The notes beneath the pieces are model-generated. The model was given only the letters and a program-made list of their open reading frames with translations. It was not told where the DNA came from and searched no databases. 64,000 nt of DNA from Neptuniibacter caesariensis (GTDB taxonomy: Bacteria > Pseudomonadota > Gammaproteobacteria > Pseudomonadales > Balneatricaceae). The stretch's first letter is position 1. Every line of letters begins with the position of its first letter. Below are positions 1 through 64,000 of the stretch, piece by piece. Location of the stretch: contig NZ_CH724125.1 in NCBI RefSeq assembly GCF_000153345.1, positions 48,617 through 112,616 of the forward strand, in the 5' to 3' direction. A program made the position numbers and the translations under genes.

Positions 1-2
1 TC

Positions 3-170
3 AATGCCTATTGCGCACGACTAAGTAATGTTATGCCTGCATCCAGCGATCTGTTTGTCTCTCTTGCCGGAGAGTATGAGCGGGCACGATACGCAGAGGC
101 TACCGACCTTAGTGGACAAGAGTTTTCCAGAATAGTCGATCAATGTATTGGTGTATTCAGAAGTCATTGA
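3..170 (+). CDS. 3' end of an unidentified gene (partial)
   Basis: An open frame enters from the left edge and runs 55 codons to a TGA at 168-170. The visible tail is helical and charged, with a segment reading LAGEYERARYAE close to the C-terminus and a final VFRSH. This faintly resembles the ends of DUF4129/transglutaminase-like (TgpA-type) membrane proteins, in which a helix with an RY pair closes the protein. That is only a resemblance, and too little is visible to assign a function. It is called a gene because the frame is open from the edge with normal codon use and stops cleanly before the convergent gene at 199. Confidence 0.5.
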   Translation, partial: NAYCARLSNVMPASSDLFVSLAGEYERARYAEATDLSGQEFSRIVDQCIGVFRSH

Positions 171-198
171 ACGCTTCGATTGAAATCTTGTAGTTTAG

Positions 199-783
199 CT
201 ATATATCAAGCTTATTCAGTTGGGCTCTTAATAAGGGTAAGGTTTCGGATTCGAACCAGGCGTTTTTCTGCATCCAGTGTCTGTTCCTTGGCGACGGATG
301 AGGTAATACGAAATAGGGGGAAGGGCAGCTGTTGGCATGCTTAACCCTGTCCGTAAGGTTCTGATGCCGCTCACCCCATTCAGAACCTTTTAGGTAATAT
401 TTCTGTGCATACTGGCCAATCAACAGGATCAATTCAATATTAGGCAGTTCATCCAGTAACTTTTGATGCCACTTCTCAGCACATTCAGGGCGCGGAGGAA
501 GGTCGCCAGACTTTCCTTTGCCCGGGTAACAAAAGCCCATAGGCATAATCGCGATATGCTGTGGATCATAAAAGCGCTCATGATCGATCTGCAGCCATTC
601 TCTGAGCCGATTTCCGCTGGGGTCATTCCAGGGAATGCCCGACTGGTGCACTTTTATGCCCGGTGCCTGACCAATAATCAGAAGCTTGGCTGATGGGGCC
701 GCCTGAACAACCGGGTTAGCTCCCAAGGCCAGATCCGGTTCACAGAGCTTACATGCGCGAATTTGTTCAAGTAAGAGATCCAT
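199..783 (-). CDS. Uracil-DNA glycosylase family protein
   Basis: A 194-residue protein of the uracil-DNA glycosylase superfamily (COG1573-like), expected to excise uracil or damaged bases from DNA in the cytoplasm. It begins with a CKLC pair near residue 11, which is not enough by itself for the four-cysteine Fe-S site of family 4 enzymes. Motif I is visible as IIGQAPG (about residues 36-42) followed by GIPWNDPSGNRLREW, and motif II as LPHPSPRNRHW near residue 160. Both ends of the active site are therefore present and the length is normal for the short members. It is divergent from the YgjP-type gene, and the two 5' ends almost touch. The exact substrate range is not visible. Confidence 0.8.
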   Translation of the reverse strand: MDLLLEQIRACKLCEPDLALGANPVVQAAPSAKLLIIGQAPGIKVHQSGIPWNDPSGNRLREWLQIDHERFYDPQHIAIMPMGFCYPGKGKSGDLPPRPECAEKWHQKLLDELPNIELILLIGQYAQKYYLKGSEWGERHQNLTDRVKHANSCPSPYFVLPHPSPRNRHWMQKNAWFESETLPLLRAQLNKLDI

Positions 784-808
784 ATTGGCTTTCCATCAGG
801 GTATGATT

Positions 809-1543
809 GTGAGCTCTTTGGCTCTTGCAAATATAAAACATCTGAAAATGAATGCCCCATTGGATAATTATACCGTTGTTAGAAGCAGTAAACGAAAAAC
901 TGCAGTCATCCAGGTACGCCATGAGGGTGTTGTGGTTAGGGTTCCTAGCGGCGTATCGGATCAATGGGTTTCACAATGGCTAAATTCAAAAAAAGCCTGG
1001 ATTGAAAACCAGCTATCCCATCTAAAAAAAGGGGCAGAGGACCATAGTATCCGTCTAGAAAACGGAGGCTGCATTCCCTTCAATGGACGAGAGTTACGAA
1101 TTACCTGGTATTACGGTCAAAAACAGGACGCTTATCTAGAACAGAATGAGCTGATCGTTGTGCTGAGTAAGCGTTCCCCTAAGCCTGAGGTTGATCAGGT
1201 AAAAGCATTACTTAAGAAATGGTATCGAGAGCAGGCCGAACAGTATATTTCCGCAAGAGTCCAGGTTTGGCAGGCGAGGATGGAGCTCTCGCCTAACTCT
1301 ATTCAAGTGAGAGATTACAAGCGCCGTTGGGGGAGTTGTAATGCTATGGGCGACCTATCATTTAATTGGCGTCTTATATTTGGCGAAACAGAACTGATCG
1401 ACTACGTTGTGATACATGAGTTAGCGCATATAAAGCATCTCAATCATAGTCGGTCGTTTTGGCTGCTGGTGGAAAGTTTTTGCTCAGACTGGCGTAGTAA
1501 GCGTAAAGCCTTACATCAGCGCGTCAGTTGGATACTTTGGTAG
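809..1543 (+). CDS. YgjP-type metal-dependent hydrolase (DUF45/SprT-like)
   Basis: A soluble zincin-like protein of the YgjP/DUF45 family. The metal site HELAHIKHLNHSRSFW lies in the C-terminal third (HExxH with a third His), preceded by the family hallmark YKRRWGSC. The E. coli relative YgjP has been described as a UTP pyrophosphatase; other members are annotated as M48-like peptidases, so the reaction is uncertain here. The start is ambiguous. The frame is open from a TTG at 785 that abuts the divergent gene; a GTG at 809 has an AGGG seven bases upstream and was chosen; an ATG at 848 begins just before the conserved domain and is also possible. No operon partner downstream. Confidence 0.8.
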   Translation: MSSLALANIKHLKMNAPLDNYTVVRSSKRKTAVIQVRHEGVVVRVPSGVSDQWVSQWLNSKKAWIENQLSHLKKGAEDHSIRLENGGCIPFNGRELRITWYYGQKQDAYLEQNELIVVLSKRSPKPEVDQVKALLKKWYREQAEQYISARVQVWQARMELSPNSIQVRDYKRRWGSCNAMGDLSFNWRLIFGETELIDYVVIHELAHIKHLNHSRSFWLLVESFCSDWRSKRKALHQRVSWILW

Positions 1544-1703
1544 TATCTTGTTTGAATTTTACGCTTAACGGCTTGATTTGACGCAGCTTTCGTAGTGTTA
1601 TCGTATAACTCGTTTATTTAAAAATAAATGAGCAGCCTTTTCGGAAACTATAGTTTCTTTTAGATATAAGGCAATACAATATAAGAATAACGAGAGTGAA
1701 AAA

Positions 1704-3497
1704 ATGAGCCTTTATAAGAGTGTAGAGAAAGCGGTCTTTAACACTTTGACCAAAAAAATAGTCGGCAATGTCCTGTTTCTTCTCCTGCCGCATGTTGTTC
1801 TGTTAGTTGTCGGTTTTAACCATTTTGAAAAGCTCGAAGCAGGTCTTAAACAGGCCGAAAGTGGTGGCGCTTCTCTGGAGGTACTTCAGGCCCACCTGGA
1901 CTCTTTCTGGCTATATGGATCACTAACCGTCGCTTTTGCATTGATTTCCGGTCTGTTCACCATCTTTTTCATGCGTCACTTGTTTCTGAAACCTATCGAA
2001 GCAGTTACAGATGTTTTGCGCGCAATTAAGGATAAGGATGGAGATATCTCAGCGACACTGCCTGAATATACCTACGATGAAATATCCGATATGGCGGAAA
2101 GCTACAATGGATTCTCCGATAGCCTGAAATCGATGATAGCTGAAAGCCGCCGTCGTAGCGTGAACGTTGCTTTATGTTCTACCCGATTACAAAAAGTATT
2201 GATCGAAGCGCAAGGTTCAGCGACTAAGCAGGAAGAGCAGGCGCAGAAAGTCTTTCAGTCATCCCAGGAAGCGACTCAGGCGATCGATAATATTGCGGGC
2301 AGTACCTTGGAAATATCTGAACGTAATTCTCGTAATCTTGATGAGATCAGAACCTCTAGTACTGAGCTGGGTCGTGTTCAGACTCAGGTCGGAGCAGTTC
2401 GTGCCCAGGTAACCGATTTTCAGGATACCGTACACAAGCTCGAGCAGAATTCGAAAAATATCACTGAGATCCTTGGTATGGTTAAGGACTTCTCAGATCA
2501 GACTAACTTACTGGCATTAAACGCATCTATCGAAGCAGCCCGTGCAGGTGAAGCGGGTAGGGGCTTCTCAGTAGTGGCTGATGAGGTACGTAACCTGTCG
2601 CAAAAAGTGAGTACAGCGACCAGTGAAATTGATCAGAACATAAGTCAGATGTCTTCGTTGGTGAGCAGTACTCGCACCAGTGCATCCACGATTCTTGAGT
2701 ATGTGGGATCGACTGAAGAGTTTATCGGTAGTACTAATGAGCAGTTCCATGGCCTGGTCAATGACTTTGAAGAGTTAAACAGTCAGCTAAGCAGTATCAG
2801 TGCAGCAATTGATGAGTTGGCTTACACGAACCGTGAATCGCATAACCATGTATCAGAGATCACCAACATTTCTACGGATATGCATGGTGAAATTGAACAG
2901 TCTCAGCGTTTCTCTGAAGAGCTAGAGCACTCTACCGAGGAAACTCAGGAGCTTCTGTCCCGATTTATTATTGGGTACGGTAGTTTCGAAGGGATGATTC
3001 AAACTGGCCGTAAATGGAGTAAAGAGGTTCAGGAAGGGCTGGAAAGCCTCAGTAACCGCGGATGTAATCTCTTTGATATTAATTACGTTCGCACCAATGA
3101 TGGTCAGCTACCTGAGAAATATGACACCAGTTACGCGGATCAATATGAAGCATTAATGAGGCCGATGTTTGATCGTTTCATCTCAGAAAGGCCAGAGTTT
3201 ATCTATGCGATTGCGGTAGATAAAAACGGTTATGCTGCGGCTCACCATACGAAGGTGTCGGAGCGTATCACAGGTAATTTTGAAGTTGATAATGCCAAGA
3301 GCCGTAACCGAAGAATATTTGCTGGCAACAGGGCAGAGGTTCGCCGTGCTTCTTCAACAGCGCCGTTCCTGCTTCAGACGTTTATTCGTGATACCGGCGA
3401 GATACTCAATGATCTATCGATCCCTCTTTATGTCAATGGACAGCACTGGGGAGCGTTAATCATGGGGTTTGTTCCAGATCGATTGCTTGATGACTAA
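1704..3497 (+). CDS. Methyl-accepting chemotaxis protein with C-terminal sensor-like domain
   Basis: A 597-residue chemoreceptor. Two membrane helices (about 20-40 and 70-92) enclose a periplasmic loop of only about 30 residues, so there is almost no external ligand domain. A HAMP region follows (about 92-145), then the signalling coiled coil, whose tip [19 protein letters not shown] (about 260-280) binds CheW/CheA. After the coiled coil, residues about 450-597 form a separate soluble domain with [14 protein letters not shown] and later [17 protein letters not shown], typical of PAS/Cache-like sensor folds. Sensing is therefore probably cytoplasmic. The gene stands alone and ends at a strong bidirectional terminator. 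Confidence 0.9.
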
Positions 3498-3512
3498 TAT
3501 GATCAAGGCAAT

Positions 3513-3541
3513 AAAAAACGCGGCAATAGCCGCGTTTTTTA
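3513..3541. terminator. Bidirectional rho-independent terminator
   Basis: Perfect 6-bp GC stem CGCGGC/GCCGCG with loop AATA, flanked by A6 on the left and T6 on the right, so it works for both the chemoreceptor gene on the plus strand and the response regulator gene on the minus strand. Confidence 0.92.
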
Positions 3542-3556
3542 TTGAGCCTGTTAGCT

Positions 3557-4357
3557 TTACATATCGTAATCAGTCACTAGCTGTTCAATGAGCTGTTTAA
3601 CTGTATCGTACGAAAGTGGCTTACTACAGATCGCTGAAACGCCTGCGCTTTGTACGGCAGCCAGGCGGCTTTCGTTCTGCTCACTCGTCACCATCAGAAT
3701 TGGTACCGTAGGCTGTTCGCTGTGCGAGCGAATATGTTCTATCAGCTCTTTACCGTCTACGTTTGGCATATTGTAGTCAGTGATGATCAGGTCGTATCGC
3801 GCACCATCATCGATCATTTGCAGGGCGTCTGAGCCGTCCGCAGCTGTGTCGATTGAGTGGATGGACAGCGAGTCCAGCATCTGTTTGATATAGTTCCTGG
3901 ACATAGTACTGTCATCGACGACCAAGACACGTAGCGCATCGTATTCATCCGAATCACTGTCAGACTCGAAATCAGATACGTAATCAAGGGTACTTTTTAA
4001 AGCCATTGCCATCTCTTCACGACTAAATGGCTTAGGCAATATAGCGATAGCACCTGCTTGCCTGATTGGCTCCAGATAACGGTAATGAGTTTCTGAAGAC
4101 ACAAGGAGAAAAGTAATTTTTTCCAGTGCTTCCAGTCCACGCATCTGAGTAACAAGGTCGGTACCTGTCATATCAGGAAGGTGCATTGACGAAAGAACGA
4201 CATCTGGAGGTGTGACGAGCATATGCTCAAGGGCTGGTTTTGCTTCTTCGAACTCCTCAATGTTTTCAATCCCAAAACTATTAAGGTGCCCAATAATAAT
4301 ATGCCGCTGCACCTTGGACGGTTCTATAACAGTGACATAAAGACTGCTTAATTCCAT
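3557..4357 (-). CDS. Tandem-receiver response regulator, first receiver degenerate
   Basis: A 266-residue protein made of two CheY-like receiver domains and no output domain. The second receiver (about 140-262) is canonical: LVVDDS acidic pair, ITDYNMPNVDG with the phosphoacceptor Asp, MVTSEQ, and CSKPL Lys. The first (about 5-125) has lost the acidic pair (VIEPSK) and has Ser in place of the phosphoacceptor Asp (VVLSSMHLPDMTG), though KPF is kept. It is therefore probably a pseudo-receiver that regulates or docks the active one. Such stand-alone proteins usually act by protein contact in chemotaxis or motility signalling; the convergent chemoreceptor is next door. Its partner kinase is not in the window. 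Confidence 0.88.
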   Translation of the reverse strand: MELSSLYVTVIEPSKVQRHIIIGHLNSFGIENIEEFEEAKPALEHMLVTPPDVVLSSMHLPDMTGTDLVTQMRGLEALEKITFLLVSSETHYRYLEPIRQAGAIAILPKPFSREEMAMALKSTLDYVSDFESDSDSDEYDALRVLVVDDSTMSRNYIKQMLDSLSIHSIDTAADGSDALQMIDDGARYDLIITDYNMPNVDGKELIEHIRSHSEQPTVPILMVTSEQNESRLAAVQSAGVSAICSKPLSYDTVKQLIEQLVTDYDM

Positions 4358-4830
4358 ATCTCGATATTCCTAAAGCCAAACTAGCCGAGAAAACTCAACA
4401 TCGTTAAGAGTATAGATACAGCTTAGATCATGACAGAGAAAAGTAGAGCAGAAAAGGAATAAAAGGGCGTTATACGGAATATTTTTACTGCATGTGCACT
4501 AATGTATATTTTATATGCGTTTTCTAATATTAAGTTGTTGTTCATCTGATTCTTGTTTGAATGTTCAAAGAATCACTCTTCCTAGACAGTCCCCTCGTGC
4601 AGCAATTGGGATCGACAATTGCTGTATTTTTTTATAGTTGGAACACAGCAAAAGCCCTATATAGTTGGGCTTCAAAATGGTGCTGTGCAAAAATCATGAT
4701 TTGAATCAGTAAATACTGATCTAATGATGTTATGAAATAAGAGATAGGCGTAGCATGAGTGTAGGCCGTTTGAAAACATGTCAGGAACGTTTTTCAAGCG
4801 AAAGGAAGTACCTCACAAAGGTCGTTGTCA
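4358..4830. other. Intergenic region with orphan terminator and possible small RNA
   Basis: This 473-bp gap separates the minus-strand response regulator from the plus-strand TetR gene. Its left part should hold the response regulator promoter. On the plus strand there is a weak promoter-like pair (TTTTTA at 4482-4487, TATATT at 4505-4510, 17-bp spacer) about 95 bp before a good intrinsic terminator at 4600-4632, with no gene in between. The right part holds the TetR leader and a 30-codon upstream frame. Confidence 0.5.
4600..4632 (+). terminator. Orphan intrinsic terminator
   Basis: Perfect 9-bp stem CAGCAATTG/CAATTGCTG with a 7-base loop, followed by a T-rich run on the plus strand. No protein-coding gene on this strand lies upstream for over 1 kb (the chemoreceptor already has its own terminator at 3513), so it may end a small noncoding transcript starting near 4517. 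Confidence 0.7.
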
Positions 4831-4847
4831 ATGTGTCCAAATGGTAA
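4755..4847 (+). CDS. Possible 30-residue leader peptide overlapping the TetR start
   Basis: An ATG at 4755, six bases after an AGG, opens a 30-codon frame that ends with TAA at 4845-4847, 17 bases inside the TetR gene and in another frame. The peptide is basic and resembles nothing known to me. The overlap would allow translational coupling. It may equally be a chance frame. Confidence 0.25.
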   Translation: MSVGRLKTCQERFSSERKYLTKVVVNVSKW

Positions 4848-5481
4848 TGCTGATCTTACTCGTAGTCTGATCGTCAAATCTGCGATTAACATTATAAGTG
4901 TCGACGGACTTGCGGCGCTCACAGCAGGGCGCTTAATTAAACAAGCAGGAATAAGTAAAGGTGGTCTCTATCACCATTTCCGAACGATGAATGAGGTGGA
5001 AGAGGAAGTGTTAGAACAGCTCTCCACCAACCTTATGCTAGAGATAAATTCATATTCACGCCCTTCGGATTTGGATGAGTATGTTGATCTGATTGAGAAA
5101 CAGGTCTTTGATCTGTTTGCTACAGATAGCGAAGCTTCAAGGGCTTTATTTGGCTTTGTTTCCGCAACTGCGAACAGAAAACAGATTAAAGTGACTTTAA
5201 GAAAGTTGTTTGATGATATTTCAGTTACGCGCTTTCATCTGTTACAAGGGCTGCGTCCAGCGGTCGAGCCTGCAAAACTACAGAACGTTGTTCAGGTTAC
5301 TGAAACCTTCCAGATGGGATTGTTCTGCCGTTTCTTTATAGGTGAAGATCTTATAAGCCTGAAAAACTACTGGAAAAACTGTCGTGGCGCGATTGAAGAA
5401 TTGCTGGGTTTGCATACAGCGACGGTAGCAGAAAAGCCTGCGGGTGTACCGGTTGTTACTGACCTTCTTAAATACCAGTAA
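4831..5481 (+). CDS. TetR/AcrR family transcriptional regulator
   Basis: A 216-residue one-component repressor. The N-terminal helix-turn-helix (about residues 10-55) has the typical pattern SAINIISVDGLAALTAGRL followed by KQAGISKGGLYHHF, the TetR recognition helix. The C-terminal region is a helical ligand domain with no recognisable specificity. The ATG at 4831 is preferred over an in-frame TTG at 4825 because AAAGG ends nine bases before the ATG but only three before the TTG. No divergent target gene is adjacent, so its regulon cannot be inferred from position. It converges on the membrane protein gene at 5497 through a shared hairpin terminator. Confidence 0.88.
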   Translation: MCPNGNADLTRSLIVKSAINIISVDGLAALTAGRLIKQAGISKGGLYHHFRTMNEVEEEVLEQLSTNLMLEINSYSRPSDLDEYVDLIEKQVFDLFATDSEASRALFGFVSATANRKQIKVTLRKLFDDISVTRFHLLQGLRPAVEPAKLQNVVQVTETFQMGLFCRFFIGEDLISLKNYWKNCRGAIEELLGLHTATVAEKPAGVPVVTDLLKYQ

Positions 5482-5489
5482 AATATTCT

Positions 5490-5516
5490 GAGAGCACTAT
5501 TGAGTGCTCTCTTTCT
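5490..5516. terminator. Bidirectional hairpin terminator
   Basis: Perfect 9-bp stem GAGAGCACT/AGTGCTCTC with loop ATTG, followed by TTTCTGTT on the plus strand. It serves the TetR gene and overlaps the last codons of the convergent membrane protein gene, behind which the minus strand is also T-rich. Confidence 0.75.
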
Positions 5517-5970
5517 GTTGATCATTAATCGCTGTGTTCAGGGAATCAATAAATTCAGCACTTTGGCTTAGCCCTTTGATTTCCAGTTTCTCTTTATCCC
5601 CTTTCAAGTAGATCGTAATAATCTCCATCATGTGTTCTTTATGCAGAGTTACCTCTTCGATCTGTCTGAATTCGACACGTCGCTCCTGATCAAGCGCTGG
5701 GCACTTAAATAAAATCGATTTAGGTGAGAACGACACGCTGGAGTTCTTAACTTCTTCACGAGATTTGTCCAGATGGCTCTTGTACCAACTCACTAAAACA
5801 AGCCCAATACCTAAAGGTAAGAGAAGATAGATTTTAGAAAGGTTCATCATCATGAGCATCAAAGCCGCTCCCACAAATCCCATCTGGCAATTGGTCAGGA
5901 GATTGATGCGCTTTTCAAAGAAAGCTTCATTCCAGTCAAAGGATATCTGATTTTTTTCCAAAGTAATCAC
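5497..5970 (-). CDS. Small membrane protein, possibly with a PH-like domain
   Basis: A 157-residue protein I do not recognise. A short charged N-terminus (to about residue 25) is followed by two adjacent hydrophobic helices (about 29-45 and 47-63), then a soluble domain with alternating beta-like segments, such as SVSFSPKSILFKCP, RRVEFRQIEEVTLHK and MEIITIYLKGD, closed by a helix. That layout of two helices plus a beta-rich domain ending in a helix is typical of bacterial PH-like (YcxB/YdbT-type) membrane proteins, but the match is by pattern only. It is a single gene, divergent from yfhM. No function is proposed. Confidence 0.65.
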   Translation of the reverse strand: MITLEKNQISFDWNEAFFEKRINLLTNCQMGFVGAALMLMMMNLSKIYLLLPLGIGLVLVSWYKSHLDKSREEVKNSSVSFSPKSILFKCPALDQERRVEFRQIEEVTLHKEHMMEIITIYLKGDKEKLEIKGLSQSAEFIDSLNTAINDQQKESTQ

Positions 5971-6086
5971 CTCATATTAATGGCTGGCAGTCTGTCGCTT
6001 AAAAGATTAATTTGCAATAGGCTTTGGGTTGAGTAAATCTACTCTGCAAGCTTTATTCGCGACCAATTCAGTCAGGGAGAATCTGA

Positions 6087-9000
6087 ATGTTAAGTCCACG
6101 CCGCGCTTTATCGGTTTTATTGCTTACCGCATTACTTTTTGGATGTGGTGACGATACAGAAACAGCCAAAACCGATCCTATTCCAAGTGAGCAATCCAGT
6201 AGCCTGAATACAGCGGCTAATACTGATTTGGCAGTGCTGGATATATCCGAGCGCGAATTTGGAAACCTCAACGCGATTGCAGTTCTTTTCAATACACCTG
6301 TAGATTCGGATCAGCGCTTCTCAAAATATATTAATGTTGAACCGGAACTGCCGGCCCCTGTATTAAGCGAAGATGGAAAAACGCTTTATTTCACGGGAAT
6401 CACCCCGCAGTCTGAGTACCAGGTAGCGGTTTCTGAAGGGCTGCAAAGCGCCAATGGCAAGGCGTTACAAAGCGCCATCGAGAAAACGGTTAAAACGCGA
6501 GCACTACCTGCCTCAATCGCTTTTGAAGTTGACGGCGCCGTCATGATTCCTGGACGTGTCTCATCTTTACCTATTTTGGCTGTGAATATACCCAAAGCTC
6601 AGGTTGATATTTATGCGATCAAACAGGGGGATAGCGTTACGTTTTTTGATGAGTATTCAGCATTAAAAACCGGTGATCGCTGGTATTTTAATGAACAGCG
6701 TTTCTCCAAAACCTTAACTCACATTCATAGTGCTCACATTAAGATCGCAGAGGAGAAAAACCGTCGTAACCGTGTGAGCTTTGCGGTGAGTAAAGTCCCT
6801 GAATTGAAAGAGGGCGGGCTTTATCTGGCAACGGTCAGAGCGGAAGGTGGTTTTGAATACGCTGCTACCTGGTTTACGGTTTCCTCTTTGGGTATTCAGG
6901 CCAGAGATTATGGAAAGATAACCCGTTATACGGTTCAGAATGCTGAAAACGGGAATGTCCTGGAAGGTGTAGAACTTAATCTGCTGGACCATAATAATCA
7001 GGTTATCGCCTCTGGTGTTACTGATAGTCAGGGTGCATGGGAGTTAAGTAACAAAATACGTAGTAAGAATCCGGTGCTCCTGATTGCTGAAAAAGCAGGT
7101 GAGGTCAGTGTACTTAAATATCATGCGCCACAATTTGATCTCTCAGAATTTTCCGTATCGGGCAGGCCTTATCGATCAGTCGAACATTTAACCTATGCTC
7201 CCCGAGACATCTATCGGCCTGGAGAGGAGCTAATTGTCAGCTCAATCGTTCGTAATGGTGATGGTCAGCTATTGGCGGGATCCCTCAATATCGAACTGAT
7301 AAAGCCTGATGGAGATAAAGCGGGTGAGTGGCGATTAGACCCTGAACAGCCAGGCTACTTTGAATTCCGCTATGACCTTGCTGAAAACGCACCTTTAGGC
7401 CAGTGGCAGGTGCGGGCATTTTCACCAGGGCAAAGACGAAACTCATCATTCTTCCACTTTCAGGTTGAAGAGTTTCTTCCAGAACGTTTGCGTTTAGTCT
7501 TTGATCAACCTGCAAACGAGGCACCTTTAAGCTTCCTTAAACACTCAGAGTTACGTATTCCGGTTACTGGAGAGTATCTATATGGTGCCCCGGCTGCTGG
7601 TAATCGTTTAGATACCCAGGTATCAGTATCAGGCTGGTCCCAGCCGTTTTCTGAGTTAAAGGACTTCAGATTCGGTGAAGCAGAAACCGTTGCATGGGAT
7701 CAATTCAGCCTTGATCAGGTTCAGTTAGATCCGCAAGGCAAAACGGAGACCATCGTTAGCAAAGGTTTCTTTAATTGGGATAACTACGCAAGCCCTGTAA
7801 AAATGACACTCCGCTACAGTTTGTTCGAAAGTGGTGGTCGTGCTGTAAATCGAAGTCAGTCAGTTCTGCTTTGGCCAAAAGACAGTTTTATCGGGGTTAA
7901 GCCGCTATTTAAGAATGATAGGGCAGATAAAGAAAGCAGCGCTTTGTTTGAGTTGGTCAGGGCCAATGAGCAAGGTGGGCTGCTCACATCAGGCCAAGGT
8001 AAAGCAACCTTGTATCGTCTGGAGGAGAAATACTTCTGGAGCTACACAGCGGAAAGGGGCTGGCACTACCAAACAGAAAAAAATGAGTATCCTGTTGCTA
8101 ATCAAATCATCGATTTCACTTCCGCTGACAAAGTGCCACTAAGTCTCGATGTCGAATGGGGTAAGTACCGTCTGGAGCTTGAGGATTACTCGGCTAAGAG
8201 TAAAACTGTTTATCACTTCAATGCGGGTGAGGATTGGTATTACAACTGGCATTCGGGGTCGGATCAGATCCGCCCGGATCAGATTTCAATTGCGCTGGAT
8301 AAAGGTAGCTATAAAGCGGGCGAAACCGCCCAAATTAAACTTTTATCACCTACAGAGGGTAAAGCATTAGTCTTGCTCGAAGCAGGTGGCGTATTAGCTT
8401 CACAAGTAGTTTCCCTCAAAGAGGGTAAAGCCAGCGCAGAGCTTACCATTCCAATTGATCTCGCCAGGCATGATGCTTATATCACGGCGTTTGTTATTGC
8501 TCCTTCAGATAACAGTGACAAAGTGAGCAAACGGAGCTTTGGGGCGGTGCATCTGCCTTTAAATCGAGAGGGTCGTAAACTGGATGTTGAGATCGTCTCC
8601 GGTGATACCCTGAGTCCTGAGGCTAGCTCAGAAATTGCCATCAAAGTCACCGATGCAGCCGGCTCTCCTGTTTCAGGGGAATACTTTGTCACGCTCAGCG
8701 CTGTTGATTCAGGCGTGCTGAGTATTACCGGCTATGAGCAACCCGACCCATTCGACTTCTTTTACCAGCGTCGCGCGTATAACACGCGTATATCCGATAT
8801 GTACGATCACTTAGCGGAGCCCACACTGGTTGATGAAGCTGAAGTGCGATGGGGTGGTGATGCTGAACTGGAAAGAGGAGGAGAGGCGCCGCCAACAGAT
8901 GTTCAGATTCTGAGTCTGTTTAGTTCTACCGTTCAGGTAGAAGGCGGCCTGGCGACAGTCAATCTGGACCTGCCTGCTTTTGATGGTGAATTGACGCTAA

Positions 9001-10976
9001 CCGCGGTTGCGATGGGTGCTGATCAATTTGGTTATCAAAAAGATAGCGTTAAGGTGGTCTCGCCATTAGTCGCTCAACTCTCATCACCTCGATTTATGGC
9101 TAAGGGAGACCGGACGCGGGTAGCACTGGATCTGGTAAATATGACAGAGGCTACCCAGCAGGTCAGTCTTGATCTTAGCGTTAGTGGTGCCTTATCCATG
9201 CCGGAAAGAAACCTACAGCTGACGCTTGAGCCTGCTAAGAAAAAGGTTCTGCACTTCGAAATTGACGCAGCGGCTTTGGGCGAGGGGGACATTGAAGCGG
9301 CCATTGTGATCGATCCAACCGGTGAGGAACCGCTGGCGATTGAGCGACAGTGGGGGCTAAATGTTCGGCCCGCTTATCCCGCCGAATATGGCAGTTTCAG
9401 CGCGTTGTTGCAGGAAGGAAACACCTTGGAACTTCCTACTTCAGACATTGCGCTTCTCGGAGCCGATAGTCGCCGCGCTCAGCTCCGTTTCTCTTCAAGC
9501 CCGGATTTTAACGCAGATCAGCATATAGAGGCTTTACTACGCTACCCCTATGCTTGCCTTGAACAGACCACCAGTAAGGTGCAGCCGCTAACAATGCTGG
9601 CGGAGGATAAAGGTCAGTTGTTGGCAAGTGTTTCGCTTGATCAGGCTGATCTGACGGCTCAGGTGGGTATAGCGGTAAACCGTTACGCTGAACTGCAACG
9701 GGCCAATGGATCCTTTGGTTTATGGGATAAACACTCTGCAGAAGAACACTGGCTGACAGTGTATGCAACAGAGCTGCTTGGGCGCTTACAGAAACAGGGT
9801 TACGAGATACCTGAAGAGATGTTGCCACAAGCCCGAAACCGGTTACGTGAGTATGTTCTTCAGCGCAGAGCGATCCCGGTAAGAACCTGGTCGGCCATAC
9901 CGAGTCATTATGAGATCGCCTATCAGGCTTATGCAGCGTTTGTTCTGGCAAAAGAGGGCGCGGTAACCCTGGGGCCGCTTCGCGATCTGGCTGATAAAAA
10001 ACTCAAAGATGCCCATAGTTCCCTGCCAGGTGTGCATCTGGGCTTAGCTATCCTGATGACAGGAAGCAAATCTGAGGGTTCTGAAATCGTGTCTGGTGCG
10101 CTGCAGACATTAAGATCAGAGGGTTATTTAGGCGATTATGGTTCAGAAATCAGGGACCTATCACTCTCCGTTGCGGCCGTCATGGCGACTCAGGGGGGGG
10201 GTTCAGAACTTCGTGGTCAGGCACTGCAGTTGATCCCTCGCTTATTAACGCAGATCCAGCAGAAACGTTGGCTTAGCACGCAGGAGCGGGCAGCCCTGCT
10301 TCAGCTTGCTGTGACTATGAACCGATATGATAAAGCGGGTAACTGGTCAGCGGGATTGCATCAGGGTGAGCAACTGCAAGAGATTCAGGGTGAAGAGGCC
10401 CAGCGGCATAATCTTGATATCAAAGAACTGCGTACTACGCTGGTGGAAAATCTTTCAGCAAAACCTGTGTTCGCAACGTTCAGCTGGACCGGTATTCCAG
10501 AGACAATTGCGGGGCCAGTGGATGAAGGTATCAGTCTGAAAGCAGATCACTATAAAGTTGTTAATGGTAAGGCGACACTGCTGCAAAAAAATCAGCTGTT
10601 GAGTATTGGTGATCAAGTATTAACGCGAGTTCGGTTGTATAGCGAATCAAGGATACCGGATGCCTTGCTGGTCAACCTATTACCCGCCGGACTCGAGCTG
10701 GAGAACCAGAATCTAAAGCATGCTATCAAACTCGAATCGTTAATGGTTGAAGGTGAATCGATTCAGCAGAGCGGCCTGGCGTATCAGGAGTATCGTGATG
10801 ACCGCTATGTGGCAGCCTTTAACCTGCCAGAGAAGCGTGAAAAAACGCTCTACTACCTATCCAGGGCCGTAACCCCGGGTGAATACCTTGTTCCCCCAGC
10901 GCAAGCTGAGTCGATGTATCAGCCTGATATACGCGGATTAAGTGATTCAATGGGTAAGCTGGTGGTTGTCGAGTAG
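6087..10976 (+). CDS. yfhM: Alpha-2-macroglobulin family lipoprotein (YfhM-like)
   Basis: A 1629-residue bacterial alpha-2-macroglobulin. It starts with a lipoprotein signal whose lipobox LLFG-C puts Cys at about residue 20, so it is anchored and faces the periplasm. Repeated Ig-like MG domains fill the first two thirds. The thioester motif CLEQ is intact with Cys at about residue 1157 (context YPYACLEQTTSK), followed by the alpha-helical TED domain and a C-terminal receptor-binding-like domain. Family members trap foreign proteases: cleavage of the bait region exposes the thioester, which links to the attacker. The next gene encodes PbpC, the classic partner that repairs peptidoglycan. They are 50 bp apart and probably co-transcribed. 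Confidence 0.95.
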   Translation: MLSPRRALSVLLLTALLFGCGDDTETAKTDPIPSEQSSSLNTAANTDLAVLDISEREFGNLNAIAVLFNTPVDSDQRFSKYINVEPELPAPVLSEDGKTLYFTGITPQSEYQVAVSEGLQSANGKALQSAIEKTVKTRALPASIAFEVDGAVMIPGRVSSLPILAVNIPKAQVDIYAIKQGDSVTFFDEYSALKTGDRWYFNEQRFSKTLTHIHSAHIKIAEEKNRRNRVSFAVSKVPELKEGGLYLATVRAEGGFEYAATWFTVSSLGIQARDYGKITRYTVQNAENGNVLEGVELNLLDHNNQVIASGVTDSQGAWELSNKIRSKNPVLLIAEKAGEVSVLKYHAPQFDLSEFSVSGRPYRSVEHLTYAPRDIYRPGEELIVSSIVRNGDGQLLAGSLNIELIKPDGDKAGEWRLDPEQPGYFEFRYDLAENAPLGQWQVRAFSPGQRRNSSFFHFQVEEFLPERLRLVFDQPANEAPLSFLKHSELRIPVTGEYLYGAPAAGNRLDTQVSVSGWSQPFSELKDFRFGEAETVAWDQFSLDQVQLDPQGKTETIVSKGFFNWDNYASPVKMTLRYSLFESGGRAVNRSQSVLLWPKDSFIGVKPLFKNDRADKESSALFELVRANEQGGLLTSGQGKATLYRLEEKYFWSYTAERGWHYQTEKNEYPVANQIIDFTSADKVPLSLDVEWGKYRLELEDYSAKSKTVYHFNAGEDWYYNWHSGSDQIRPDQISIALDKGSYKAGETAQIKLLSPTEGKALVLLEAGGVLASQVVSLKEGKASAELTIPIDLARHDAYITAFVIAPSDNSDKVSKRSFGAVHLPLNREGRKLDVEIVSGDTLSPEASSEIAIKVTDAAGSPVSGEYFVTLSAVDSGVLSITGYEQPDPFDFFYQRRAYNTRISDMYDHLAEPTLVDEAEVRWGGDAELERGGEAPPTDVQILSLFSSTVQVEGGLATVNLDLPAFDGELTLTAVAMGADQFGYQKDSVKVVSPLVAQLSSPRFMAKGDRTRVALDLVNMTEATQQVSLDLSVSGALSMPERNLQLTLEPAKKKVLHFEIDAAALGEGDIEAAIVIDPTGEEPLAIERQWGLNVRPAYPAEYGSFSALLQEGNTLELPTSDIALLGADSRRAQLRFSSSPDFNADQHIEALLRYPYACLEQTTSKVQPLTMLAEDKGQLLASVSLDQADLTAQVGIAVNRYAELQRANGSFGLWDKHSAEEHWLTVYATELLGRLQKQGYEIPEEMLPQARNRLREYVLQRRAIPVRTWSAIPSHYEIAYQAYAAFVLAKEGAVTLGPLRDLADKKLKDAHSSLPGVHLGLAILMTGSKSEGSEIVSGALQTLRSEGYLGDYGSEIRDLSLSVAAVMATQGGGSELRGQALQLIPRLLTQIQQKRWLSTQERAALLQLAVTMNRYDKAGNWSAGLHQGEQLQEIQGEEAQRHNLDIKELRTTLVENLSAKPVFATFSWTGIPETIAGPVDEGISLKADHYKVVNGKATLLQKNQLLSIGDQVLTRVRLYSESRIPDALLVNLLPAGLELENQNLKHAIKLESLMVEGESIQQSGLAYQEYRDDRYVAAFNLPEKREKTLYYLSRAVTPGEYLVPPAQAESMYQPDIRGLSDSMGKLVVVE

Positions 10977-11026
10977 TTGCCGAGTAACGATATGAGGTCT
11001 AACCCTGTGAAATGTAAAAACGTGAA

Positions 11027-13345
11027 ATGTTTCGCAGATATCTAGCCAGGTTAGTGCTCACGCTTTGCGTGTTGTGTAGTCTGCTGTGGCTGGCGGATAG
11101 GTTTTATCCGCCCACCTTACCAGACCAGTCTTCTAGCTATTCATCCGTTGTCCTCGATAGGGAGGGGGTGCCGCTCCGCGCTTTTGCGGACGAGAAAGGC
11201 ATCTGGCGTTATCAGGTAAGACTTGAACAGGTGTCGCCGCTCTATATCGAGGCCTTGCTAAATTACGAAGATCGTTACTTTTACCAGCATCCAGGGGTCA
11301 ATCCCGTCAGCATGCTTCGGGCAGGATGGCAGTGGCTAACAACCGGAAAGATCATCTCCGGTGGTTCAACTATCACGATGCAGGTCGCACGTATTCTTCA
11401 CCCTCATGAGCGGACTTTCATCGGCAAAGCACAGCAGGTACTTCGTGCACTTCAACTGGAGTGGCGTCTGGATAAACAGGCAATTCTTGAGCTCTATATT
11501 AACCATGCGCCGTTTGGCGGCACCATCGAAGGTGTGCAGGCGGCCAGTCTTCAGTATCTGAATAAATCGGCAGATCAGCTTCGGCACTCCGAGGCAGCGT
11601 TGTTAGCGGTGTTACCTCAGGCGCCGAGTCGATTACGCCCGGATCGTCACCCGCAACTGGCGCAGACTTATCGTGACAAGGTACTGCGCCGCCTAGCCCA
11701 GTTCGAAATCTGGTCGCCTAAAACGATTAAGCATGCGCTTGAGGAGCAGGTCGCGGTCTGGCCCTTGCGAACGCCGGTCATTGCACCCTTACTTTCCCGG
11801 CGCTTACGGCAAGAGAGCAGAGCGAGCCGAGTGATCGCCTCAACGATTGATCGGGATCTTCAGTTGGCATTTGCCGATGCAGTTAAGGGTTATACGGCAC
11901 CCTTAGCGACAGAAATATCGGCCGCAGCTTTACTGATCGATAACCAAAGCCATGAAGTATTGGCCTATGTGGGCTCGGCTGATTTTTATAATTCGCAACG
12001 ATCAGGGCATGTGGACATGGTGAAAGCCATACGGTCACCGGGGTCCACATTAAAGCCGGTTCTTTTTGCACTGTCTCTGGATAAAAGTCTGATACACAGC
12101 GAGTCATTGCTAGCAGATGTACCGCGGTTTGGTACTGGTTACCGACCCGGAAACTTTAGTGGTGGCTTTAGTGGCCCTGTTTCTGCTGCAGAAGCGCTGC
12201 AACGTTCACTCAATCTTCCGTTCGTACAGCTTATCGAGGCGTTTGGGGATCAGGCGTTTGCCAACAAATTGATGCATGTGGGGGCTGGTTTACGGATACC
12301 AGAAGGAGAGGCAAGTAGCGCGATCGTCCTGGGTGGTGCTGGTAGCTCTTTAGAGCAGCTCGTGAAGCTGTATAGCGCAATGGCAAACCAGGGGCAGGTT
12401 TATCCCCTCCAATACACTCAGGCAGATGAAACGAACTCCGGGCGGGCGCTCTATAGCCCTGAGGCGGCATGGATTACCTGGGATATACTACGAAAACTGG
12501 ATCGGCCGTTCAGGCACAGCCGCAGTTTCAGTTATGTTCAACTGCCCGAATTTGGCTGGAAGACCGGCACCAGCTGGGATTATCGTGATGTTTGGGCAAT
12601 TGGCGTTAATCAGCAATATACCTTAGGTGTTTGGCTGGGCAGGCCCGACGGTAAGCCGATGCAGAGAACGATGGGCAGAGAGCTGGCAGGACCGTTGCTG
12701 TTCAACTTACTTGAGTTGCTTAACCATTCAAATTCAACTGAATTGGCAAAGCCTGATCGCGTTAAGGAAGCTGAAATATGCTGGCCAGATGGTCGTGCAA
12801 AGGAACAGGTTTCTGTCGGCTGTGATGAAAGCCGCATAGCCAATACGATCGGAGGCGTTACGCCAAGAACACTGGCTAACCGGCCTGAGGAAAGGGCACT
12901 ATTTTACGATCCTATGCAGCATTTTCTGATCGAAAAAGCCTCTTCTTTGCGGGTGTCCAGAGCGTGTGCCACGGGTAGCGTTAGCGCTAAATCGGTATCG
13001 CTCTGGCCGGTGGCAATGGAAAGCTGGCTTAAGGCAGATTATCAGCGTGCTGTTAAAGTTCCAGATTATGCGGACAACTGCAAAGTCACCTTAAACAGTA
13101 AACGAAAGATACGCCTGGCAGGTGTTAAAGAGGGGCAGATCTACCACTCACTCAGGGGTTCCGAGATCAGCCTTAAAATAACAGCTGAAGGGGAAGTGTC
13201 TGATCACGAGTGGTATCTGAACGGGGAGTTAGTTCAATCGGGCTCCAATGTGCTTAAGCTCAAGCTGGCTTCAAAGGCACAGTACGAACTGCTCGTGCAA
13301 AACCGATCAGGTGCGACGGGGCGTGTCAGTTTTCAGATCTTATAA
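11027..13345 (+). CDS. pbpC: Penicillin-binding protein 1C
   Basis: A 772-residue bifunctional peptidoglycan synthase. After an N-terminal membrane anchor (about 5-24), the glycosyltransferase family 51 domain (about 50-220) has NYEDRYFYQHPG with catalytic Glu at about 81, and GGSTITMQVAR. The transpeptidase domain (about 290-550) has the SxxK nucleophile in SPGSTLKP (Ser about 340) and a KTGTS box. A C-terminal Ig-like domain (about 680-772) matches the BiPBP_C domain that marks PBP1C. It polymerises and cross-links glycan strands in the periplasm. Position directly after the alpha-2-macroglobulin gene matches the conserved yfhM-pbpC pair. All catalytic motifs are intact. Confidence 0.95.
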   Translation: MFRRYLARLVLTLCVLCSLLWLADRFYPPTLPDQSSSYSSVVLDREGVPLRAFADEKGIWRYQVRLEQVSPLYIEALLNYEDRYFYQHPGVNPVSMLRAGWQWLTTGKIISGGSTITMQVARILHPHERTFIGKAQQVLRALQLEWRLDKQAILELYINHAPFGGTIEGVQAASLQYLNKSADQLRHSEAALLAVLPQAPSRLRPDRHPQLAQTYRDKVLRRLAQFEIWSPKTIKHALEEQVAVWPLRTPVIAPLLSRRLRQESRASRVIASTIDRDLQLAFADAVKGYTAPLATEISAAALLIDNQSHEVLAYVGSADFYNSQRSGHVDMVKAIRSPGSTLKPVLFALSLDKSLIHSESLLADVPRFGTGYRPGNFSGGFSGPVSAAEALQRSLNLPFVQLIEAFGDQAFANKLMHVGAGLRIPEGEASSAIVLGGAGSSLEQLVKLYSAMANQGQVYPLQYTQADETNSGRALYSPEAAWITWDILRKLDRPFRHSRSFSYVQLPEFGWKTGTSWDYRDVWAIGVNQQYTLGVWLGRPDGKPMQRTMGRELAGPLLFNLLELLNHSNSTELAKPDRVKEAEICWPDGRAKEQVSVGCDESRIANTIGGVTPRTLANRPEERALFYDPMQHFLIEKASSLRVSRACATGSVSAKSVSLWPVAMESWLKADYQRAVKVPDYADNCKVTLNSKRKIRLAGVKEGQIYHSLRGSEISLKITAEGEVSDHEWYLNGELVQSGSNVLKLKLASKAQYELLVQNRSGATGRVSFQIL

Positions 13346-13412
13346 ACGCTTGCTGCTAATTAAGCGATATCTTATATTCTTATTTATATAACGATATTTC
13401 TTACAGGTATAT

Positions 13413-14384
13413 GTGGCTAATATGAAAAGTATCTCTTCATTGAAAGGAATCGCCCTTAGCGCATTCGTCATCTCGGGCAGTGTATTTGCTGCCAGTCCAG
13501 CAGATAAATATCCTGAGTCCGTTCTCTATAGTGCACCGGTTAAAGTAGCTGAGGGTGTTTGGTCTGCGATTGGCGCAACCCAGTATTACAGCTATGAGAA
13601 CGGAGGCCACAATAACAATTTAAGCTTTATCATCGGTAAAGAGGCAGTGCTGGTGGTTAACGGCGGTTCTTCATATCTGCTTGCAAAAGCCCTGCACGAA
13701 GAAATTAAGAAAATAACCAGCCTACCGGTTAAGTATGTGGTGGATGAGAATGGCCAGTCCCATGCGATCCTGGGTAACGGCTACTGGAAAGAGCAGGGCG
13801 CAACCATTATTGCCCATGAAGAGGCTTTAGAAGAGGTCAATGAACTCGGTCTTTCTGGGTTGGAAAACCTGCAGACGATATTGAAAGAGCGGGCTAAGGG
13901 TACAGAGCTGGTTGAGATCGACCAGACGTTTGAAGAGCATATGGAGCTTGATCTGGGTGAGATGAAAGTGGAACTGGTCCGTTTTGGTCCTGCTCATTCT
14001 CCCGGTGATATTTCGGTGGTTGTTCCTTCGCAAAATGTGGTGATCGCCGGTGATATGGCGTTTCAGCAGCGTTTATTACCGGTGTTCCCTGAAACCGATA
14101 CAGCAGCCTGGCTGGAAACCTGGCACAACGAGTTCGCGCCCTATGCTAAAGATATGATCGTTATCCCGGGTCACGGTGAAGCGACTGATTTCGCTACGGT
14201 TGATCAGTGGACTCGCGGCTACCTTGAATATCTGCGTGGCAAAGTCGCCGAGCTTTTAGATGAGGGCGGCACTTTGGAAGACGCATACCAGATAGATCAG
14301 AGCCCTTATAAGCATTTGGAAACATTTGAGCAATTGGCAGCTAAGAATGCCGGGCGTGTTTTTGAAGCGATGGAGTTTGAATAG
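13413..14384 (+). CDS. Exported MBL-fold protein with altered HxHxDH motif
   Basis: A 323-residue metallo-beta-lactamase-fold protein with a Sec signal peptide (to about residue 26, SVFA). The N-terminal metal motif HxHxDH, expected after the VKYVV strand, is replaced by ENGQSHA (about 112-118), so both first His ligands and the Asp are gone. Later sites remain: AHSPGDI, AGDMAF and IPGHGEA supply His, Asp and His. It may bind one metal or none in the usual way, so hydrolase activity should not be assumed. A GTG start at 13413 is preferred because CAGG lies five bases before it. The DUF411 gene follows 79 bp downstream, a pairing that suggests a shared periplasmic, possibly metal-related role. 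Confidence 0.85.
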   Translation: MANMKSISSLKGIALSAFVISGSVFAASPADKYPESVLYSAPVKVAEGVWSAIGATQYYSYENGGHNNNLSFIIGKEAVLVVNGGSSYLLAKALHEEIKKITSLPVKYVVDENGQSHAILGNGYWKEQGATIIAHEEALEEVNELGLSGLENLQTILKERAKGTELVEIDQTFEEHMELDLGEMKVELVRFGPAHSPGDISVVVPSQNVVIAGDMAFQQRLLPVFPETDTAAWLETWHNEFAPYAKDMIVIPGHGEATDFATVDQWTRGYLEYLRGKVAELLDEGGTLEDAYQIDQSPYKHLETFEQLAAKNAGRVFEAMEFE

Positions 14385-14463
14385 GTTATAGCGTCATAAC
14401 CAATCGGAACTGGTCAGGCCTCAAACAACTGATAAACTAGGTGCTCCAAAATAAGGTGTACCT

Positions 14464-14949
14464 ATGAAAAAAATGATTTGGGGTTTGGCGGTTTCTTCTT
14501 TGTGCCTTTCGCTTTCGGCGCACAGTGCAAACCCGGTGTGGTTGGAAGGTAAAACGGCAACTGAATACAGTGTTGATGTTTATCACAGTCCTACCTGTGG
14601 TTGCTGCAAAGGTTGGATCGACCATCTTGAAGATCACAACTTTGTGGTAAACGCGATCGAAACCAACGATGTCTCCCCGATCAAACAGCGTTTAGGCGTG
14701 CCGCCTCAAGCTGCTTCTTGTCACACTGCGGTGGTTAACGGTATTGCGATTGAAGGGCATGTTCCGGCGCAGGATATTAAGTCGCTATTAGCCAAACAAG
14801 ATCACAATGTTCGCCTGCTAACGGTGCCAGGAATGCCATCAGGTGGGCCGGGTATGGATATGCCGGGCGCTAGAAAAGATCAGTTTAAGGTTTATGCTGT
14901 TTCTGAAGAGAATAAAATCAGTGTCTATAACAGCTACGATAACTACTGA
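14464..14949 (+). CDS. DUF411 family periplasmic protein
   Basis: A 161-residue exported protein with a signal peptide (to about residue 22). The DUF411 core includes YHSPTCGCCKGW near residue 42, where CxCC lies in a thioredoxin-like turn, then SCHTAVV and GIAIEGHVPA. Relatives are often linked with copper and other metal handling and sometimes named CopG-like; no enzyme activity is established. The last 40 residues, rich in Gly, Pro and Met (PGMPSGGPGMDMPG), are another candidate metal contact. It probably belongs with the MBL-fold gene just upstream, and ends at a strong terminator. Confidence 0.88.
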   Translation: MKKMIWGLAVSSLCLSLSAHSANPVWLEGKTATEYSVDVYHSPTCGCCKGWIDHLEDHNFVVNAIETNDVSPIKQRLGVPPQAASCHTAVVNGIAIEGHVPAQDIKSLLAKQDHNVRLLTVPGMPSGGPGMDMPGARKDQFKVYAVSEENKISVYNSYDNY

Positions 14950-14967
14950 CAGCTATCTGTAGATAAT

Positions 14968-14997
14968 AAAAAAGGCGGGTTAACCCGCCTTTTTTAA
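14968..14997. terminator. Bidirectional rho-independent terminator
   Basis: Stem AAGGCGGGTT/AACCCGCCTT with A-rich left and T-rich right flanks. It ends the DUF411 transcript on the plus strand and can end the yceJI transcript on the minus strand. Confidence 0.92.
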
Positions 14998-15006
14998 TGG
15001 GCAAAC

Positions 15007-15580
15007 TTACTTACGAATGCCTTCGATGTTCAGATCCAGATAAACGGTTTCTGAAGCAGGGCCCAGGTTGTAAGTCATGCCAAATTCACGTGGCTTAATC
15101 TCTGTTGTGCCAGAGAAGCTGCGCGGTAACCACCCCATGGATCTTTACCTTCACCTACTTTCTCAACTGAATCGCGATCTCTTTGCTTGTTCCGTAAAGG
15201 GTCAGCATACCTTTCATTACGCCGCCACCGTTTGCATCTGGCGTGAAAGAAGTACTTTCAAAAGACGCTTTAGGGAATTTTGCAACATCCAGGTAGTCGC
15301 CGCTACGGATGTGCTTGTCACGCTCAGCGTGGTTAGAGTCAAAGGATGTCACATCGATATCCACTTTAACTGAAGACGCTTCTGGCTTCTCTGCGTCATA
15401 GCTAAACTCGCCTTCAAACGTATTGAAGCGGCCTGTTAGCCAGCTAGTACCCAGGTGGCTGATACGAAACTCGATAGACGCGTGAGCACCTTTAGTGTCG
15501 ATTACGTAATCAGCTGCGTAAAGAGGTGATACAGTCAGCAAAGAGGCAAGCGCCAGTCCTTTAACAATCTTAGTTTTCAT
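15007..15580 (-). pseudogene. yceI: yceI broken by two single-base frameshifts
   Basis: YceI-family periplasmic lipocalin-like protein, a family that binds amphiphilic or isoprenoid ligands. The N-terminal 135 residues read normally: signal peptide ending LYAA, ISHLGTSWLTGRF and DSNHAERDKHIRSGDYL. The frame then stops at 15155. The missing C-terminus is present in two other frames: EKVGEGKDPWGGYRA (about 15122-15168) and FSGTTEIKPREFGMTYNLGP onward to a TAA at 15007. Each junction (about 15161-15168 and 15113-15123) needs one extra base, and both fit loss of a G from a GG pair. The rest is undamaged, so either recent inactivation or two sequencing errors is possible. It follows yceJ with an ATG/TAA overlap. 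Confidence 0.85.
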
Positions 15581-16146
15581 TAATGTTCCTCGCGAAGCGC
15601 TAGCATGCGCCGTAATGTTATGTCTTTATCGATATAGTGATGTTTAATCGCTGCAATAGCATGGACAGCAGCGATTGAAATTAGTGCCGTAGCCGCCAGA
15701 AAATGAATTTCCCCAGCGATGTCTTCCTGATTTTCAAATGAATAAGGCAGCGCCGGAATGCTAAACCAGTTAAACACTTCGATCGCTCTGCCATCGGCGG
15801 TAGAGATCAGATAGCCTGAAGCAACCGTGATAAACAGTAAGAGGTACAGTGCAAAATGTGCCAGCTTCGCAGCCAGAGCCATCATTTGCGGCTGAGGTAG
15901 CTCTCTTGGTGGTTTATTTAGCAGGCGCCAGAACAAACGTATAAACAGGGTAAACGTCACCAGCAAGCCAATACTTTTATGCCAGATAGGTACGGTGCGA
16001 TATTCCGGATCGTAGTAGCTTAAGGTTTCAATGTATAAACCCAATGGGTATAAGCCAATGACTGCCAGAGCAATGAGCCAGTGCATGATCACAGGGCCCC
16101 AGCCGTAGGTTTCCTCGTCATTTAATAGCTTATGGTTTAGTGCCAT
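15580..16146 (-). CDS. yceJ: Cytochrome b561 family protein YceJ
   Basis: A 188-residue inner-membrane protein with four hydrophobic helices. Haem-ligand histidines are visible in PVIMHWLIAL (helix 1), PIWHKSIGL (helix 2) and in the last helix region FLAATALISIAAVHA with HH following. The family carries two b haems and passes electrons between quinol and periplasmic partners. The neighbour yceI overlaps its stop codon by one base, the same yceJI operon order as in E. coli. Its promoter must lie in the 195-bp gap shared with the divergent LysR gene, which carries an inverted repeat that could be an operator. Confidence 0.9.
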   Translation of the reverse strand: MALNHKLLNDEETYGWGPVIMHWLIALAVIGLYPLGLYIETLSYYDPEYRTVPIWHKSIGLLVTFTLFIRLFWRLLNKPPRELPQPQMMALAAKLAHFALYLLLFITVASGYLISTADGRAIEVFNWFSIPALPYSFENQEDIAGEIHFLAATALISIAAVHAIAAIKHHYIDKDITLRRMLALREEH

Positions 16147-16224
16147 TTATAAAATCACCTCAAGTGCGTTTGCTATATGCAAACATAAATTAATTGTATT
16201 CGCAGTCAGATTTACGTTTCTTAA

Positions 16225-16253
16225 CAACTAAACGCATATAAAAGCGTTAGTTT
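16225..16253. promoter_or_regulatory. Inverted repeat between yceJ and a LysR gene
   Basis: AACTAAACGC and GCGTTAGTT face each other across eight AT-rich bases, with one unmatched base. Position in a divergent promoter region next to a LysR gene suggests an operator for that regulator. The assignment is by position and symmetry only. Confidence 0.4.
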
Positions 16254-16341
16254 TTATTGCCAGACTATATAGTTCGCACTTTACGTATTTACTGCGAATG
16301 CGTCTAATGCATAAAATATATGTTAGGTATGCGTTAAGTGG

Positions 16342-17277
16342 ATGGTTGTGTGCAGGCATATGAGTGAAATGAATCTTAGGTCGGTCGACTTAAACTTGCT
16401 GGTTGTGTTGCAGGCGTTAATCGATGAACAGCATGTATCAAAAGCAGCGGAACGACTCAATATGAGTCAGCCTGCGGTTAGCCGTGCTTTACAGCGGCTG
16501 AGAACCACCCTTCAGGATCCGATTCTGGTGAGAACGGGCAGTGGTTATGATCTCAGTGCCCGCGCAGTTGTTTTACGTGAGCAGCTGTCCCATGTTCTGC
16601 ATGAGGTTCAAGCGATTATGCAGCCTGAACAGTTTGACCCTATGCAGGCAGAAGGCGTGCTGAAGCTCACGGGGTTGGATCTGGAGCTTATTCTGCTGAT
16701 GCCTGATGTGATTCGTATGTTACGGGAAAAAGCGCCCAACCTTCGAGTTGAAGTGGTACCGCAGTTGCCCGAGCATTTTGAATTGTTAGAAAGGGGAGAT
16801 GTGCATTTCACCATCACAGGGCTATTCCCGCAGACCCATCATGATCAGTATCGTCGTATCGAGATCGCCCGAACAGGGCATGTTTGTGTGATGGATAGGG
16901 ATAACCCGCTTGCCAAGGGTGAGCTTTCCTTACAGGACTATGCGAACGCATCCCATGGATTAGTATCTATCACTGGTAAAGGGCCGGGAATGATGGACGA
17001 TGCGCTGGGTGAATTTGGTTACAAGCGTAAAGTGATGCTGAGGTTGGCAAACTTTATGTCGGTAGCGCAGTTCTGCCAGCAGTCTGACCTGATCTTTACC
17101 CTGCCGAAAATTATGGCGACACATCTGGCGCAAGGGACGAGTCTGGTTTTAAGGCCACTGCCTAAGGAGTTTGCTCTGCCCGAGGTTGTTCTGTACATGT
17201 ACTGGCACGACAGGTATCACCACGATCCCATGTGTAGCTGGGTAAGGGCAGAGCTGGCAGAGATATTTTCTCCCTAA
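16342..17277 (+). CDS. LysR family transcriptional regulator
   Basis: A LysR-type regulator of about 305 residues. The winged helix-turn-helix reads VSKAAERLNMSQPAVSRALQ (about 37-56), preceded by RSVDLNLLVVLQAL, a start typical of the NodD/SyrM-like branch. The effector domain follows from about residue 95, and its ligand is not predictable. In-frame ATG codons at 16342, 16360 and 16369 are all possible starts, none with a strong ribosome site. It is divergent from yceJ and may control the yceJI operon, as divergent LysR genes often do. Its stop overlaps the convergent EAL-HDOD gene by four bases. Confidence 0.88.
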   Translation: MVVCRHMSEMNLRSVDLNLLVVLQALIDEQHVSKAAERLNMSQPAVSRALQRLRTTLQDPILVRTGSGYDLSARAVVLREQLSHVLHEVQAIMQPEQFDPMQAEGVLKLTGLDLELILLMPDVIRMLREKAPNLRVEVVPQLPEHFELLERGDVHFTITGLFPQTHHDQYRRIEIARTGHVCVMDRDNPLAKGELSLQDYANASHGLVSITGKGPGMMDDALGEFGYKRKVMLRLANFMSVAQFCQQSDLIFTLPKIMATHLAQGTSLVLRPLPKEFALPEVVLYMYWHDRYHHDPMCSWVRAELAEIFSP

Positions 17278-18530
17278 AGGTGAGAACCCTGCATCATCTG
17301 CATGTTCTCATTACTCCAGCGAACCCCTTCGTAATAGGCTTCAGCGTAAACCTCCTGTACTTCAGGGGGCAGACGGAAAGCGCTTTGGCCAATCATATAG
17401 AAGTTAACCGCCTGTAGGAGCTTGCCGGACTTACCTTCATAGCGGGTGATCGCTTCTACAATCTCTTCGGAGACTGATAGCTGATCCAGCAAGGTTGGCT
17501 GATCCACTTCCAGCAAGGCATCCAGCATGGATAACACGCCGGTCATAAACGCCAGTTCAGAATCCACTTCATCAGTGTAATGAGCCACATACTCACACAT
17601 GCGCGCAGTAATCAGAATTTGGCGGATCAGCTCGCTTGGTTTGTCATCGTTACTGGAAAGCGCCAGCAGCGTCGCCCATTTTTTAATTTCATTGATACCC
17701 AAAGCGACGATCGCCTGAGTCAGGCTCTCAATTTTATTCGGTAGGTTGTACTGGGCGGAGTTAACAATGCGCAGTAACTTAAACGTTAGCTGAGGGTCTC
17801 TTGAGGTGATATCTGCCAGGGTGTGCGGCGTAACATCCTGATCCTGAAGTGCAGCGAGCAGATGAATAACGATCGCCTGATTGGAGGTGAGTTTCTTACC
17901 TTCGACCAGGGAAGGGCGCGATAAAAAAGTGCCCTGGAAAAGCTTAAAGCCTAATGCCTGGCAGCGCTCATACTCTTCATAGGTGTTTACGTTCTCTGCA
18001 AGCACTGTCACTTTAAAGCGATTCAGCTTCTGCATATGTTCAGCGATCGATTCGTTACTGCGATCGCTGATATCAACGCGGACAATCTTGGCAAGCCTTA
18101 GTAAGTCGTCATAGATAGGATCATAAGTGAAATCATCAAGCACCAGGCGGTAACCGGCATCCACATACTTATGTAAGGAGTTGATGTAATCCTTACTCAG
18201 TTCCGTTTGTTGCTTAAGGTCGATAACCAGATTATGCCGGGAAAGATTCGGCAGGCTATCGGTACGGATAAAGTTCTCAGTCACATTAAGAAAGGCAGGG
18301 AGTGACTTCATCGCACCGGAATCGTAGATGCTGGTGAAGTTATTGATCAAAACATCACAGGCTTCCTGATCGCCTTCTAAGAACTTGGCGACCTCTTCCT
18401 GTTTCTCCGACTGGTATAACAACTCATAAGCCACAACATTCAGATGCTGATCAAAAATGGGTTGTCTTGCCAGCCCTAGCTGGTTTATTTGTTCCTGCAT
18501 TTCTTCTAATCCTTGAGAATACATAGGCAT
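17274..18530 (-). CDS. EAL-HDOD signalling protein with degenerate EAL domain
   Basis: A 418-residue cytoplasmic protein of the YuxH type: an EAL-like domain (about 18-215) followed by an HDOD domain (about 218-400). The name motif reads YELLYQS and several metal and catalytic acidic residues are absent, although LVLDDFTYDP and FKLFQGTFLSRP are recognisable. It is therefore unlikely to hydrolyse c-di-GMP and more likely a binding or scaffold protein. HDOD is seen as SRDPQLTFKLLRIVNSAQY. Relatives such as Vibrio CdgJ affect motility and biofilm. Single gene, convergent with the LysR gene. Confidence 0.9.
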   Translation of the reverse strand: MPMYSQGLEEMQEQINQLGLARQPIFDQHLNVVAYELLYQSEKQEEVAKFLEGDQEACDVLINNFTSIYDSGAMKSLPAFLNVTENFIRTDSLPNLSRHNLVIDLKQQTELSKDYINSLHKYVDAGYRLVLDDFTYDPIYDDLLRLAKIVRVDISDRSNESIAEHMQKLNRFKVTVLAENVNTYEEYERCQALGFKLFQGTFLSRPSLVEGKKLTSNQAIVIHLLAALQDQDVTPHTLADITSRDPQLTFKLLRIVNSAQYNLPNKIESLTQAIVALGINEIKKWATLLALSSNDDKPSELIRQILITARMCEYVAHYTDEVDSELAFMTGVLSMLDALLEVDQPTLLDQLSVSEEIVEAITRYEGKSGKLLQAVNFYMIGQSAFRLPPEVQEVYAEAYYEGVRWSNENMQMMQGSHL

Positions 18531-18738
18531 TGATAGGTAACCCTACGACTCAAAAGGATTATCTATCAGACACTTAGAGCGTGTTTCCTAGCATTCTACG
18601 CGGGGTTTGAGTCTGCCTGCAACTTACACTCGTTCAATCAACCGAATAATCAATAAAAGCCAATACCCCAGATGGGTGATTTAAAATTTAATATTTAAAC
18701 TTTAGTATATATGCAAAATAGTTTGTCTGGATTTATTG

Positions 18739-19974
18739 ATGCAAAGCCATCCCTTACGCGATCAGATCACTTCAGAAGTTCACTCCCGACCATTCCAGCC
18801 ATTTAAAGCACCTCTCGGGCTTTTACACATAGCGGCGACCTGTGCTTCGGATGACAGAGATGCGCTGAACGAAGGGTTGGCCAAGTTACTTGCGACACTA
18901 AAGATAGACGCGCCAGCGAAGAAGTCAGGTTTCTTCTTTGCCAGCAGCGAAGAGTATGGCGTTAGGTATGAACCGCACAATGAGTTCTATACCCTGACGC
19001 TCTACCAGTATGGCTCGGCATCCATCGATACCATTGCCACATTGTGGCAGCCATTACCGGGGGAGCTATTAAGCGGGGTAGAGATCTACTTCGATGTCGC
19101 TGATACGCCGAAGCCTGATCTGAAAATGTACTTTGGCGAGCATCAGGTGTCCGGAGCGGAAATCATGGGCGGAGCTGCCAAACTCTGGACAGATTTCTAT
19201 CCATCCGATGAGAGCGGCTTTGTAAAAATCATCGTTAATGATGTTTCCCTGAAAGCTTTCCAGGCGGGAAGGCTGTTACAGCGATTATGCGAAATTGAAA
19301 CCTACCGCCATACGGCTTTGCTGGCCCTGCCTGAAGCGCAAAAGTTAATGCCATTGCTAACCCAGATGGATCTGCAACTTGCCGAGATAACCCACAGCAT
19401 AGCTGAGCAGCCTAACCGCCCCGAGTTACTTAAACAGTTGATGGAACTTGCCGCAAAAGTTGAGGAGCTGTCAGCAGAAACCGCCAACCGCTTTGCTGCC
19501 TCTGAAGCCTACTTTGCGGTGGTTGATAGCAGGTTAACCGAGCTGCGTGAAGATCGTATGCAGGGCCTGCAAACCGTGGCGCAATTTATGGAACGACGCC
19601 TGGATCCAGCAAGACGTACCTGTAAAGCGGCCAATATGCGAATCGAACGCTTATCCCGGCGTATTGCCCGTGCGACTGACCTGATTCGCTCGCAAGTTGA
19701 TCTGACCATTGAGCAGCAGAACCAGCAGTTGCTGGAGCGCCTCAATGATCGTTCCAGACGCCAACTGCGCCTGCAAGCCAAGCTGGAAAGCTTCACCATT
19801 ATCGTAGTGACTTACTACGCCTTCGATCTGTTGGAGCGAACCATCCGTAACACCGTGACTGAGGCTCCTTTACGCGACGATGTGCTGATGGGGCTAAGCT
19901 TCTCCGTGCCGATTATTGCCGGTGTTTTGTGGTGGTATGTGCGCAAGCTACTGAGCCATTACGGGGAAGATTAA
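18739..19974 (+). CDS. DUF3422 family membrane-anchored protein
   Basis: A 411-residue protein of the DUF3422 family, whose function is unknown. The N-terminus has the hallmark HPLRDQITSEVHSRPFQPF. A long helical, coiled-coil-like region with many Glu, Leu and Arg residues spans about 215-350 and includes EDRMQGLQTVAQFMERRLDPA. Two hydrophobic segments close the protein (about 353-365 and 388-406), so it is probably held in the inner membrane by its C-terminus. The ATG at 18739 is preferred over the TTG immediately before it. No partner gene is adjacent; the 4.5S RNA promoter starts about 40 bp after the stop. Confidence 0.85.
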   Translation: MQSHPLRDQITSEVHSRPFQPFKAPLGLLHIAATCASDDRDALNEGLAKLLATLKIDAPAKKSGFFFASSEEYGVRYEPHNEFYTLTLYQYGSASIDTIATLWQPLPGELLSGVEIYFDVADTPKPDLKMYFGEHQVSGAEIMGGAAKLWTDFYPSDESGFVKIIVNDVSLKAFQAGRLLQRLCEIETYRHTALLALPEAQKLMPLLTQMDLQLAEITHSIAEQPNRPELLKQLMELAAKVEELSAETANRFAASEAYFAVVDSRLTELREDRMQGLQTVAQFMERRLDPARRTCKAANMRIERLSRRIARATDLIRSQVDLTIEQQNQQLLERLNDRSRRQLRLQAKLESFTIIVVTYYAFDLLERTIRNTVTEAPLRDDVLMGLSFSVPIIAGVLWWYVRKLLSHYGED

Positions 19975-20016
19975 ACGACTATTCTTCAATAAATCAGATG
20001 CTTATCAAGATTAGAT

Positions 20017-20044
20017 TTGCATCTTCGATTTTCACTGGTATACT
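20017..20044 (+). promoter_or_regulatory. Promoter of the 4.5S RNA gene
   Basis: TTGCAT (20017-20022) and TATACT (20039-20044) are separated by 16 bp, with an extended -10 TG at 20036-20037 and a GC-rich discriminator, as expected for a strong stable-RNA promoter. Transcription should start near 20051, giving a 5' leader of about 45 bases. Confidence 0.75.
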
Positions 20045-20095
20045 GCGCGCCTGTCTTGAGTGATCTCACTCAAACAAGGCCCTCAGGCCCGCAAT

Positions 20096-20206
20096 GGTGG
20101 CCCTGCTGGTCCTTCCGCAATGATAAATCGTGAACCTGGTCAGGCCCGGAAGGGAGCAGCCACAGCGGTGGATTCATGTGCCGGAATGTGGCTGGTGGGG
20201 TCATCT
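20096..20206 (+). ncRNA. ffs: 4.5S RNA of the signal recognition particle
   Basis: The RNA component of SRP, which binds Ffh and targets membrane proteins to the Sec translocon. The conserved domain IV is evident: CCTGGTCAGGCCCGGAAGG followed by GAGCAGCCA, and on the return strand GTGCCGGAATGTGGCTGG. The ends pair as one long hairpin (GGTGGCCC at 20096-20103 with GGGTCATC at 20198-20205, including G-U pairs), which sets the boundaries. A strong promoter lies upstream. In many gammaproteobacteria dnaX follows ffs; here an accessory insert follows instead. Confidence 0.93.
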
Positions 20207-20669
20207 CCAAAAACTCAGTAGCTAGGTTATAGAAGCTAGTCGCTAGAGAATCATTCTCCGCTTTATTCTCCAATTTACCGCTTTTGATTTTTACACGCTG
20301 AACCGGTCATTGGTTATCTGCTGCGTATTATTCTTGCCAAAAATCATCTGACTATTCTCATACCGTATATTTTTTGCAGTGGCATTTCAGTGACTGATTA
20401 TGTCATGTTTGTCAGTTCTGATTGCTTGTTTTGCTCTGAAGATTAAGTTAAAACAGTAATTAAATCAGACAGATGGAAGTCTAACGCGTGTAGATACCAT
20501 GGACCCTTGGTTTTCAAGGGGTGGGTATCCATTGATATAGCGCATGCGCGGTTTGTCACGGAAGAGTCTCGGTAATTTCTAGCTTTCCTTCCTTTTCAAT
20601 TTCTTACATCTGTTATTAAACAAATGCGGTTAGGGTAGATATACGGACCCCTGTATATACAAATGTTAA
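20207..20669. other. AT-rich gap between ffs and the accessory genes
   Basis: No gene is visible in these 463 bp. It holds a strong imperfect hairpin at 20493-20530, described separately, and close to the next gene a GTTAGGG (20629-20635) that resembles the core site at which integron cassettes join. No integrase gene, attI site or direct repeat of the ffs 3' end was found. Confidence 0.5.
20479..20556. repeat. Imperfect palindrome, possibly a degenerate attC
   Basis: ACCCTTG (20503-20509) pairs with CAAGGGGT (20515-20522), and GATACC (20493-20498) with GGTATC (20524-20529). Outer flanks GTCTAAC (20479-20485, fits the RYYYAAC core) and GCGCGGTTTG could extend the fold. The right core does not fit GTTRRRY, so this is at best a decayed integron site. 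Confidence 0.3.
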
Positions 20670-21203
20670 ATGGCAAAGGAAAGTCTTGTGCAAGATCCCA
20701 GTGATTGGATTAATCAATATATAAAAGACTCTGGAGAGGCAATTCAGAAGCTGAGTACAGATTCCCTACGAGTCACTAGTGAAGATATTCAAAATGCTTT
20801 AGTCGAAGTTTTGGATCTGAATTGCTCGACAGATCTTCTCTACATGGATCTCCCAGCAGAAAAGATCATCAAGTTGTTGTCCTCATTTGATTTTTCCAGG
20901 TTCGATCCAGAATTTATCTGCGAGGTTGCTCTAGATGAATCAATCATTCCAGAACATATTCCAATATCCCTCACTGAGCAGACCATTCGAACGAAAGGCG
21001 AAGTATGGCGGATTCACAAAAATGATGCTGATCCATTCCCCTCGAATCCTCATGCTCACAATTACCCCAAAAACCTCGTTGCCCACTTGGGCAATGGCGA
21101 CCTTTATAGAAAAAGAGAGGTTCTTGGCAAGCTAAAGAAAAAAGACTTAGTGAATCTTCGTGATCATATTAAAAATGTTAGCTTACCTAAGCTGGAAGTC
21201 TAG
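20670..21203 (+). CDS. Cassette-type protein of unknown function with PFPSNPHAH motif
   Basis: A 177-residue soluble protein I cannot name. The first 110 residues are helical and acidic. The C-terminal third carries a striking motif, WRIHKNDADPFPSNPHAHN (about 111-129), then LGNGDLYRKREVLGKL. I have the impression of this motif in scattered small proteins of accessory regions but know no function. The stop at 21201-21203 lies three bases before an attC site, the normal layout of an integron gene cassette. The start is uncertain: the ATG at 20670 has no ribosome site, whereas a GTG at 20688 has AAAGGA seven bases upstream and would give 171 residues. No membrane segment or signal peptide. Confidence 0.75.
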   Translation: MAKESLVQDPSDWINQYIKDSGEAIQKLSTDSLRVTSEDIQNALVEVLDLNCSTDLLYMDLPAEKIIKLLSSFDFSRFDPEFICEVALDESIIPEHIPISLTEQTIRTKGEVWRIHKNDADPFPSNPHAHNYPKNLVAHLGNGDLYRKREVLGKLKKKDLVNLRDHIKNVSLPKLEV

Positions 21204-21205
21204 CC

Positions 21206-21293
21206 ATTTAACAAGCGCATGTTGTTCGCCCCTTCGGGGCTGGGACCTCCGTTCCGCTGCGCTTCACTACAGCCCCAAATGCGGGCGTTAGCC
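21206..21293 (+). other. attC: Integron attC recombination site without integrase
   Basis: An 88-bp imperfect palindrome with all attC parts. The left core ATTTAAC (21206-21212) fits RYYYAAC, and the right core is GTTAGCC (21287-21293). GCGCAT (21215-21220) faces ATGCGG (21279-21284) as the L arms with an unpaired extra base. An inner 7-bp stem GGGGCTG/CAGCCCC (21236-21242, 21270-21276) is perfect. The right end CAGCCCC...GCGGGCGTTA closely resembles Vibrio-type repeats as I remember them. It sits between the cassette-like gene and the HD-GHKL gene. No intI gene is in the window, so it would be an isolated attC site. Confidence 0.8.
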
Positions 21294-21309
21294 GTTTAAT
21301 CCAGAGGAT

Positions 21310-23883
21310 ATGGAATTGTCGATAGAAAGAATAAAATATACAAAATTATGGAATCGTACATTAGGTGAGGTGAACGATGACATATACAAAGAAAAGCGTG
21401 ATGAATTAAGAATATCTTTTATTAAATTTAGAGATAATGCTACACACTTAGTTTCACAAATTTCATCGATTTTACCGGGACTAACGCAGCATGACATAAG
21501 TCATTTAGATGCTTTATGGGAAGTTGCAGATCTAATATGTGGTGATGATTATCCACTCAATCCTCTTGAAGCTTTTGTGTTTGGTGGTGCAGTATTACTA
21601 CATGATTCAGCTTTATGCTTTGAAGCTTATGATAATGGAATCGAAGGAATACGCCAGACCGATATTTGGAAAGATTCTTATGCAAGTGTTTCTGAGAATG
21701 TAACTGATGTCGCTGAAGCAGAAAAAATCGCAGACTTTTCAGCTTTGAGGGCTCTCCATGCACATCAAGCCGAGTCATTAACCGAAAAAAGCTGGGTAGA
21801 TCCTGAAACAAAATCCCCGTTATTTCTTCTAGAAAACAATACTCTTAGAAAGCACCTTGGTAAGTTGATTGGGCAAATTGCTGCAAGTCATCATTGGTCA
21901 ATTGAAGATGTTGCAAGTAAATTGCCTAATCAGGTGAACGTCCTACCAGGTTTTCCTCGAGATTGGCGAATTGACCCTATAAAAATTGCTTGTATGGTAC
22001 GTTGTGCGGATGCTGCCCACATTGATAATGAGCGAGCTCCAGATTTCCTTCATGCTTTGATAAAAAGAAGAGGAATTTCATATACCCATTGGCAAGCTCA
22101 AAACAAATTAGCGTCAGTAGATTTAGATCAATCCGATAATACTAACTCAACCCTGTTATTTACTTCCACACATAGATTTTTGGAGAACGAATCAGAAGCA
22201 TGGTGGGTTGTCTATGACACTATTAATATGATTGAGCAAGAAATTAGGTCATCTAATGCATTACTTGAGTCCAGGCAAGTTGAAACTCCTCAATTTCAAG
22301 TAAAAAGGGTTAAAGGTGTTGAATCACCAGAGTTAATGTCAAAATATGTTCAAACTGAGGGTTGGAATCCATGCATGGCAGAAGTCCATGTAGGTAACAT
22401 GGAAAATCTTGTAAGTTCGCTGGGTGGTGAGAAACTATATGGTGCGGGCTGCGATAAATTTGAAGTAATCCTCAGAGAGCTTATACAAAATTCAAGGGAT
22501 TCCATACATGCTAGAAGAGAGATCGATAAAGATTTTATTGGACAAATAACTGTTCGATTGATTAGTGATGATAATGGGGTGTGTTTATATATTGAGGACA
22601 ATGGCGTAGGTATGTCTCTGCGAGTATTAACAGGTCCTTTATTAGATTTTGGTACAAGTTTTTGGACGTCTTCTTTAGTCCAAAGTGAGTTCCCAGGTCT
22701 TCGCTCCTCTAAATTTAAATCAGTTGGTCAGTTTGGGATTGGGTTTTATTCCGTATTTATGGGGGCTGATAAAGTAAGAGTCTCTAGTAAACCATGGAAT
22801 GGAGGATCTTCAGATGTACGGCAGTTAAACTTTAATAATGGCTTGTCTTTACGGCCTCTACTTAAACATGAAATTCCCGAAGATTTCAATTCTAATATTT
22901 CTACCCAAATAAAACTGAATTTGAAGGAAGGCATATTAGAAAGCACCGATAAAGTATTAATAAAACGCAATCAAATGAGGGCTGAAGACCTTGAAGTGTC
23001 TGTAGAGGATTACATTTCATCAATATGTGCAGCGCTTGATGTTTCAGTTTATTTCTCAGTGAATGATTCAAATTGTATTGAAATTCACAAAGATATAAAA
23101 AATGAAACAGATTACAGTGATTGGTTAAAAAGAATATCTTATTCTAAGTACCAGCCCCAAACCGTTGAAAATTATATAACGACGAATATTCACAGACTAA
23201 GGCCTATTATCGATAATGATCAGTGGCATGGCTTAGCAGCAATATCCGTGGCACCAACTACAGAACAGAATTTCTTGAGCTTAAACGCTGTCGGCGGTCT
23301 TAATAGTAGCGTTCACCACCGGAGTGGGGAGCACTATATGGGATATATTGATCGTTTACCTCAATCAGCAAAAAGAGAAGGTAAAGGGTATTCTGCCTCT
23401 GATGAGGCTATAAAAACTTGGGCTTTAGAACAAGTGGAATTATTAAAAAAAGAAGGGATGCAACCATTAGATAAGTGTATTTTGGCATATAATCTTTGTT
23501 ATTTTGGGGTTGATCCAATTGATATTGGATATGTTTTTGTTATTCGGAATGATATGCCTGAATTCTTATCATTTAAGGAGTTGGCAGATCTTTCTTTAGT
23601 AGAAGATATAGTATTTGTAAAAACAGACCTTATGGAGCATATTGATTCTCATAGTCAAATTAATTCATTACCAGGTCAAACCCTCATTAAGCCCTTGAGA
23701 AATTCAAATTTTCTTTCTCTTAAAATGGAGGAAGGAATACCTGTAAAAAATTATAGTATTCTTGATTGTTTGTATCGAGAGATCGTGCAGTCTGGTTATG
23801 AGCCAAGTTTTTCTGTTGAAAAAAACATAGGCCAATCATTTATGGGAATGAATGATGGATTGGTAATCAGGTCTACAAAGTAG
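21310..23883 (+). CDS. HD domain fused to HSP90-type GHKL ATPase
   Basis: An 857-residue cytoplasmic protein with two enzyme-like halves. The N-terminal HD-type domain (about 40-260) shows HDISHLDALWEVAD, GGAVLLHDSA (about 97) and RCADAAHID (about 231-239). From about residue 380 comes an HSP90-like ATP-binding domain: N box ELIQNSRDS (Glu about 390), DNGVGMS (about 430) and GQFGIGFYSVF (about 473), nearly identical to the HtpG lid motif. The C-terminal 300 residues are unassigned. HD plus HSP90-type ATPase fusions are known from conflict-system surveys, so an antiphage role is plausible but unproven. The gene is AT-richer than its neighbours and follows an attC site, which fits acquisition. 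AGAGG is too close to the ATG; a TTG at 21316 has better spacing. Confidence 0.85.
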   Translation: MELSIERIKYTKLWNRTLGEVNDDIYKEKRDELRISFIKFRDNATHLVSQISSILPGLTQHDISHLDALWEVADLICGDDYPLNPLEAFVFGGAVLLHDSALCFEAYDNGIEGIRQTDIWKDSYASVSENVTDVAEAEKIADFSALRALHAHQAESLTEKSWVDPETKSPLFLLENNTLRKHLGKLIGQIAASHHWSIEDVASKLPNQVNVLPGFPRDWRIDPIKIACMVRCADAAHIDNERAPDFLHALIKRRGISYTHWQAQNKLASVDLDQSDNTNSTLLFTSTHRFLENESEAWWVVYDTINMIEQEIRSSNALLESRQVETPQFQVKRVKGVESPELMSKYVQTEGWNPCMAEVHVGNMENLVSSLGGEKLYGAGCDKFEVILRELIQNSRDSIHARREIDKDFIGQITVRLISDDNGVCLYIEDNGVGMSLRVLTGPLLDFGTSFWTSSLVQSEFPGLRSSKFKSVGQFGIGFYSVFMGADKVRVSSKPWNGGSSDVRQLNFNNGLSLRPLLKHEIPEDFNSNISTQIKLNLKEGILESTDKVLIKRNQMRAEDLEVSVEDYISSICAALDVSVYFSVNDSNCIEIHKDIKNETDYSDWLKRISYSKYQPQTVENYITTNIHRLRPIIDNDQWHGLAAISVAPTTEQNFLSLNAVGGLNSSVHHRSGEHYMGYIDRLPQSAKREGKGYSASDEAIKTWALEQVELLKKEGMQPLDKCILAYNLCYFGVDPIDIGYVFVIRNDMPEFLSFKELADLSLVEDIVFVKTDLMEHIDSHSQINSLPGQTLIKPLRNSNFLSLKMEEGIPVKNYSILDCLYREIVQSGYEPSFSVEKNIGQSFMGMNDGLVIRSTK

Positions 23884-23944
23884 TCCGTAGAGTAAACGGA
23901 TAACTAGCTATTAATCAAGGGTGTTAGCTATACCATCTTAAGTC

Positions 23945-23978
23945 CAAAAAAACCGCCGATAAACGGCGGTTTTTTTAT
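23945..23978. terminator. Bidirectional rho-independent terminator
   Basis: Stem ACCGCCG/CGGCGGT with loop ATAAA, flanked by A7 on the left and T7 on the right. It ends acnA on the minus strand and the HD-GHKL gene on the plus strand. Confidence 0.93.
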
Positions 23979-23995
23979 ACAAGCTAAAAGCTGGC

Positions 23996-26713
23996 TTAGC
24001 TATTCGCAGCGATAATATCGCGCAGTACCATTGGCAGGATACCTTTGTGGCGGATCTGATCCAGCTCAGAGGAGGTATCAACACGGGAGGTTAGCTCCAA
24101 CTGCTGAGATGAGCCGTCTGCTCTGTTAATGGTCAGGCTAACTGTGCCGCGTGGCTCCAGAGTATCGATACCGTTCAGGTCGAAGGTTTCGGTACCGTCC
24201 AGGTTCAGCGATGCACGTGTTATACCTTCAGGCATCTGTAGCGGTAATACGCCCATGCCGACCAGGTTGGATTTGTGAATACGCTCAAAGCTTTCTGCGA
24301 TAATCGCTTTAACGCCCAGCAGTGCAGGGCCTTTCGCCGCCCAGTCACGGGAGGAACCAGTACCATACAGCTTACCGCCGAATACCACAGTCGATGTGCC
24401 TTCGTTACGGTAGCGCTCAGCGGCATCGTAGATAGACATCTGTGCCGGAGCACTGTCAGATGAGTAGTAGTTAGTTACCGCACCTGTGGTGCCTGGCAGT
24501 AGCAGGTTTCGGGCTTTGACGTTACCGAAAATACTGCGCAGCATCACGTGGTGGTTACCACGACGGGCACCCAATGATGTCATGTCTTCGTCAGCTACGC
24601 CTTGCGAGCTCAGGTATTCACCTGGAGGGGAATCCGGACGAATACGGCTTACCGGCGAAATATGGTCGGTCGTTGTGTTGTCATCACACATTACCAGCAT
24701 ACGCGCAGCCGAGATGTTGTTCAGTGAATCTTTAGGTGTTTCCAGTGAGAAACCATCGAAGAATGAGATCTCCTGAATGTAGGTAGAATCCGGCGCCCAG
24801 TCATATACAGGGCCGGTAGGTGATTCCAGGTTCTGCCATGTAGCAGGGCCGTCCAACGCGTTTTCATAGGTTTCACGGAACGCTTTCGGATCCATGCACT
24901 CAAGCATGGTTTGGCTGATTTCAGCGTTGCTCGGCCAGATATCCTTTAGGTAGACATCGTTGCCTTTAGCATCCTGACTGATCGGTTCTTTAGTGACATC
25001 GATATTCACGTTGCCAGCCATCGCCATTGCCACTACCAGTGGTGGCGACATCAGGAAGTTGGTATCAACATCCGGGTGGACACGGCCTTCGAAGTTACGG
25101 TTACCGGACAATACCGACGCGGCGATAATGTCGTGGTTTTGCAGGGCGTCTTCGATGCTTGGTGCCAGCGGACCTGAGTTACCTACACAAGTGGTACAGC
25201 CGTAACCTGCCGTATTAAAGCCCAAAGCATCCAGGTGTTGCTGCAGCCCTGCCTTAGTCAGGAAGTCTGTTGCAACAGGGGACCCCGGAGCCAGGGATGT
25301 TTTAACGCCGTCAGGTACCTTCATGCCCAGTTCGTTGGCTTTCTTCGCCAGCAGACCTGCGGCAATCAATAGGCCAGGGTTAGAGGTGTTGGTGCAGGCG
25401 GTAATCGCGGCAATCACGATATCGCCGTCTTTTAGTTCTCGCTCAGGCAGCGGTGCGAAAATACCCGCTTCGTCTGCCTTCATTGGCGTAACTTTTACAA
25501 CTTCTGGGTTGCGCTCGCCTTCAGCAGCCGCTTTACGGAATACATTACCGATCTCAGCCAGTGGAAGTCTGTCTTGCGGTCGTTTAGGACCTGCAACAGA
25601 AGGCTCAACGGTGGATAGATCAAGCTGCAGCAGATCCGTGTAGCGAGGCAGCGCCTGACCCTGTTTCCATGCCATGTTCTGCGCTTTGTAGAATTCCAGT
25701 GGCAGGTCGCCGTCTCTGCCCGTTGCTTTCATATAATCGGCAGAGATCTTATCGAATGGGAAGAAGCCCATGGTCGCGCCATATTCAGGCGACATGTTGG
25801 CAATCGTCGCACGGTCTGGCAGGGACAGGTTGGCACAGCCTTCACCGACGTATTCAACGAACTTACCGACGACGCCACCTGGGAAGTTACGTAGCATTTC
25901 AGTAATGGTTAGCACCAGGTCAGTTGCGGTCACACCTTCTCTTAATGCGCCGGTTAGTTCTACGCCGACTACTTCAGGTGCCAGCATCTGCATAGGCTGG
26001 CCTAGCATGGATGCACCGGCTTCAATACCACCAACACCCCAGCCAACAATACCCAGTGCGTTTGCCATAGGCGTGTGGCTGTCCATACCGATCAGCGTGT
26101 CGGGGATCATCAGGTTATTGTTGTTTAGATAGCCCTGAGCCAGATACTCAAGGTTTACCTGATGCACGATACCGGTTTGTGGCGGAATAATGCGGATAGT
26201 TTCAAAGGCCTGTGCGCCCCATTTCAGGAAGGCATAACGCTCTTTGTTTCGTTCAGCTTCCAGCTCGCCATTGATTCTTAACGAAGCAGGGCTACCGGTG
26301 TTATCCATTGTGACTGTGTGGTCGATAACCAGATCTGCACGAACCAGGGGTTCGATAATCGCCGGGTCCAGATCCATGCGCTGTACGGCTGAACGCATCG
26401 CTGCAAAATCAACAATCGCAGGCGTGCCACTCAGGTCATGCATGATTACGCGACCGGCAGTGAAAGGAATCTCAATCGGCTCTTTGCCTTGATGTTCAGT
26501 CCAGCTACCCAGCGCTTTAACCTGCTCAGCCGTTATGCCGTTCTGGCCAACATTGCGAGCGATACCCTCAAGAATAGGGCGAAGGGAAAAGGGGAGTGCA
26601 TCAAGGTCGATACCAAACTGCTCAGCCGTTGCTGGCAGACTATGGTAGTTGTGCTCTGTACCGGGGAGTGTTTTAACAGAGCTGGATGGATCGAAATCGA
26701 TTGGGCTTGTCAT
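23996..26713 (-). CDS. acnA: Aconitate hydratase A
   Basis: A 905-residue iron-sulfur enzyme converting citrate to isocitrate through cis-aconitate in the TCA cycle. Cluster cysteines are visible in ITACTNTSNPG and in GYGCTTCVGNSGPL; IGMDSHTPM and the C-terminal swivel domain motif YGTGSSRDWAAKGP are intact. Length and order match the AcnA/IRP-type rather than AcnB. The N-terminal third deviates somewhat from the E. coli enzyme, so a related dehydratase such as AcnD is a weaker alternative; no prpF or other methylcitrate gene is nearby. It is divergent from acnB across about 600 bp. In E. coli AcnA is the stress form. Confidence 0.9.
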   Translation of the reverse strand: MTSPIDFDPSSSVKTLPGTEHNYHSLPATAEQFGIDLDALPFSLRPILEGIARNVGQNGITAEQVKALGSWTEHQGKEPIEIPFTAGRVIMHDLSGTPAIVDFAAMRSAVQRMDLDPAIIEPLVRADLVIDHTVTMDNTGSPASLRINGELEAERNKERYAFLKWGAQAFETIRIIPPQTGIVHQVNLEYLAQGYLNNNNLMIPDTLIGMDSHTPMANALGIVGWGVGGIEAGASMLGQPMQMLAPEVVGVELTGALREGVTATDLVLTITEMLRNFPGGVVGKFVEYVGEGCANLSLPDRATIANMSPEYGATMGFFPFDKISADYMKATGRDGDLPLEFYKAQNMAWKQGQALPRYTDLLQLDLSTVEPSVAGPKRPQDRLPLAEIGNVFRKAAAEGERNPEVVKVTPMKADEAGIFAPLPERELKDGDIVIAAITACTNTSNPGLLIAAGLLAKKANELGMKVPDGVKTSLAPGSPVATDFLTKAGLQQHLDALGFNTAGYGCTTCVGNSGPLAPSIEDALQNHDIIAASVLSGNRNFEGRVHPDVDTNFLMSPPLVVAMAMAGNVNIDVTKEPISQDAKGNDVYLKDIWPSNAEISQTMLECMDPKAFRETYENALDGPATWQNLESPTGPVYDWAPDSTYIQEISFFDGFSLETPKDSLNNISAARMLVMCDDNTTTDHISPVSRIRPDSPPGEYLSSQGVADEDMTSLGARRGNHHVMLRSIFGNVKARNLLLPGTTGAVTNYYSSDSAPAQMSIYDAAERYRNEGTSTVVFGGKLYGTGSSRDWAAKGPALLGVKAIIAESFERIHKSNLVGMGVLPLQMPEGITRASLNLDGTETFDLNGIDTLEPRGTVSLTINRADGSSQQLELTSRVDTSSELDQIRHKGILPMVLRDIIAANS

Positions 26714-26871
26714 TATTTATTCCTCACGCAGATTGGGCGCTGCCGAATCTACAACTTTTATTGCACGAGCCTTCGTCCTTACAGAGTCCGAGTTGCTCGA
26801 TTTTTTTGTCAGTCGTATTTCAGCCGTCAAGCGAACCGCTATTTCCTGCATTATAAGTGTTAACTTTTCAG

Positions 26872-26885
26872 GATTGTCGACAATC
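26872..26885. promoter_or_regulatory. Perfect palindrome, candidate GntR-type operator
   Basis: GATTGTCGACAATC is fully symmetric, about 160 bp upstream of acnA. TTGTCGACAA-like sites are typical operators of FadR-subfamily GntR regulators that control organic acid metabolism. The regulator is not in the window. Confidence 0.45.
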
Positions 26886-27240
26886 TTAGCCGATAGGCGT
26901 CTTAAATCAAGTGATAGAGGAATACTTTCGTCTGAATTACATACAATCTTCGACTATTTGCTAGTGTATTTAGATGGAGATGAATAATTTTTAGATAACT
27001 ATAAGGTCGTTTTTACGGCCACCGCTACATTTATATGGCTAATCAGGCGTGGAGGGGCGGGTCACAATTGTATATATCAGTGATCGTAGAGGTGGTTTTT
27101 GCGGCTCCTGTGACGCAAAAAAGGAGAAATATTCTTATAAAATAAATACGTACAACCAATGTATACCCTGCTGAAGGCATTGATTTTAGTACTATTTTTT
27201 TTATTTATACCGACTATAAGCCTCATTTAAATAGTTTTGA

Positions 27241-27270
27241 TTGAGGTGCTTGGTACTTTTTTTTTATAAT
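27241..27270 (+). promoter_or_regulatory. Promoter of acnB
   Basis: TTGAGG (27241-27246) and a perfect TATAAT (27265-27270) with an 18-bp spacer, followed by a likely start near 27277 and a leader of about 37 bases before the ATG at 27314. Confidence 0.6.
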
Positions 27271-27313
27271 CCGCACCAAATCATAACTAGATCTAAGTGA
27301 GACGTTGGACGCT

Positions 27314-30109
27314 ATGAGCTACTATTCTGAGTACCTAGAAGAAATTGAGGTTCGTAAAAAGGACCTAGGTCTGAACCCAAAGCCAATCGATAGTGCTGAA
27401 TTGCTATCTGAAATCATTGCCCAGATTAAAGACACGGGTAATGCAGAGCGCGAAGCTTCTCTAAACTTCTTCATCTACAACACTCTACCTGGTACTACTC
27501 CAGCGGCTGGCGTTAAAGCGGCTTTCCTAAAAGACATCGTTCTGGGTAAAGAAACTGTTGCTGAGATCTCTCCAGAGTTCGCTCTTGAGCAACTGTCTCA
27601 CATGAAAGGTGGTCCTTCTGTTGAAGCACTACTGGACATCGCACTGTCTGACGATGCTCAGGCTGCGGCTGCAGGTGAAGTTCTGAAATCTCAGGTATTC
27701 CTGTACGATGCTGACACGACTCGTCTGGCTGACGCTTTCAAAGCGGGCAATGCGATCGCTAAAGAGATTCTGGAAAGCTACGCGAAAGCTGAGTTCTTCA
27801 CTAAGCTGGATGACATTCCAGAGAAAATTAAAGTTATCACCTACATCGCAGCTGAAGGTGATATCTCTACTGACCTGCTTTCTCCAGGTAACCAGTCTCA
27901 CTCACGTGCTGACCGTGAACTACACGGCCTGTGCATGATCTCTCCAGAAGCTCAGCAAGAAATTAAGCAGATGGGTGAAGACAACCCAGACGCTAAAGTG
28001 ATGCTGATCGCTGAGAAAGGCACCATGGGTGTAGGTTCTTCCCGTATGTCTGGTGTAAACAACGTTGCATTGTGGGCAGGTGAGCCAACTTCTCCATACA
28101 TCCCATTCGTAAACAACAAGCCGGTTGTAGCGGGTACTAATGGTATCGCGCCTATCTTCCTGACAACTGTTGGTGTAACTGGCGGTATCGGTCTTGACCT
28201 GAAAAACTGGGTTAAGAAAACTGACGCAAACGGCGAAGTAGTTCGTGATGCTAACGGCGACCCAGTACTTGAAGAAGCATACTCTGTTGCGACAGGTACA
28301 GTTCTGACGATCGATACTAAAGCTAAGAAGCTGTACAACGGCGACGAAGAACTGGCTGATATCTCTGATGCTTTCACACCACAGAAAGTGGAATTCATGA
28401 AAGCAGGTGGTTCTTACGCGGTAACATTCGGTAAGAAACTGCAGACGTTTGCTGCTGAAACACTGGGCGTTGAAGCACCAGCAGTTTACGCACAGTCTAA
28501 AGAGATCTCTCACGAAGGCCAGGGCCTGACAGCTGTTGAGAAGATCTTCAACCGCAACGCTGTTGGCGTGACTTCTAAGACTCCTCTGCACACAGGTTCT
28601 GACGTTCGCGTTAAAGTGAACATCGTAGGTTCTCAGGACACTACTGGTCCTATGACTTGTCAGGAACTGGAAGCGATGGCTGCTTCTAAAATCTCACCAA
28701 GTGTTGACGGTGCTTTCCAGTCTGGTTGTCACACAGCGTCTGTATGGGATAACAAAGCTAAGGCTAACACGCCTAAGCTGATGGCATTCATGAACGCATT
28801 CGGTGTAATCACTGCACGTGACCCGAAAAACGTTTACCACTCAATGACTGACGTTATTCATAAAGTACTGAACGACATCACTGTTGACGATCGTGCGATC
28901 ATCATCGGTGGTGACTCTCACACCCGTATGTCTAAAGGTGTTGCGTTCGGTGCTGACTCCGGTACGGTTGCGATCGCATTGGCGACGGGTGAAGCAGCAA
29001 TGCCGATCCCAGAGTCTGTAAAAGTAACCTTTAAAGGTTCTATGAAGCCACACATGGACTTCCGTGACATCGTACACGCGACTCAGGCGCAGATGCTGAA
29101 GAAGTTCGCTGGTGAAAACGTATTCCAGGGCCGTGTAATCGAAGTACAGATCGGTACTTTGCTGGCTGACCAGGCGTTCACGTTCACTGACTGGACTGCA
29201 GAAATGAAAGCGAAAGCTTCTATCTGTATCTCTACTGATGAGACGCTGATCCAGTCTCTGGAACTGGCTAAGTCCCGTATCCAGATCATGATCGACAAAG
29301 GCATGGAAAACGAAGCAGGTATGCTGCAGGGTCTGATCGATCTGGCTGACAAGCGTATCGCTGAAGTTAAATCTGGCGAAGCGCCTGCGCTGGCTCCGGA
29401 CGACAACGCTAAGTACTACGCTGAGCTGGTTGTTGACCTGGACGCAATCGATGAGCCAATGATCGCTGACCCAGACGTAAACAACGAAGACATCTCTAAG
29501 CGTTACACGCACGATGTGATCCGTCCTACTTCTTACTACGATGGCCGTCAGGTTGACCTGGGCTTCGTTGGTTCTTGTATGGTTCACAAAGGCGACATGC
29601 AGATCATCGCTGCTATGCTGCGTAACCTGGAGAAGAACGGTCCAATCACATTCAAGGCACCTCTGGTTGTTGCTCCACCAACGTACAACATCGTTGACGA
29701 GCTGAAAGCAGAAGGCGATTGGGACATTCTGGCTAAATACGCTGGTTTCACGTTCTCTGATGAGAATCCGAAAGAAGAAGCACGTACTAAGTACGAAAAC
29801 ATTCTGTACCTAGAACGCCCAGGCTGTAACCTGTGTATGGGTAACCAGGAGAAAGCAGAAGCAGGTGACACTGTACTGGCTACTTCTACTCGTCTGTTCC
29901 AGGGCCGTGTTGTAGAAGATACTGCTGAGAAGAAAGGTGAGTCTCTGCTGGGCTCTACTCCAATGGTTGTTCTGTCTTGTATCCTGGGTCGTTTCCCGTC
30001 TCTGGAAGAGTACAAAGAAGCCGTTGAAGGTATCAACCTGACTCGATTCGCTCCACCAAGCGAAGACTTAAGCGTTGCTCCTCAGGCGATCCCAGCTGCA
30101 CGTATCTAA
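27314..30109 (+). CDS. acnB: Aconitate hydratase B (bifunctional 2-methylisocitrate dehydratase)
   Basis: The main TCA-cycle aconitase, about 931 residues. AcnB order is clear: an N-terminal HEAT-like domain, a swivel domain with KGTMGVGSSRMSGVNN, then the Fe-S catalytic domains with GGDSHTRMSKGV and the cluster motif RPGCNLCMGNQ. Family members also hydrate 2-methyl-cis-aconitate. The ATG at 27314 is preferred to an in-frame TTG at 27305. Codon use is strikingly biased to preferred codons (CTG, GGT, GCT, CGT), as in highly expressed genes, and unlike acnA. It has its own promoter and terminator. Confidence 0.96.
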   Translation: MSYYSEYLEEIEVRKKDLGLNPKPIDSAELLSEIIAQIKDTGNAEREASLNFFIYNTLPGTTPAAGVKAAFLKDIVLGKETVAEISPEFALEQLSHMKGGPSVEALLDIALSDDAQAAAAGEVLKSQVFLYDADTTRLADAFKAGNAIAKEILESYAKAEFFTKLDDIPEKIKVITYIAAEGDISTDLLSPGNQSHSRADRELHGLCMISPEAQQEIKQMGEDNPDAKVMLIAEKGTMGVGSSRMSGVNNVALWAGEPTSPYIPFVNNKPVVAGTNGIAPIFLTTVGVTGGIGLDLKNWVKKTDANGEVVRDANGDPVLEEAYSVATGTVLTIDTKAKKLYNGDEELADISDAFTPQKVEFMKAGGSYAVTFGKKLQTFAAETLGVEAPAVYAQSKEISHEGQGLTAVEKIFNRNAVGVTSKTPLHTGSDVRVKVNIVGSQDTTGPMTCQELEAMAASKISPSVDGAFQSGCHTASVWDNKAKANTPKLMAFMNAFGVITARDPKNVYHSMTDVIHKVLNDITVDDRAIIIGGDSHTRMSKGVAFGADSGTVAIALATGEAAMPIPESVKVTFKGSMKPHMDFRDIVHATQAQMLKKFAGENVFQGRVIEVQIGTLLADQAFTFTDWTAEMKAKASICISTDETLIQSLELAKSRIQIMIDKGMENEAGMLQGLIDLADKRIAEVKSGEAPALAPDDNAKYYAELVVDLDAIDEPMIADPDVNNEDISKRYTHDVIRPTSYYDGRQVDLGFVGSCMVHKGDMQIIAAMLRNLEKNGPITFKAPLVVAPPTYNIVDELKAEGDWDILAKYAGFTFSDENPKEEARTKYENILYLERPGCNLCMGNQEKAEAGDTVLATSTRLFQGRVVEDTAEKKGESLLGSTPMVVLSCILGRFPSLEEYKEAVEGINLTRFAPPSEDLSVAPQAIPAARI

Positions 30110-30127
30110 TCTTAGATAACGTGACTA

Positions 30128-30158
30128 ACAAAAAGCCCTGATTATTCAGGGCTTTTTT
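30128..30158. terminator. Terminator after acnB
   Basis: AAAGCCCTGA/TTCAGGGCTTT stem with a TTA-centred loop and T6 on the plus strand. The A-rich left flank lets it also serve the convergent minus-strand gene at 30167. Confidence 0.92.
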
Positions 30159-30166
30159 GTTTGTGG

Positions 30167-31126
30167 CTACTTAACCGTAAATGTCCCGATGCAAGAAGGA
30201 TCAATATTGTATTCTGTAGAATCGCCTGATCTCATTTCGACAAAATAGTTACCGGATGCTGTGTAGTTCTTTGTAGAGAGATTAAACTGCCACTGCCCGT
30301 CAATATATTCAAATTGGTTGCCTTCAAATGACTGCCCAGGTGAGAGCGAATCGACTTCTACAGCGCCTTCAGGTGTTGCGGAAGAGGAGTACATAACTGA
30401 TATTACTGGAGCTGAAGTAATGTCAGTGTTTGTTATTTCAGCTCCATTCCCATCCGTAAGAATTGCTTTGTAGGGTAGCGCTCTGTTTTTCTTAACAGAA
30501 ACGTTTTTATCCATCGGAGCAGAGAAGCCGGTACAGGTATATGAATCTGCTGTAGCAGCGGTGACATCAATTTTATCAAATGAGAATCTTGAAAGGCCTG
30601 TTGCACCAATCAGACTGATAGCCTTAAGGTTTTCAAAACCACTTAAAATAAAAGATTCTAATCCCCCTGATACATCGACAGTTACTTCAACGGTTTTCAG
30701 TAAATTTTCATCATAGCCAGCGATCGTAATACTTTGTGCTGCATCGTAGCGATAGGCTTTAGAAAGTGATAGGCCTGAAAGCGTAAAGGTGGCTGCGGTG
30801 TCAGTTGGTTTTATAATTACCGTATGTAACAGGCTGGCTCCTGAATTTAGTGATAGATAATTTTGCTGGTAGTTAATCCAGCGCGAATCATCGTTGCCTA
30901 ACCCTGCATTGAACTGTTGTAGGTATGTAGCATTTTGAACGCATGCTTCGATACTTGGGTACGAAGAACATCGTCTTGTTGATGTACTGAAGCCTTGTTC
31001 AATCACTTCTCCGTACACGTAGCCCTTTGGTACAGCTTCATAGTCTAAAACAACAGCTTGAGTTGTCATGGGAAGGCTTAGCGCTAGTCCAGAAATAACC
31101 ATCTTTAAGTTATAATTTTTATTCAT
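30167..31126 (-). CDS. Secreted PxKF-domain protein under c-di-GMP riboswitch control
   Basis: A 319-residue exported protein. A Sec signal peptide (1-24, cut near TTQA) precedes a beta-rich domain (about 27-195) with one Cys pair (RCSSYPSIEAC) that resembles extracellular jelly-roll domains. After TCTGFSAPMDK comes a C-terminal Ig-like domain with PYKAILTDGNGAEI and a final CIGTFTVK, matching the PxKF pattern seen in bacterial surface and matrix proteins. No enzyme motif was found. A c-di-GMP-I riboswitch lies in its leader, so expression should follow c-di-GMP level; a role in biofilm matrix or adhesion is an inference from that. Confidence 0.75.
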   Translation of the reverse strand: MNKNYNLKMVISGLALSLPMTTQAVVLDYEAVPKGYVYGEVIEQGFSTSTRRCSSYPSIEACVQNATYLQQFNAGLGNDDSRWINYQQNYLSLNSGASLLHTVIIKPTDTAATFTLSGLSLSKAYRYDAAQSITIAGYDENLLKTVEVTVDVSGGLESFILSGFENLKAISLIGATGLSRFSFDKIDVTAATADSYTCTGFSAPMDKNVSVKKNRALPYKAILTDGNGAEITNTDITSAPVISVMYSSSATPEGAVEVDSLSPGQSFEGNQFEYIDGQWQFNLSTKNYTASGNYFVEMRSGDSTEYNIDPSCIGTFTVK

Positions 31127-31169
31127 TGTCTACATCCTTTTTCAACTGCTTTTATTTTCTGCGCAGCTC

Positions 31170-31245
31170 AGCCATCTAATGACATCAAAACATAGACCTG
31201 TAGCTTTCCGTCCCTGTCTCACGGCAGGTTTGGCCATTAGGGTTC
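31170..31245 (-). promoter_or_regulatory. Cyclic di-GMP-I (GEMM) riboswitch
   Basis: Read on the minus strand, the leader of the secreted protein gene has the GEMM core: CTAATGGCCAAACCTGCC, a GTGAGA loop, then CAGGGACGGAAAGCTACAGG and TCTATG. The closing P1 helix is clear, CTAATG pairing with CATTAG (31235-31240 and 31176-31181 on the plus strand). The docking purine loop AAACC and the GGACGGAAAGC segment match the class. It lies about 45 bases before the start codon, so it may control translation or an early terminator; no obvious terminator was seen. Confidence 0.85.
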
Positions 31246-31674
31246 CATTGCAGTTAAGCACAAAATAAATGATCAGGTTTGCAGATGTATAAATTTCAAA
31301 CAGCTTTTTGGTTTTTTAAGACCGTTATTTGTGACTTAGTTCAGGGATTTCAAACGATTGTTTATGCTTTTGTCAGCAGTGCATTATAGAGGGGCTGGTA
31401 ATTAATTCTCGGACTCAACTCTTAAAAACTTAAATTATTACAACATATTAACTTTTAAAAGCTTAATTGGTTTTTACTTTAATAGGTTTTTTTTTGATAC
31501 ATAAATCAGGTTTGTGAAGACAGAATTGGGCTTGGGAAAAAATTAATTATTAGGGTTTGAATCAATTTTATGAATGAACATTTCTCATCTGCATACTGCT
31601 TACCCCCCGTCTAAACTTATCATTGAAGTACGTACCAACCTGATAAGAGGCAAGAAAGCCCATGGGGTAGTTCT
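31246..31674. other. AT-rich intergenic region
   Basis: No gene is seen in these 429 bp. The minus-strand promoter for the riboswitch transcript should be at its left end. Just before the next plus-strand gene there is a hairpin, CTTATCA (31616-31622) with TGATAAG (31641-31647), that would lie in that gene's leader. The middle is plain AT-rich sequence. Confidence 0.5.
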
Positions 31675-32007
31675 ATGTTGGAACTCATCAAGGATTTTGA
31701 ATCATTCCAGATTTTTTATTATTGGATTGATCCGGATACGGGCAAACAAGTGAGCCCGAAGCTACCAACACTTGAATATGCAAGAGAGTGGTGGTTAAGT
31801 TATTACACCGATCAGTATTCTGGAGAGGAGCGTCGGTCGAGTAAAATTGACAGGCGCGAGAAAAGTGCGAAGATGAAATTGGGTGGCACTAGAATATTTT
31901 TTTCTAAACGAAAGCCACAATCATGTCAGGGAAGGCGAGTTACTGATGTACCAGTTCAGGTCAGTTTGGATCTAACAATCCCAAAATTGGCAGAAATTAA
32001 AGCTTAA
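31675..32007 (+). CDS. Small protein with ERRxSxIDRR motif, copy 1
   Basis: A 110-residue basic protein of a family I do not recognise. It opens with FYYWIDPDTGKQVSPKLPT and WWLSYYTDQY, then EERRSSKIDRR (about 56-66) and a later GRR, and ends in VQVSLDLTIPKLAEIK. The next gene is a clear paralogue with the same order of motifs, so the two arose by tandem duplication. Repeated Arg pairs are faintly reminiscent of PilZ ligand motifs, but the fold cannot be judged. No signal peptide or membrane helix. A hairpin sits in the leader. Confidence 0.65.
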   Translation: MLELIKDFESFQIFYYWIDPDTGKQVSPKLPTLEYAREWWLSYYTDQYSGEERRSSKIDRREKSAKMKLGGTRIFFSKRKPQSCQGRRVTDVPVQVSLDLTIPKLAEIKA

Positions 32008-32055
32008 GAACTGATTCTGTTGTATTGGTAACAGTAAGGCTTCAGGAGGCCGTCA

Positions 32056-32373
32056 TTGTTATTAGTTAAAGACTTTAATGAATCAGGCTTTATCTATTAT
32101 TGGGTTGACGAGAATCAAGATCAGGTGAGCCCTTATATCCCCACTTTCAAGTTGGCTGAAGAGTGGCGTACACGCTATCTCTTTGATCAATATGAGGGTA
32201 ACGAGCGGCGCCTCTCTTTGATAGATCGTCGTAAGGATGAATCTACCCGCAAAGAGTTTGACCGCTCTCTGGATATTGTCAGAACCAATCCACAAGGACG
32301 TCGCGAAGCTGACGAGCCTGTTAAGGTGGATATCGATCTCTCGGTTGAAAAACTTAAGATCTATTACTCTTAA
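32056..32373 (+). CDS. Small protein with ERRxSxIDRR motif, copy 2
   Basis: A 105-residue paralogue of the gene 48 bp upstream: FIYYWVDENQDQVSPYIPT, FDQYEGNERRLSLIDRR, QGRREADEPVKVDIDLS. Shared features are the tyrosine-rich start, the DQY-x-G-x-ERRxSxIDRR core, a GRR-x-x-D-x-PV block and an amphipathic end; the segment between the second and third blocks differs. An AGGAGG at 32044-32049 lies six bases before a TTG, which fixes the TTG at 32056 as the start. Probably co-transcribed with copy 1. Its stop overlaps the convergent MFS gene by four bases. Function unknown. Confidence 0.65.
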   Translation: MLLVKDFNESGFIYYWVDENQDQVSPYIPTFKLAEEWRTRYLFDQYEGNERRLSLIDRRKDESTRKEFDRSLDIVRTNPQGRREADEPVKVDIDLSVEKLKIYYS

Positions 32374-33605
32374 CTGGGTTTTGGTGCTTCTAGTTCGTTG
32401 CTTTCCATAGCAGCTTCAGATAGCTGTGAGAGTTCACGTTTCTCAAGCATCACCAGGCACAGAATCAATACGAGCCCGACAACCATAACTGCTGCAGAGA
32501 TATATAGCCCCAGGCTGTAATCACCCAGTGCTTCAGCCAGATAACCCGTGCAGACGGGGGCAAGTATCTGTGCGGTGCCGTAGGCAAGGGTCATTTTGCC
32601 CATAAACTTAGCCGGATTACTTGGATAAAACTGTCCCGCCATGGTCAGCACCAGACTGACGCAGGCGACAAATGTACCGCCGAATATAAGCGCGCTAAGC
32701 AAAACAAACACTAGTGAATCTGAGAATGCCGGCACCATAATGCCAAAAATTTGTAATCCGTAGGTGCCGATCAATGCCTTGAGATAGCCTACCTTGCGGG
32801 CAACTCTGTCCCAGAAGATCACTGCAGGCATCGCACCAAGGCCTATCACGACAAATGCCAGTGGCCCTTTACCTTCCAGAGCGGCAAAGCCCTCGACAAT
32901 ATCAACAATAAACGTTGCGCTAACTACGTAGCCGTAACCGGCACAGAAGTATGCCAGTAGCATAATCCGTGAGAAGGTCTTGCTAGGTGGATTATCCTTT
33001 ATCACTTGGGCCTGGCCATTAGCATCTGCTTTAGGGTGGGGGATCCAAAGCCAGGCAGGAACTGCAAAGACCGCAGCGACACCGGCAAAGAACAGCCACT
33101 GTTGTTCCCAGTCGGCTGATAGCATCAATAGGCCTTCGACAATCAATGCAGTAAAGATAATACTGATGCCTATACCGGCGAAGTGAACGCCTAGTTCTCC
33201 CCGGTATTTATTCATAACCAGCCACTTGAGAATCAGGCCCGATGCGATAATCATCCCACCCGATGCACAGATCCCCGCTACCAGTCTGAAGAATGACCAC
33301 AGATAAATATCCGTAGTAAAAACCATTGCTATGGAAGTGATCACACTGAGGATCAGATACAGTTGATGCAACAGGTATTTATGATGGAGGCTGTTCATGC
33401 TTGCCGCGGTTAAAACCCCGAGCATATAACCCATATAGTTTGCGGTTGCCAGCCAGCCGCCGCCGGCGTCAGTGAGGCCTGTTTCCGCCTGCATGATGGG
33501 TAGCAATGGGGTGTAGGAAAAGCGCGCTACACCGACTGTCACGATCAGACTGCATATGCCTGCGAGGTAAACGCGGCTTTTACTCAGATTGTTCAGCATA
33601 ATCAT
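32370..33605 (-). CDS. MFS transporter, YbfB/YjiJ family
   Basis: A 411-residue inner-membrane transporter with about 12 hydrophobic helices. The N-terminal pattern VGVARFSYTPLLPIMQAETG followed by GGWLATANYMGYMLG is the signature of the YbfB/YjiJ (MFS_4) branch. Substrates of this branch are poorly known. The start is either the ATG at 33605 or one two codons in, which has a slightly better ribosome site. It is divergent from a LysR gene that leads into an agmatine deiminase-like gene, so the regulator may control both sides and the transporter may move a related nitrogen compound; that is inference. Confidence 0.88.
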   Translation of the reverse strand: MIMLNNLSKSRVYLAGICSLIVTVGVARFSYTPLLPIMQAETGLTDAGGGWLATANYMGYMLGVLTAASMNSLHHKYLLHQLYLILSVITSIAMVFTTDIYLWSFFRLVAGICASGGMIIASGLILKWLVMNKYRGELGVHFAGIGISIIFTALIVEGLLMLSADWEQQWLFFAGVAAVFAVPAWLWIPHPKADANGQAQVIKDNPPSKTFSRIMLLAYFCAGYGYVVSATFIVDIVEGFAALEGKGPLAFVVIGLGAMPAVIFWDRVARKVGYLKALIGTYGLQIFGIMVPAFSDSLVFVLLSALIFGGTFVACVSLVLTMAGQFYPSNPAKFMGKMTLAYGTAQILAPVCTGYLAEALGDYSLGLYISAAVMVVGLVLILCLVMLEKRELSQLSEAAMESNELEAPKPS

Positions 33606-33705
33606 CTCAATCAGTTCTTGTATTTCTATTCATCAACTCTAGCGTTTTCTGGTACTCTTAAAAATTGAAACATTCAGAACAAACAATTCACTATTTGAGA
33701 ACTGT

Positions 33706-34575
33706 ATGGAAATCACCGGGTTAAAAACCTTCAAGGCGGTTGTCGATGAAGGTGGAATTAAGGGCGCATCCGTAAAGATGAATACGGTGCAGTCGAATAT
33801 AACCACCCGTATTCAAAAACTTGAGGATGAATTAGAGGCGAAACTGTTTCGATTAGTGGGTCGTCGCCTTGAGTTAACACCTTCAGGGCAGCAGCTCTAC
33901 GGGTATGCAAAGCAGATTCTTCAGTTTGAATCACAGGCGATAGCGGCCATTAAGCAGAGTAAAGGCAGTTATGAGCTGAGAATTGGCATGCCAGAAACTT
34001 TTGCAGCGGTGCATATGCCTTTAGTGCTTAAAGCGTTGCGGGAAGCGCACCCAGAGATAAAACTAAAGATGTTTACCGATACCAGTGACAGGTTAGTGGG
34101 GTCGATTCTGAACAGTCAGGTGGATTGCGCGGTGATAGGTAATGCACCCGAGCATGAAGAGCTGATCACTATCCCTTTAGTCTGTGAGGAACTGGTTGTT
34201 GTCACCCCGCTGGGGGATAGTTATGAGCCAATCATGTTTGTCAGAGATGAAGGCTGCGGTTATCGAAAACGTGCCTTAGAGTGGCAGCATGCGGCAGGTA
34301 GAGGTGACGAAGAGCTGATGGTGATGAGTAGTTCTGATGGGGTGTTAGGTTGTATCGCTGCGGGCCTTGGTTACACCGTTATCGGTAAGAACATGGTCGT
34401 TGGTAGTCGCTATGAAAAATCACTTTTAATTGAGCCGGTAAGCGTTGGGCCGCGACACGTTAAAATTTCAATGGTTTATCGTAAAGATCATCCTTTAGAG
34501 AAGGGCGTTCTTGATCTGGTGAATCTGTTCCCTGAGCGGGCGAATCTGTTAAAAGTGGATATGGATAATGATTAG
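33706..34575 (+). CDS. LysR family transcriptional regulator
   Basis: A 289-residue LysR-type regulator with an N-terminal winged helix (GGIKGASVKMNTVQSNITTR, about 17-36) and a substrate-binding-like effector domain from about residue 88. The branch resembles regulators such as GltR/CynR in the ordering of the helix and the LRIGMPE-type start of the effector domain. Its last eight bases overlap the start of the agmatine deiminase-like gene (ATGATTAG), so the two are translationally coupled. The MFS gene is divergent. It probably regulates these neighbours. Confidence 0.88.
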   Translation: MEITGLKTFKAVVDEGGIKGASVKMNTVQSNITTRIQKLEDELEAKLFRLVGRRLELTPSGQQLYGYAKQILQFESQAIAAIKQSKGSYELRIGMPETFAAVHMPLVLKALREAHPEIKLKMFTDTSDRLVGSILNSQVDCAVIGNAPEHEELITIPLVCEELVVVTPLGDSYEPIMFVRDEGCGYRKRALEWQHAAGRGDEELMVMSSSDGVLGCIAAGLGYTVIGKNMVVGSRYEKSLLIEPVSVGPRHVKISMVYRKDHPLEKGVLDLVNLFPERANLLKVDMDND

Positions 34576-35656
34576 TCGTCGAAAACTGCTGGTTCAGGCG
34601 GGGCTGTTAAGCGCAGGAGCACTGATGTCAGGAAAGCCTGTCGCACAAGCGCATAAAAAGTGGCACATGCCGGAAGAGGGTGAAAAGCACCTGCGAACAT
34701 GGATGGCATTTGGAGCTAGCAGGGAAATCTGGGGAGCAGAACTGCTACCGGAAGTTCGTCAGGATCTGGCTGATATAGCGAACACGATTGTCGAATATGA
34801 ACCGGTGGCCATGTTAGTCAGACCTCATGAGCGAGCCATCGCAGAACGGCTTTTGGATAGCCGGATCGAGCTGGTTGAAGCGGGTATTGATGATCTTTGG
34901 ATGCGTGATACTGGGCCGATCTTTGTGAAGGATGAATCTAAGCAAAAATCGGCGATCGATTTTAATTTTAATGGTTGGGGAAATAAGCAGGTTCACGATC
35001 AGGATGCCCTGGTAGCCGCTAAAGTTGCCAAAAGTGCCGGCGTACCGTTGATTAAAACCTCGCTTGTTTTAGAAGGCGGTTGTATTGAGGTGGATGGCCT
35101 AGGAACCGCGATTATCACTGAAAGCTGCGTATTGAATAGCAATCGTAATCCGGGTTGGTCAAAGGCGCGCTTTGAAGATGAGTTAATGCCGTTGCTAGGG
35201 CTTGAGAAGATTATCTGGTTACCGGGTATTAAAGGCATGGATATTACTGATGGCCACACCGACTTCTATGCGCGGTTTATCCGGCCCGGTGTCGTTGCTG
35301 CGGGTTTTGATCCGGACCCTCACTCTTTTGATCATGAAGTAACCCTTGAACATCTGGATATTCTGCGAGCTTCTACAGATGCAAGGGGCGCAGCACTAAA
35401 GGTTCATTCGCTGGAAGCACCTTCAGAGCTTTCATACCCTTATGCTGATGAAAACTATGCTGCGGGTTATATCGGTTTCTATGTGTGTAACGGGGCGGTA
35501 TTGTTACAAAAGTTTGGCGATCCACGTGCCGATCGAATGGCAAAACAAACCCTGCAAGAGGCTTTCCCGGATCGTGATATTCTCCAGCTCAGTATCGATG
35601 GAATAGCAGCTGGTGGCGGAAGTATTCATTGCGCCACCCAGCAGGAGCCGGCTTAA
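34568..35656 (+). CDS. Exported agmatine deiminase/peptidylarginine deiminase family protein
   Basis: A 362-residue member of the guanidino-group-modifying family (PF04371), which hydrolyses the guanidino group of agmatine or arginine-type substrates. Visible motifs are DLWMRDTGPIFV, FNGWGNK, LEGGCIEVDG, DGHTDFYARF and the catalytic cysteine loop GGGSIHCATQQ at the C-terminus. It carries an N-terminal ISRRKLLVQAG segment before a hydrophobic stretch ending VAQA, a good twin-arginine signal, so the enzyme is probably periplasmic, unlike cytoplasmic AguA. It is coupled to the LysR gene before it. The exact substrate is not known. Confidence 0.88.
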   Translation: MISRRKLLVQAGLLSAGALMSGKPVAQAHKKWHMPEEGEKHLRTWMAFGASREIWGAELLPEVRQDLADIANTIVEYEPVAMLVRPHERAIAERLLDSRIELVEAGIDDLWMRDTGPIFVKDESKQKSAIDFNFNGWGNKQVHDQDALVAAKVAKSAGVPLIKTSLVLEGGCIEVDGLGTAIITESCVLNSNRNPGWSKARFEDELMPLLGLEKIIWLPGIKGMDITDGHTDFYARFIRPGVVAAGFDPDPHSFDHEVTLEHLDILRASTDARGAALKVHSLEAPSELSYPYADENYAAGYIGFYVCNGAVLLQKFGDPRADRMAKQTLQEAFPDRDILQLSIDGIAAGGGSIHCATQQEPA

Positions 35657-35679
35657 ACATAGTCACCAGTCGCTAGACT

Positions 35680-36276
35680 CTAGTAACTGGCGGCTAGAAT
35701 ATCGACCGCTACCCATAACAGCAGAGCGGCTAAGGCCAGATTAATGACTTTGAAATAGATAGGGTTTTGAACCAGCTTGCCTAGCTTTGCGCCGATGAGC
35801 AGATAGCTTCCCGGGGCGCCAAACGCCATGCAGGCAAGCAGGAATGACCAGACCGCAATACCGGCCCCATCTATTTGCGCAGCGGGGAATTGTACTGTAG
35901 CGATCGGCAGAATAGCGACAGGCGCTTTCGGGTTTAGCAACTGCATGATAAGTCCATTACGAAAAACCAGGCTGTGCTTTTCTTCCGGGTTACCCGTAGG
36001 TGTATGACTTTGGCGAAGCGTTCCGCTAATTATCTTCCAAACCAGATACAAAATGTAAAAGGCACCTAATAGCGCGATAGGGCGTTGCCATTCTGGTGAA
36101 ACCAGCCATGCGCCGGTATAGCCAAAAATCATAAAGAGAATAAGCATGGCCAGGCCTACGCCTACACAGAATCCGAGGGATTTTTGGGCTTGGCCTTGTA
36201 GGCCCGCGTTGAGGCTAATCAGATTCACTGGCCCAGGGGTGTACATAATGCCAAACGCGTAGGCAAAGATTTCCAT
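35680..36276 (-). CDS. LysE family translocator
   Basis: A 198-residue inner-membrane exporter with about six helices. The N-terminal YTPGPVNLISLNAGLQGQ is the LysE/RhtB hallmark, and the end LALAALLLWVAVDIL is a typical final helix. Members export amino acids such as lysine, threonine or homoserine, but specificity is not visible. It lies 26 bp after the AraC-type gene on the same strand, a frequent arrangement in which the regulator controls the exporter. Confidence 0.88.
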   Translation of the reverse strand: MEIFAYAFGIMYTPGPVNLISLNAGLQGQAQKSLGFCVGVGLAMLILFMIFGYTGAWLVSPEWQRPIALLGAFYILYLVWKIISGTLRQSHTPTGNPEEKHSLVFRNGLIMQLLNPKAPVAILPIATVQFPAAQIDGAGIAVWSFLLACMAFGAPGSYLLIGAKLGKLVQNPIYFKVINLALAALLLWVAVDILAASY

Positions 36277-36301
36277 AGCAATTTTTCCGGTAGGGGGAGC
36301 T

Positions 36302-37132
36302 TTAGCTGTTAAATACGAGCTGCTGGTACTGCTTCGGTGTCATGCCAAAGCAGGGTTTGAAACGCCGGTTAAGGTGGCTTAGATCGCTAAAGCCGCATTC
36401 GTAAACCACATCATTGATATCGGCACCTTTTTCAAGGGATTCGCGGGCCCGATTGACCCGGCAGTTGATCAGGTACTGGTGCGGAGTGATACCGAACTGC
36501 GCTTTAAAGAGGCGAAGAAAGTGGTATTTGGATAGATTGGCCTGCTGGCTAATAAGCTCAAGTGAGGCTTCCTTGTCCAAATTAGCGAGCATATAGTCCT
36601 TTGCCCTTAGCAGGAGCGTATCGATTCTACGTGCAGGGTCTTGCTCATTGTTAGCGCCGAAGAGTTGTGATATCCGGACTGCAAGATGGTAGAGCTCGCA
36701 TTCGTGTTGGATCTCATCGTGGTCATCACGATCAAAAAGCTGGGCTAGTCTAAGCACATGTTTGCCCAACTGAGCATCATTAATGAGTAGCTCAGGAACT
36801 CTGAAGCCTTTAGCGTTTTTCATCCCTGCTGCTTCAAACATAGGTTCTAGCTGGGCGGGGTGAATGTAAAGCATACGATAATGTAGCGTGTCATCTATCC
36901 CTGAATGGCCGTCATGGACCTGGTCAGGGTTAAACACCATAACATTTCCCGGCAAGCTCCTGTGAAACTCCCCATTGGCAAAAAAATCTTGCCGTCCCGC
37001 CATCGTCAGGCCGATCGAAAACTCCTCATGGGCATGTTTGCCATAAGTGAAGTCATTCATCTGGGCGCTGAGTAACGTGACCTGATCCAGGCAGTTACTC
37101 TTCTGATAGTGGAATTGGTTGTTTTCTCTCAT
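36302..37132 (-). CDS. AraC family transcriptional regulator
   Basis: A 276-residue regulator. The N-terminal cupin-like domain has HAHEEFSIGLTMAGRQDFF and NPDQVHDGH (AraC-ligand type). The C-terminal pair of helix-turn-helix motifs starts with LELISQQANLSKYHFLRLFK, followed by FGITPHQYLINCRVNRARESL and CGFSDLSHLNRRFK. It is the first gene of a likely two-gene unit with the LysE translocator and probably senses an amino acid or related compound to switch on export. Confidence 0.9.
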   Translation of the reverse strand: MRENNQFHYQKSNCLDQVTLLSAQMNDFTYGKHAHEEFSIGLTMAGRQDFFANGEFHRSLPGNVMVFNPDQVHDGHSGIDDTLHYRMLYIHPAQLEPMFEAAGMKNAKGFRVPELLINDAQLGKHVLRLAQLFDRDDHDEIQHECELYHLAVRISQLFGANNEQDPARRIDTLLLRAKDYMLANLDKEASLELISQQANLSKYHFLRLFKAQFGITPHQYLINCRVNRARESLEKGADINDVVYECGFSDLSHLNRRFKPCFGMTPKQYQQLVFNS

Positions 37133-37493
37133 CGGTTTTACCTTGAATTCAATTCTACTCCCGATTTGGTGCTGAAGACAGGATAGTGCTCAGTAGAAAA
37201 GTTTGCTTGGACGAAATTGCTTATTTCAATTCAGCTATCAGTGCCTTGTGTTTGCTAGGGGCTAGTGGTGAATGAATTTTGATCTTCTTGAAGGTGATTA
37301 CTAATAGATAACTATCTAAATCAAAAGTAACTAATTAATAATAAAGGAATTTACAATATTTTCCTGTACTACAATATATTACAAATTTGTGAGCGCTTTC
37401 TATTGTAATAATTGTTGTTGAGAATTATTATCACCTATAGATGAGAATTAATCTCAACAAATTATTCGTTTCTAATGTAGTAAGTGTGAATAG
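37133..37493. other. Promoter region between araC-type gene and chemoreceptor
   Basis: A 361-bp AT-rich gap without genes. Its right part has a Fur-like site, listed separately, and an overlapping inverted repeat GTTGAGAATTA...TAATCTCAAC. No RNA gene was recognised. Confidence 0.5.
37415..37436. promoter_or_regulatory. Possible Fur box upstream of chemoreceptor
   Basis: TTGAGAATTATTATCA resembles the Fur consensus built on GATAAT repeats, and a second symmetric block TGAGAATTAATCTCA follows about 20 bases later. Both lie 40-80 bp before the chemoreceptor start. The match is by eye and the AT-rich background raises the chance of coincidence. Confidence 0.4.
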
Positions 37494-39452
37494 ATGAGCA
37501 GATTAAATAGTATAAGTTTGCGGAGCAAAATCGGGCTAAGCTTCGGTTTTGTCTTGCTGCTGTTGGTTGCTGCGTCCTTTGCGGGTTTTACAGGATTGCA
37601 GCATTCAGAAACAGGGTTTATCAAGTACAGAGAGTTAGCACGAGATACCAATCTCTCTGGTCGCCTGCAAGCGAACATGCTTAAGGTGAGAATGTCAGTT
37701 AAAAACTTCCTTATCAGTCATGACAAAGCTGATCTGCAGCAATACGATCAGCGGATGGCACTGATGAATCAGTTTCTTGATCGTTCTAAGCAAGAGATCT
37801 CTAACCCTGAGCGTAGTCGCCTGATAACCGAAACATCGACTCTGCTAGCGTCTTATCAAACTGTTTTCAGCGATGTAATTAAACTGATTGAGAAAGAAGA
37901 CCGGCTTTATTACAACGTGTTGGCACAGCAGGGCCCGGTAATGCGTCAGAATATTTCCAAGCTTCGCGAACTTGCCAATCAATTGGGAGAGCCAGAAAAG
38001 GTGTTTCTGGTTGGTAGCCTCCAGGAGGACCTGCTGTTAGCACGCCTTTATCTGGTTAGGTTTCTGGAAAAGAACCATGTAGAAGATTTTAAGATCTCGA
38101 TTGAGAAACTGGATCACGCTTTGTCGCAACACATTATTGGTTTAGAAAGGGCGGGGATGTCACCACAAGAAGCCACTTACTTAAAACAGTTTGGCCAGGC
38201 GCGTAATCTATATCTACAAGCAACCCGCGATATTTTTGCGGCAATCCAAAAAAGGAATGAACTGGTTCAGGGAACCTTGGATGTGATCGGCCCACAGGTC
38301 GCAGCTAATGTTGAACAGGTTAAACTATCTGTAATGGCCGAGCAGGATGAATTGGGGCCTATGCTGCAAGCCCGTAATCACCAGGATCTTGTGCTTGTGT
38401 CTGTTATCTCCCTGATTGCTATCGTATTAGGGGCATTCTTCGCGGTTGCTATTACCCGCATGATTACTCGTCCTATTCTGGACGCTGTGAGCTTTGCCAA
38501 TGTGCTTGCTGATGGAGACCTGACCCAAGAGCTTAAAACCACGCGTGGTGATGAGGTGGGAAAGCTGCAAGGTTCCCTTGGTGATACCAACGTTAAGCTG
38601 CGCGAGATGATTGCTGAAATCAATAGTGCCAGCACCAATATGAGTTCCTCTGCAGAAGAGCTTGCTGTACTTACTGAGCAGGCGCTGAGCGGCACCCTGC
38701 AACAGCAGGAAGAGACTGACCAGGTCGCTACAGCGGTAACTGAGATGGCTTACACAGCCCAACATGTTGCAGATAATGCATCGGAGGCGGCTAACTCTGC
38801 AGACAGTGCGAACGATCAGGTAGAGCAGGGTAGAGAGAAAATGCGCTCAGCTACTGAGGGAATGCACCGTTTGTCCCACAGCTTGAATAAAACCTCTTCT
38901 GAGGTGGAGCACCTTCAGCAGAAGACCCGAGATATTAACGCGATTCTGGATGTTATTCGTGAGATCGCAGAACAGACCAATCTGTTGGCGCTAAACGCGG
39001 CAATTGAAGCGGCCAGGGCGGGAGAGCAGGGCCGAGGTTTTGCGGTAGTTGCTGACGAAGTTCGTGGGCTTGCCCAGCGTACTCAGCAATCTACGGAGAT
39101 GATTCATAATCTGATAGGCGATCTGCAACAGCGGGCAAATCTGACGGTCAATGTGATGAGCCAGGGCACGAAGGAAGCGTCCGAGTGCATTTCCTTGGTT
39201 GATCAAGCAGATGCAGCCCTGAACAGGATTAGTTTGTCAGTTGAACAGATGAATGATGTGAATGCACAAATTGCCAGTTCTGCAGAACAGCAAAGTGTCG
39301 TTGCGGAACAGATCAGTAACAGCATTAGTAATGTGCGGGTCATCGCCGAGCAGAGCCGCGCTGCGGCAGATGAGACTGCAAATTCGAGTATTGCGCTGAG
39401 TGATGTTTCAAACCGCCTTAGGGAAATGGTACAGCGATTTAAGCTGAGTTGA
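37494..39452 (+). CDS. Methyl-accepting chemotaxis protein with helical (HBM-like) sensor
   Basis: A 652-residue chemoreceptor. TM1 (about 13-33) and TM2 (about 300-322) enclose a large all-helical periplasmic domain of about 260 residues with [21 protein letters not shown], the layout of helical bimodular (HBM) sensors, which bind organic acids or other small ligands. HAMP follows (about 322-375), then the signalling coiled coil with the tip [20 protein letters not shown] and [17 protein letters not shown] Fur-like site upstream hints at iron-linked expression. It stands alone and ends at a hairpin. Confidence 0.92.
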
Positions 39453-39456
39453 TAAT

Positions 39457-39495
39457 AAAGAGGGGTAAGATGTTTATACCGTTATCTTATCCCTC
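39457..39495. terminator. Hairpin terminator between convergent genes
   Basis: 13-bp arms AGAGGGGTAAGAT and ATCTTATCCCTCT with one G-U pair and a loop of about 12 bases. The T tract is weak, so it may act mostly as a strong stem between the chemoreceptor and the SMR gene. Confidence 0.6.
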
Positions 39496-39499
39496 TATT

Positions 39500-39832
39500 T
39501 CAGTGCGCAGTAGACCCGGAAAACAGGTTGATGACCAAAACGCCGGCCAGGATTAGCCCGATGCCAATGAGGGCGGGTAGATCCAGATGTTGTTCATAGA
39601 AGTGCCATCCGATCAGGCTGATCAATACAATCCCCGCTCCGCACCAGATTGCGTAGGCGATACCTACGGGCATGGTTTTTAACGTCAGGGAAAGGAAATA
39701 GAAAGCAACTGCGTATCCAGCGATCACAAGCAGGGAGGGGGTTAGCTTACTGAAGCCTTCGCTCTGCTTTAACGCTGAGGTGGCAATGACTTCGGAGATA
39801 ATTGCTACTGATAAGAACAGCCAGTTTTTCAT
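39500..39832 (-). CDS. Small multidrug resistance (SMR) efflux protein, EmrE-like
   Basis: A 110-residue, four-helix inner-membrane antiporter. The essential membrane glutamate is in [19 protein letters not shown] (about residue 12-14), and the helix 3 motif [19 protein letters not shown] is typical of the EmrE/QacE branch rather than the guanidinium exporters. Such proteins work as dimers and expel quaternary cations in exchange for protons. The ATG at 39832, six bases after GAGAGG, is preferred to the GTG two codons upstream. Single gene. Confidence 0.88.
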
Positions 39833-39934
39833 GATCACCTCTCAATGGTTTGAAAGGTGATCATAGTGACTGTTTTAGCTGATGCCAAACCATAAGTTGG
39901 TTTGGCGTTACATAAAAACTAAGGTATCTATTAG

Positions 39935-40197
39935 GGAACCTGCGAATAAGTCCCGGACTTTCTCAGTGGGCAAGAAAACGACTTAGTGCGCGAAAGGCAG
40001 TGCAGTGTAATGACGAGTCCTTTCCAAACTGCCTGACAAAGCAGGAAGTCGTTTTAGTGCCCACCCAAAGGGGCTTACAGAGCGATTCAATCTCTGCGTT
40101 AACGATTTTCGACGTACAACCAGTATGTCTGTAATCGTTGCCTAGATCTTGAACCGCTCTTTAAGCCTGAGTCGTTCAGGACTTGTTCGCAGGTTCC
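39935..40197. repeat. MITE-like structured repeat, copy A (263 bp)
   Basis: Terminal inverted repeats GGAACCTGCGAATAAGTC (39935-39952) and its complement (40180-40197) differ at one base. TTAG flanks both ends (39931-39934, 40198-40201), a possible target duplication. Inside are two long hairpins: 39966-40064, with arms GTGGGCA and AAAACGACTT pairing to the right side, and 40079-40160, with AGAGCG/CGCTCT and AACGATT/AATCGTT. There is no coding frame. Related copies are at 60453 and 62030. Confidence 0.85.
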
Positions 40198-40224
40198 TTA
40201 GCTTAGCTTTTACGTTTGTTGAGC

Positions 40225-41064
40225 CTAGCGTCCTTTGAATTCGGGGTTCCGCTTCTCTACAAATGCAGTGACTGCTTCCATATGATCTTCAGTGTTGTGA
40301 CAGATCCCTTGCATCAAGGCGCAGTGTTCAAGGAATTCTGGGAGTTCCATCTTCTGTGCGGTTTTAAGCAGACGTTTACCCATTCTTAAGGCTTGTGGTG
40401 GCTTGGCGGCGATATCACTGGCAAGCTCGTTTACCTTAGCCATTAATTCTTCAGGGGCTGTCACGTCCAGTACGATGCCGAGGTCTTTTGCTTCTTCTGC
40501 ACCGAATACTCGGCCCGTCAGAGTTAGCTCAGCAGCTTTCTGGTAGCCGATCAGGCGCTGCAGGAACCATGCGCCGCCATCACCTGGAATGATGCCTAGG
40601 TTAACAAAGGTTTCGCCCATCTTTGCTTTGCTGGAAGCGATACGGATATCGCACATGCAGGTTAGATCGAATCCGGCGCCGATCGCAGCACCATTGACCG
40701 CGGCGATAACAGGCACATCTACCTGAGCAAGTGCTAGTGGAATGCGTTGAATCCCTTGGCGATACTTGTTTTGAACCGTATAAACGTCGCCAGCGAATGC
40801 GCCTTCACGGTGTTCCCCGTCGCGTTCAGTCATCTCTTTAATATTACCGCCGGCAGAGAACGCGCTCCCTTCGCCAGTCAGGATTAAAACGGATACTTCA
40901 GGGCAGCGGTTTACCCACTCGCACACCGCCAGGATGTCGTCGATAAGCTCGGTACCGGTTAGTGCGTTACGTACATCGTCGCGTTGGAAGGTAAGAGTAG
41001 CGATACGGTTTTCTAGGGTTAAGCTACTATCAGCTAGCTTAGGCAGCGTGGTGCTTTGAGTCAT
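40225..41064 (-). CDS. Enoyl-CoA hydratase/isomerase (crotonase) family protein
   Basis: A 279-residue crotonase-fold enzyme. The oxyanion-hole and active-site segments are visible: GEGSAFSAGGNIKEM, then VNGAAIGAGFDLTCMCDIRIA, with the second catalytic acidic position in FVNLGIIPGDGGAWFL. Members hydrate or isomerise acyl-CoA thioesters; this one is close to the hydratases of beta-oxidation and short-chain pathways, but the exact acyl substrate is not predictable. It is a single gene with no beta-oxidation neighbours. Confidence 0.88.
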   Translation of the reverse strand: MTQSTTLPKLADSSLTLENRIATLTFQRDDVRNALTGTELIDDILAVCEWVNRCPEVSVLILTGEGSAFSAGGNIKEMTERDGEHREGAFAGDVYTVQNKYRQGIQRIPLALAQVDVPVIAAVNGAAIGAGFDLTCMCDIRIASSKAKMGETFVNLGIIPGDGGAWFLQRLIGYQKAAELTLTGRVFGAEEAKDLGIVLDVTAPEELMAKVNELASDIAAKPPQALRMGKRLLKTAQKMELPEFLEHCALMQGICHNTEDHMEAVTAFVEKRNPEFKGR

Positions 41065-41184
41065 TGGTGTTTCCCGAGTCTTATTCTTTTAGAAAGCGTT
41101 ATGACTAGCAATCTAACAGATCATCAGGAATAAGGGAAACTACCTATATTGAGGTAATATAGGCAGTTACAGGCCAGCTAATGA

Positions 41185-42333
41185 TTACTCGGCATCAAGA
41201 AAGTACAGAGAGCCTTGTAGTAGCAGGGCTTTAATCAGTTGCAGGTTTTCTTCAGAGGTTTCGATCTCGGTATGGTAGAGATCGGCACAGAGACGTTTTG
41301 CCAGTTCAATCTGACCTGGGCTGCAAGCGCAGCCTTTACCGTCGACGAAGAGTACAAACGGCTGCCCCTGGTGGTAGGCAAAGCGTGAACCTTCGGTTCG
41401 GCACAGCGGTACACCAGCCTCAATCAGGTTCTTAATATCACCTTCTTCCATCTCCTGGCTTTGATCGGCGCCTAAGTCTGGGTATTTGGATTCGGTCATA
41501 AACTGGCCGAACCAGTGGCTCAGTAGGGCTGGGTCAGCGATGTATTCACGCAGGATGGCCTGAACACGGCCGATCGCTTCCTGATCTATTTCACCTGGAT
41601 TTGCCTGCGTTTTAAGATCGGGATCCGAATAGCGGTCTTCAGCACAAGTGATGTTGTCCAGGTAGTTGGTGAAACCGGCAAAGATCTCTTGATGGGAGGG
41701 CGCACGGAAACCTACAGAGAGGGTCATGCAGTCATCCCCCAGGGCATAACCGTTATGGCCAACCCGTGGTGGTAGATACAGCATATCGCCAGGTTGAAGA
41801 TCCCAGCTTTGCTCCGCTTCCCATTCTGGCAGGATCATTACCGGGACATCATCCCTGCGTGGAGAATCTTCATCGAAGATTCCGCCCACTTCCCAACGGC
41901 GTGTACCAGTGGCCTGAATCAGGAAAACATCGTAGTTATCGTAATGGGGCCCAACACCGCCACCATCGGATGCGTAGCTGATCATCAGGTCATCCAGACG
42001 CCAGTTGGGTGCAAAGCGAAACTGTTCAACCAGCTCGGCTGCTTCAGGGACCCAGTGGTCTACCGCCTGAACCAGCAGTGTCCAGTGAGAATCTGGCAGT
42101 TCAGCAAAGGTTTCTTCGTTTAGAGGGCCGTGCTTGAGCTCCCAATCAGCACCGTCGGCTGATTGGATGATTAGCCTTGATTCGACCTCTTCTTCAAGGG
42201 CCATACCGGCGAGCTCGTCTGCGGTGACCGGAGGCTCGAAATCAGGAAAGGCATTACGGATCAGTAATGGTTTCTTTTGCCAGTACTCTTTAAGAAAAGT
42301 TTCTACACTGATATCGCCAAAAGGAGAGTTCAC
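41185..42333 (-). CDS. roxA: Ribosomal protein uL16 arginine hydroxylase RoxA (YcfD)
   Basis: A 382-residue JmjC-fold, iron and 2-oxoglutarate dependent oxygenase that hydroxylates an arginine of ribosomal protein uL16. The N-terminal half shows FLKEYWQKKPLLIRNAF, the metal HxD in VGPHYDNYDVFL, and the distal His in LPPRVGHNGYAL. The C-terminal part is the dimerisation and winged-helix region. The start codon is GTG and shares its last G region with the stop of the small gene before it (TAGTG), so the two are coupled. Length and motifs match the YcfD group. Confidence 0.92.
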   Translation of the reverse strand: MNSPFGDISVETFLKEYWQKKPLLIRNAFPDFEPPVTADELAGMALEEEVESRLIIQSADGADWELKHGPLNEETFAELPDSHWTLLVQAVDHWVPEAAELVEQFRFAPNWRLDDLMISYASDGGGVGPHYDNYDVFLIQATGTRRWEVGGIFDEDSPRRDDVPVMILPEWEAEQSWDLQPGDMLYLPPRVGHNGYALGDDCMTLSVGFRAPSHQEIFAGFTNYLDNITCAEDRYSDPDLKTQANPGEIDQEAIGRVQAILREYIADPALLSHWFGQFMTESKYPDLGADQSQEMEEGDIKNLIEAGVPLCRTEGSRFAYHQGQPFVLFVDGKGCACSPGQIELAKRLCADLYHTEIETSEENLQLIKALLLQGSLYFLDAE

Positions 42334-42581
42334 TAGTCGATAAACTCCAGTAATTGCTCAATCGCGTCTTCCATCTCTGCGTAGACTTTGCGCTTATCGC
42401 GAGCGGCTAAGGCAGCGAGTTTATTGTTGCCTACTTTTTTGATGCACTTTTGCAGTGTCAAAGCACAGTCACGAATGCCTGCTGAGTTGTAGCCCATCAT
42501 TTTAGAATCGTTATGAATCTTCTGGATGCCTTCACGCAGGTCGTCCGCTTGCTTAAGCAATACTTCGAGATTTTGTTCCAT
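42333..42581 (-). CDS. Small conserved protein of unknown function between trmJ and roxA
   Basis: An 82-residue, fully helical, charged protein beginning MEQNLEVLLKQADDL. It has two Cys (RDCALTLQKCIKK) in the middle and an acidic end (EDAIEQLLEFID). I do not know a function. It sits 23 bp after trmJ and its stop overlaps the GTG of roxA, so it is a real member of a three-gene unit linked to RNA and ribosome modification. No membrane segment. Confidence 0.7.
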   Translation of the reverse strand: MEQNLEVLLKQADDLREGIQKIHNDSKMMGYNSAGIRDCALTLQKCIKKVGNNKLAALAARDKRKVYAEMEDAIEQLLEFID

Positions 42582-42604
42582 CGTGTTAGTGCCTTGTCAT
42601 GGTT

Positions 42605-43330
42605 CTATTTTTTTAGTTTTTCTACGGTTTCTTCGACAGAGGTGAGTATGCCCCTCAGCATATTTAGTTCTGTACGCTCAGGACGTGAACGGTTAAAGAA
42701 ACGGTGGAGCTTCTCTAGTACTTTACCTTCATGCTGAGGAATGATGAAGTTGGTCAATCGTAGTACTTTTTCCATATGCTCGTAGAAAAGCGCCATCTCT
42801 TTGTGGCGAGGATATTCTTCTTCAACCTCGCTGTAGGTTTTATTCTCAGCGCTCATGAAAATTTCATAGCACAGCAGCTGAATAGCCTGGGATACGTTGA
42901 GTACCGGATATTCAGGGTTCGCTGGGATATATACGTGGAAATTACACTGCTGAAGTTCATGGTTGTGTAGGCCCATGGTTTCACGACCGAAAACCAGTGC
43001 GACTTCACCCGATTGAGCTTCGGCAACAACACGCTCGGCACCTTTGCGGGCATTCAGTAGTGGCAGGTCAAAGGTACGTTTTGTCCGAGCGCTGGTGCCA
43101 ATCACAAGCTGGCAATCGGAGATCGCTTCTTCAAGCGTTGAGACCACAATCGCACTATCGAGCAGGTCTTTTGCTCCCGCAGCGCGTGAATCAGCTTCTT
43201 CAGACGGAAACTCTTCCGGTTCGACCAGATAAAGTTTGCTTAGCCCCATGTTTTTCATGGCGCGAGCAGCCGCACCTATGTTGCCAGGGTGGAAGGTATT
43301 GATCAGTACAACTCGAACGTTAGATAACAT
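42605..43330 (-). CDS. trmJ: tRNA 2'-O-methyltransferase TrmJ
   Basis: A 241-residue SPOUT-fold methyltransferase that methylates the ribose of position 32 in several tRNAs using S-adenosylmethionine. The N-terminal motif VLINTFHPGNIGAAARAMKN, the middle LVFGRETMGLHNHEL and the knot segment PVLNVSQAIQLLCYEI are the three SPOUT motifs. The C-terminal extension after about residue 165, with RFFNRSRPERTELNMLRG, separates TrmJ from shorter TrmH relatives. It begins a likely operon with a small protein gene and roxA. Confidence 0.92.
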   Translation of the reverse strand: MLSNVRVVLINTFHPGNIGAAARAMKNMGLSKLYLVEPEEFPSEEADSRAAGAKDLLDSAIVVSTLEEAISDCQLVIGTSARTKRTFDLPLLNARKGAERVVAEAQSGEVALVFGRETMGLHNHELQQCNFHVYIPANPEYPVLNVSQAIQLLCYEIFMSAENKTYSEVEEEYPRHKEMALFYEHMEKVLRLTNFIIPQHEGKVLEKLHRFFNRSRPERTELNMLRGILTSVEETVEKLKK

Positions 43331-43342
43331 CTTTAATGGTTC

Positions 43343-44179
43343 TCACAATGAATCTATAAAACGATTCAGATCGTAAATGAATCGCTCTTTATGCCATAAA
43401 TGCGGTGAGTGGTCGGATTGCTCGTATATATGCAGCTCCGAACTCTCAATATTCTGTTTTACCCACTGTTGTAACTCAGCACTATAAAACTGGCTTTCAT
43501 CGCCGTAGATCAACAGTGTAGGTAATTTAATGCCCGCAACAACCTCACGGTAATCTTGTTGGGTAATGCTATCCCAGCAGCGGGTGAGTAGATCGCCTGG
43601 TTGCTTCTGTAGATATTCACGCATCTGCTGAAAGCCGCGGGAGTTCTGCTCGTAATTTTCGCGGGAGCGACGGTTCTTACCAAAAGCGATCAGTTCCAGC
43701 ACCGCTTCAGCGAAATTCTCTGTGAGGCGATGCAGGAAGGCGGTATTTGTGGCTTTGTCGAAGTCGCTATATACGCCGTGTTGCCATTCGTCATCGGTTA
43801 CCAGCTTGGGTGACTGGTCGACGATACACAAACCGCGAAGGCGTTTATCGCCGTGCCTACGTAGGTATTCCCAGGAGGTTAGCGCGCCCATTGAGTGGCC
43901 AACCAACACTGCATCTTCAATTTGAAGATGCTCAAGCATCGCTTCCAGATCATCAGCCATCGCCGGGAGGCTGATCTCGCTCTCTTCATGGTAGCTGTGA
44001 GCACCGTGGCCGCGGGCGTCCCAGCTTACGACACGGTGGTTCTCTGCCAGTTCAGAGGCGAAAGGGAGCCACTCTCGGACACTTGCCGTCCAGCCGTGAA
44101 GAAAAACTAAGGTTGTTTCGCCTTCACCGAGTGAGATGTAATGGATCTCGGTGCCGTCTGGTCGTGTAAAGTGTTCCAT
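43343..44179 (-). CDS. Alpha/beta hydrolase
   Basis: A 278-residue alpha/beta-hydrolase. Visible features are the oxyanion-region LVFLHGWTASVREW, nucleophile elbow VGHSMGALTSW, acid in LLIYGDESQFY and catalytic His in EQSDHSPHLW. The substrate is unknown; the branch includes esterases and haloperoxidase-like hydrolases. The frame stays open to 44215, but that region overlaps the purB terminator, so the ATG at 44179 (MEHFTRPDG) is chosen. The next gene, trmJ, begins 13 bp after its stop, so they may share a transcript. Confidence 0.88.
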   Translation of the reverse strand: MEHFTRPDGTEIHYISLGEGETTLVFLHGWTASVREWLPFASELAENHRVVSWDARGHGAHSYHEESEISLPAMADDLEAMLEHLQIEDAVLVGHSMGALTSWEYLRRHGDKRLRGLCIVDQSPKLVTDDEWQHGVYSDFDKATNTAFLHRLTENFAEAVLELIAFGKNRRSRENYEQNSRGFQQMREYLQKQPGDLLTRCWDSITQQDYREVVAGIKLPTLLIYGDESQFYSAELQQWVKQNIESSELHIYEQSDHSPHLWHKERFIYDLNRFIDSL

Positions 44180-44202
44180 GGTGTGTAGGTATCCCTTATA
44201 TA

Positions 44203-44226
44203 AAAAACGGGGCAATAGCCCCGTTT
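44203..44226 (-). terminator. Terminator of purB
   Basis: On the minus strand, AAACGGGGC-TATT-GCCCCGTTTTTT: an 8-bp GC-rich stem and a T6 tract just after purB and before the alpha/beta hydrolase gene, which separates the two transcripts. Confidence 0.9.
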
Positions 44227-44252
44227 AATAAAACTGATTATGTTGGATCAGC

Positions 44253-45692
<1,440 letters not shown>

Positions 45693-46358
45693 TTAGCCCA
45701 TAATTTTCTTAAGGGAAGGGCGTAAACGAGATTTGAAAAATAGCAGCTGCCAGCGTTTGCCGCCTTTCTGGCGCCAGAGCATAGCGCTACGGATACCTGC
45801 TAACAGTAATGCACGGATTTTTGCAGCATTTTCACTGTTTTGCAGGTGTCTTGGATCACCGGTAACCTGAATGCGAAAGCTGAAGGTGCTAATTGTGTCC
45901 TGATACAGGCTGGCAATGTTCGCGATTACATTCGGGTGGCAGTATGTGGATGGGCTGTTTACGGCTTCCGGATCATCCGGGCTGAAATAGCGTGCTTGTT
46001 CAGAGACCTGGTTAAGGCGTTGCCCCAGCTGTTGCATCATCTCTGGATCAGATGACAGTTTGCGCTCCAGATGCATCATGCTTAAAGCGTAGCGAATCAC
46101 ATCTTTGTTATGTTCTGCGCGTGGTTTATCAACCAGATCCTTAAGGTTTTGCAGGCCGAGATGAAGATTGTAGGGCAGTTCAGCCGGGTTACCGTAGATC
46201 GCTTCAGTTGAATCCGGGTTCATCTGCATAATGCTATAAACGGATGTTTCCAGACTATTCTGTGCAACCATTCCACGGGTTGCGATCTGTTCTACTAGCG
46301 CGGCAGCCTGAAATAGGCCTGCAAGCCCGAGTGCCTGTTCATCATGGACGCGTGACAC
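45693..46358 (-). CDS. hflD: HflD family protein
   Basis: A 221-residue helical protein of the HflD family, peripheral to the inner membrane in E. coli, where it was found to counter CII during phage lambda lysogeny. Its normal role is not established. The start LGLAGLFQAAALVEQIATRG is the family signature, and RIQVTGDPRHLQNSENAAKIRALLLAGIRSA near the C-terminus is conserved but written here only as a landmark at about 165-195. The start codon is GTG. It lies nine bases after mnmA in the conserved gene order. Confidence 0.92.
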   Translation of the reverse strand: MSRVHDEQALGLAGLFQAAALVEQIATRGMVAQNSLETSVYSIMQMNPDSTEAIYGNPAELPYNLHLGLQNLKDLVDKPRAEHNKDVIRYALSMMHLERKLSSDPEMMQQLGQRLNQVSEQARYFSPDDPEAVNSPSTYCHPNVIANIASLYQDTISTFSFRIQVTGDPRHLQNSENAAKIRALLLAGIRSAMLWRQKGGKRWQLLFFKSRLRPSLKKIMG

Positions 46359-46367
46359 GTTCTACCC

Positions 46368-47483
46368 TCAATTTTTTCCAGTGTGTTCGATTACACCGCC
46401 GCCCAGACAGATGTCATCCTGATAGATAACGACAGACTGACCCGGTGTGATCGCTCTCTGCGGTTCATTGAATACGATCCGGTATCCGGATTCACCATGG
46501 CGCTCAATTATGCAGCCCTGATCGGACTGACGATAGCGAACTTTAGCTGTACATTGGTAAGGAAGCTGTGGCTCTTCACCGTTGATCCAGAATAACTCAT
46601 CAGCGGTTAACCAGTCTGTGAAAAGCAGATCGTTTTGCTTGCCCTGTACGGCGATAAGCACATTTCGATCCAGATCTTTCGCGCCGACAAACCAAGGCTC
46701 TTCAGGGTAGTCTTTTAAACCACCGATCTGCAGGCCCTGGCGTTGTCCTATGGTGTAGTACATCAGCCCGGCATGTTCACCGATCACATCCCCATTGGGG
46801 GTTTCGATTTTACCCGGCTGTGCTGGAAGGTACTGCTTTAGGAAATCACTAAAGCGGCGTTCACCGATAAAGCAGATGCCGGTACTGTCTTTTTTGTTAT
46901 GCGTGACCAGATCGTGCTCTTCAGCTAATTTGCGAACGGCTGGTTTTTCAAGCTCGCCCACCGGGAAGAGGGTTTTTTCGATTTCGAGCTGGCCAACCTG
47001 GTGCAGGAAGTAACTCTGATCTTTATTGTTGTCCAGACCTTTGAGTAAGCGTGTTTTGCCGTCACGATCGCCGCGGCGAACATAGTGGCCTGTTGCTATA
47101 AAGTCTGCGCCCAGTTCGACCGCGTATTCAAGAAACGCTTTGAATTTAATTTCGCGGTTGCAAAGAATATCCGGGTTAGGTGTGCGACCCGCTTTATATT
47201 CTTCAAGGAAATGTTCAAAGACATTGTCCCAGTATTCAGCTGCAAAATTCGCAGTGTGCAGGTGAATGCCTAATTTGTCACACACAGCCTGGGCATCGGC
47301 CAGGTCTTCTTTAGCGGTACAGTATTCGGTACCGTCATCTTCATCCCAGTTTTTCATAAACAGCCCTTCGACCTGATAGCCCTGTTGCATCAGTAGAAGT
47401 GCTGAAACGGATGAATCAACACCGCCGGACATGCCGACGATGACTTTGGCGCTGCTATTGTCAGTGTTGCTGAGATCGGTCAT
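46368..47483 (-). CDS. mnmA: tRNA-specific 2-thiouridylase MnmA
   Basis: A 371-residue enzyme that adds sulfur to U34 of tRNA for Lys, Glu and Gln, using ATP and sulfur relayed by TusE. The P-loop-like [18 protein letters not shown] is at about 12-29, the first catalytic Cys is in [14 protein letters not shown], and the second in [13 protein letters not shown]. The C-terminal beta domains are complete. It follows nudJ by nine bases and precedes hflD, the usual gammaproteobacterial order. Confidence 0.96.
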
Positions 47484-47492
47484 TTAACTATT

Positions 47493-47942
47493 TTAGTTCT
47501 CGTATTCGTAGATCAGATCCAGCGGATATCGTTTTCCTGCCAGATAATCGTCAATGCACTTTAATACCATGGGGCTTCGTAGGCGATTTCCAAGGGCTTC
47601 GATCTCGTCCCTTGTCAACCAGACTGCGCGGATAATACCTTCATCCAGCGCCAGCGATTCATCATGTTTGATCGCTTCTGCATAGAAGCATGCGCGATGG
47701 TAAGTGACATTGTTGTTCTTTGATTTATAAACGTAGAAGCCTGTTAAATATTTAGGCTCTACATGCCATGCGGACTCCTCAAGAGTCTCTCTTCGAGCGG
47801 CTTCAATAAAGGACTCGCCTTCATCAATATGCCCCGCAGGTTGGTTGAAAACGATCTCACCGGATGAGTGTTCTTCAACCAATAAAAATTTATCTTCCTT
47901 TTCGACGATGACTGCTACTGTCGCGTGTGGATACCAGCTCAT
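47493..47942 (-). CDS. nudJ: NUDIX hydrolase NudJ
   Basis: A 149-residue NUDIX pyrophosphatase. The NUDIX box is present as GHIDEGESFIEAARRETLEE (G-x5-E-x7-REUxEExGU form), continuing with SAW. E. coli NudJ hydrolyses thiamine pyrophosphate and nucleotide tri- and diphosphates. It is the first gene of the nudJ-mnmA-hflD-purB series, and the promoter should be in the 160-bp gap shared with moaE. Confidence 0.9.
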   Translation of the reverse strand: MSWYPHATVAVIVEKEDKFLLVEEHSSGEIVFNQPAGHIDEGESFIEAARRETLEESAWHVEPKYLTGFYVYKSKNNNVTYHRACFYAEAIKHDESLALDEGIIRAVWLTRDEIEALGNRLRSPMVLKCIDDYLAGKRYPLDLIYEYEN

Positions 47943-48105
47943 CTTTGTCCTCGGTATAGCGGCATATCTCTATGTAAATATGCATGATAAAACAGGCGGA
48001 AACCTTATCATCAAACGTGGTTTTTAGATAGTTAATCAGTCGTAGTGATTGAAAATCGTAATGCATAAAGTGCTATGATCGGGCAAGAATTAGGGAGTGA
48101 GCGAA

Positions 48106-48564
48106 ATGCCAAAAACAGTTGTTCTTGTACAAACCGAAGATTTCAATATAGGTGAGCTTTCTGAGCGGGTTCGCGCAGAAGATGCCACCAGTGGCGCTAT
48201 CGTTACGTTTACCGGGATTGTACGTGAGCTTGAGAATACCGATGCGAGTCTGGATGCTCTCTATCTGGAGCACTATCCGGGAATGACGGAGAAAGCCCTG
48301 GAGAAAATTGCTGATCAGGCACGGCAGAGATGGGAACTCGGTAATATTGTGATTGCACACCGCGTTGGAACACTTCCGCTCAATGAAAATATTGTTTTTG
48401 TGGGTGTAGGTAGTGCGCACAGGGTCAATGCTTTTGAGGCTGCGCAATTCGTTATGGATTACCTCAAACGTGATGCCCCTTTCTGGAAAAAAGAGATTAG
48501 TAGCCAGGGTGAAAGCTGGGTTGAGCAAAAACAGAGCGATCTTGATGCGGCTGAAGATTGGTAG
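48106..48564 (+). CDS. moaE: Molybdopterin synthase catalytic subunit
   Basis: A 152-residue MoaE, the large subunit that with thiocarboxylated MoaD turns cPMP into molybdopterin. Visible landmarks are GAIVTFTGIVRE, YLEHYPGMTEKAL, HRVGTLPLNENIVFVGV with the catalytic Arg/Lys region, and DYLKRDAPFWKKE. The ATG at 48106 is chosen because AGGGAG ends eight bases before it; the upstream GTG at 48097 overlaps that site. moaD is not adjacent, which is unusual but not rare. Confidence 0.94.
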   Translation: MPKTVVLVQTEDFNIGELSERVRAEDATSGAIVTFTGIVRELENTDASLDALYLEHYPGMTEKALEKIADQARQRWELGNIVIAHRVGTLPLNENIVFVGVGSAHRVNAFEAAQFVMDYLKRDAPFWKKEISSQGESWVEQKQSDLDAAEDW

Positions 48565-48588
48565 GTATAGCTAGGGGATAGGTATTTT

Positions 48589-49317
48589 TCAGGCAAAAAC
48601 TGCTTGGTTTTTGCCGCGGCTCTTGCCTGTATAAAGGCAATCATCAGCTTTCTTAATGATGATCTCCATTGTTTCGTTGCCAAAAGAGGTGGTAATGCCC
48701 ATGGTAGCGGTTACATGTGTATCTTTAGGATATATTTTTTTTCTCAGTGCGTTCAGTAGTTTGTCTGCGATCATTTGGGCTGACGGATTGTCAGTGTTTC
48801 GGCATAAAATAATAAACTCTTCGCCTCCCCAGCGGGCCGCTGTATCCGATTTGCGAAGTTCTTTTGAAAGTACCTGACTAAATCCAACTAAAACATCATC
48901 GCCAGTTTCGTGGCCCATTGTGTCGTTGATTCTTTTAAAGTCATCGAGATCGATAAGTATCAGGGTAAAGGGAAGTTTACTTCTGTTGCAATTTGAGATC
49001 TCTTGTTGGAGTGTCTCTGTGAAATACCTTCGGTTGTATAAGTCGGTAAGTGAGTCACGGATGGATAGTCTGTGTGCAGTTCTATAGAACCCCATCGCTT
49101 CTTTCCAGCGAGAATAGGCAAAGTAGGCTAAAGAGACAGCCATTGTAAAAAAAACAGGAATTATTTCATCTAACTCCCAGTCCTCGTGATCTTCTGAAAA
49201 CTCGACTAGTTTCTCTAACATATCGATCTTAGCGAAAAGCCAAAAAAAACCGATATTCACGAGTACAATAATTATCATCTCGATTATTGCTTTTTTAGTT
49301 AAAGTTGGCTGTTTCAA
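48589..49317 (-). CDS. Membrane-bound diguanylate cyclase (GGDEF)
   Basis: A 242-residue enzyme that makes c-di-GMP from GTP. Two membrane helices (about 10-26 and 50-66) flank a short acidic loop, so there is almost no separate sensor. The GGDEF domain (about 80-240) has LTDLYNRRYF, FKRINDTMGHETGDD and the active site RWGGEEFII. The inhibitory I-site RxxD (RKSD) lies exactly five residues before GGEEF, so product inhibition is expected. Single gene, convergent with moaE. Confidence 0.93.
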   Translation of the reverse strand: MKQPTLTKKAIIEMIIIVLVNIGFFWLFAKIDMLEKLVEFSEDHEDWELDEIIPVFFTMAVSLAYFAYSRWKEAMGFYRTAHRLSIRDSLTDLYNRRYFTETLQQEISNCNRSKLPFTLILIDLDDFKRINDTMGHETGDDVLVGFSQVLSKELRKSDTAARWGGEEFIILCRNTDNPSAQMIADKLLNALRKKIYPKDTHVTATMGITTSFGNETMEIIIKKADDCLYTGKSRGKNQAVFA

Positions 49318-49442
49318 GTAGTTACCTATTTGAAAAGTTGTGTCGCTGTTAAGTAAAAAATGATAATCGTAATGGGGTAATATGTGTTCAAGTATAGCTT
49401 TTTTTTGATTGAACGTTTCGAGTGAACTTATGGAAGGTATGT

Positions 49443-49751
49443 ATGGTTACCTGTTATCTGCGTTATGTGATCGATCCAAATAAAGTTGAAGAGTTTGAAC
49501 ATTACGCAAAGCTCTGGATTCCACTGGTTGAGAAGTTTGGTGGGCAGCATCATGGTTACTTCCTGCCGTCAGAAGGGGCAAACAATATAGCGCTCGCGCT
49601 TTTTACTTTCCCAAGCCTTGCCGAGTATGAGCAGTATCGTATCGATTCGTTTAAAGACGCTGAGTGTTTGGCTGCGTTTGATTATGCAAAACAAACCCAG
49701 TGTGTAATAAGCTACGAGCGAAGTTTCTTTAGACCGGTTCTCGAACCCTAA
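49443..49751 (+). CDS. NIPSNAP family protein
   Basis: A 102-residue protein of the NIPSNAP/dimeric alpha-beta barrel group. The first strand CYLRYVIDPNKVEEFEHYAK, the middle FGGQHHGYFLP and the end CVISYERSFFRPV follow that family. Function is unknown in bacteria. The ATG at 49443 is preferred over a GTG at 49422, since GGAAGG lies five bases before it. It sits between two diguanylate cyclase genes but nothing ties it to them. Confidence 0.75.
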   Translation: MVTCYLRYVIDPNKVEEFEHYAKLWIPLVEKFGGQHHGYFLPSEGANNIALALFTFPSLAEYEQYRIDSFKDAECLAAFDYAKQTQCVISYERSFFRPVLEP

Positions 49752-49775
49752 TCAGTCAAAAGTAAGTGCATTGGG

Positions 49776-50984
49776 TTAGCCCCAATGCACCTGGTTGCGG
49801 CCATTTTCTTTCGCTTTATATAAAGCTTTATCTGCTTTCTCCAGAAGTAGGTCGTCCGTATTGGCTGCATGGCTCAACTCGGCGATCCCAAAGGTAGATG
49901 TGACTGATAGCTTAAGCGCGTTGTACTCGGCGAAACGGGTTCTGATTCGCTCAACGATTTCAGCGGCTTGATCCGAAGTTGCGTCGGGGAAGCAGATGAC
50001 AAATTCATCGCCGCCAAAACGGCCGACAAAATCATTCTCGCGAATGTTTTTCCGTAATATCTCAGCAAATGTGGTCAGGATATTGTCTCCTGCCTGATGC
50101 CCAAGCGTATCGTTAACCTCTTTAAAATGGTCAAGGTCGCACACACAGAGGCTAAGAGGGGTATTGCTCTCTTCGGCTTCCCTTATTGCCAGATTAAACT
50201 GATCGAAGAAATGACGTCGATTAAAGAGATCAGTGAGAGGGTCGTAATTCGCAAAATAGCTGATTTTTTCGATCGCTTGTTCCCGGCTATTCATAATCTG
50301 TCGAATTAATATCAACATGATGGTTCCCAGCGAAAAAGCGAACAAGGTAAAGATCACAACACCTTTGATTATCATTGCTTCATGTCGTTCTACTGCTTTT
50401 GCTGAGTTAAGCGTGAATCGTTGCAACTCATCACGGAGAGAGATTAACTCATTGGTCAGGTCTTTCTCTTCATCAGCAAGTAGGTCGAGCAATTCTGTCG
50501 GATACTCAAGTCGGCTTTCTTTGTTATGGTCGATCATCTCCAGAACCTGGGTCTGGTACTGATGATGCTCTTTTATGATCTGTTTAAGCAGTTGATCCAC
50601 GCTTTGCATTTTAGTGCGTGTCATTTCGCGTGGAGAGTCCAGCATCGGCTTCAGCATTGTTTCGAGCTTGGCGGATGTTTCTGCAAACTTATTACCTGTT
50701 CGAATAAAGCTTTCTTCAAGGATTGGGACTACCTTAATTCGATGCTCAGGCTTAAGTTGATGCAATTTTTCGATGAGTAGTGTCTGTTCAAACTGACGAT
50801 CTATCAGGGGGAGCAGTTCTTGTGCTAGGGGAAGGTCGCGGTTGGCAACTTCATAGAACTCTGCTTTTACCTGGTTCATCTGCCAATAGGCAAAGCCACC
50901 ATTGACCAGAATCAGCAGGGCGATGGCTGTGGCGAGCAAAAACACGCGTGTATTGTTTTTTTTATGTTGTTCGCTGTTCGTCAT
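49776..50984 (-). CDS. Diguanylate cyclase with periplasmic helical sensor
   Basis: A 402-residue membrane protein. TM1 (about 14-36) and TM2 (about 195-220) bracket a roughly 155-residue all-helical periplasmic region of the four-helix-bundle sensor type. A GGDEF domain (about 240-400) follows with LTDLFNRRHFF, HFKEVNDTLGHQAGD and active site RFGGDEFVI. The I-site RxxD (REND) is present five residues before it. It should produce c-di-GMP in response to an unknown external signal. The ATG at 50984 is chosen over an upstream TTG at 50996. Confidence 0.93.
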   Translation of the reverse strand: MTNSEQHKKNNTRVFLLATAIALLILVNGGFAYWQMNQVKAEFYEVANRDLPLAQELLPLIDRQFEQTLLIEKLHQLKPEHRIKVVPILEESFIRTGNKFAETSAKLETMLKPMLDSPREMTRTKMQSVDQLLKQIIKEHHQYQTQVLEMIDHNKESRLEYPTELLDLLADEEKDLTNELISLRDELQRFTLNSAKAVERHEAMIIKGVVIFTLFAFSLGTIMLILIRQIMNSREQAIEKISYFANYDPLTDLFNRRHFFDQFNLAIREAEESNTPLSLCVCDLDHFKEVNDTLGHQAGDNILTTFAEILRKNIRENDFVGRFGGDEFVICFPDATSDQAAEIVERIRTRFAEYNALKLSVTSTFGIAELSHAANTDDLLLEKADKALYKAKENGRNQVHWG

Positions 50985-51118
50985 AACTAAGATCAACTTA
51001 TCTTAATGCTGAATAGTTGCTGAGATCCCAGGCTAAGGATCTTCCTAATCTAATACAATCTAGATGATAAACCTTAAAGTAATCTTAAGCTGCTCAACTT
51101 AGAATGATTTAAGAGAGT

Positions 51119-52012
51119 TCACAATGGCGACAGAACTTGCCAAGCTTGCTTGGTTAGCTTTCTTGTCAGTTTGTCATAAAGGTCAGACTTCAGACTCCAG
51201 ATATGCCAATACAGCGGAATCTCAAGATACTTTCCTGGGGTAAGGTCTATAACCGTTCCATTCGCGAGTAGCTCGTGACTTTGCTGATCCGGAATCATCC
51301 CGCAGGCAAGGCCTCTGATGATCAGCTGAAAGAAAGATTCTGTTGAAGGGATACGGTGTTTTGGATATTCATTCGGTCCAATCTTAAAAAACTTCTCCAG
51401 GTAGCGGTTCTGTAGTTCATCCTTGTTACTGAACTCGGCTACCGGTGCATGCCTGAAACCCTCGCTGTTAACCCCGTCTGGAAAGTACTTGGCTAGATAG
51501 CAGGGGCTTGCCAGGCAGCGATAGGCCATGATGCCTAAGGGAATACAGTTACAACCCTGCATCGGTTTGGGGTTTGAACTAATACAACCGATTACCTGGC
51601 CACTTTTAAGCAAATGGTGTGTTTGGTCCTGATCATCGACTTTCAGTTCTAAGAGGATCTTCTCCTCGTTGAGTAGGGGTTGAACAGCGTCCAGAAACCA
51701 GGTGGCAAGGCTATCAGCGTTCAGACCAATCGCAATTTGCGTATAACCATCTGCTTGTTTGAGTGATAGCTCTTCATGCAGCTCATCCTGTAACAATGAA
51801 ACCTGTCTAAAGTGCTTTAAAAGCTGTTGGCCTGCTGGCGTGGCTTGTAACGGGTTACCTCTGATAATCAGCGTTTGTCCGATACTGTCTTCCAATTGTT
51901 TTAGGCGCTGAGAAACGGCCGATTGCGAGATATGTAGTCGATCGGCAGCTCTGTCAAAACTGTCTTCTTCAAGAATGGCAGCTAAAGCCTGAAGTTGTTT
52001 ATAGTCAATCAT
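51119..52012 (-). CDS. argP: ArgP-like LysR family regulator
   Basis: A 297-residue LysR-type regulator close to ArgP (IciA): DYKQLQALAAILEEDSFDRA and RLHISQSAVSQRLKQLED at the N-terminus are nearly the ArgP signature, and the length is right. ArgP binds arginine or lysine and controls the exporter ArgO and lysine-related genes. The gene here is divergent from a LysE/ArgO-type exporter, the classic pair, which supports the name. The intergenic region has an 11-bp perfect inverted repeat. Confidence 0.88.
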   Translation of the reverse strand: MIDYKQLQALAAILEEDSFDRAADRLHISQSAVSQRLKQLEDSIGQTLIIRGNPLQATPAGQQLLKHFRQVSLLQDELHEELSLKQADGYTQIAIGLNADSLATWFLDAVQPLLNEEKILLELKVDDQDQTHHLLKSGQVIGCISSNPKPMQGCNCIPLGIMAYRCLASPCYLAKYFPDGVNSEGFRHAPVAEFSNKDELQNRYLEKFFKIGPNEYPKHRIPSTESFFQLIIRGLACGMIPDQQSHELLANGTVIDLTPGKYLEIPLYWHIWSLKSDLYDKLTRKLTKQAWQVLSPL

Positions 52013-52053
52013 AAGTAAAACTGATTACAGATAAGTATTATTAGTTTTACTTA
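52012..52053. promoter_or_regulatory. Inverted repeat between argP- and argO-type genes
   Basis: TAAGTAAAACT (52012-52022) and AGTTTTACTTA (52043-52053) are perfect complements across 20 bases, and ACAGATAAGTATT lies between. The left arm touches the argP start codon. It is a good candidate for the ArgP-type operator that controls both genes. Confidence 0.55.
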
Positions 52054-52099
52054 CCTGTGGGCATTTAGCAATATGCGCCTGAGAATTTGGGTGAGACAG

Positions 52100-52741
52100 A
52101 TGCTAACAATCATTACTACTGCACAATTAATTGCGTTGATCAAAGGGCTGGCAACCAGTGCCGGCCTTATTGTGGCGATCGGGGCGCAGAATGCTTTCGT
52201 TTTGACGCAGGGATTACGTCGTCAGTATCACTGGCCGGTAGCGGGTATTTGTGCATTTTTTGATGCTGTTTTGATTACGGTTGGCGTTGCAGGCATGGGG
52301 CTTCTGATCTCACAATCTGCAATCTGGATGGAGATAGCTCGCTGGGGTGGGGCGTTGTTTCTGTTCTGGTACGGTTTAAATTCACTACGCTCGGCTCTGA
52401 ATCCAAAAGGGATGGAAGCAGATGAGCAGAGCTTAGGGAGTCTGGCTAAAGCGGTGATGACCACCGTTCTGATAACACTGCTTAACCCGCATGTGTATCT
52501 GGATACGGTTGTTCTGTTGGGGAGTATCGGTGGTCAGTACCCGGAATCTGAAAGAGTCTGGTTTGCTGTCGGTGCTATCGCATTTTCGTGTATCTGGTTT
52601 GCTTCGCTGGTGGTTGGCGCTAAATACTTGCAACCGGTATTCAGAAATCCGAAGGCTTGGCAGGTATTGGATCTTATTGTGTGTTTGATGATGTGGGCCA
52701 TCGCCGTCAGTTTGCTCTGGCCCATCATCGCAGCATTATGA
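52100..52741 (+). CDS. argO: LysE/ArgO family amino acid exporter
   Basis: A 213-residue inner-membrane exporter with about six helices. The start GLATSAGLIVAIGAQNAFVL matches the LysE/ArgO signature, with later TLLNPHVYLDTVVLLG and GVAGMGLLI. ArgO exports arginine and the toxic analogue canavanine. The ATG at 52100 is preferred over the ATG at 52073 because GGTGAG is placed just before it. It is divergent from the argP-type regulator, and the amino acid ABC importer operon lies on its other side, so import and export of basic amino acids sit together. Confidence 0.85.
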   Translation: MLTIITTAQLIALIKGLATSAGLIVAIGAQNAFVLTQGLRRQYHWPVAGICAFFDAVLITVGVAGMGLLISQSAIWMEIARWGGALFLFWYGLNSLRSALNPKGMEADEQSLGSLAKAVMTTVLITLLNPHVYLDTVVLLGSIGGQYPESERVWFAVGAIAFSCIWFASLVVGAKYLQPVFRNPKAWQVLDLIVCLMMWAIAVSLLWPIIAAL

Positions 52742-52749
52742 GGGAAGGG

Positions 52750-53484
52750 TTAGTTCTCAATATGCTGAGGATCAAGATCCTTAGGCTTTTCGTTTGGCCA
52801 GTGCTGATGACGGTTGAAGCGTTTCTCAAGAAAACGGAACAACAGAATCAACAGCGCGCTGATGATCAGGTAGATAACACCTGCCGCGAGGAATATTTCC
52901 AGCGGTGTATAGGTTCTGGCGATGATAGTTCGTGCCATGCCGGTAAGATCGAGCAGCGTAATGGTACTGGCCAGGGCGCTGCCTTTAAGCATCAGGATAA
53001 CTTCATTGCCGTACGCTGGCATCATGATACCGAATGCGCGGGGCAGGATAATTCTGCGCAGCATCATTGGATAGCTCATGCCGAGTGCTTTGGCCGCTTC
53101 GATCTCTCCTTTAGGGATAGATTGAATCGCGCCACGAAGCAGTTCTGCTATGTAAGCCGCGGTATGAAGAGCAAAGGTAATGATCGCACACCAGTATGGT
53201 TCGCGAAGGATAGGCCACAGGGCTGAATTTTTAATAAATTCAAATTGTGAAGAACCGTAATAGACCAGAAATATCTGGATCAGGAGCGGTGTTCCGCGAA
53301 AGAAGAAAATATAGGCAAATGGTAGTGCCTGAATCCAGGGTTTGCTAGATACACGCATCAGTGCCAAAGGCACAGCGAGCATTAGACCAGCAAAACCGGA
53401 AAACAAAACCAGCTCGAGGGTTAGTATCGCGCCCTGAAGAAGGCGAGGAAAGTGCTCAATGATAACGTCCCATTCCCAGCTCAT
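52750..53484 (-). CDS. Polar amino acid ABC transporter permease (ArtM/HisM-like)
   Basis: A 244-residue permease with five helices. The EAA loop that docks the ATPase is seen as EIEAAKALGMSYPMMLRRIILP, which is cited only as a landmark at about 160-180, and YIFFFRGTPLLIQIFLVYY marks the His/Glu/Gln/Arg family. Its start overlaps the stop of the companion permease by four bases, and it ends the import operon. The likely cargo is arginine, lysine, ornithine or histidine. Confidence 0.9.
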   Translation of the reverse strand: MSWEWDVIIEHFPRLLQGAILTLELVLFSGFAGLMLAVPLALMRVSSKPWIQALPFAYIFFFRGTPLLIQIFLVYYGSSQFEFIKNSALWPILREPYWCAIITFALHTAAYIAELLRGAIQSIPKGEIEAAKALGMSYPMMLRRIILPRAFGIMMPAYGNEVILMLKGSALASTITLLDLTGMARTIIARTYTPLEIFLAAGVIYLIISALLILLFRFLEKRFNRHQHWPNEKPKDLDPQHIEN

Positions 53485-54173
53485 GCGCGTGCCCCCTGGT
53501 AACCACGGTTGGCACGTCGTTCAAGCAGGTATAGGCCTGCCATTGAGATAGAGGTCATAAGCAGGTAAACCATTGCTGCAGCGAAATAGAAAGTGAAAGG
53601 TTCTTTTGTATTACCAACCGCAACAGCCGTTTGACGCATCAGTTCGTTAAGGCCAATGACGGAAACCAGTGCAGTATCTTTCAGAAGAACCAGGAACAGA
53701 TTACCCAAGCCCGGTAGGGCGAGGCGCCATACCTGAGGTAGTACGATGCGGCGGAACGTTTGAAAGCGGGTCATGCCTAAAGCGACAGCCGCTTCCCGCT
53801 GGCCTTTAGGGATCTCCATCATGGCGCTACGGAACACTTCGGTAGCGTAGGCGCCAAAAGCGATACTCAGGGCGGTAACGCCGGCAACAAAGGGGCTTAA
53901 TTCAATATATTCGTCATAGCCAAATAAGCTGGCAATAGCCATGAGTACCGCAGATGAGCCGAAGTAAATGGTCAGAACCAATAGCAGTTCGGGCATCCCA
54001 CGGACAAAGAGGGTATAGCCATTGCCCAGTGTATTTGCAATTTTTGACGAAGACAGTTTTGCGGAAGCGCCGATAATGCCAAAGAGCAAGCCGACGAACA
54101 AACTGCATACTGCGAGTTGAATGGTGATCCAGGCGCCACTGATAAGTAGGTGCCCAAAGCCCTGCAGATCCAT
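53481..54173 (-). CDS. Polar amino acid ABC transporter permease (ArtQ/HisQ-like)
   Basis: A 230-residue permease pairing with the next gene. VRGMPELLLVLTIYFGSS is the family signature, and the ATPase-docking loop is KGQREAAVALGMTRFQTFRR (about 130-149). Order in the operon is ATPase, binding protein, this permease, second permease. Its stop overlaps the next start (ATGA), so the two permeases are coupled and presumably form a heterodimer. Confidence 0.9.
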   Translation of the reverse strand: MDLQGFGHLLISGAWITIQLAVCSLFVGLLFGIIGASAKLSSSKIANTLGNGYTLFVRGMPELLLVLTIYFGSSAVLMAIASLFGYDEYIELSPFVAGVTALSIAFGAYATEVFRSAMMEIPKGQREAAVALGMTRFQTFRRIVLPQVWRLALPGLGNLFLVLLKDTALVSVIGLNELMRQTAVAVGNTKEPFTFYFAAAMVYLLMTSISMAGLYLLERRANRGYQGARA

Positions 54174-54235
54174 AAATAATACCTGATAAAAAGGAAAGGC
54201 CGCGAAGTGCGGCCAGATCTTAGTTAAAGCTTAAC

Positions 54236-54985
54236 TTAGTAAATTGAGAACGGGAAATACTTAGCGTTGATCTTCTCGTAAGTACCGTTGTCAATGATCG
54301 CTTTAAGCGCTTTATTGAATTTCTCTTTTAGCTCAGAGTCAGGTTTGCGAACTGCAATTGCGATTTTGTCATCGATGTCGATTTTCTCGCCACGGAACTC
54401 AAATGCCTGACCTTCTTTAGACTGAAGCCAGTCGTAAGCAGGTAGCTTATCGGAAAGGATTGCATCCAGACGGCCGCTTGCCAGATCGATGTAAGCGTTA
54501 TCCTGAGTGTCGTAAAGTTTTACAGTGGCTTTGTCGCCCAGGTTGTCTTCCAGGTACTGACCTGCAATTGTTGCACGCTGTGCACCAATCACTTTACCTT
54601 CAACCATTTTCGGATCAAAGCTGGTCTCTTTGCCAGTAACGAATGTCAGCGAGTTGGAGTAGTAGTGGTCAGTAAAAGAAACAACACGGCTCCGCTCAGG
54701 TGTAATAGACAGGCTGGCGATGATTGCATCGTATTTACGTGCTTTCAGGCCAGGAATAATACCGTCCCAGTCCTGCGCAACGATCTTGCAGTCTGCTTTC
54801 ATCTCTTCACACAATGCTTTGGCAATATCAACGTCAAAGCCAGCAAGCTCGCCATCAGCATTGATCATGTTGAATGGAGCGTATGCGCCTTCAGTAGCAA
54901 TACGGATTTTGTCACCAGCGATTGCTGGAGCGGATAAAGTTGCAGCAATCAGTGCAGCTGCTGTCATTAGTTTTTTAAAGCCCAT
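54236..54985 (-). CDS. Periplasmic lysine/arginine/ornithine-type binding protein
   Basis: A 249-residue substrate-binding protein with a signal peptide (to about residue 23, APAIAG). The solute-binding family 3 pattern is clear: IRIATEGAYAPFNM, GFDVDIAKALC, QDWDGIIPGLKARKYDAI and SITPERSRVVSFTDHYY. The two Cys (about 62 and 69) match the disulfide of the HisJ/ArgT/ArtJ group, which favours basic amino acids. It is the second gene of the import operon. Confidence 0.92.
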   Translation of the reverse strand: MGFKKLMTAAALIAATLSAPAIAGDKIRIATEGAYAPFNMINADGELAGFDVDIAKALCEEMKADCKIVAQDWDGIIPGLKARKYDAIIASLSITPERSRVVSFTDHYYSNSLTFVTGKETSFDPKMVEGKVIGAQRATIAGQYLEDNLGDKATVKLYDTQDNAYIDLASGRLDAILSDKLPAYDWLQSKEGQAFEFRGEKIDIDDKIAIAVRKPDSELKEKFNKALKAIIDNGTYEKINAKYFPFSIY

Positions 54986-55024
54986 CTATCGATCCTCGCG
55001 GAATAATTATTCTAGTTTGGCAAG

Positions 55025-55798
55025 TTAAAAGTGGCTGCTGAGAAAAGTTCGGCATCTGTCTGAATCAGGGTTATCAAAAACCTTATCCGGAGTGCCTTGC
55101 TCTTCGACCTGACCCTGGTGAAGGAAAACAATTTGACTTGATACTTCACGAGCAAATCGCATTTCATGGGTTACGATAAGCATGGTTCGGCCTTCTGCCG
55201 CCAGATCGCGCATTACATTTAGCACTTCACCCACGAGTTCTGGGTCAAGCGCAGATGTAGGTTCATCAAACAGGAGTACTTTCGGTTCCATCGCCAGGGC
55301 ACGTGCAATCGCAATACGCTGCTGCTGACCACCGGATAACTGGTTAGGATAGCTATCACTCTTGTCGAGTAATCCAACCTTTTCCAGATACTCTTCTGCT
55401 TTTTTTCTGGCCGTTGCTTTATCCTGTTTGAGCACATGCACGGGCGCTTCCATGATGTTCTCGATAACAGTCAAATGCGGCCAGAGATTGAAGTTCTGAA
55501 ACACAAATCCAATAGACGCACGCATGCGTTCGAGTTGCTTCTGATCCGCTGCCTGCAGCGCGCCATCTTTTCCTACTTTCAGTTTTAGTTCTTCGCCGCT
55601 GAAGCCGATGCTGCCAGCAGAAGGAGATTCGAGTAGGTTTAGACAGCGTAGGAAGGTACTTTTACCAGAGCCACTGGAGCCAAGAATCGATATAACGTCT
55701 CCCACGTTGGCGGTTAAGGAGATGCCTTTAAGCACTTCCAAAGAACCATAGCTTTTGTGTAGATCGTTAATTTCCAGAGCTACTGCTGGATCTGTCAT
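55025..55798 (-). CDS. Amino acid ABC transporter ATPase (ArtP/HisP-like)
   Basis: A 257-residue ATPase that powers the importer. Walker A is GSSGSGKSTFLRCLN, the signature LSGGQQQRIAIARAL, Walker B VLLFDEPTSALDPE and the switch His is in VTHEM. The frame is open further upstream to 55867, but the ATG at 55798 gives the usual HisP length and has GGGG about nine bases before it. It is the first gene of the four-gene operon ending at 52750. Confidence 0.93.
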   Translation of the reverse strand: MTDPAVALEINDLHKSYGSLEVLKGISLTANVGDVISILGSSGSGKSTFLRCLNLLESPSAGSIGFSGEELKLKVGKDGALQAADQKQLERMRASIGFVFQNFNLWPHLTVIENIMEAPVHVLKQDKATARKKAEEYLEKVGLLDKSDSYPNQLSGGQQQRIAIARALAMEPKVLLFDEPTSALDPELVGEVLNVMRDLAAEGRTMLIVTHEMRFAREVSSQIVFLHQGQVEEQGTPDKVFDNPDSDRCRTFLSSHF

Positions 55799-56060
55799 GA
55801 AGGGTTTCCCCATATTTCTGTTCAGAAGAAAACCGCGAATTACAGCAAAATCATTTAGGTAGCGCAATGGCTTAACTAGCAGATGTTACTGACCGATTCT
55901 GCTAATCTATGTCGGATTCTTAGCCCCATCTGTAAACGGCTTTCTAATATTAGTGGAATTTTCTGCCAGATCCAGAATAACAAAATTAAAGCCCAGATAA
56001 AGTTGTTTTGATGGGGGAAAGTACTAAATTGAATTTGAGGCGTTTTTTTAAGGTTTTTTC

Positions 56061-56468
56061 ATGGAAGTTGATATTAGTCAGCAGGATTCAATAGAAGAAA
56101 GTGAAGTTATCGCGCTTTATCGAGCTAATGAATGGTCTTCGGCAGACAAGCCAGAGCAATTGATGGCTGCCCTTCGGAATTCTCATACTCTGATAACGGC
56201 AAGAATAGATGGGCGTTTAGTTGGCCTGGCCAATGCTATCTCAGACGGCCACTTAGTTGTTTATTACCCGCATATGCTAGTGGATCCTGATTTTCACCGC
56301 TGTGGTATCGGTAGCAAAATAATGTCGGCAATGAGTAAGCGGTATAAGGGCTTTCATCAACAGATGTTGACCGCTGATGGAGATGCGATTCAGTTCTATG
56401 AAGCGCTCGGATTTGAAAGGGCGGGTAGAACGGCCTCAATGTGGATCTACGCGGGTAATGATCATTAG
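56061..56468 (+). CDS. GNAT family N-acetyltransferase
   Basis: A 135-residue acetyltransferase. The acetyl-CoA-binding motif A is seen as YPHMLVDPDFHRCGIGSKIM (about 73-92; R/Q-x-x-G-x-G/A form), preceded by the strand RLVGLANAISDGHLVV and followed by FYEALGFERAG. Substrate is unknown: the family includes protein, antibiotic and metabolite acetyltransferases. Single gene, its stop 12 bp from the convergent response regulator gene. Confidence 0.85.
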   Translation: MEVDISQQDSIEESEVIALYRANEWSSADKPEQLMAALRNSHTLITARIDGRLVGLANAISDGHLVVYYPHMLVDPDFHRCGIGSKIMSAMSKRYKGFHQQMLTADGDAIQFYEALGFERAGRTASMWIYAGNDH

Positions 56469-56480
56469 TTTTTAGGGGCT

Positions 56481-57173
56481 TCACTCCTTATCAAAACGAT
56501 ATCCAACCCCGTGAGCCGTTTTAATTATGCGGGGTTGGCGCGGGTCGATTTCAATCAGTTTTCTTAGTTTTGATATATGCTGATCCAGTGTGCGGCTGCT
56601 TGGTAGGTAATCGCGCCCCCAGCATTCATTGAACAGCATGTCTCTATCGACGACCTTACCAGCCTCGCGGTACAACAGCTGAAGGATTTTTATATCCCGT
56701 AGGCTTAATTCTATCTTTGTCTGATCTCGGTGTGCTCTTAACTGAAGCGGCAGTACGGTGAGGTCGTCCATAGTAAAGTGATCATTCTCGATTTGCTCGG
56801 CTGGTAGGGCTTTGTTACAGCGTCTGATGACGGCGTTAATACGTGCGATGACTTCACGGGTACCAAAAGGTTTTTTGATATAGTCGTCGGCACCTAACTC
56901 TAAGCCGAGCACTTGGTCAATCTCTTCTGATTTGGCAGTAATAAAAATGACCGGCACTTGTTCATTGAGCTGCCTTATCTTCCTGCAAACTGCATAGCCA
57001 TCCATGCCGGGCATCATTATGTCGAGCAGAACCAGATCTGGCTGATGCATAGCAAATAAAGAGTAAGCCTCATCGCCGTTACTTGCCTGCAGGCACTCAT
57101 AGCCTTCATCTTCCAAAAGGTCGGACAGGCCAAGTCTGATATTTAGGTCATCTTCAGCTATCAGCACTTTCAT
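56481..57173 (-). CDS. OmpR-family response regulator
   Basis: A 230-residue DNA-binding response regulator. The receiver (about 1-118) has IAEDDLNIR, the phosphoacceptor in LVLLDIMMPGMDG and KKPFGTREV. The C-terminal winged helix (about 135-228) has the OmpR/PhoB form, ending VRGVGYRFD-like as TAHGVGYRFDKE. Its ATG overlaps the stop of the sensor kinase gene by four bases, so it is the partner of that kinase. A VWA protein gene lies upstream in the same direction. Confidence 0.94.
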   Translation of the reverse strand: MKVLIAEDDLNIRLGLSDLLEDEGYECLQASNGDEAYSLFAMHQPDLVLLDIMMPGMDGYAVCRKIRQLNEQVPVIFITAKSEEIDQVLGLELGADDYIKKPFGTREVIARINAVIRRCNKALPAEQIENDHFTMDDLTVLPLQLRAHRDQTKIELSLRDIKILQLLYREAGKVVDRDMLFNECWGRDYLPSSRTLDQHISKLRKLIEIDPRQPRIIKTAHGVGYRFDKE

Positions 57174-58936
57174 GAAGTAGATCCTTTGTTACTGTCGGTC
57201 TTAATTTTAAGTTGGAAGCAGGCACCGGATTCAGATGGGCATAGGTACAGATCGCCACCATGTTGTTGGGCTATCTGTTTGGAGATGCTTAGGCCAATGC
57301 CTGTACCGGAAACACCATCAGTAAGCTTGTTACTGATACGGTAGAAAGGAACGAATATTTTGTTTCTGAGTTCATCTGGAATCCCAGGCCCCTGATCGCT
57401 AACTTCGATATAGCTGTAAGGAAGTGCTCGCCAGTATTTGATCTCAATAGTTTGGCTATCGGAGGCGTATTTTTCGCAATTACTTAACAAATTGTTGATG
57501 ACCTGCTCGAGGCATGAATGATCAAAAAATACAGTTTGCTGGCCGTTATCTTTAAGTTTTACGTCGATTCCGTGTTGATCAAACGAAGGTTTAAATGCTT
57601 CAACGACTTTATGAATTGTGTCTCCAATTTTTCCGGGTTGGAGATCAAGTTTACTTTCGGAGCGCTCCATGCGGGAAAAGCTAAGCACGTTTTCGATTAA
57701 GCGGGTTAAACGCTGACTTTCATTATCGATTACCGAGATATATCGATGAAGTTTGCTGTCTTGCGGGTCGATTCTCTTTTCCAGCATCTCAGCGTACATT
57801 CTTACGTTGGTCAGCGGGGTTTTCAGCTCGTGCGAAACCTGATTTACAAAATTTACCCTTTGCTCTGCTAAACGCGCTGCTCTGGATTGTTCGCGATAGA
57901 TGATCCAGGCAAGTGTGACCAGTGACAGGGATATGGTTATTAAGATCAAAACTTTGGATAACCAGTCAGACGTTGGTTGCGATAGGCCGGGTGAACGATA
58001 TTCCAATTTCCAGCTACCCAGCGGATGGCTTAGCGGCATCGTTTTTATCGGCTTTAGTTGCAAACTCGCATCCGATCCTCCCCATTCGTAGCTTGTTTCC
58101 CCGCGACTGTTAATCATTCTAAGCGAGACGTTGCGAAGGTTCGCTTCAATCTTAGACTGCTGCTCGTCCGGTAACAGGTTGATAAGATCTGAAAGAAGGC
58201 GAGCGTTATTGAGGGAAAAGCCGAGCGTATTGCCATTGGCATCTTTGCGCCAATAGATATGTTGTAACCTGGAATTGTTATACCAAGCGATCCATCCTGA
58301 TTGCACAGGTGTATTGTTATGGGCAGTTAAACTGGCATTCGAGCTGTCAGGTGTCGGGCTGGCGGCGATTTCAGCGGTGGGGGCTGCATAGTCGGCAAAT
58401 GCTGATCGTTGTGAAATCTGTAATTCCTGTTGTTCAGCAGGAGCCCTGAGCTTTGCGCTGAAAGGGGTAGCAGAGTTTGTCACTGCGATAGGTGGAGAAG
58501 GGAGTATCTCGGATGTATCGGTGTTGTTGGTGAAAAGAGCATTGTTTTGCCTTAAAGATAGCGTGCTGGATAGGAAAGACTGCTCACTTCTGCTATTACT
58601 CGACGCTTGAGGATATAAGGTTGTGCCATCGCCATCGATCAGAAATAGGTGCTCTACGTAAGGGCTTGATTGAATAAGTGATCTGAATGACGCTAATTGA
58701 TAGCTTGGGTCTTTAGCTTGCTCAAGTTTCCGGGCTTCCTCATTCAGTGCGCTCTCTAAACGAAGAAAGTGTGTTTGAAACTGTTGATCGATTTCACTGA
58801 GCTGGGTTTCTATGAGGCCAGTAATTTGATGTTTCAACAAAGCTTGCTGCTGATCTTCCAGGCGTACTGAATACCAGGTTAGAAATACCAGAGGTAAAAC
58901 AATAAGGCAGATGAGTAGCAGTAATGTCTTTTTCAC
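57170..58936 (-). CDS. Sensor histidine kinase with large periplasmic sensor
   Basis: A 588-residue membrane kinase. TM1 (about 3-21) and TM2 (about 325-346) enclose a roughly 300-residue periplasmic region with no recognised domain; its middle (about 150-210) is Ser/Pro/Ala-rich and probably flexible. The HisKA box is VSHELKTPLTNVRMYAEML (about 370-388). The ATPase has NNLLSNCEKYA, DQGPGIPD and GTGIGLSIS. It phosphorylates the OmpR-type regulator whose gene overlaps its stop. The neighbouring VWA gene starts the same directional group, with 51 bp between, so the kinase may sense an envelope condition tied to that protein. Confidence 0.92.
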   Translation of the reverse strand: MKKTLLLLICLIVLPLVFLTWYSVRLEDQQQALLKHQITGLIETQLSEIDQQFQTHFLRLESALNEEARKLEQAKDPSYQLASFRSLIQSSPYVEHLFLIDGDGTTLYPQASSNSRSEQSFLSSTLSLRQNNALFTNNTDTSEILPSPPIAVTNSATPFSAKLRAPAEQQELQISQRSAFADYAAPTAEIAASPTPDSSNASLTAHNNTPVQSGWIAWYNNSRLQHIYWRKDANGNTLGFSLNNARLLSDLINLLPDEQQSKIEANLRNVSLRMINSRGETSYEWGGSDASLQLKPIKTMPLSHPLGSWKLEYRSPGLSQPTSDWLSKVLILITISLSLVTLAWIIYREQSRAARLAEQRVNFVNQVSHELKTPLTNVRMYAEMLEKRIDPQDSKLHRYISVIDNESQRLTRLIENVLSFSRMERSESKLDLQPGKIGDTIHKVVEAFKPSFDQHGIDVKLKDNGQQTVFFDHSCLEQVINNLLSNCEKYASDSQTIEIKYWRALPYSYIEVSDQGPGIPDELRNKIFVPFYRISNKLTDGVSGTGIGLSISKQIAQQHGGDLYLCPSESGACFQLKIKTDSNKGSTS

Positions 58937-58987
58937 AAGTTTTAACGAATGACGCCTCGCTCCTGAGGCGCCATACTCCTTTAAATA

Positions 58988-60325
58988 TTAATAACTCTGC
59001 TGGGTGGCGCGTTTATACTGACGCTCTTTCAATTCTTTGCGCTTTTTACCCCAGTCCTGATCGTTTTCCAGCTCTTCTGCATCTTGCAGAGCTTCAGCTT
59101 TTTGTTCAAGCAGTTTTGGTGAAGCCAGTGATTGGCCTAAATTATCCAGGTACTGCGCGCTTTCTTTTAGGATGCTCTTAGCGCCTTCAATATCTCCCTG
59201 ATCTCGGCGCTGAACAGCTTTACGGTTAAGTTCGTTAGCGACTTGTTCAGCAGCGGCTTCATAGGTCTGGGTATCAATGGCGTCTTTAACTTCAGTTTCT
59301 GAACGGCTGAATGCCGCTGTTACTGAAGTGTTCAGTTTTTCGCTGCGTTTGTTGAATAGATCCAGATAGTTCACATCAACGTCAACTAACTCAACGGTCG
59401 CTTTGTCTTGCTGAGAGGGGACTTCGACTTCAAGAATAATAAACTTCTCTTGCTCACTGTAGAGTTGGTTGAGACGGGTGCGAACCTGAGAGCCATTAAT
59501 GTCTGCTTCACGCCCCAGTACTCGCAATGGGGTGACACCATTCAGGCAACGAATATGAATATCGACTCCCTGAGCGACCACGGAGAGGACATCACCAAAT
59601 TCGTATTGGAATACACGGGCAAGATCGTCTGCGTTTTCTACAAACGCGTGGTTGCCATCACTGAAGCCTGCGAGTTGAGTCATCAGGTCTTCGTTATAAC
59701 CAAGGCCCAGACCAATAGTTGTCACACTCATACCTTCCTTAGCCAGTGAGAGGCCAAGTTTACCCAGCTCGTTAGGTGTGCTCGGCCCGATATTGGCCAA
59801 TCCGTCGGAGAGCAGGATGACACGGTTAACCTTATTCAGGTCCAGAAACTTTCTTAGCTCATTTGCGCCTTTGCTCACGCCGGCAAATAGAGCGGTGTTG
59901 CCATTGGCCTGGATACGATTAATAGCCCGAGCAATCGTGTTGGTGTCGCTGACTTTGGTTGCCGGAACCACGACATTAACGCGGCTGTCATAGCTCACCA
60001 CTGAAACAATGTCGTTCTGGCTTAAGCGGTTAATTGCCATAATGGCCGCTTCTTTAGCACGAAATAGCTTATCTCCCTGCATCGAGCCGGATTTATCGAG
60101 CACGATAGCAATATTGGCTGGAATCCTCGCTTGTGTTTGTTCCAGTTTGTGACCTTCGAGGGAGATTTTTATAAATGCTTTGTGGCGAGTTTCCGCTTCC
60201 ATAACAGGGGTCGCCAGATTGATATTCAGGTCTACCTGTTTTGCTGAAACCTGATGGGCGTTTATAAGGCCAACAGTCGTGAGCGCTGTGGCTAACATCA
60301 ATTTGCTTAGGCGGAGAATGTTCAT
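58988..60325 (-). CDS. Exported VWA-domain protein
   Basis: A 445-residue exported protein. A signal peptide (1-28, ending VSA) precedes a short beta domain, then a von Willebrand A domain (about 65-245) with an intact MIDAS site: DKSGSMQG, the Thr in NGNTALFAG and the Asp in LLSDGLAN. The C-terminal 150 residues are helical and rich in Glu, Lys and Gln, ending KERQYKRATQQSY. VWA proteins bind partners through a metal ion. It lies just before the kinase and regulator genes in the same direction. No sortase signal or membrane anchor at the C-terminus. Confidence 0.88.
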   Translation of the reverse strand: MNILRLSKLMLATALTTVGLINAHQVSAKQVDLNINLATPVMEAETRHKAFIKISLEGHKLEQTQARIPANIAIVLDKSGSMQGDKLFRAKEAAIMAINRLSQNDIVSVVSYDSRVNVVVPATKVSDTNTIARAINRIQANGNTALFAGVSKGANELRKFLDLNKVNRVILLSDGLANIGPSTPNELGKLGLSLAKEGMSVTTIGLGLGYNEDLMTQLAGFSDGNHAFVENADDLARVFQYEFGDVLSVVAQGVDIHIRCLNGVTPLRVLGREADINGSQVRTRLNQLYSEQEKFIILEVEVPSQQDKATVELVDVDVNYLDLFNKRSEKLNTSVTAAFSRSETEVKDAIDTQTYEAAAEQVANELNRKAVQRRDQGDIEGAKSILKESAQYLDNLGQSLASPKLLEQKAEALQDAEELENDQDWGKKRKELKERQYKRATQQSY

Positions 60326-60452
60326 TGCGATGTCCTTGTAAAGATACCTGGTTGCGATGTTGTTACTCTAGGTGAGAGCCGCCTAACAAAAGTCAGATAG
60401 ATTTATAAATATTGTAAAAGATTTGTAAATCCTTTGTTTTATCGATTATTAG

Positions 60453-60507
60453 GGAGCCTGCGAATAAGTCTGTAGCCTGAGACGCATAGGACTTGTTTGT
60501 AGGTTCC
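60453..60507. repeat. MITE-like repeat, copy B (55-bp remnant)
   Basis: GGAGCCTGCGAATAAGTC (60453-60470) and GACTTGTTTGTAGGTTCC (60490-60507) are the terminal inverted repeats of the family, here separated by only 19 bases. The 19 bases match the segment that precedes the right end in copies A and C, so the middle has been lost. TTAG precedes the left end. Confidence 0.8.
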
Positions 60508-60596
60508 CACTTAAGTCCATTCCTGATGTAGATCAGTGACTTTATATAGGGATAGCCTAAGATGAATGGATAAAAATAAAAAGACAGAGGAATGTT

Positions 60597-60962
60597 ATGC
60601 CGCTCACGAGTGAGCTGATCTGGCAGGATCAGCAGCATCAGGTTTTATTTGACCTTATCGATGAAATTAAAGCCGATCATGTCAGCAAATCCACTTTTGT
60701 TCGTTTGCATGATTATGCCGAACACCACTTTTGTATCGAAGAAGCGTATATGAAAGCGCTTGAATATCCCGAATACGAAAACCATCTCCTTGCTCATAAT
60801 AAATTCCGAACTGAGCTTAAAACCATGTTGGATGAGCATCATAGCTACGATGCTATGCTTCGTGATGCTTTGTCTGATTTTCTATCAGAGTGGTTGAAGC
60901 GACATATCTTTGGCGTGGATAAAAAATTGGAGACTTTTATCCTGGAATCCGATCGTCAGTAA
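60597..60962 (+). CDS. Bacteriohemerythrin
   Basis: A 121-residue hemerythrin-fold protein that binds a di-iron centre and probably oxygen. Iron ligands are placed as in the family: the first His in QDQQHQVLFDLID, HDYAEHHFCIEEAYM with His and Glu, the HLLAHNKF His, and the final HIFGVDKK His and Asp. Such proteins store or sense oxygen or iron and are frequent in chemotactic marine bacteria. AGAGGA ends five bases before the ATG. Single gene right after repeat copy B. Confidence 0.92.
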   Translation: MPLTSELIWQDQQHQVLFDLIDEIKADHVSKSTFVRLHDYAEHHFCIEEAYMKALEYPEYENHLLAHNKFRTELKTMLDEHHSYDAMLRDALSDFLSEWLKRHIFGVDKKLETFILESDRQ

Positions 60963-61070
60963 TTTACCTTCGACTGAGCTATTTAATCAGGAAAACAGAC
61001 CTTTAGCTGCTTGTTATGTAACGCGTTTTCCTTTAATTTTTGGTATCCGTAGTACATTACTGAGGTAGCT

Positions 61071-61457
61071 ATGCCGCTAATTTGTATTAAGTCTTTACCT
61101 TTCGACAGTGAAATCGATGTACCGGCAATGATTAAAAGCATTACCGAAGATTTTGCCCGAGGTACCGATGTCAGTGTCGAGCATATAACGGTTACCTGGG
61201 AATTCATTCCTGAAAGGCAATATGCAGTAGCGGGGTTGATGCCCTCCACTCAGCCTCAAAGCGGCAGTCATCCAGTTTTAGTTGAATTACATGCACCTAG
61301 TTTCCATGCCTCAGGGAGTGTTGAGGCGATGCTGGAATGTATCGCATTTTCTGTTTCAAAGCGTAGTGGTGTTGCCTACAGCAATATTTTCATTCGTTAC
61401 TGCAAGGTGCAGTCGGGGACCATTTTTGATCAGGGTAAGCTTGTACGCTGGAAGTGA
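61071..61457 (+). CDS. DUF1904/tautomerase-like protein
   Basis: A 128-residue protein starting Met-Pro (MPLICIKSLPF), with a beta-alpha-beta layout repeated twice, the pattern of the tautomerase/MIF superfamily and the DUF1904 group. Pro2 would be the catalytic base in a tautomerase. The second repeat has PVLVELHAPSF and SNIFIRYCKV. Function is unknown. It stands between bacteriohemerythrin and another small gene, all in the same direction but with gaps over 100 bp. Confidence 0.6.
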   Translation: MPLICIKSLPFDSEIDVPAMIKSITEDFARGTDVSVEHITVTWEFIPERQYAVAGLMPSTQPQSGSHPVLVELHAPSFHASGSVEAMLECIAFSVSKRSGVAYSNIFIRYCKVQSGTIFDQGKLVRWK

Positions 61458-61643
61458 TGCTTATAAGCAGTAATGGCTTAAATAGGAATGAACCAAGCTT
61501 TTACCCATCTCCTGAGGTTTATTAAGATTCATAGCTAGGTTTTAGCCGAATTTGAGCCTGATCAACTTATTGATTATTACTTTTCTCAGTTGGCTCACCT
61601 TAAGTTACTCTGCTTGAGTGGTAGTTGTTAGAGTGACAAGCTT

Positions 61644-62021
61644 ATGCAGCAGGCAGACGGCGAATTTTCTCTGGTGGTTGAAGCCAAAGTAATACATACC
61701 TATCCATTAGGTGGCTTTGATGAGCAGGACATAGCGGTATATCGAGATGAAATTATCCAGGCTGGAGAAGGGTTGGGTAAATGGGTTCTATTCGAACATC
61801 CTAAGAAAATTGGCAGTTTGACCCCTGAAGCTCTGGAGCTACTAACTCAGGCTTATAATGAATTTGCCGGGCGCGGCTGTGTTGCTATCGCGGTAGAGGT
61901 CTCCTATCTGTTTGGTACAATTCTTCGCCAAAATGCTGAGCCACTAGTTAAGTTACCCATGCTCATTTCCGATGACCCTGCAGAACTTAAAGAGCAAATA
62001 GATACTTATCTTTCTGAATAG
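61644..62021 (+). CDS. Hypothetical protein, STAS/SpoIIAA-like
   Basis: A 125-residue soluble protein I cannot name with certainty. The pattern of EAKVIHTYPLGGFDEQDIAVY, then a strand GKWVLFEHP, a helix TPEALELLTQAYNEFAGRG and a strand CVAIAVEV looks like the SpoIIAA-like (STAS-type) fold. No active site is evident. Its stop lies eight bases before the left end of repeat copy C. Confidence 0.6.
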   Translation: MQQADGEFSLVVEAKVIHTYPLGGFDEQDIAVYRDEIIQAGEGLGKWVLFEHPKKIGSLTPEALELLTQAYNEFAGRGCVAIAVEVSYLFGTILRQNAEPLVKLPMLISDDPAELKEQIDTYLSE

Positions 62022-62029
62022 GTTGCTTA

Positions 62030-62306
62030 GGAACCTTCGAATAAGTCTCATGCATTCTCAGTGGTCTTTAGAACGGCCATATGTGCGAAAGCCTGTGCAG
62101 TGAAATGTCTGGACCTTTTCAAACTGGCTGACAAAGCAGATGGCTGTTATAAAGGCCACCCTTTGGGGCTCTCAGAGCAAGCGAATCGCTTTATTAATAA
62201 TTTGCGTCCGGCAGGCGCCCTGAGGCAACCAGCATGACTGTAATTATTGCCGCGCGCTTCACTTGCTCTGTATGCCTGAGGCGCATAGGACTTGTTCGTA
62301 GGTTCC
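62030..62306. repeat. MITE-like structured repeat, copy C (277 bp)
   Basis: The ends GGAACCTTCGAATAAGTC (62030-62047) and GACTTGTTCGTAGGTTCC (62289-62306) form the same terminal inverted repeat as copy A. The interior is clearly related to A (shared CTTTTCAAACTGGCTGACAA-type and ACCAGCATG-type blocks) but has diverged, while the first hairpin is kept with different paired bases (GTGGTCTTTA with TATAAAGGCCAC). There is no coding frame. It lies between the hypothetical gene and the convergent kinase gene. Confidence 0.85.
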
Positions 62307-62312
62307 TCAATA

Positions 62313-64000
62313 TCACACCTTAAATGGAAGTTGGATCTCGACATGGATACCCTGACCGGGTGAGCTATCGAGGTGTAATTCTCCACCCAACTTCTCATGA
62401 ACTAATTCCTTGATCAGATACATCCCTATGCCACTACCTCCTTGTTCCTTGCGGGTGGTAAAGAACTGTTCAAAGACATGTGGAAAATCCTCAGGAGAGA
62501 TGCCTTTTCCATTATCTTGATAGGTGAGCGTAACTGAATCTTCATTGAGATGTGCATCGATTATAATCTCACCTTCCTGCTTGCCCTCATCAAAGCCATG
62601 AATTATCGAGTTTGTTATTAGATTGGTTATTATTTGCGCCAGAGCACCGGCTTCAAGGGTAAGTTCAATACCTAGCTCAGTGGCATTGCCGATTTTTACA
62701 GGGGTATTTTTATAACTGGGTTTTAGGCTTAATAATATTTCATCGATATAGTGTTTTAGGTGAATGGTTCTGGGTTGTTCGCTGATCTGGTCAACCGCCA
62801 CCTGTTTAAAGGCTTGTATTAACTCTTGGGTTCGATCCAGGTTCTTTTGCAATAGCTGCGCGGCTTCTTCATTGTCGTCCAGGTACATCTCGAGATCAGA
62901 TTGCTTCAGCTCATTCTTTTTTAGGCTATTGCGTATATTGTCTGTTCCGTCGGCTAGGAAAGTAGATGCGGTATTTGCGACCCCGAGAGGCGTACTAATT
63001 TCGTGACCAATACTGCTGACCATGCGACCCAGCGTTTCTAATTTTTCTGTTTGTATCAGATCTCTGAGAGCGTCTGATAGCTGCTGTTTGGTTTCACTTA
63101 ACTCTTTAGTATTTTCTACGACTCGGTTTTCTAGTCGCTGCTGGTATTCGTTGATCTCTTCCTGATGCATAAATAGCTGAGTTTGTTGCTCCTGAAAGGC
63201 CTGGAAAAGGTAACTTATCTCGTCATTCCGCGACCGGGTATGTAAGCGGTACGCTTTTTCCAGTTCATGTAGATTGGGGTGCTGACCAGATTGTTCTATT
63301 ACCTGAACGAGTGCGGAAATAGGTTTCTGAATAAGCTGGCGATGGATTATCAGGATTAAGAACACGACAAATACGATCGCAAGACAAATAAAGAGTGATA
63401 TTTTCCAGGCGAGTAGCTGTCCGGCGACGATAGAATCGTCAATGATATTTGTTATCTCTAATACGCCGCGTACATCACCCAACGACCAATCCTTTTTTGG
63501 GGACCGAGGGTGGCTGTTATGGCAGTTAACGCAGGTCTCTGAGGCCAACGTATCTGCAATTGCTATCCTTACCACCGTCTGCCCCTGAGGGTTGGCGGAG
63601 ACTTGTTTGTAGCTTTTGTCTGGTTGGTCAATAAGATAATCCCAGGCTTTGTTTTCAAATGTATCCAGGCCTCGGTTTTGCCTATTAGGGAATGGATAAG
63701 GGCTATATAGACGAACTTTGCTGTGCTCATTTGGCTGTATCTCGCTGAGTTCGTGAATCATGGTTGCGGGTAGAGGGATAACATTTGGATGCTGTTTATG
63801 TTCAGTATCGGCGCTTAGATCTGTTTCCGAGAGGACTTTGCTAAGAACGTGATCTGTGTAATAAGCGCGAAGCGCTTTGAAACGTGCTGCTGTCTCTTCG
63901 GCGTTATGTTGTGCCTCAGTGATGGCATGCTCTTTAAGCGCTTGAGGTATATAGATAAAGGCGGCAGCGACAAGTGCCAGAAAGGTCAGGCATACCGGTA
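62313..64000 (-). CDS. Sensor histidine kinase with haem-binding DUF3365 domain (5' end outside window)
   Basis: A membrane histidine kinase cut by the right edge; at least 562 residues are visible. An ATG at 63761 is internal: the frame is open beyond it and encodes a membrane helix (CLTFLALVAAAFIYI) and AARFKALRAYYTDHVLSKVL, the start of a Tll0287-like DUF3365 periplasmic domain. That domain carries a c-type haem motif, CVNCHNSHP. A second membrane helix (about 63380) and a HAMP-like linker follow, then a coiled coil, the His box SIGHEISTPLGVANTAS and an ATPase domain with TNSIIHGF, DNGKGIS and GGSGIGMYLI. It probably senses redox or a gas through the haem. No regulator gene is visible. Confidence 0.92.
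   Translation of the reverse strand, partial: PVCLTFLALVAAAFIYIPQALKEHAITEAQHNAEETAARFKALRAYYTDHVLSKVLSETDLSADTEHKQHPNVIPLPATMIHELSEIQPNEHSKVRLYSPYPFPNRQNRGLDTFENKAWDYLIDQPDKSYKQVSANPQGQTVVRIAIADTLASETCVNCHNSHPRSPKKDWSLGDVRGVLEITNIIDDSIVAGQLLAWKISLFICLAIVFVVFLILIIHRQLIQKPISALVQVIEQSGQHPNLHELEKAYRLHTRSRNDEISYLFQAFQEQQTQLFMHQEEINEYQQRLENRVVENTKELSETKQQLSDALRDLIQTEKLETLGRMVSSIGHEISTPLGVANTASTFLADGTDNIRNSLKKNELKQSDLEMYLDDNEEAAQLLQKNLDRTQELIQAFKQVAVDQISEQPRTIHLKHYIDEILLSLKPSYKNTPVKIGNATELGIELTLEAGALAQIITNLITNSIIHGFDEGKQEGEIIIDAHLNEDSVTLTYQDNGKGISPEDFPHVFEQFFTTRKEQGGSGIGMYLIKELVHEKLGGELHLDSSPGQGIHVEIQLPFKV

Follow-up and report, generated by a model that had tools for sequence, protein, structure and literature searches.

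We analyzed a 64,000-nucleotide stretch of the Neptuniibacter caesariensis genome (the window), in which a gene for an HD-type domain fused to an Hsp90-type ATPase lies within an accessory insert (Table 1). An earlier note, made from the sequence alone, had described this open reading frame, its AT-richness relative to its neighbors, its place in a presumed insert and an attC site upstream, and all four observations held up. GC content is 0.364 in the gene, compared with 0.530 in acnA, 0.518 in the DUF3422 gene and 0.465 across the window. The insert contains a 177-aa ORF, the attC-like site and the HD gene, and its pieces had no match in the DNA behind ffs of eight relatives; homology resumes at 23946–24009 in the six acnA loci compared (13 loci other than the window's own were fetched). 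No repeat of the ffs 3′ end of at least 12 bases was found elsewhere in the window.

Table 1. Coordinates of the gene, its encoded domains and the surrounding features in the window
Feature	Position	Strand	Details
ffs, small SRP RNA; left edge of accessory insert	20104..20200	+	Rfam RF00169, 74.1 bits
Accessory insert between ffs and acnA 3′ end	20201..23945	.	left edge approximate
177-aa ORF, probably cassette gene ahead of attC-like site	20670..21203	+	
Integron attC-like site	21201..21302	+	ends GTTAGCC
CDS, 857 aa, ATG start: HD-CE domain, Hsp90 N-terminal domain and Hsp90 middle domain	21310..23883	+	
HD-CE domain, residues 55–313	21472..22248	+	Pfam PF24391; metal-type residues H61, H65, H98, D99, H150, H194, D234
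Hsp90-type GHKL ATPase domain, about residues 360–545	22387..22944	+	E390, N394, D397, D430, G434, G473, G476, G478
Hsp90 middle-domain-like region, about residues 546–840	22945..23829	+	G678, R689 conserved

The coding sequence starts about 17 bases past the GTTAGCC end of the attC-like site, the position expected of the next cassette. Positions 21209 to about 21295 are 76–78% identical to a stretch directly behind catB11 in plasmid integron arrays, among the matches listed (best 15 of 40 records). In the one plasmid record inspected, the matching stretch begins at the catB stop of an aacA4-catB-qacEdelta1-sul1 array; we take it to be attC, the record itself carrying no such annotation. The attC call rests on this similarity, since DNA folding of the region gave no support (z-scores of 0.19 and −0.24), and a crude attC pattern scan was uninformative: it picked up 0 sites in the stretch of the window searched, hence no attC belonging to the HD gene, but also 0 in an integron array with visible spacers. 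About 350 kb away, the same contig of the host genome encodes an integron integrase (TIGR02249, E = 3.5e-125), and by eye the window site has the same build as the spacers of the host's own array. That chromosomal integron (L103; G000:C5:405000-424900) comprises intI at 14484–15455 and, in divergent orientation, 11 small ORFs in a row with attC-like spacers between them, the row again being read by eye. Searches of Pfam, NCBIfam and PADLOC with the 177-aa ORF gave nothing at E <= 1; over residues 101–155 it shares 53% identity with a protein of a Cupriavidus plasmid.

As in the window, a DUF3422 gene adjoins ffs in seven of the eight relatives inspected. In three of the eight (L089–L091), ffs is followed by a homologue of window gene 31675, and in the window an acnA-acnB block (23996–31126) separates these two neighbors; because of the adjacency in the three relatives, the block here is also a rearrangement or a larger insertion. 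Tyrosine-integrase-like ORFs, recognized by eye, begin at most 75 bases from ffs in two of the eight relatives (L094, 532–1875; L096, 2952–4262), which makes the SRP RNA gene a possible target for integration among these bacteria.

Domain architecture and conserved residues

Profile searches recovered both domains named in the earlier note, and all of the motifs it quoted (HDISHLD, LLHDSA, RCADAAHID and GQFGIGFYSVF) are present in the translation. The HD-CE match (Pfam PF24391, E = 3.2e-58) scored 197.9 bits against a curated cut-off of 27, which makes the window protein a strong member by score of HD-CE, the relative of iHD-CE (PF24401). Residues 384–508 match HATPase_c_3 at 25.3 bits, barely above the Pfam cut-off of 25, and residues 385–504 match the NCBIfam HtpG profile NF003555 (E = 1.5e-15). 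The solved-structure sequences closest to the protein are Hsp90 chaperones, matched through their N-terminal ATPase domain (best 60 of 152 and of 151). The protein is not itself HtpG, scoring 56.8 bits against the NCBIfam equivalog cut-off of 371.

We mapped conservation across 23 full-length relatives, window protein included: 20 of the main clade and three distant HD-CE+HATPase proteins. The count omits HD-CE proteins that lack HATPase, three truncated relatives (L035, L036, L038), two plasmid fragments (L042, L043) and L122, a duplicate. Loss of the HD metal residues among homologues, named earlier as a finding that would speak against a defense protein, is the opposite of what we found: the H...HD...D metal residues of HD superfamily phosphohydrolases are present, and the complete metal-type set (Table 1) is invariant in 23/23, as are R147, R231, D239 and H260. 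S193 and W196 of the HD part differ in the three distant relatives. The eight ATPase residues of Table 1 are likewise identical in all 23, including E390, the N-box glutamate that had been singled out for mutation; G432 is kept in 22, and T532 is replaced by S in two. G678 and R689 are the same in 20/20 main-clade proteins and gapped in the three distant ones. By this pattern both halves look constrained as active enzymes.

Against PDB sequences, the HD region yielded five chance matches (best E = 0.53), none of them significant, and a Foldseek search with the HD part alone returned no significant match, its top rows being mostly unrelated helical proteins. A second structural comparison returned HD-superfamily folds. 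We regard the HD part as a putative metal-dependent phosphoester hydrolase, with a nucleotide or nucleic acid as its most likely substrate.

The remainder of the protein resembles Hsp90. It carries the GHKL N-terminal ATPase motifs of Hsp90/HtpG, including the catalytic Glu; sequence-profile comparison with HtpG is sound over the ATPase domain only, and the middle-domain assignment rests on fold. The Hsp90 middle-domain fold was found in the predicted structure, so by fold the roughly 300 C-terminal residues once called unassigned are an Hsp90 middle domain. The N+M fold alignment takes the model to about residue 840 of 857 and Hsp90 up to about residue 526–550, leaving 17 residues and no C-terminal dimerization domain. 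The ATPase lid, about residues 441–480, was modeled with low confidence. The segment around R689, which may be the catalytic arginine of the middle domain, resembles the corresponding Hsp90 motif, the profile alignment having left the two unpaired. As modeled, the C-terminal half forms an N+M ATPase clamp of the Hsp90 kind that shares with Hsp90/HtpG its ATPase motifs and N+M fold but, unlike them, lacks the C-terminal dimerization domain and has an HD domain in front.

Sporadic distribution and positions in prophages

The earlier note had held that a core, housekeeping distribution of homologues would count against it, and the distribution proved the reverse. A protein search of whole genomes (E <= 1e-20) found relatives in 5/397 other genomes of the phylum, 0/389 others of the order and 1/368 others of the class, in samples that overlap. 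HD-CE was found in none of 18 other relatives, ten of them from the same genus and some with incomplete genomes. Among the phylum genomes, own included, it occurred in 37/398 at E <= 0.001 and in 17/398 over the cut-off, which none of 14 control genomes exceeded. Six peptide patterns run on a one-genome-per-species collection identified close relatives in Pectobacterium aroidearum (82% identity) and Billgrantia pellis (67%), whose HtpG proteins are 61% and 66% identical, respectively, to that of the window genome. Because the gene is 82% identical to its Pectobacterium relative and HtpG only 61%, the comparison points to horizontal transfer across orders, whereas the Billgrantia value alone does not. 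In a maximum-likelihood tree, the window, Pectobacterium and Billgrantia proteins joined the viral-contig protein L119 with full support.

In eight of the nine loci compared, Zymomonas being the exception, the gene has a lower GC content than the remainder of the locus retrieved. A plasmid search gave 52 records with a match, two of which (H1, H2) cover at least 80% of the query; the others are mostly HtpG-like, except that H3 matches distantly at 63% and H20 is an N-terminal fragment. At the DNA level, 5,426 complete E. coli genomes held no match for the window gene, the L124 gene or the L074 gene, and 50,697 GenBank phage records held no full relative, eight records matching in the ATPase only.

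A profile scan of IMG/VR recovered at least 27 loci, of which 12 match over at least 500 residues and the other 15 in the ATPase only, with HtpG-similar ORFs. These relatives came from 80 pattern-matching stretches, and more may exist; a scan of IMG/VR with the single window protein returned none. Since IMG/VR consists of viral contigs only, presence there is expected and only positions inside prophages inform. In 6 of the 12 loci (L121–L125, L127) the gene follows a same-strand, repressor-type ORF at a distance of 33–76 bp, and in L126 it lies 923 bp behind one. PHROGs confirmed the repressor (phrog_4) in L121, L123, L124, L125, L126 and L127, while the corresponding ORF of L122 has the length and first residues of that in L121. 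Because L121 is nearly a duplicate of L122, and L123 of L125, the six repressor-linked loci represent about four independent cases. P2 gpA (phrog_91) is also found in L123 and L124, and L127 is the sole locus of the six with an integrase seen beyond the gene, one small ORF intervening. The gene sits between gpA and the portal gene gpQ in L130, as does that of the distant HD-CE+HATPase protein L074 (G258). It adjoins an integrase in L120 and lies about 3 kb from one in L129, 1.4 kb from a portal gene in L128 and 7 kb from a tape-measure gene in L119. A further protein on the L127 prophage contig (2590–4365) matches the candidate defense family PDC-S49 (E = 6e-23).

Excerpts of Rousset et al. 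(2022, PMC9122126) describe both the gpA–gpQ site of P2-like phages and the cI repressor–integrase interval of P2-related phages as hotspots for antiviral systems, with exclusion of other phages a known theme for genes behind a prophage repressor. The L130 gene and those directly behind repressors occupy such published P2-type hotspots, and these positions are the strongest context evidence for a defense role. The window copy itself lies neither in a prophage nor in a P2-type hotspot. Taken together, the gene is sporadic, horizontally moved and prophage-carried.

Whether homologues cluster with known defense genes, a check proposed in the earlier note, has a divided answer. In favor, besides the hotspot sites, the next annotated gene on the Zymomonas plasmid pZMOB03 encodes a TIR-NLR (PADLOC, E = 4.4e-44), and L034 (G258), whose gene adjoins an integrase, has a 370-aa ORF 2.4 kb off that matches MkoC positions 635–992 (E = 1.6e-175). 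Within 9 kb in L037 (G913) lie a 93-aa piece of a type I methyltransferase and a protein matching HEC-05/PDC-M55C, and in Nonomuraea an HNH protein matching SAVED-type effectors is separated from the gene by one ORF. Against clustering, 6 of 10 neighbors from various loci had no PADLOC match, and by eye neither of the two loci closest to the window's (L003, L004) has the appearance of a defense island. The scanned neighbors were picked by eye and make up a small share of all, and so serve as examples, not as a rate. The large ORF adjoining the gene in L033 had no PADLOC match either, and the Pectobacterium and Billgrantia surroundings look ordinary by eye save for a toxin-antitoxin-like pair and an IS.

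A candidate infection switch and its alternatives

Several known systems share parts of this architecture. Tiamat TmtA has a GHKL ATPase in common with the window protein and matches it weakly in PADLOC (E = 1.5e-5); the best TmtA match scores 20.9 bits and spans 94 of the profile's 1655 positions, by which the protein is not Tiamat. VcSduA, a GHKL-type Shedu, is presented in excerpts of PMC12137116 as a single defense protein whose GHKL ATPase is hypothesized to control an effector domain; its effector is a C-terminal PD-(D/E)xK nuclease, whereas the window protein has an N-terminal HD domain. The portion of PMC10732058 on the Orientia mobilome mentions the fusion of an HD hydrolase piece to an HATPase piece, which we liken by description alone; the HD there is of SpoT type, and the fusions are named as a merging of gene parts. 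In the openly available literature searched, itself seen as excerpts and including PMC10732058, PMC11090510, PMC7824862, PMC12137116, PMC9122126, PMC9519451, PMC9425974 and PMC3710099, we found no antiphage protein composed of HD-CE and Hsp90. PADLOC (2023 copy) has no separate model for the HD-CE plus Hsp90 N+M layout. The earlier description of the protein as undescribed is only partly right, because HD-CE is already known, curated and named in Pfam, albeit as a domain alone, with other members pairing it with STAND+TPR, WD40 or wHTH-HSP90_Na-assoc; we do not claim the layout as unpublished. Burroughs and Aravind 2020 (J Bacteriol) may be an earlier description of this protein.

The gene is real, well conserved and mobile, and probably conflict-related. 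We consider it reasonably likely that it encodes a single-gene mobile phage-defense (or prophage superinfection-exclusion) protein in which the Hsp90 N+M clamp switches an HD phosphoesterase. ATP binding closes the clamp of Hsp90. In the window protein, ATP-driven closing, altered by something that appears on infection, would switch the N-terminal HD domain; with no C-terminal domain, dimerization would have to be supplied by the HD part, by the ATPase or by some partner. The infection-altered clamp would free the HD enzyme, which would hydrolyze a phosphoester, depleting nucleotides or cutting nucleic acid, and the infected cell would then cease to support the phage. The position close behind a repressor suggests expression in the lysogen, which fits exclusion of other phages. 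The antiphage role proposed in the earlier note thus gains from a sporadic, mobile, prophage-carried gene with some copies in published hotspots, and loses from several loci that are not defense islands, from the GenBank phage records, which contain no full relative, and from the empty DNA-level search of E. coli; we infer this role, like the switch, its trigger and its substrate, from the observed domains, conservation, mobility and prophage or hotspot positions of relatives. If true, bacteria and their prophages have adapted the conformational cycle of Hsp90 to switch an HD hydrolase upon infection, and it becomes directly testable what is sensed by the Hsp90-like ATPases of prokaryotes besides HtpG, with a 2.6 kb single gene, clear catalytic residues in both halves (H98/D99, E390) and prophage-borne relatives ready.

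The same switch could instead act in anti-plasmid defense or general growth arrest, which we hold to be fairly unlikely. Defense genes often target more than one type of mobile DNA, relatives of the gene occur on plasmids, and the window copy follows an integron-type site; the commonest setting on viral contigs, however, is behind a prophage repressor, where excerpts of PMC9122126 place the theme of exclusion. Counter-defense or signal control, with the HD domain destroying host immune cyclic (oligo)nucleotide signals on behalf of a prophage, is unlikely: the fold match is middling, the gene is not confined to prophages but occurs in a chromosomal insert and, next to a TIR-NLR gene, on a plasmid, a constitutive signal eraser would need no ATP-gated clamp, and the architecture of other HD-CE proteins is that of NLR immune proteins. 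Housekeeping proteins commonly contain Hsp90 or HD domains, and the window gene lies between two core genes, ffs and acnA; yet the failure to find HD-CE in 18 other relatives, the low GC relative to its surroundings, the identity across orders and the prophage locations make an ordinary housekeeping protein, such as a chaperone-coupled phosphohydrolase of stress metabolism, very improbable.

RIIA of T4-like phages shares the GHKL N+M build (Foldseek against viral proteins, E about 7e-6 to 5e-4), but RIIA proteins belong to lytic phages, and the aligned part excludes the HD domain among the matches listed. Several annotations call phage RIIA a protector from prophage-induced early lysis. One elaboration, which we rate as a long shot, is that the clamp senses a phage-made client or RIIA and on closure turns on a phosphodiesterase-like HD effector, RIIA being a viral decoy that forms mixed clamps with prophage-encoded switches.

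Elsewhere, HD-CE occurs near the N-terminus together with nSTAND5 and TPR (L077, L079), WD40 repeats (L076) or HATPase (L073–L075), and iHD-CE, outscoring HD-CE, accompanies a wHTH-HSP90_Na-assoc domain in L078 and L080. One N-terminal enzymatic domain swapped among sensor-like partners is the effector-domain pattern of NLR-like immune proteins, and the fusion proteins of L076–L080 are further candidate immune proteins. The HD-CE protein of L081 follows a putative DNA methyltransferase gene, as read by eye, and the HD-CE match of L082 has a PDC-M33A protein (E = 5.3e-191) about 2 kb away. The HD-CE region of the L073 protein (9423–12554) matches positions 699–877 of the PADLOC RT_UG24 profile (E = 1.7e-4), and UG24 reverse transcriptases may contain an HD-CE-like domain.
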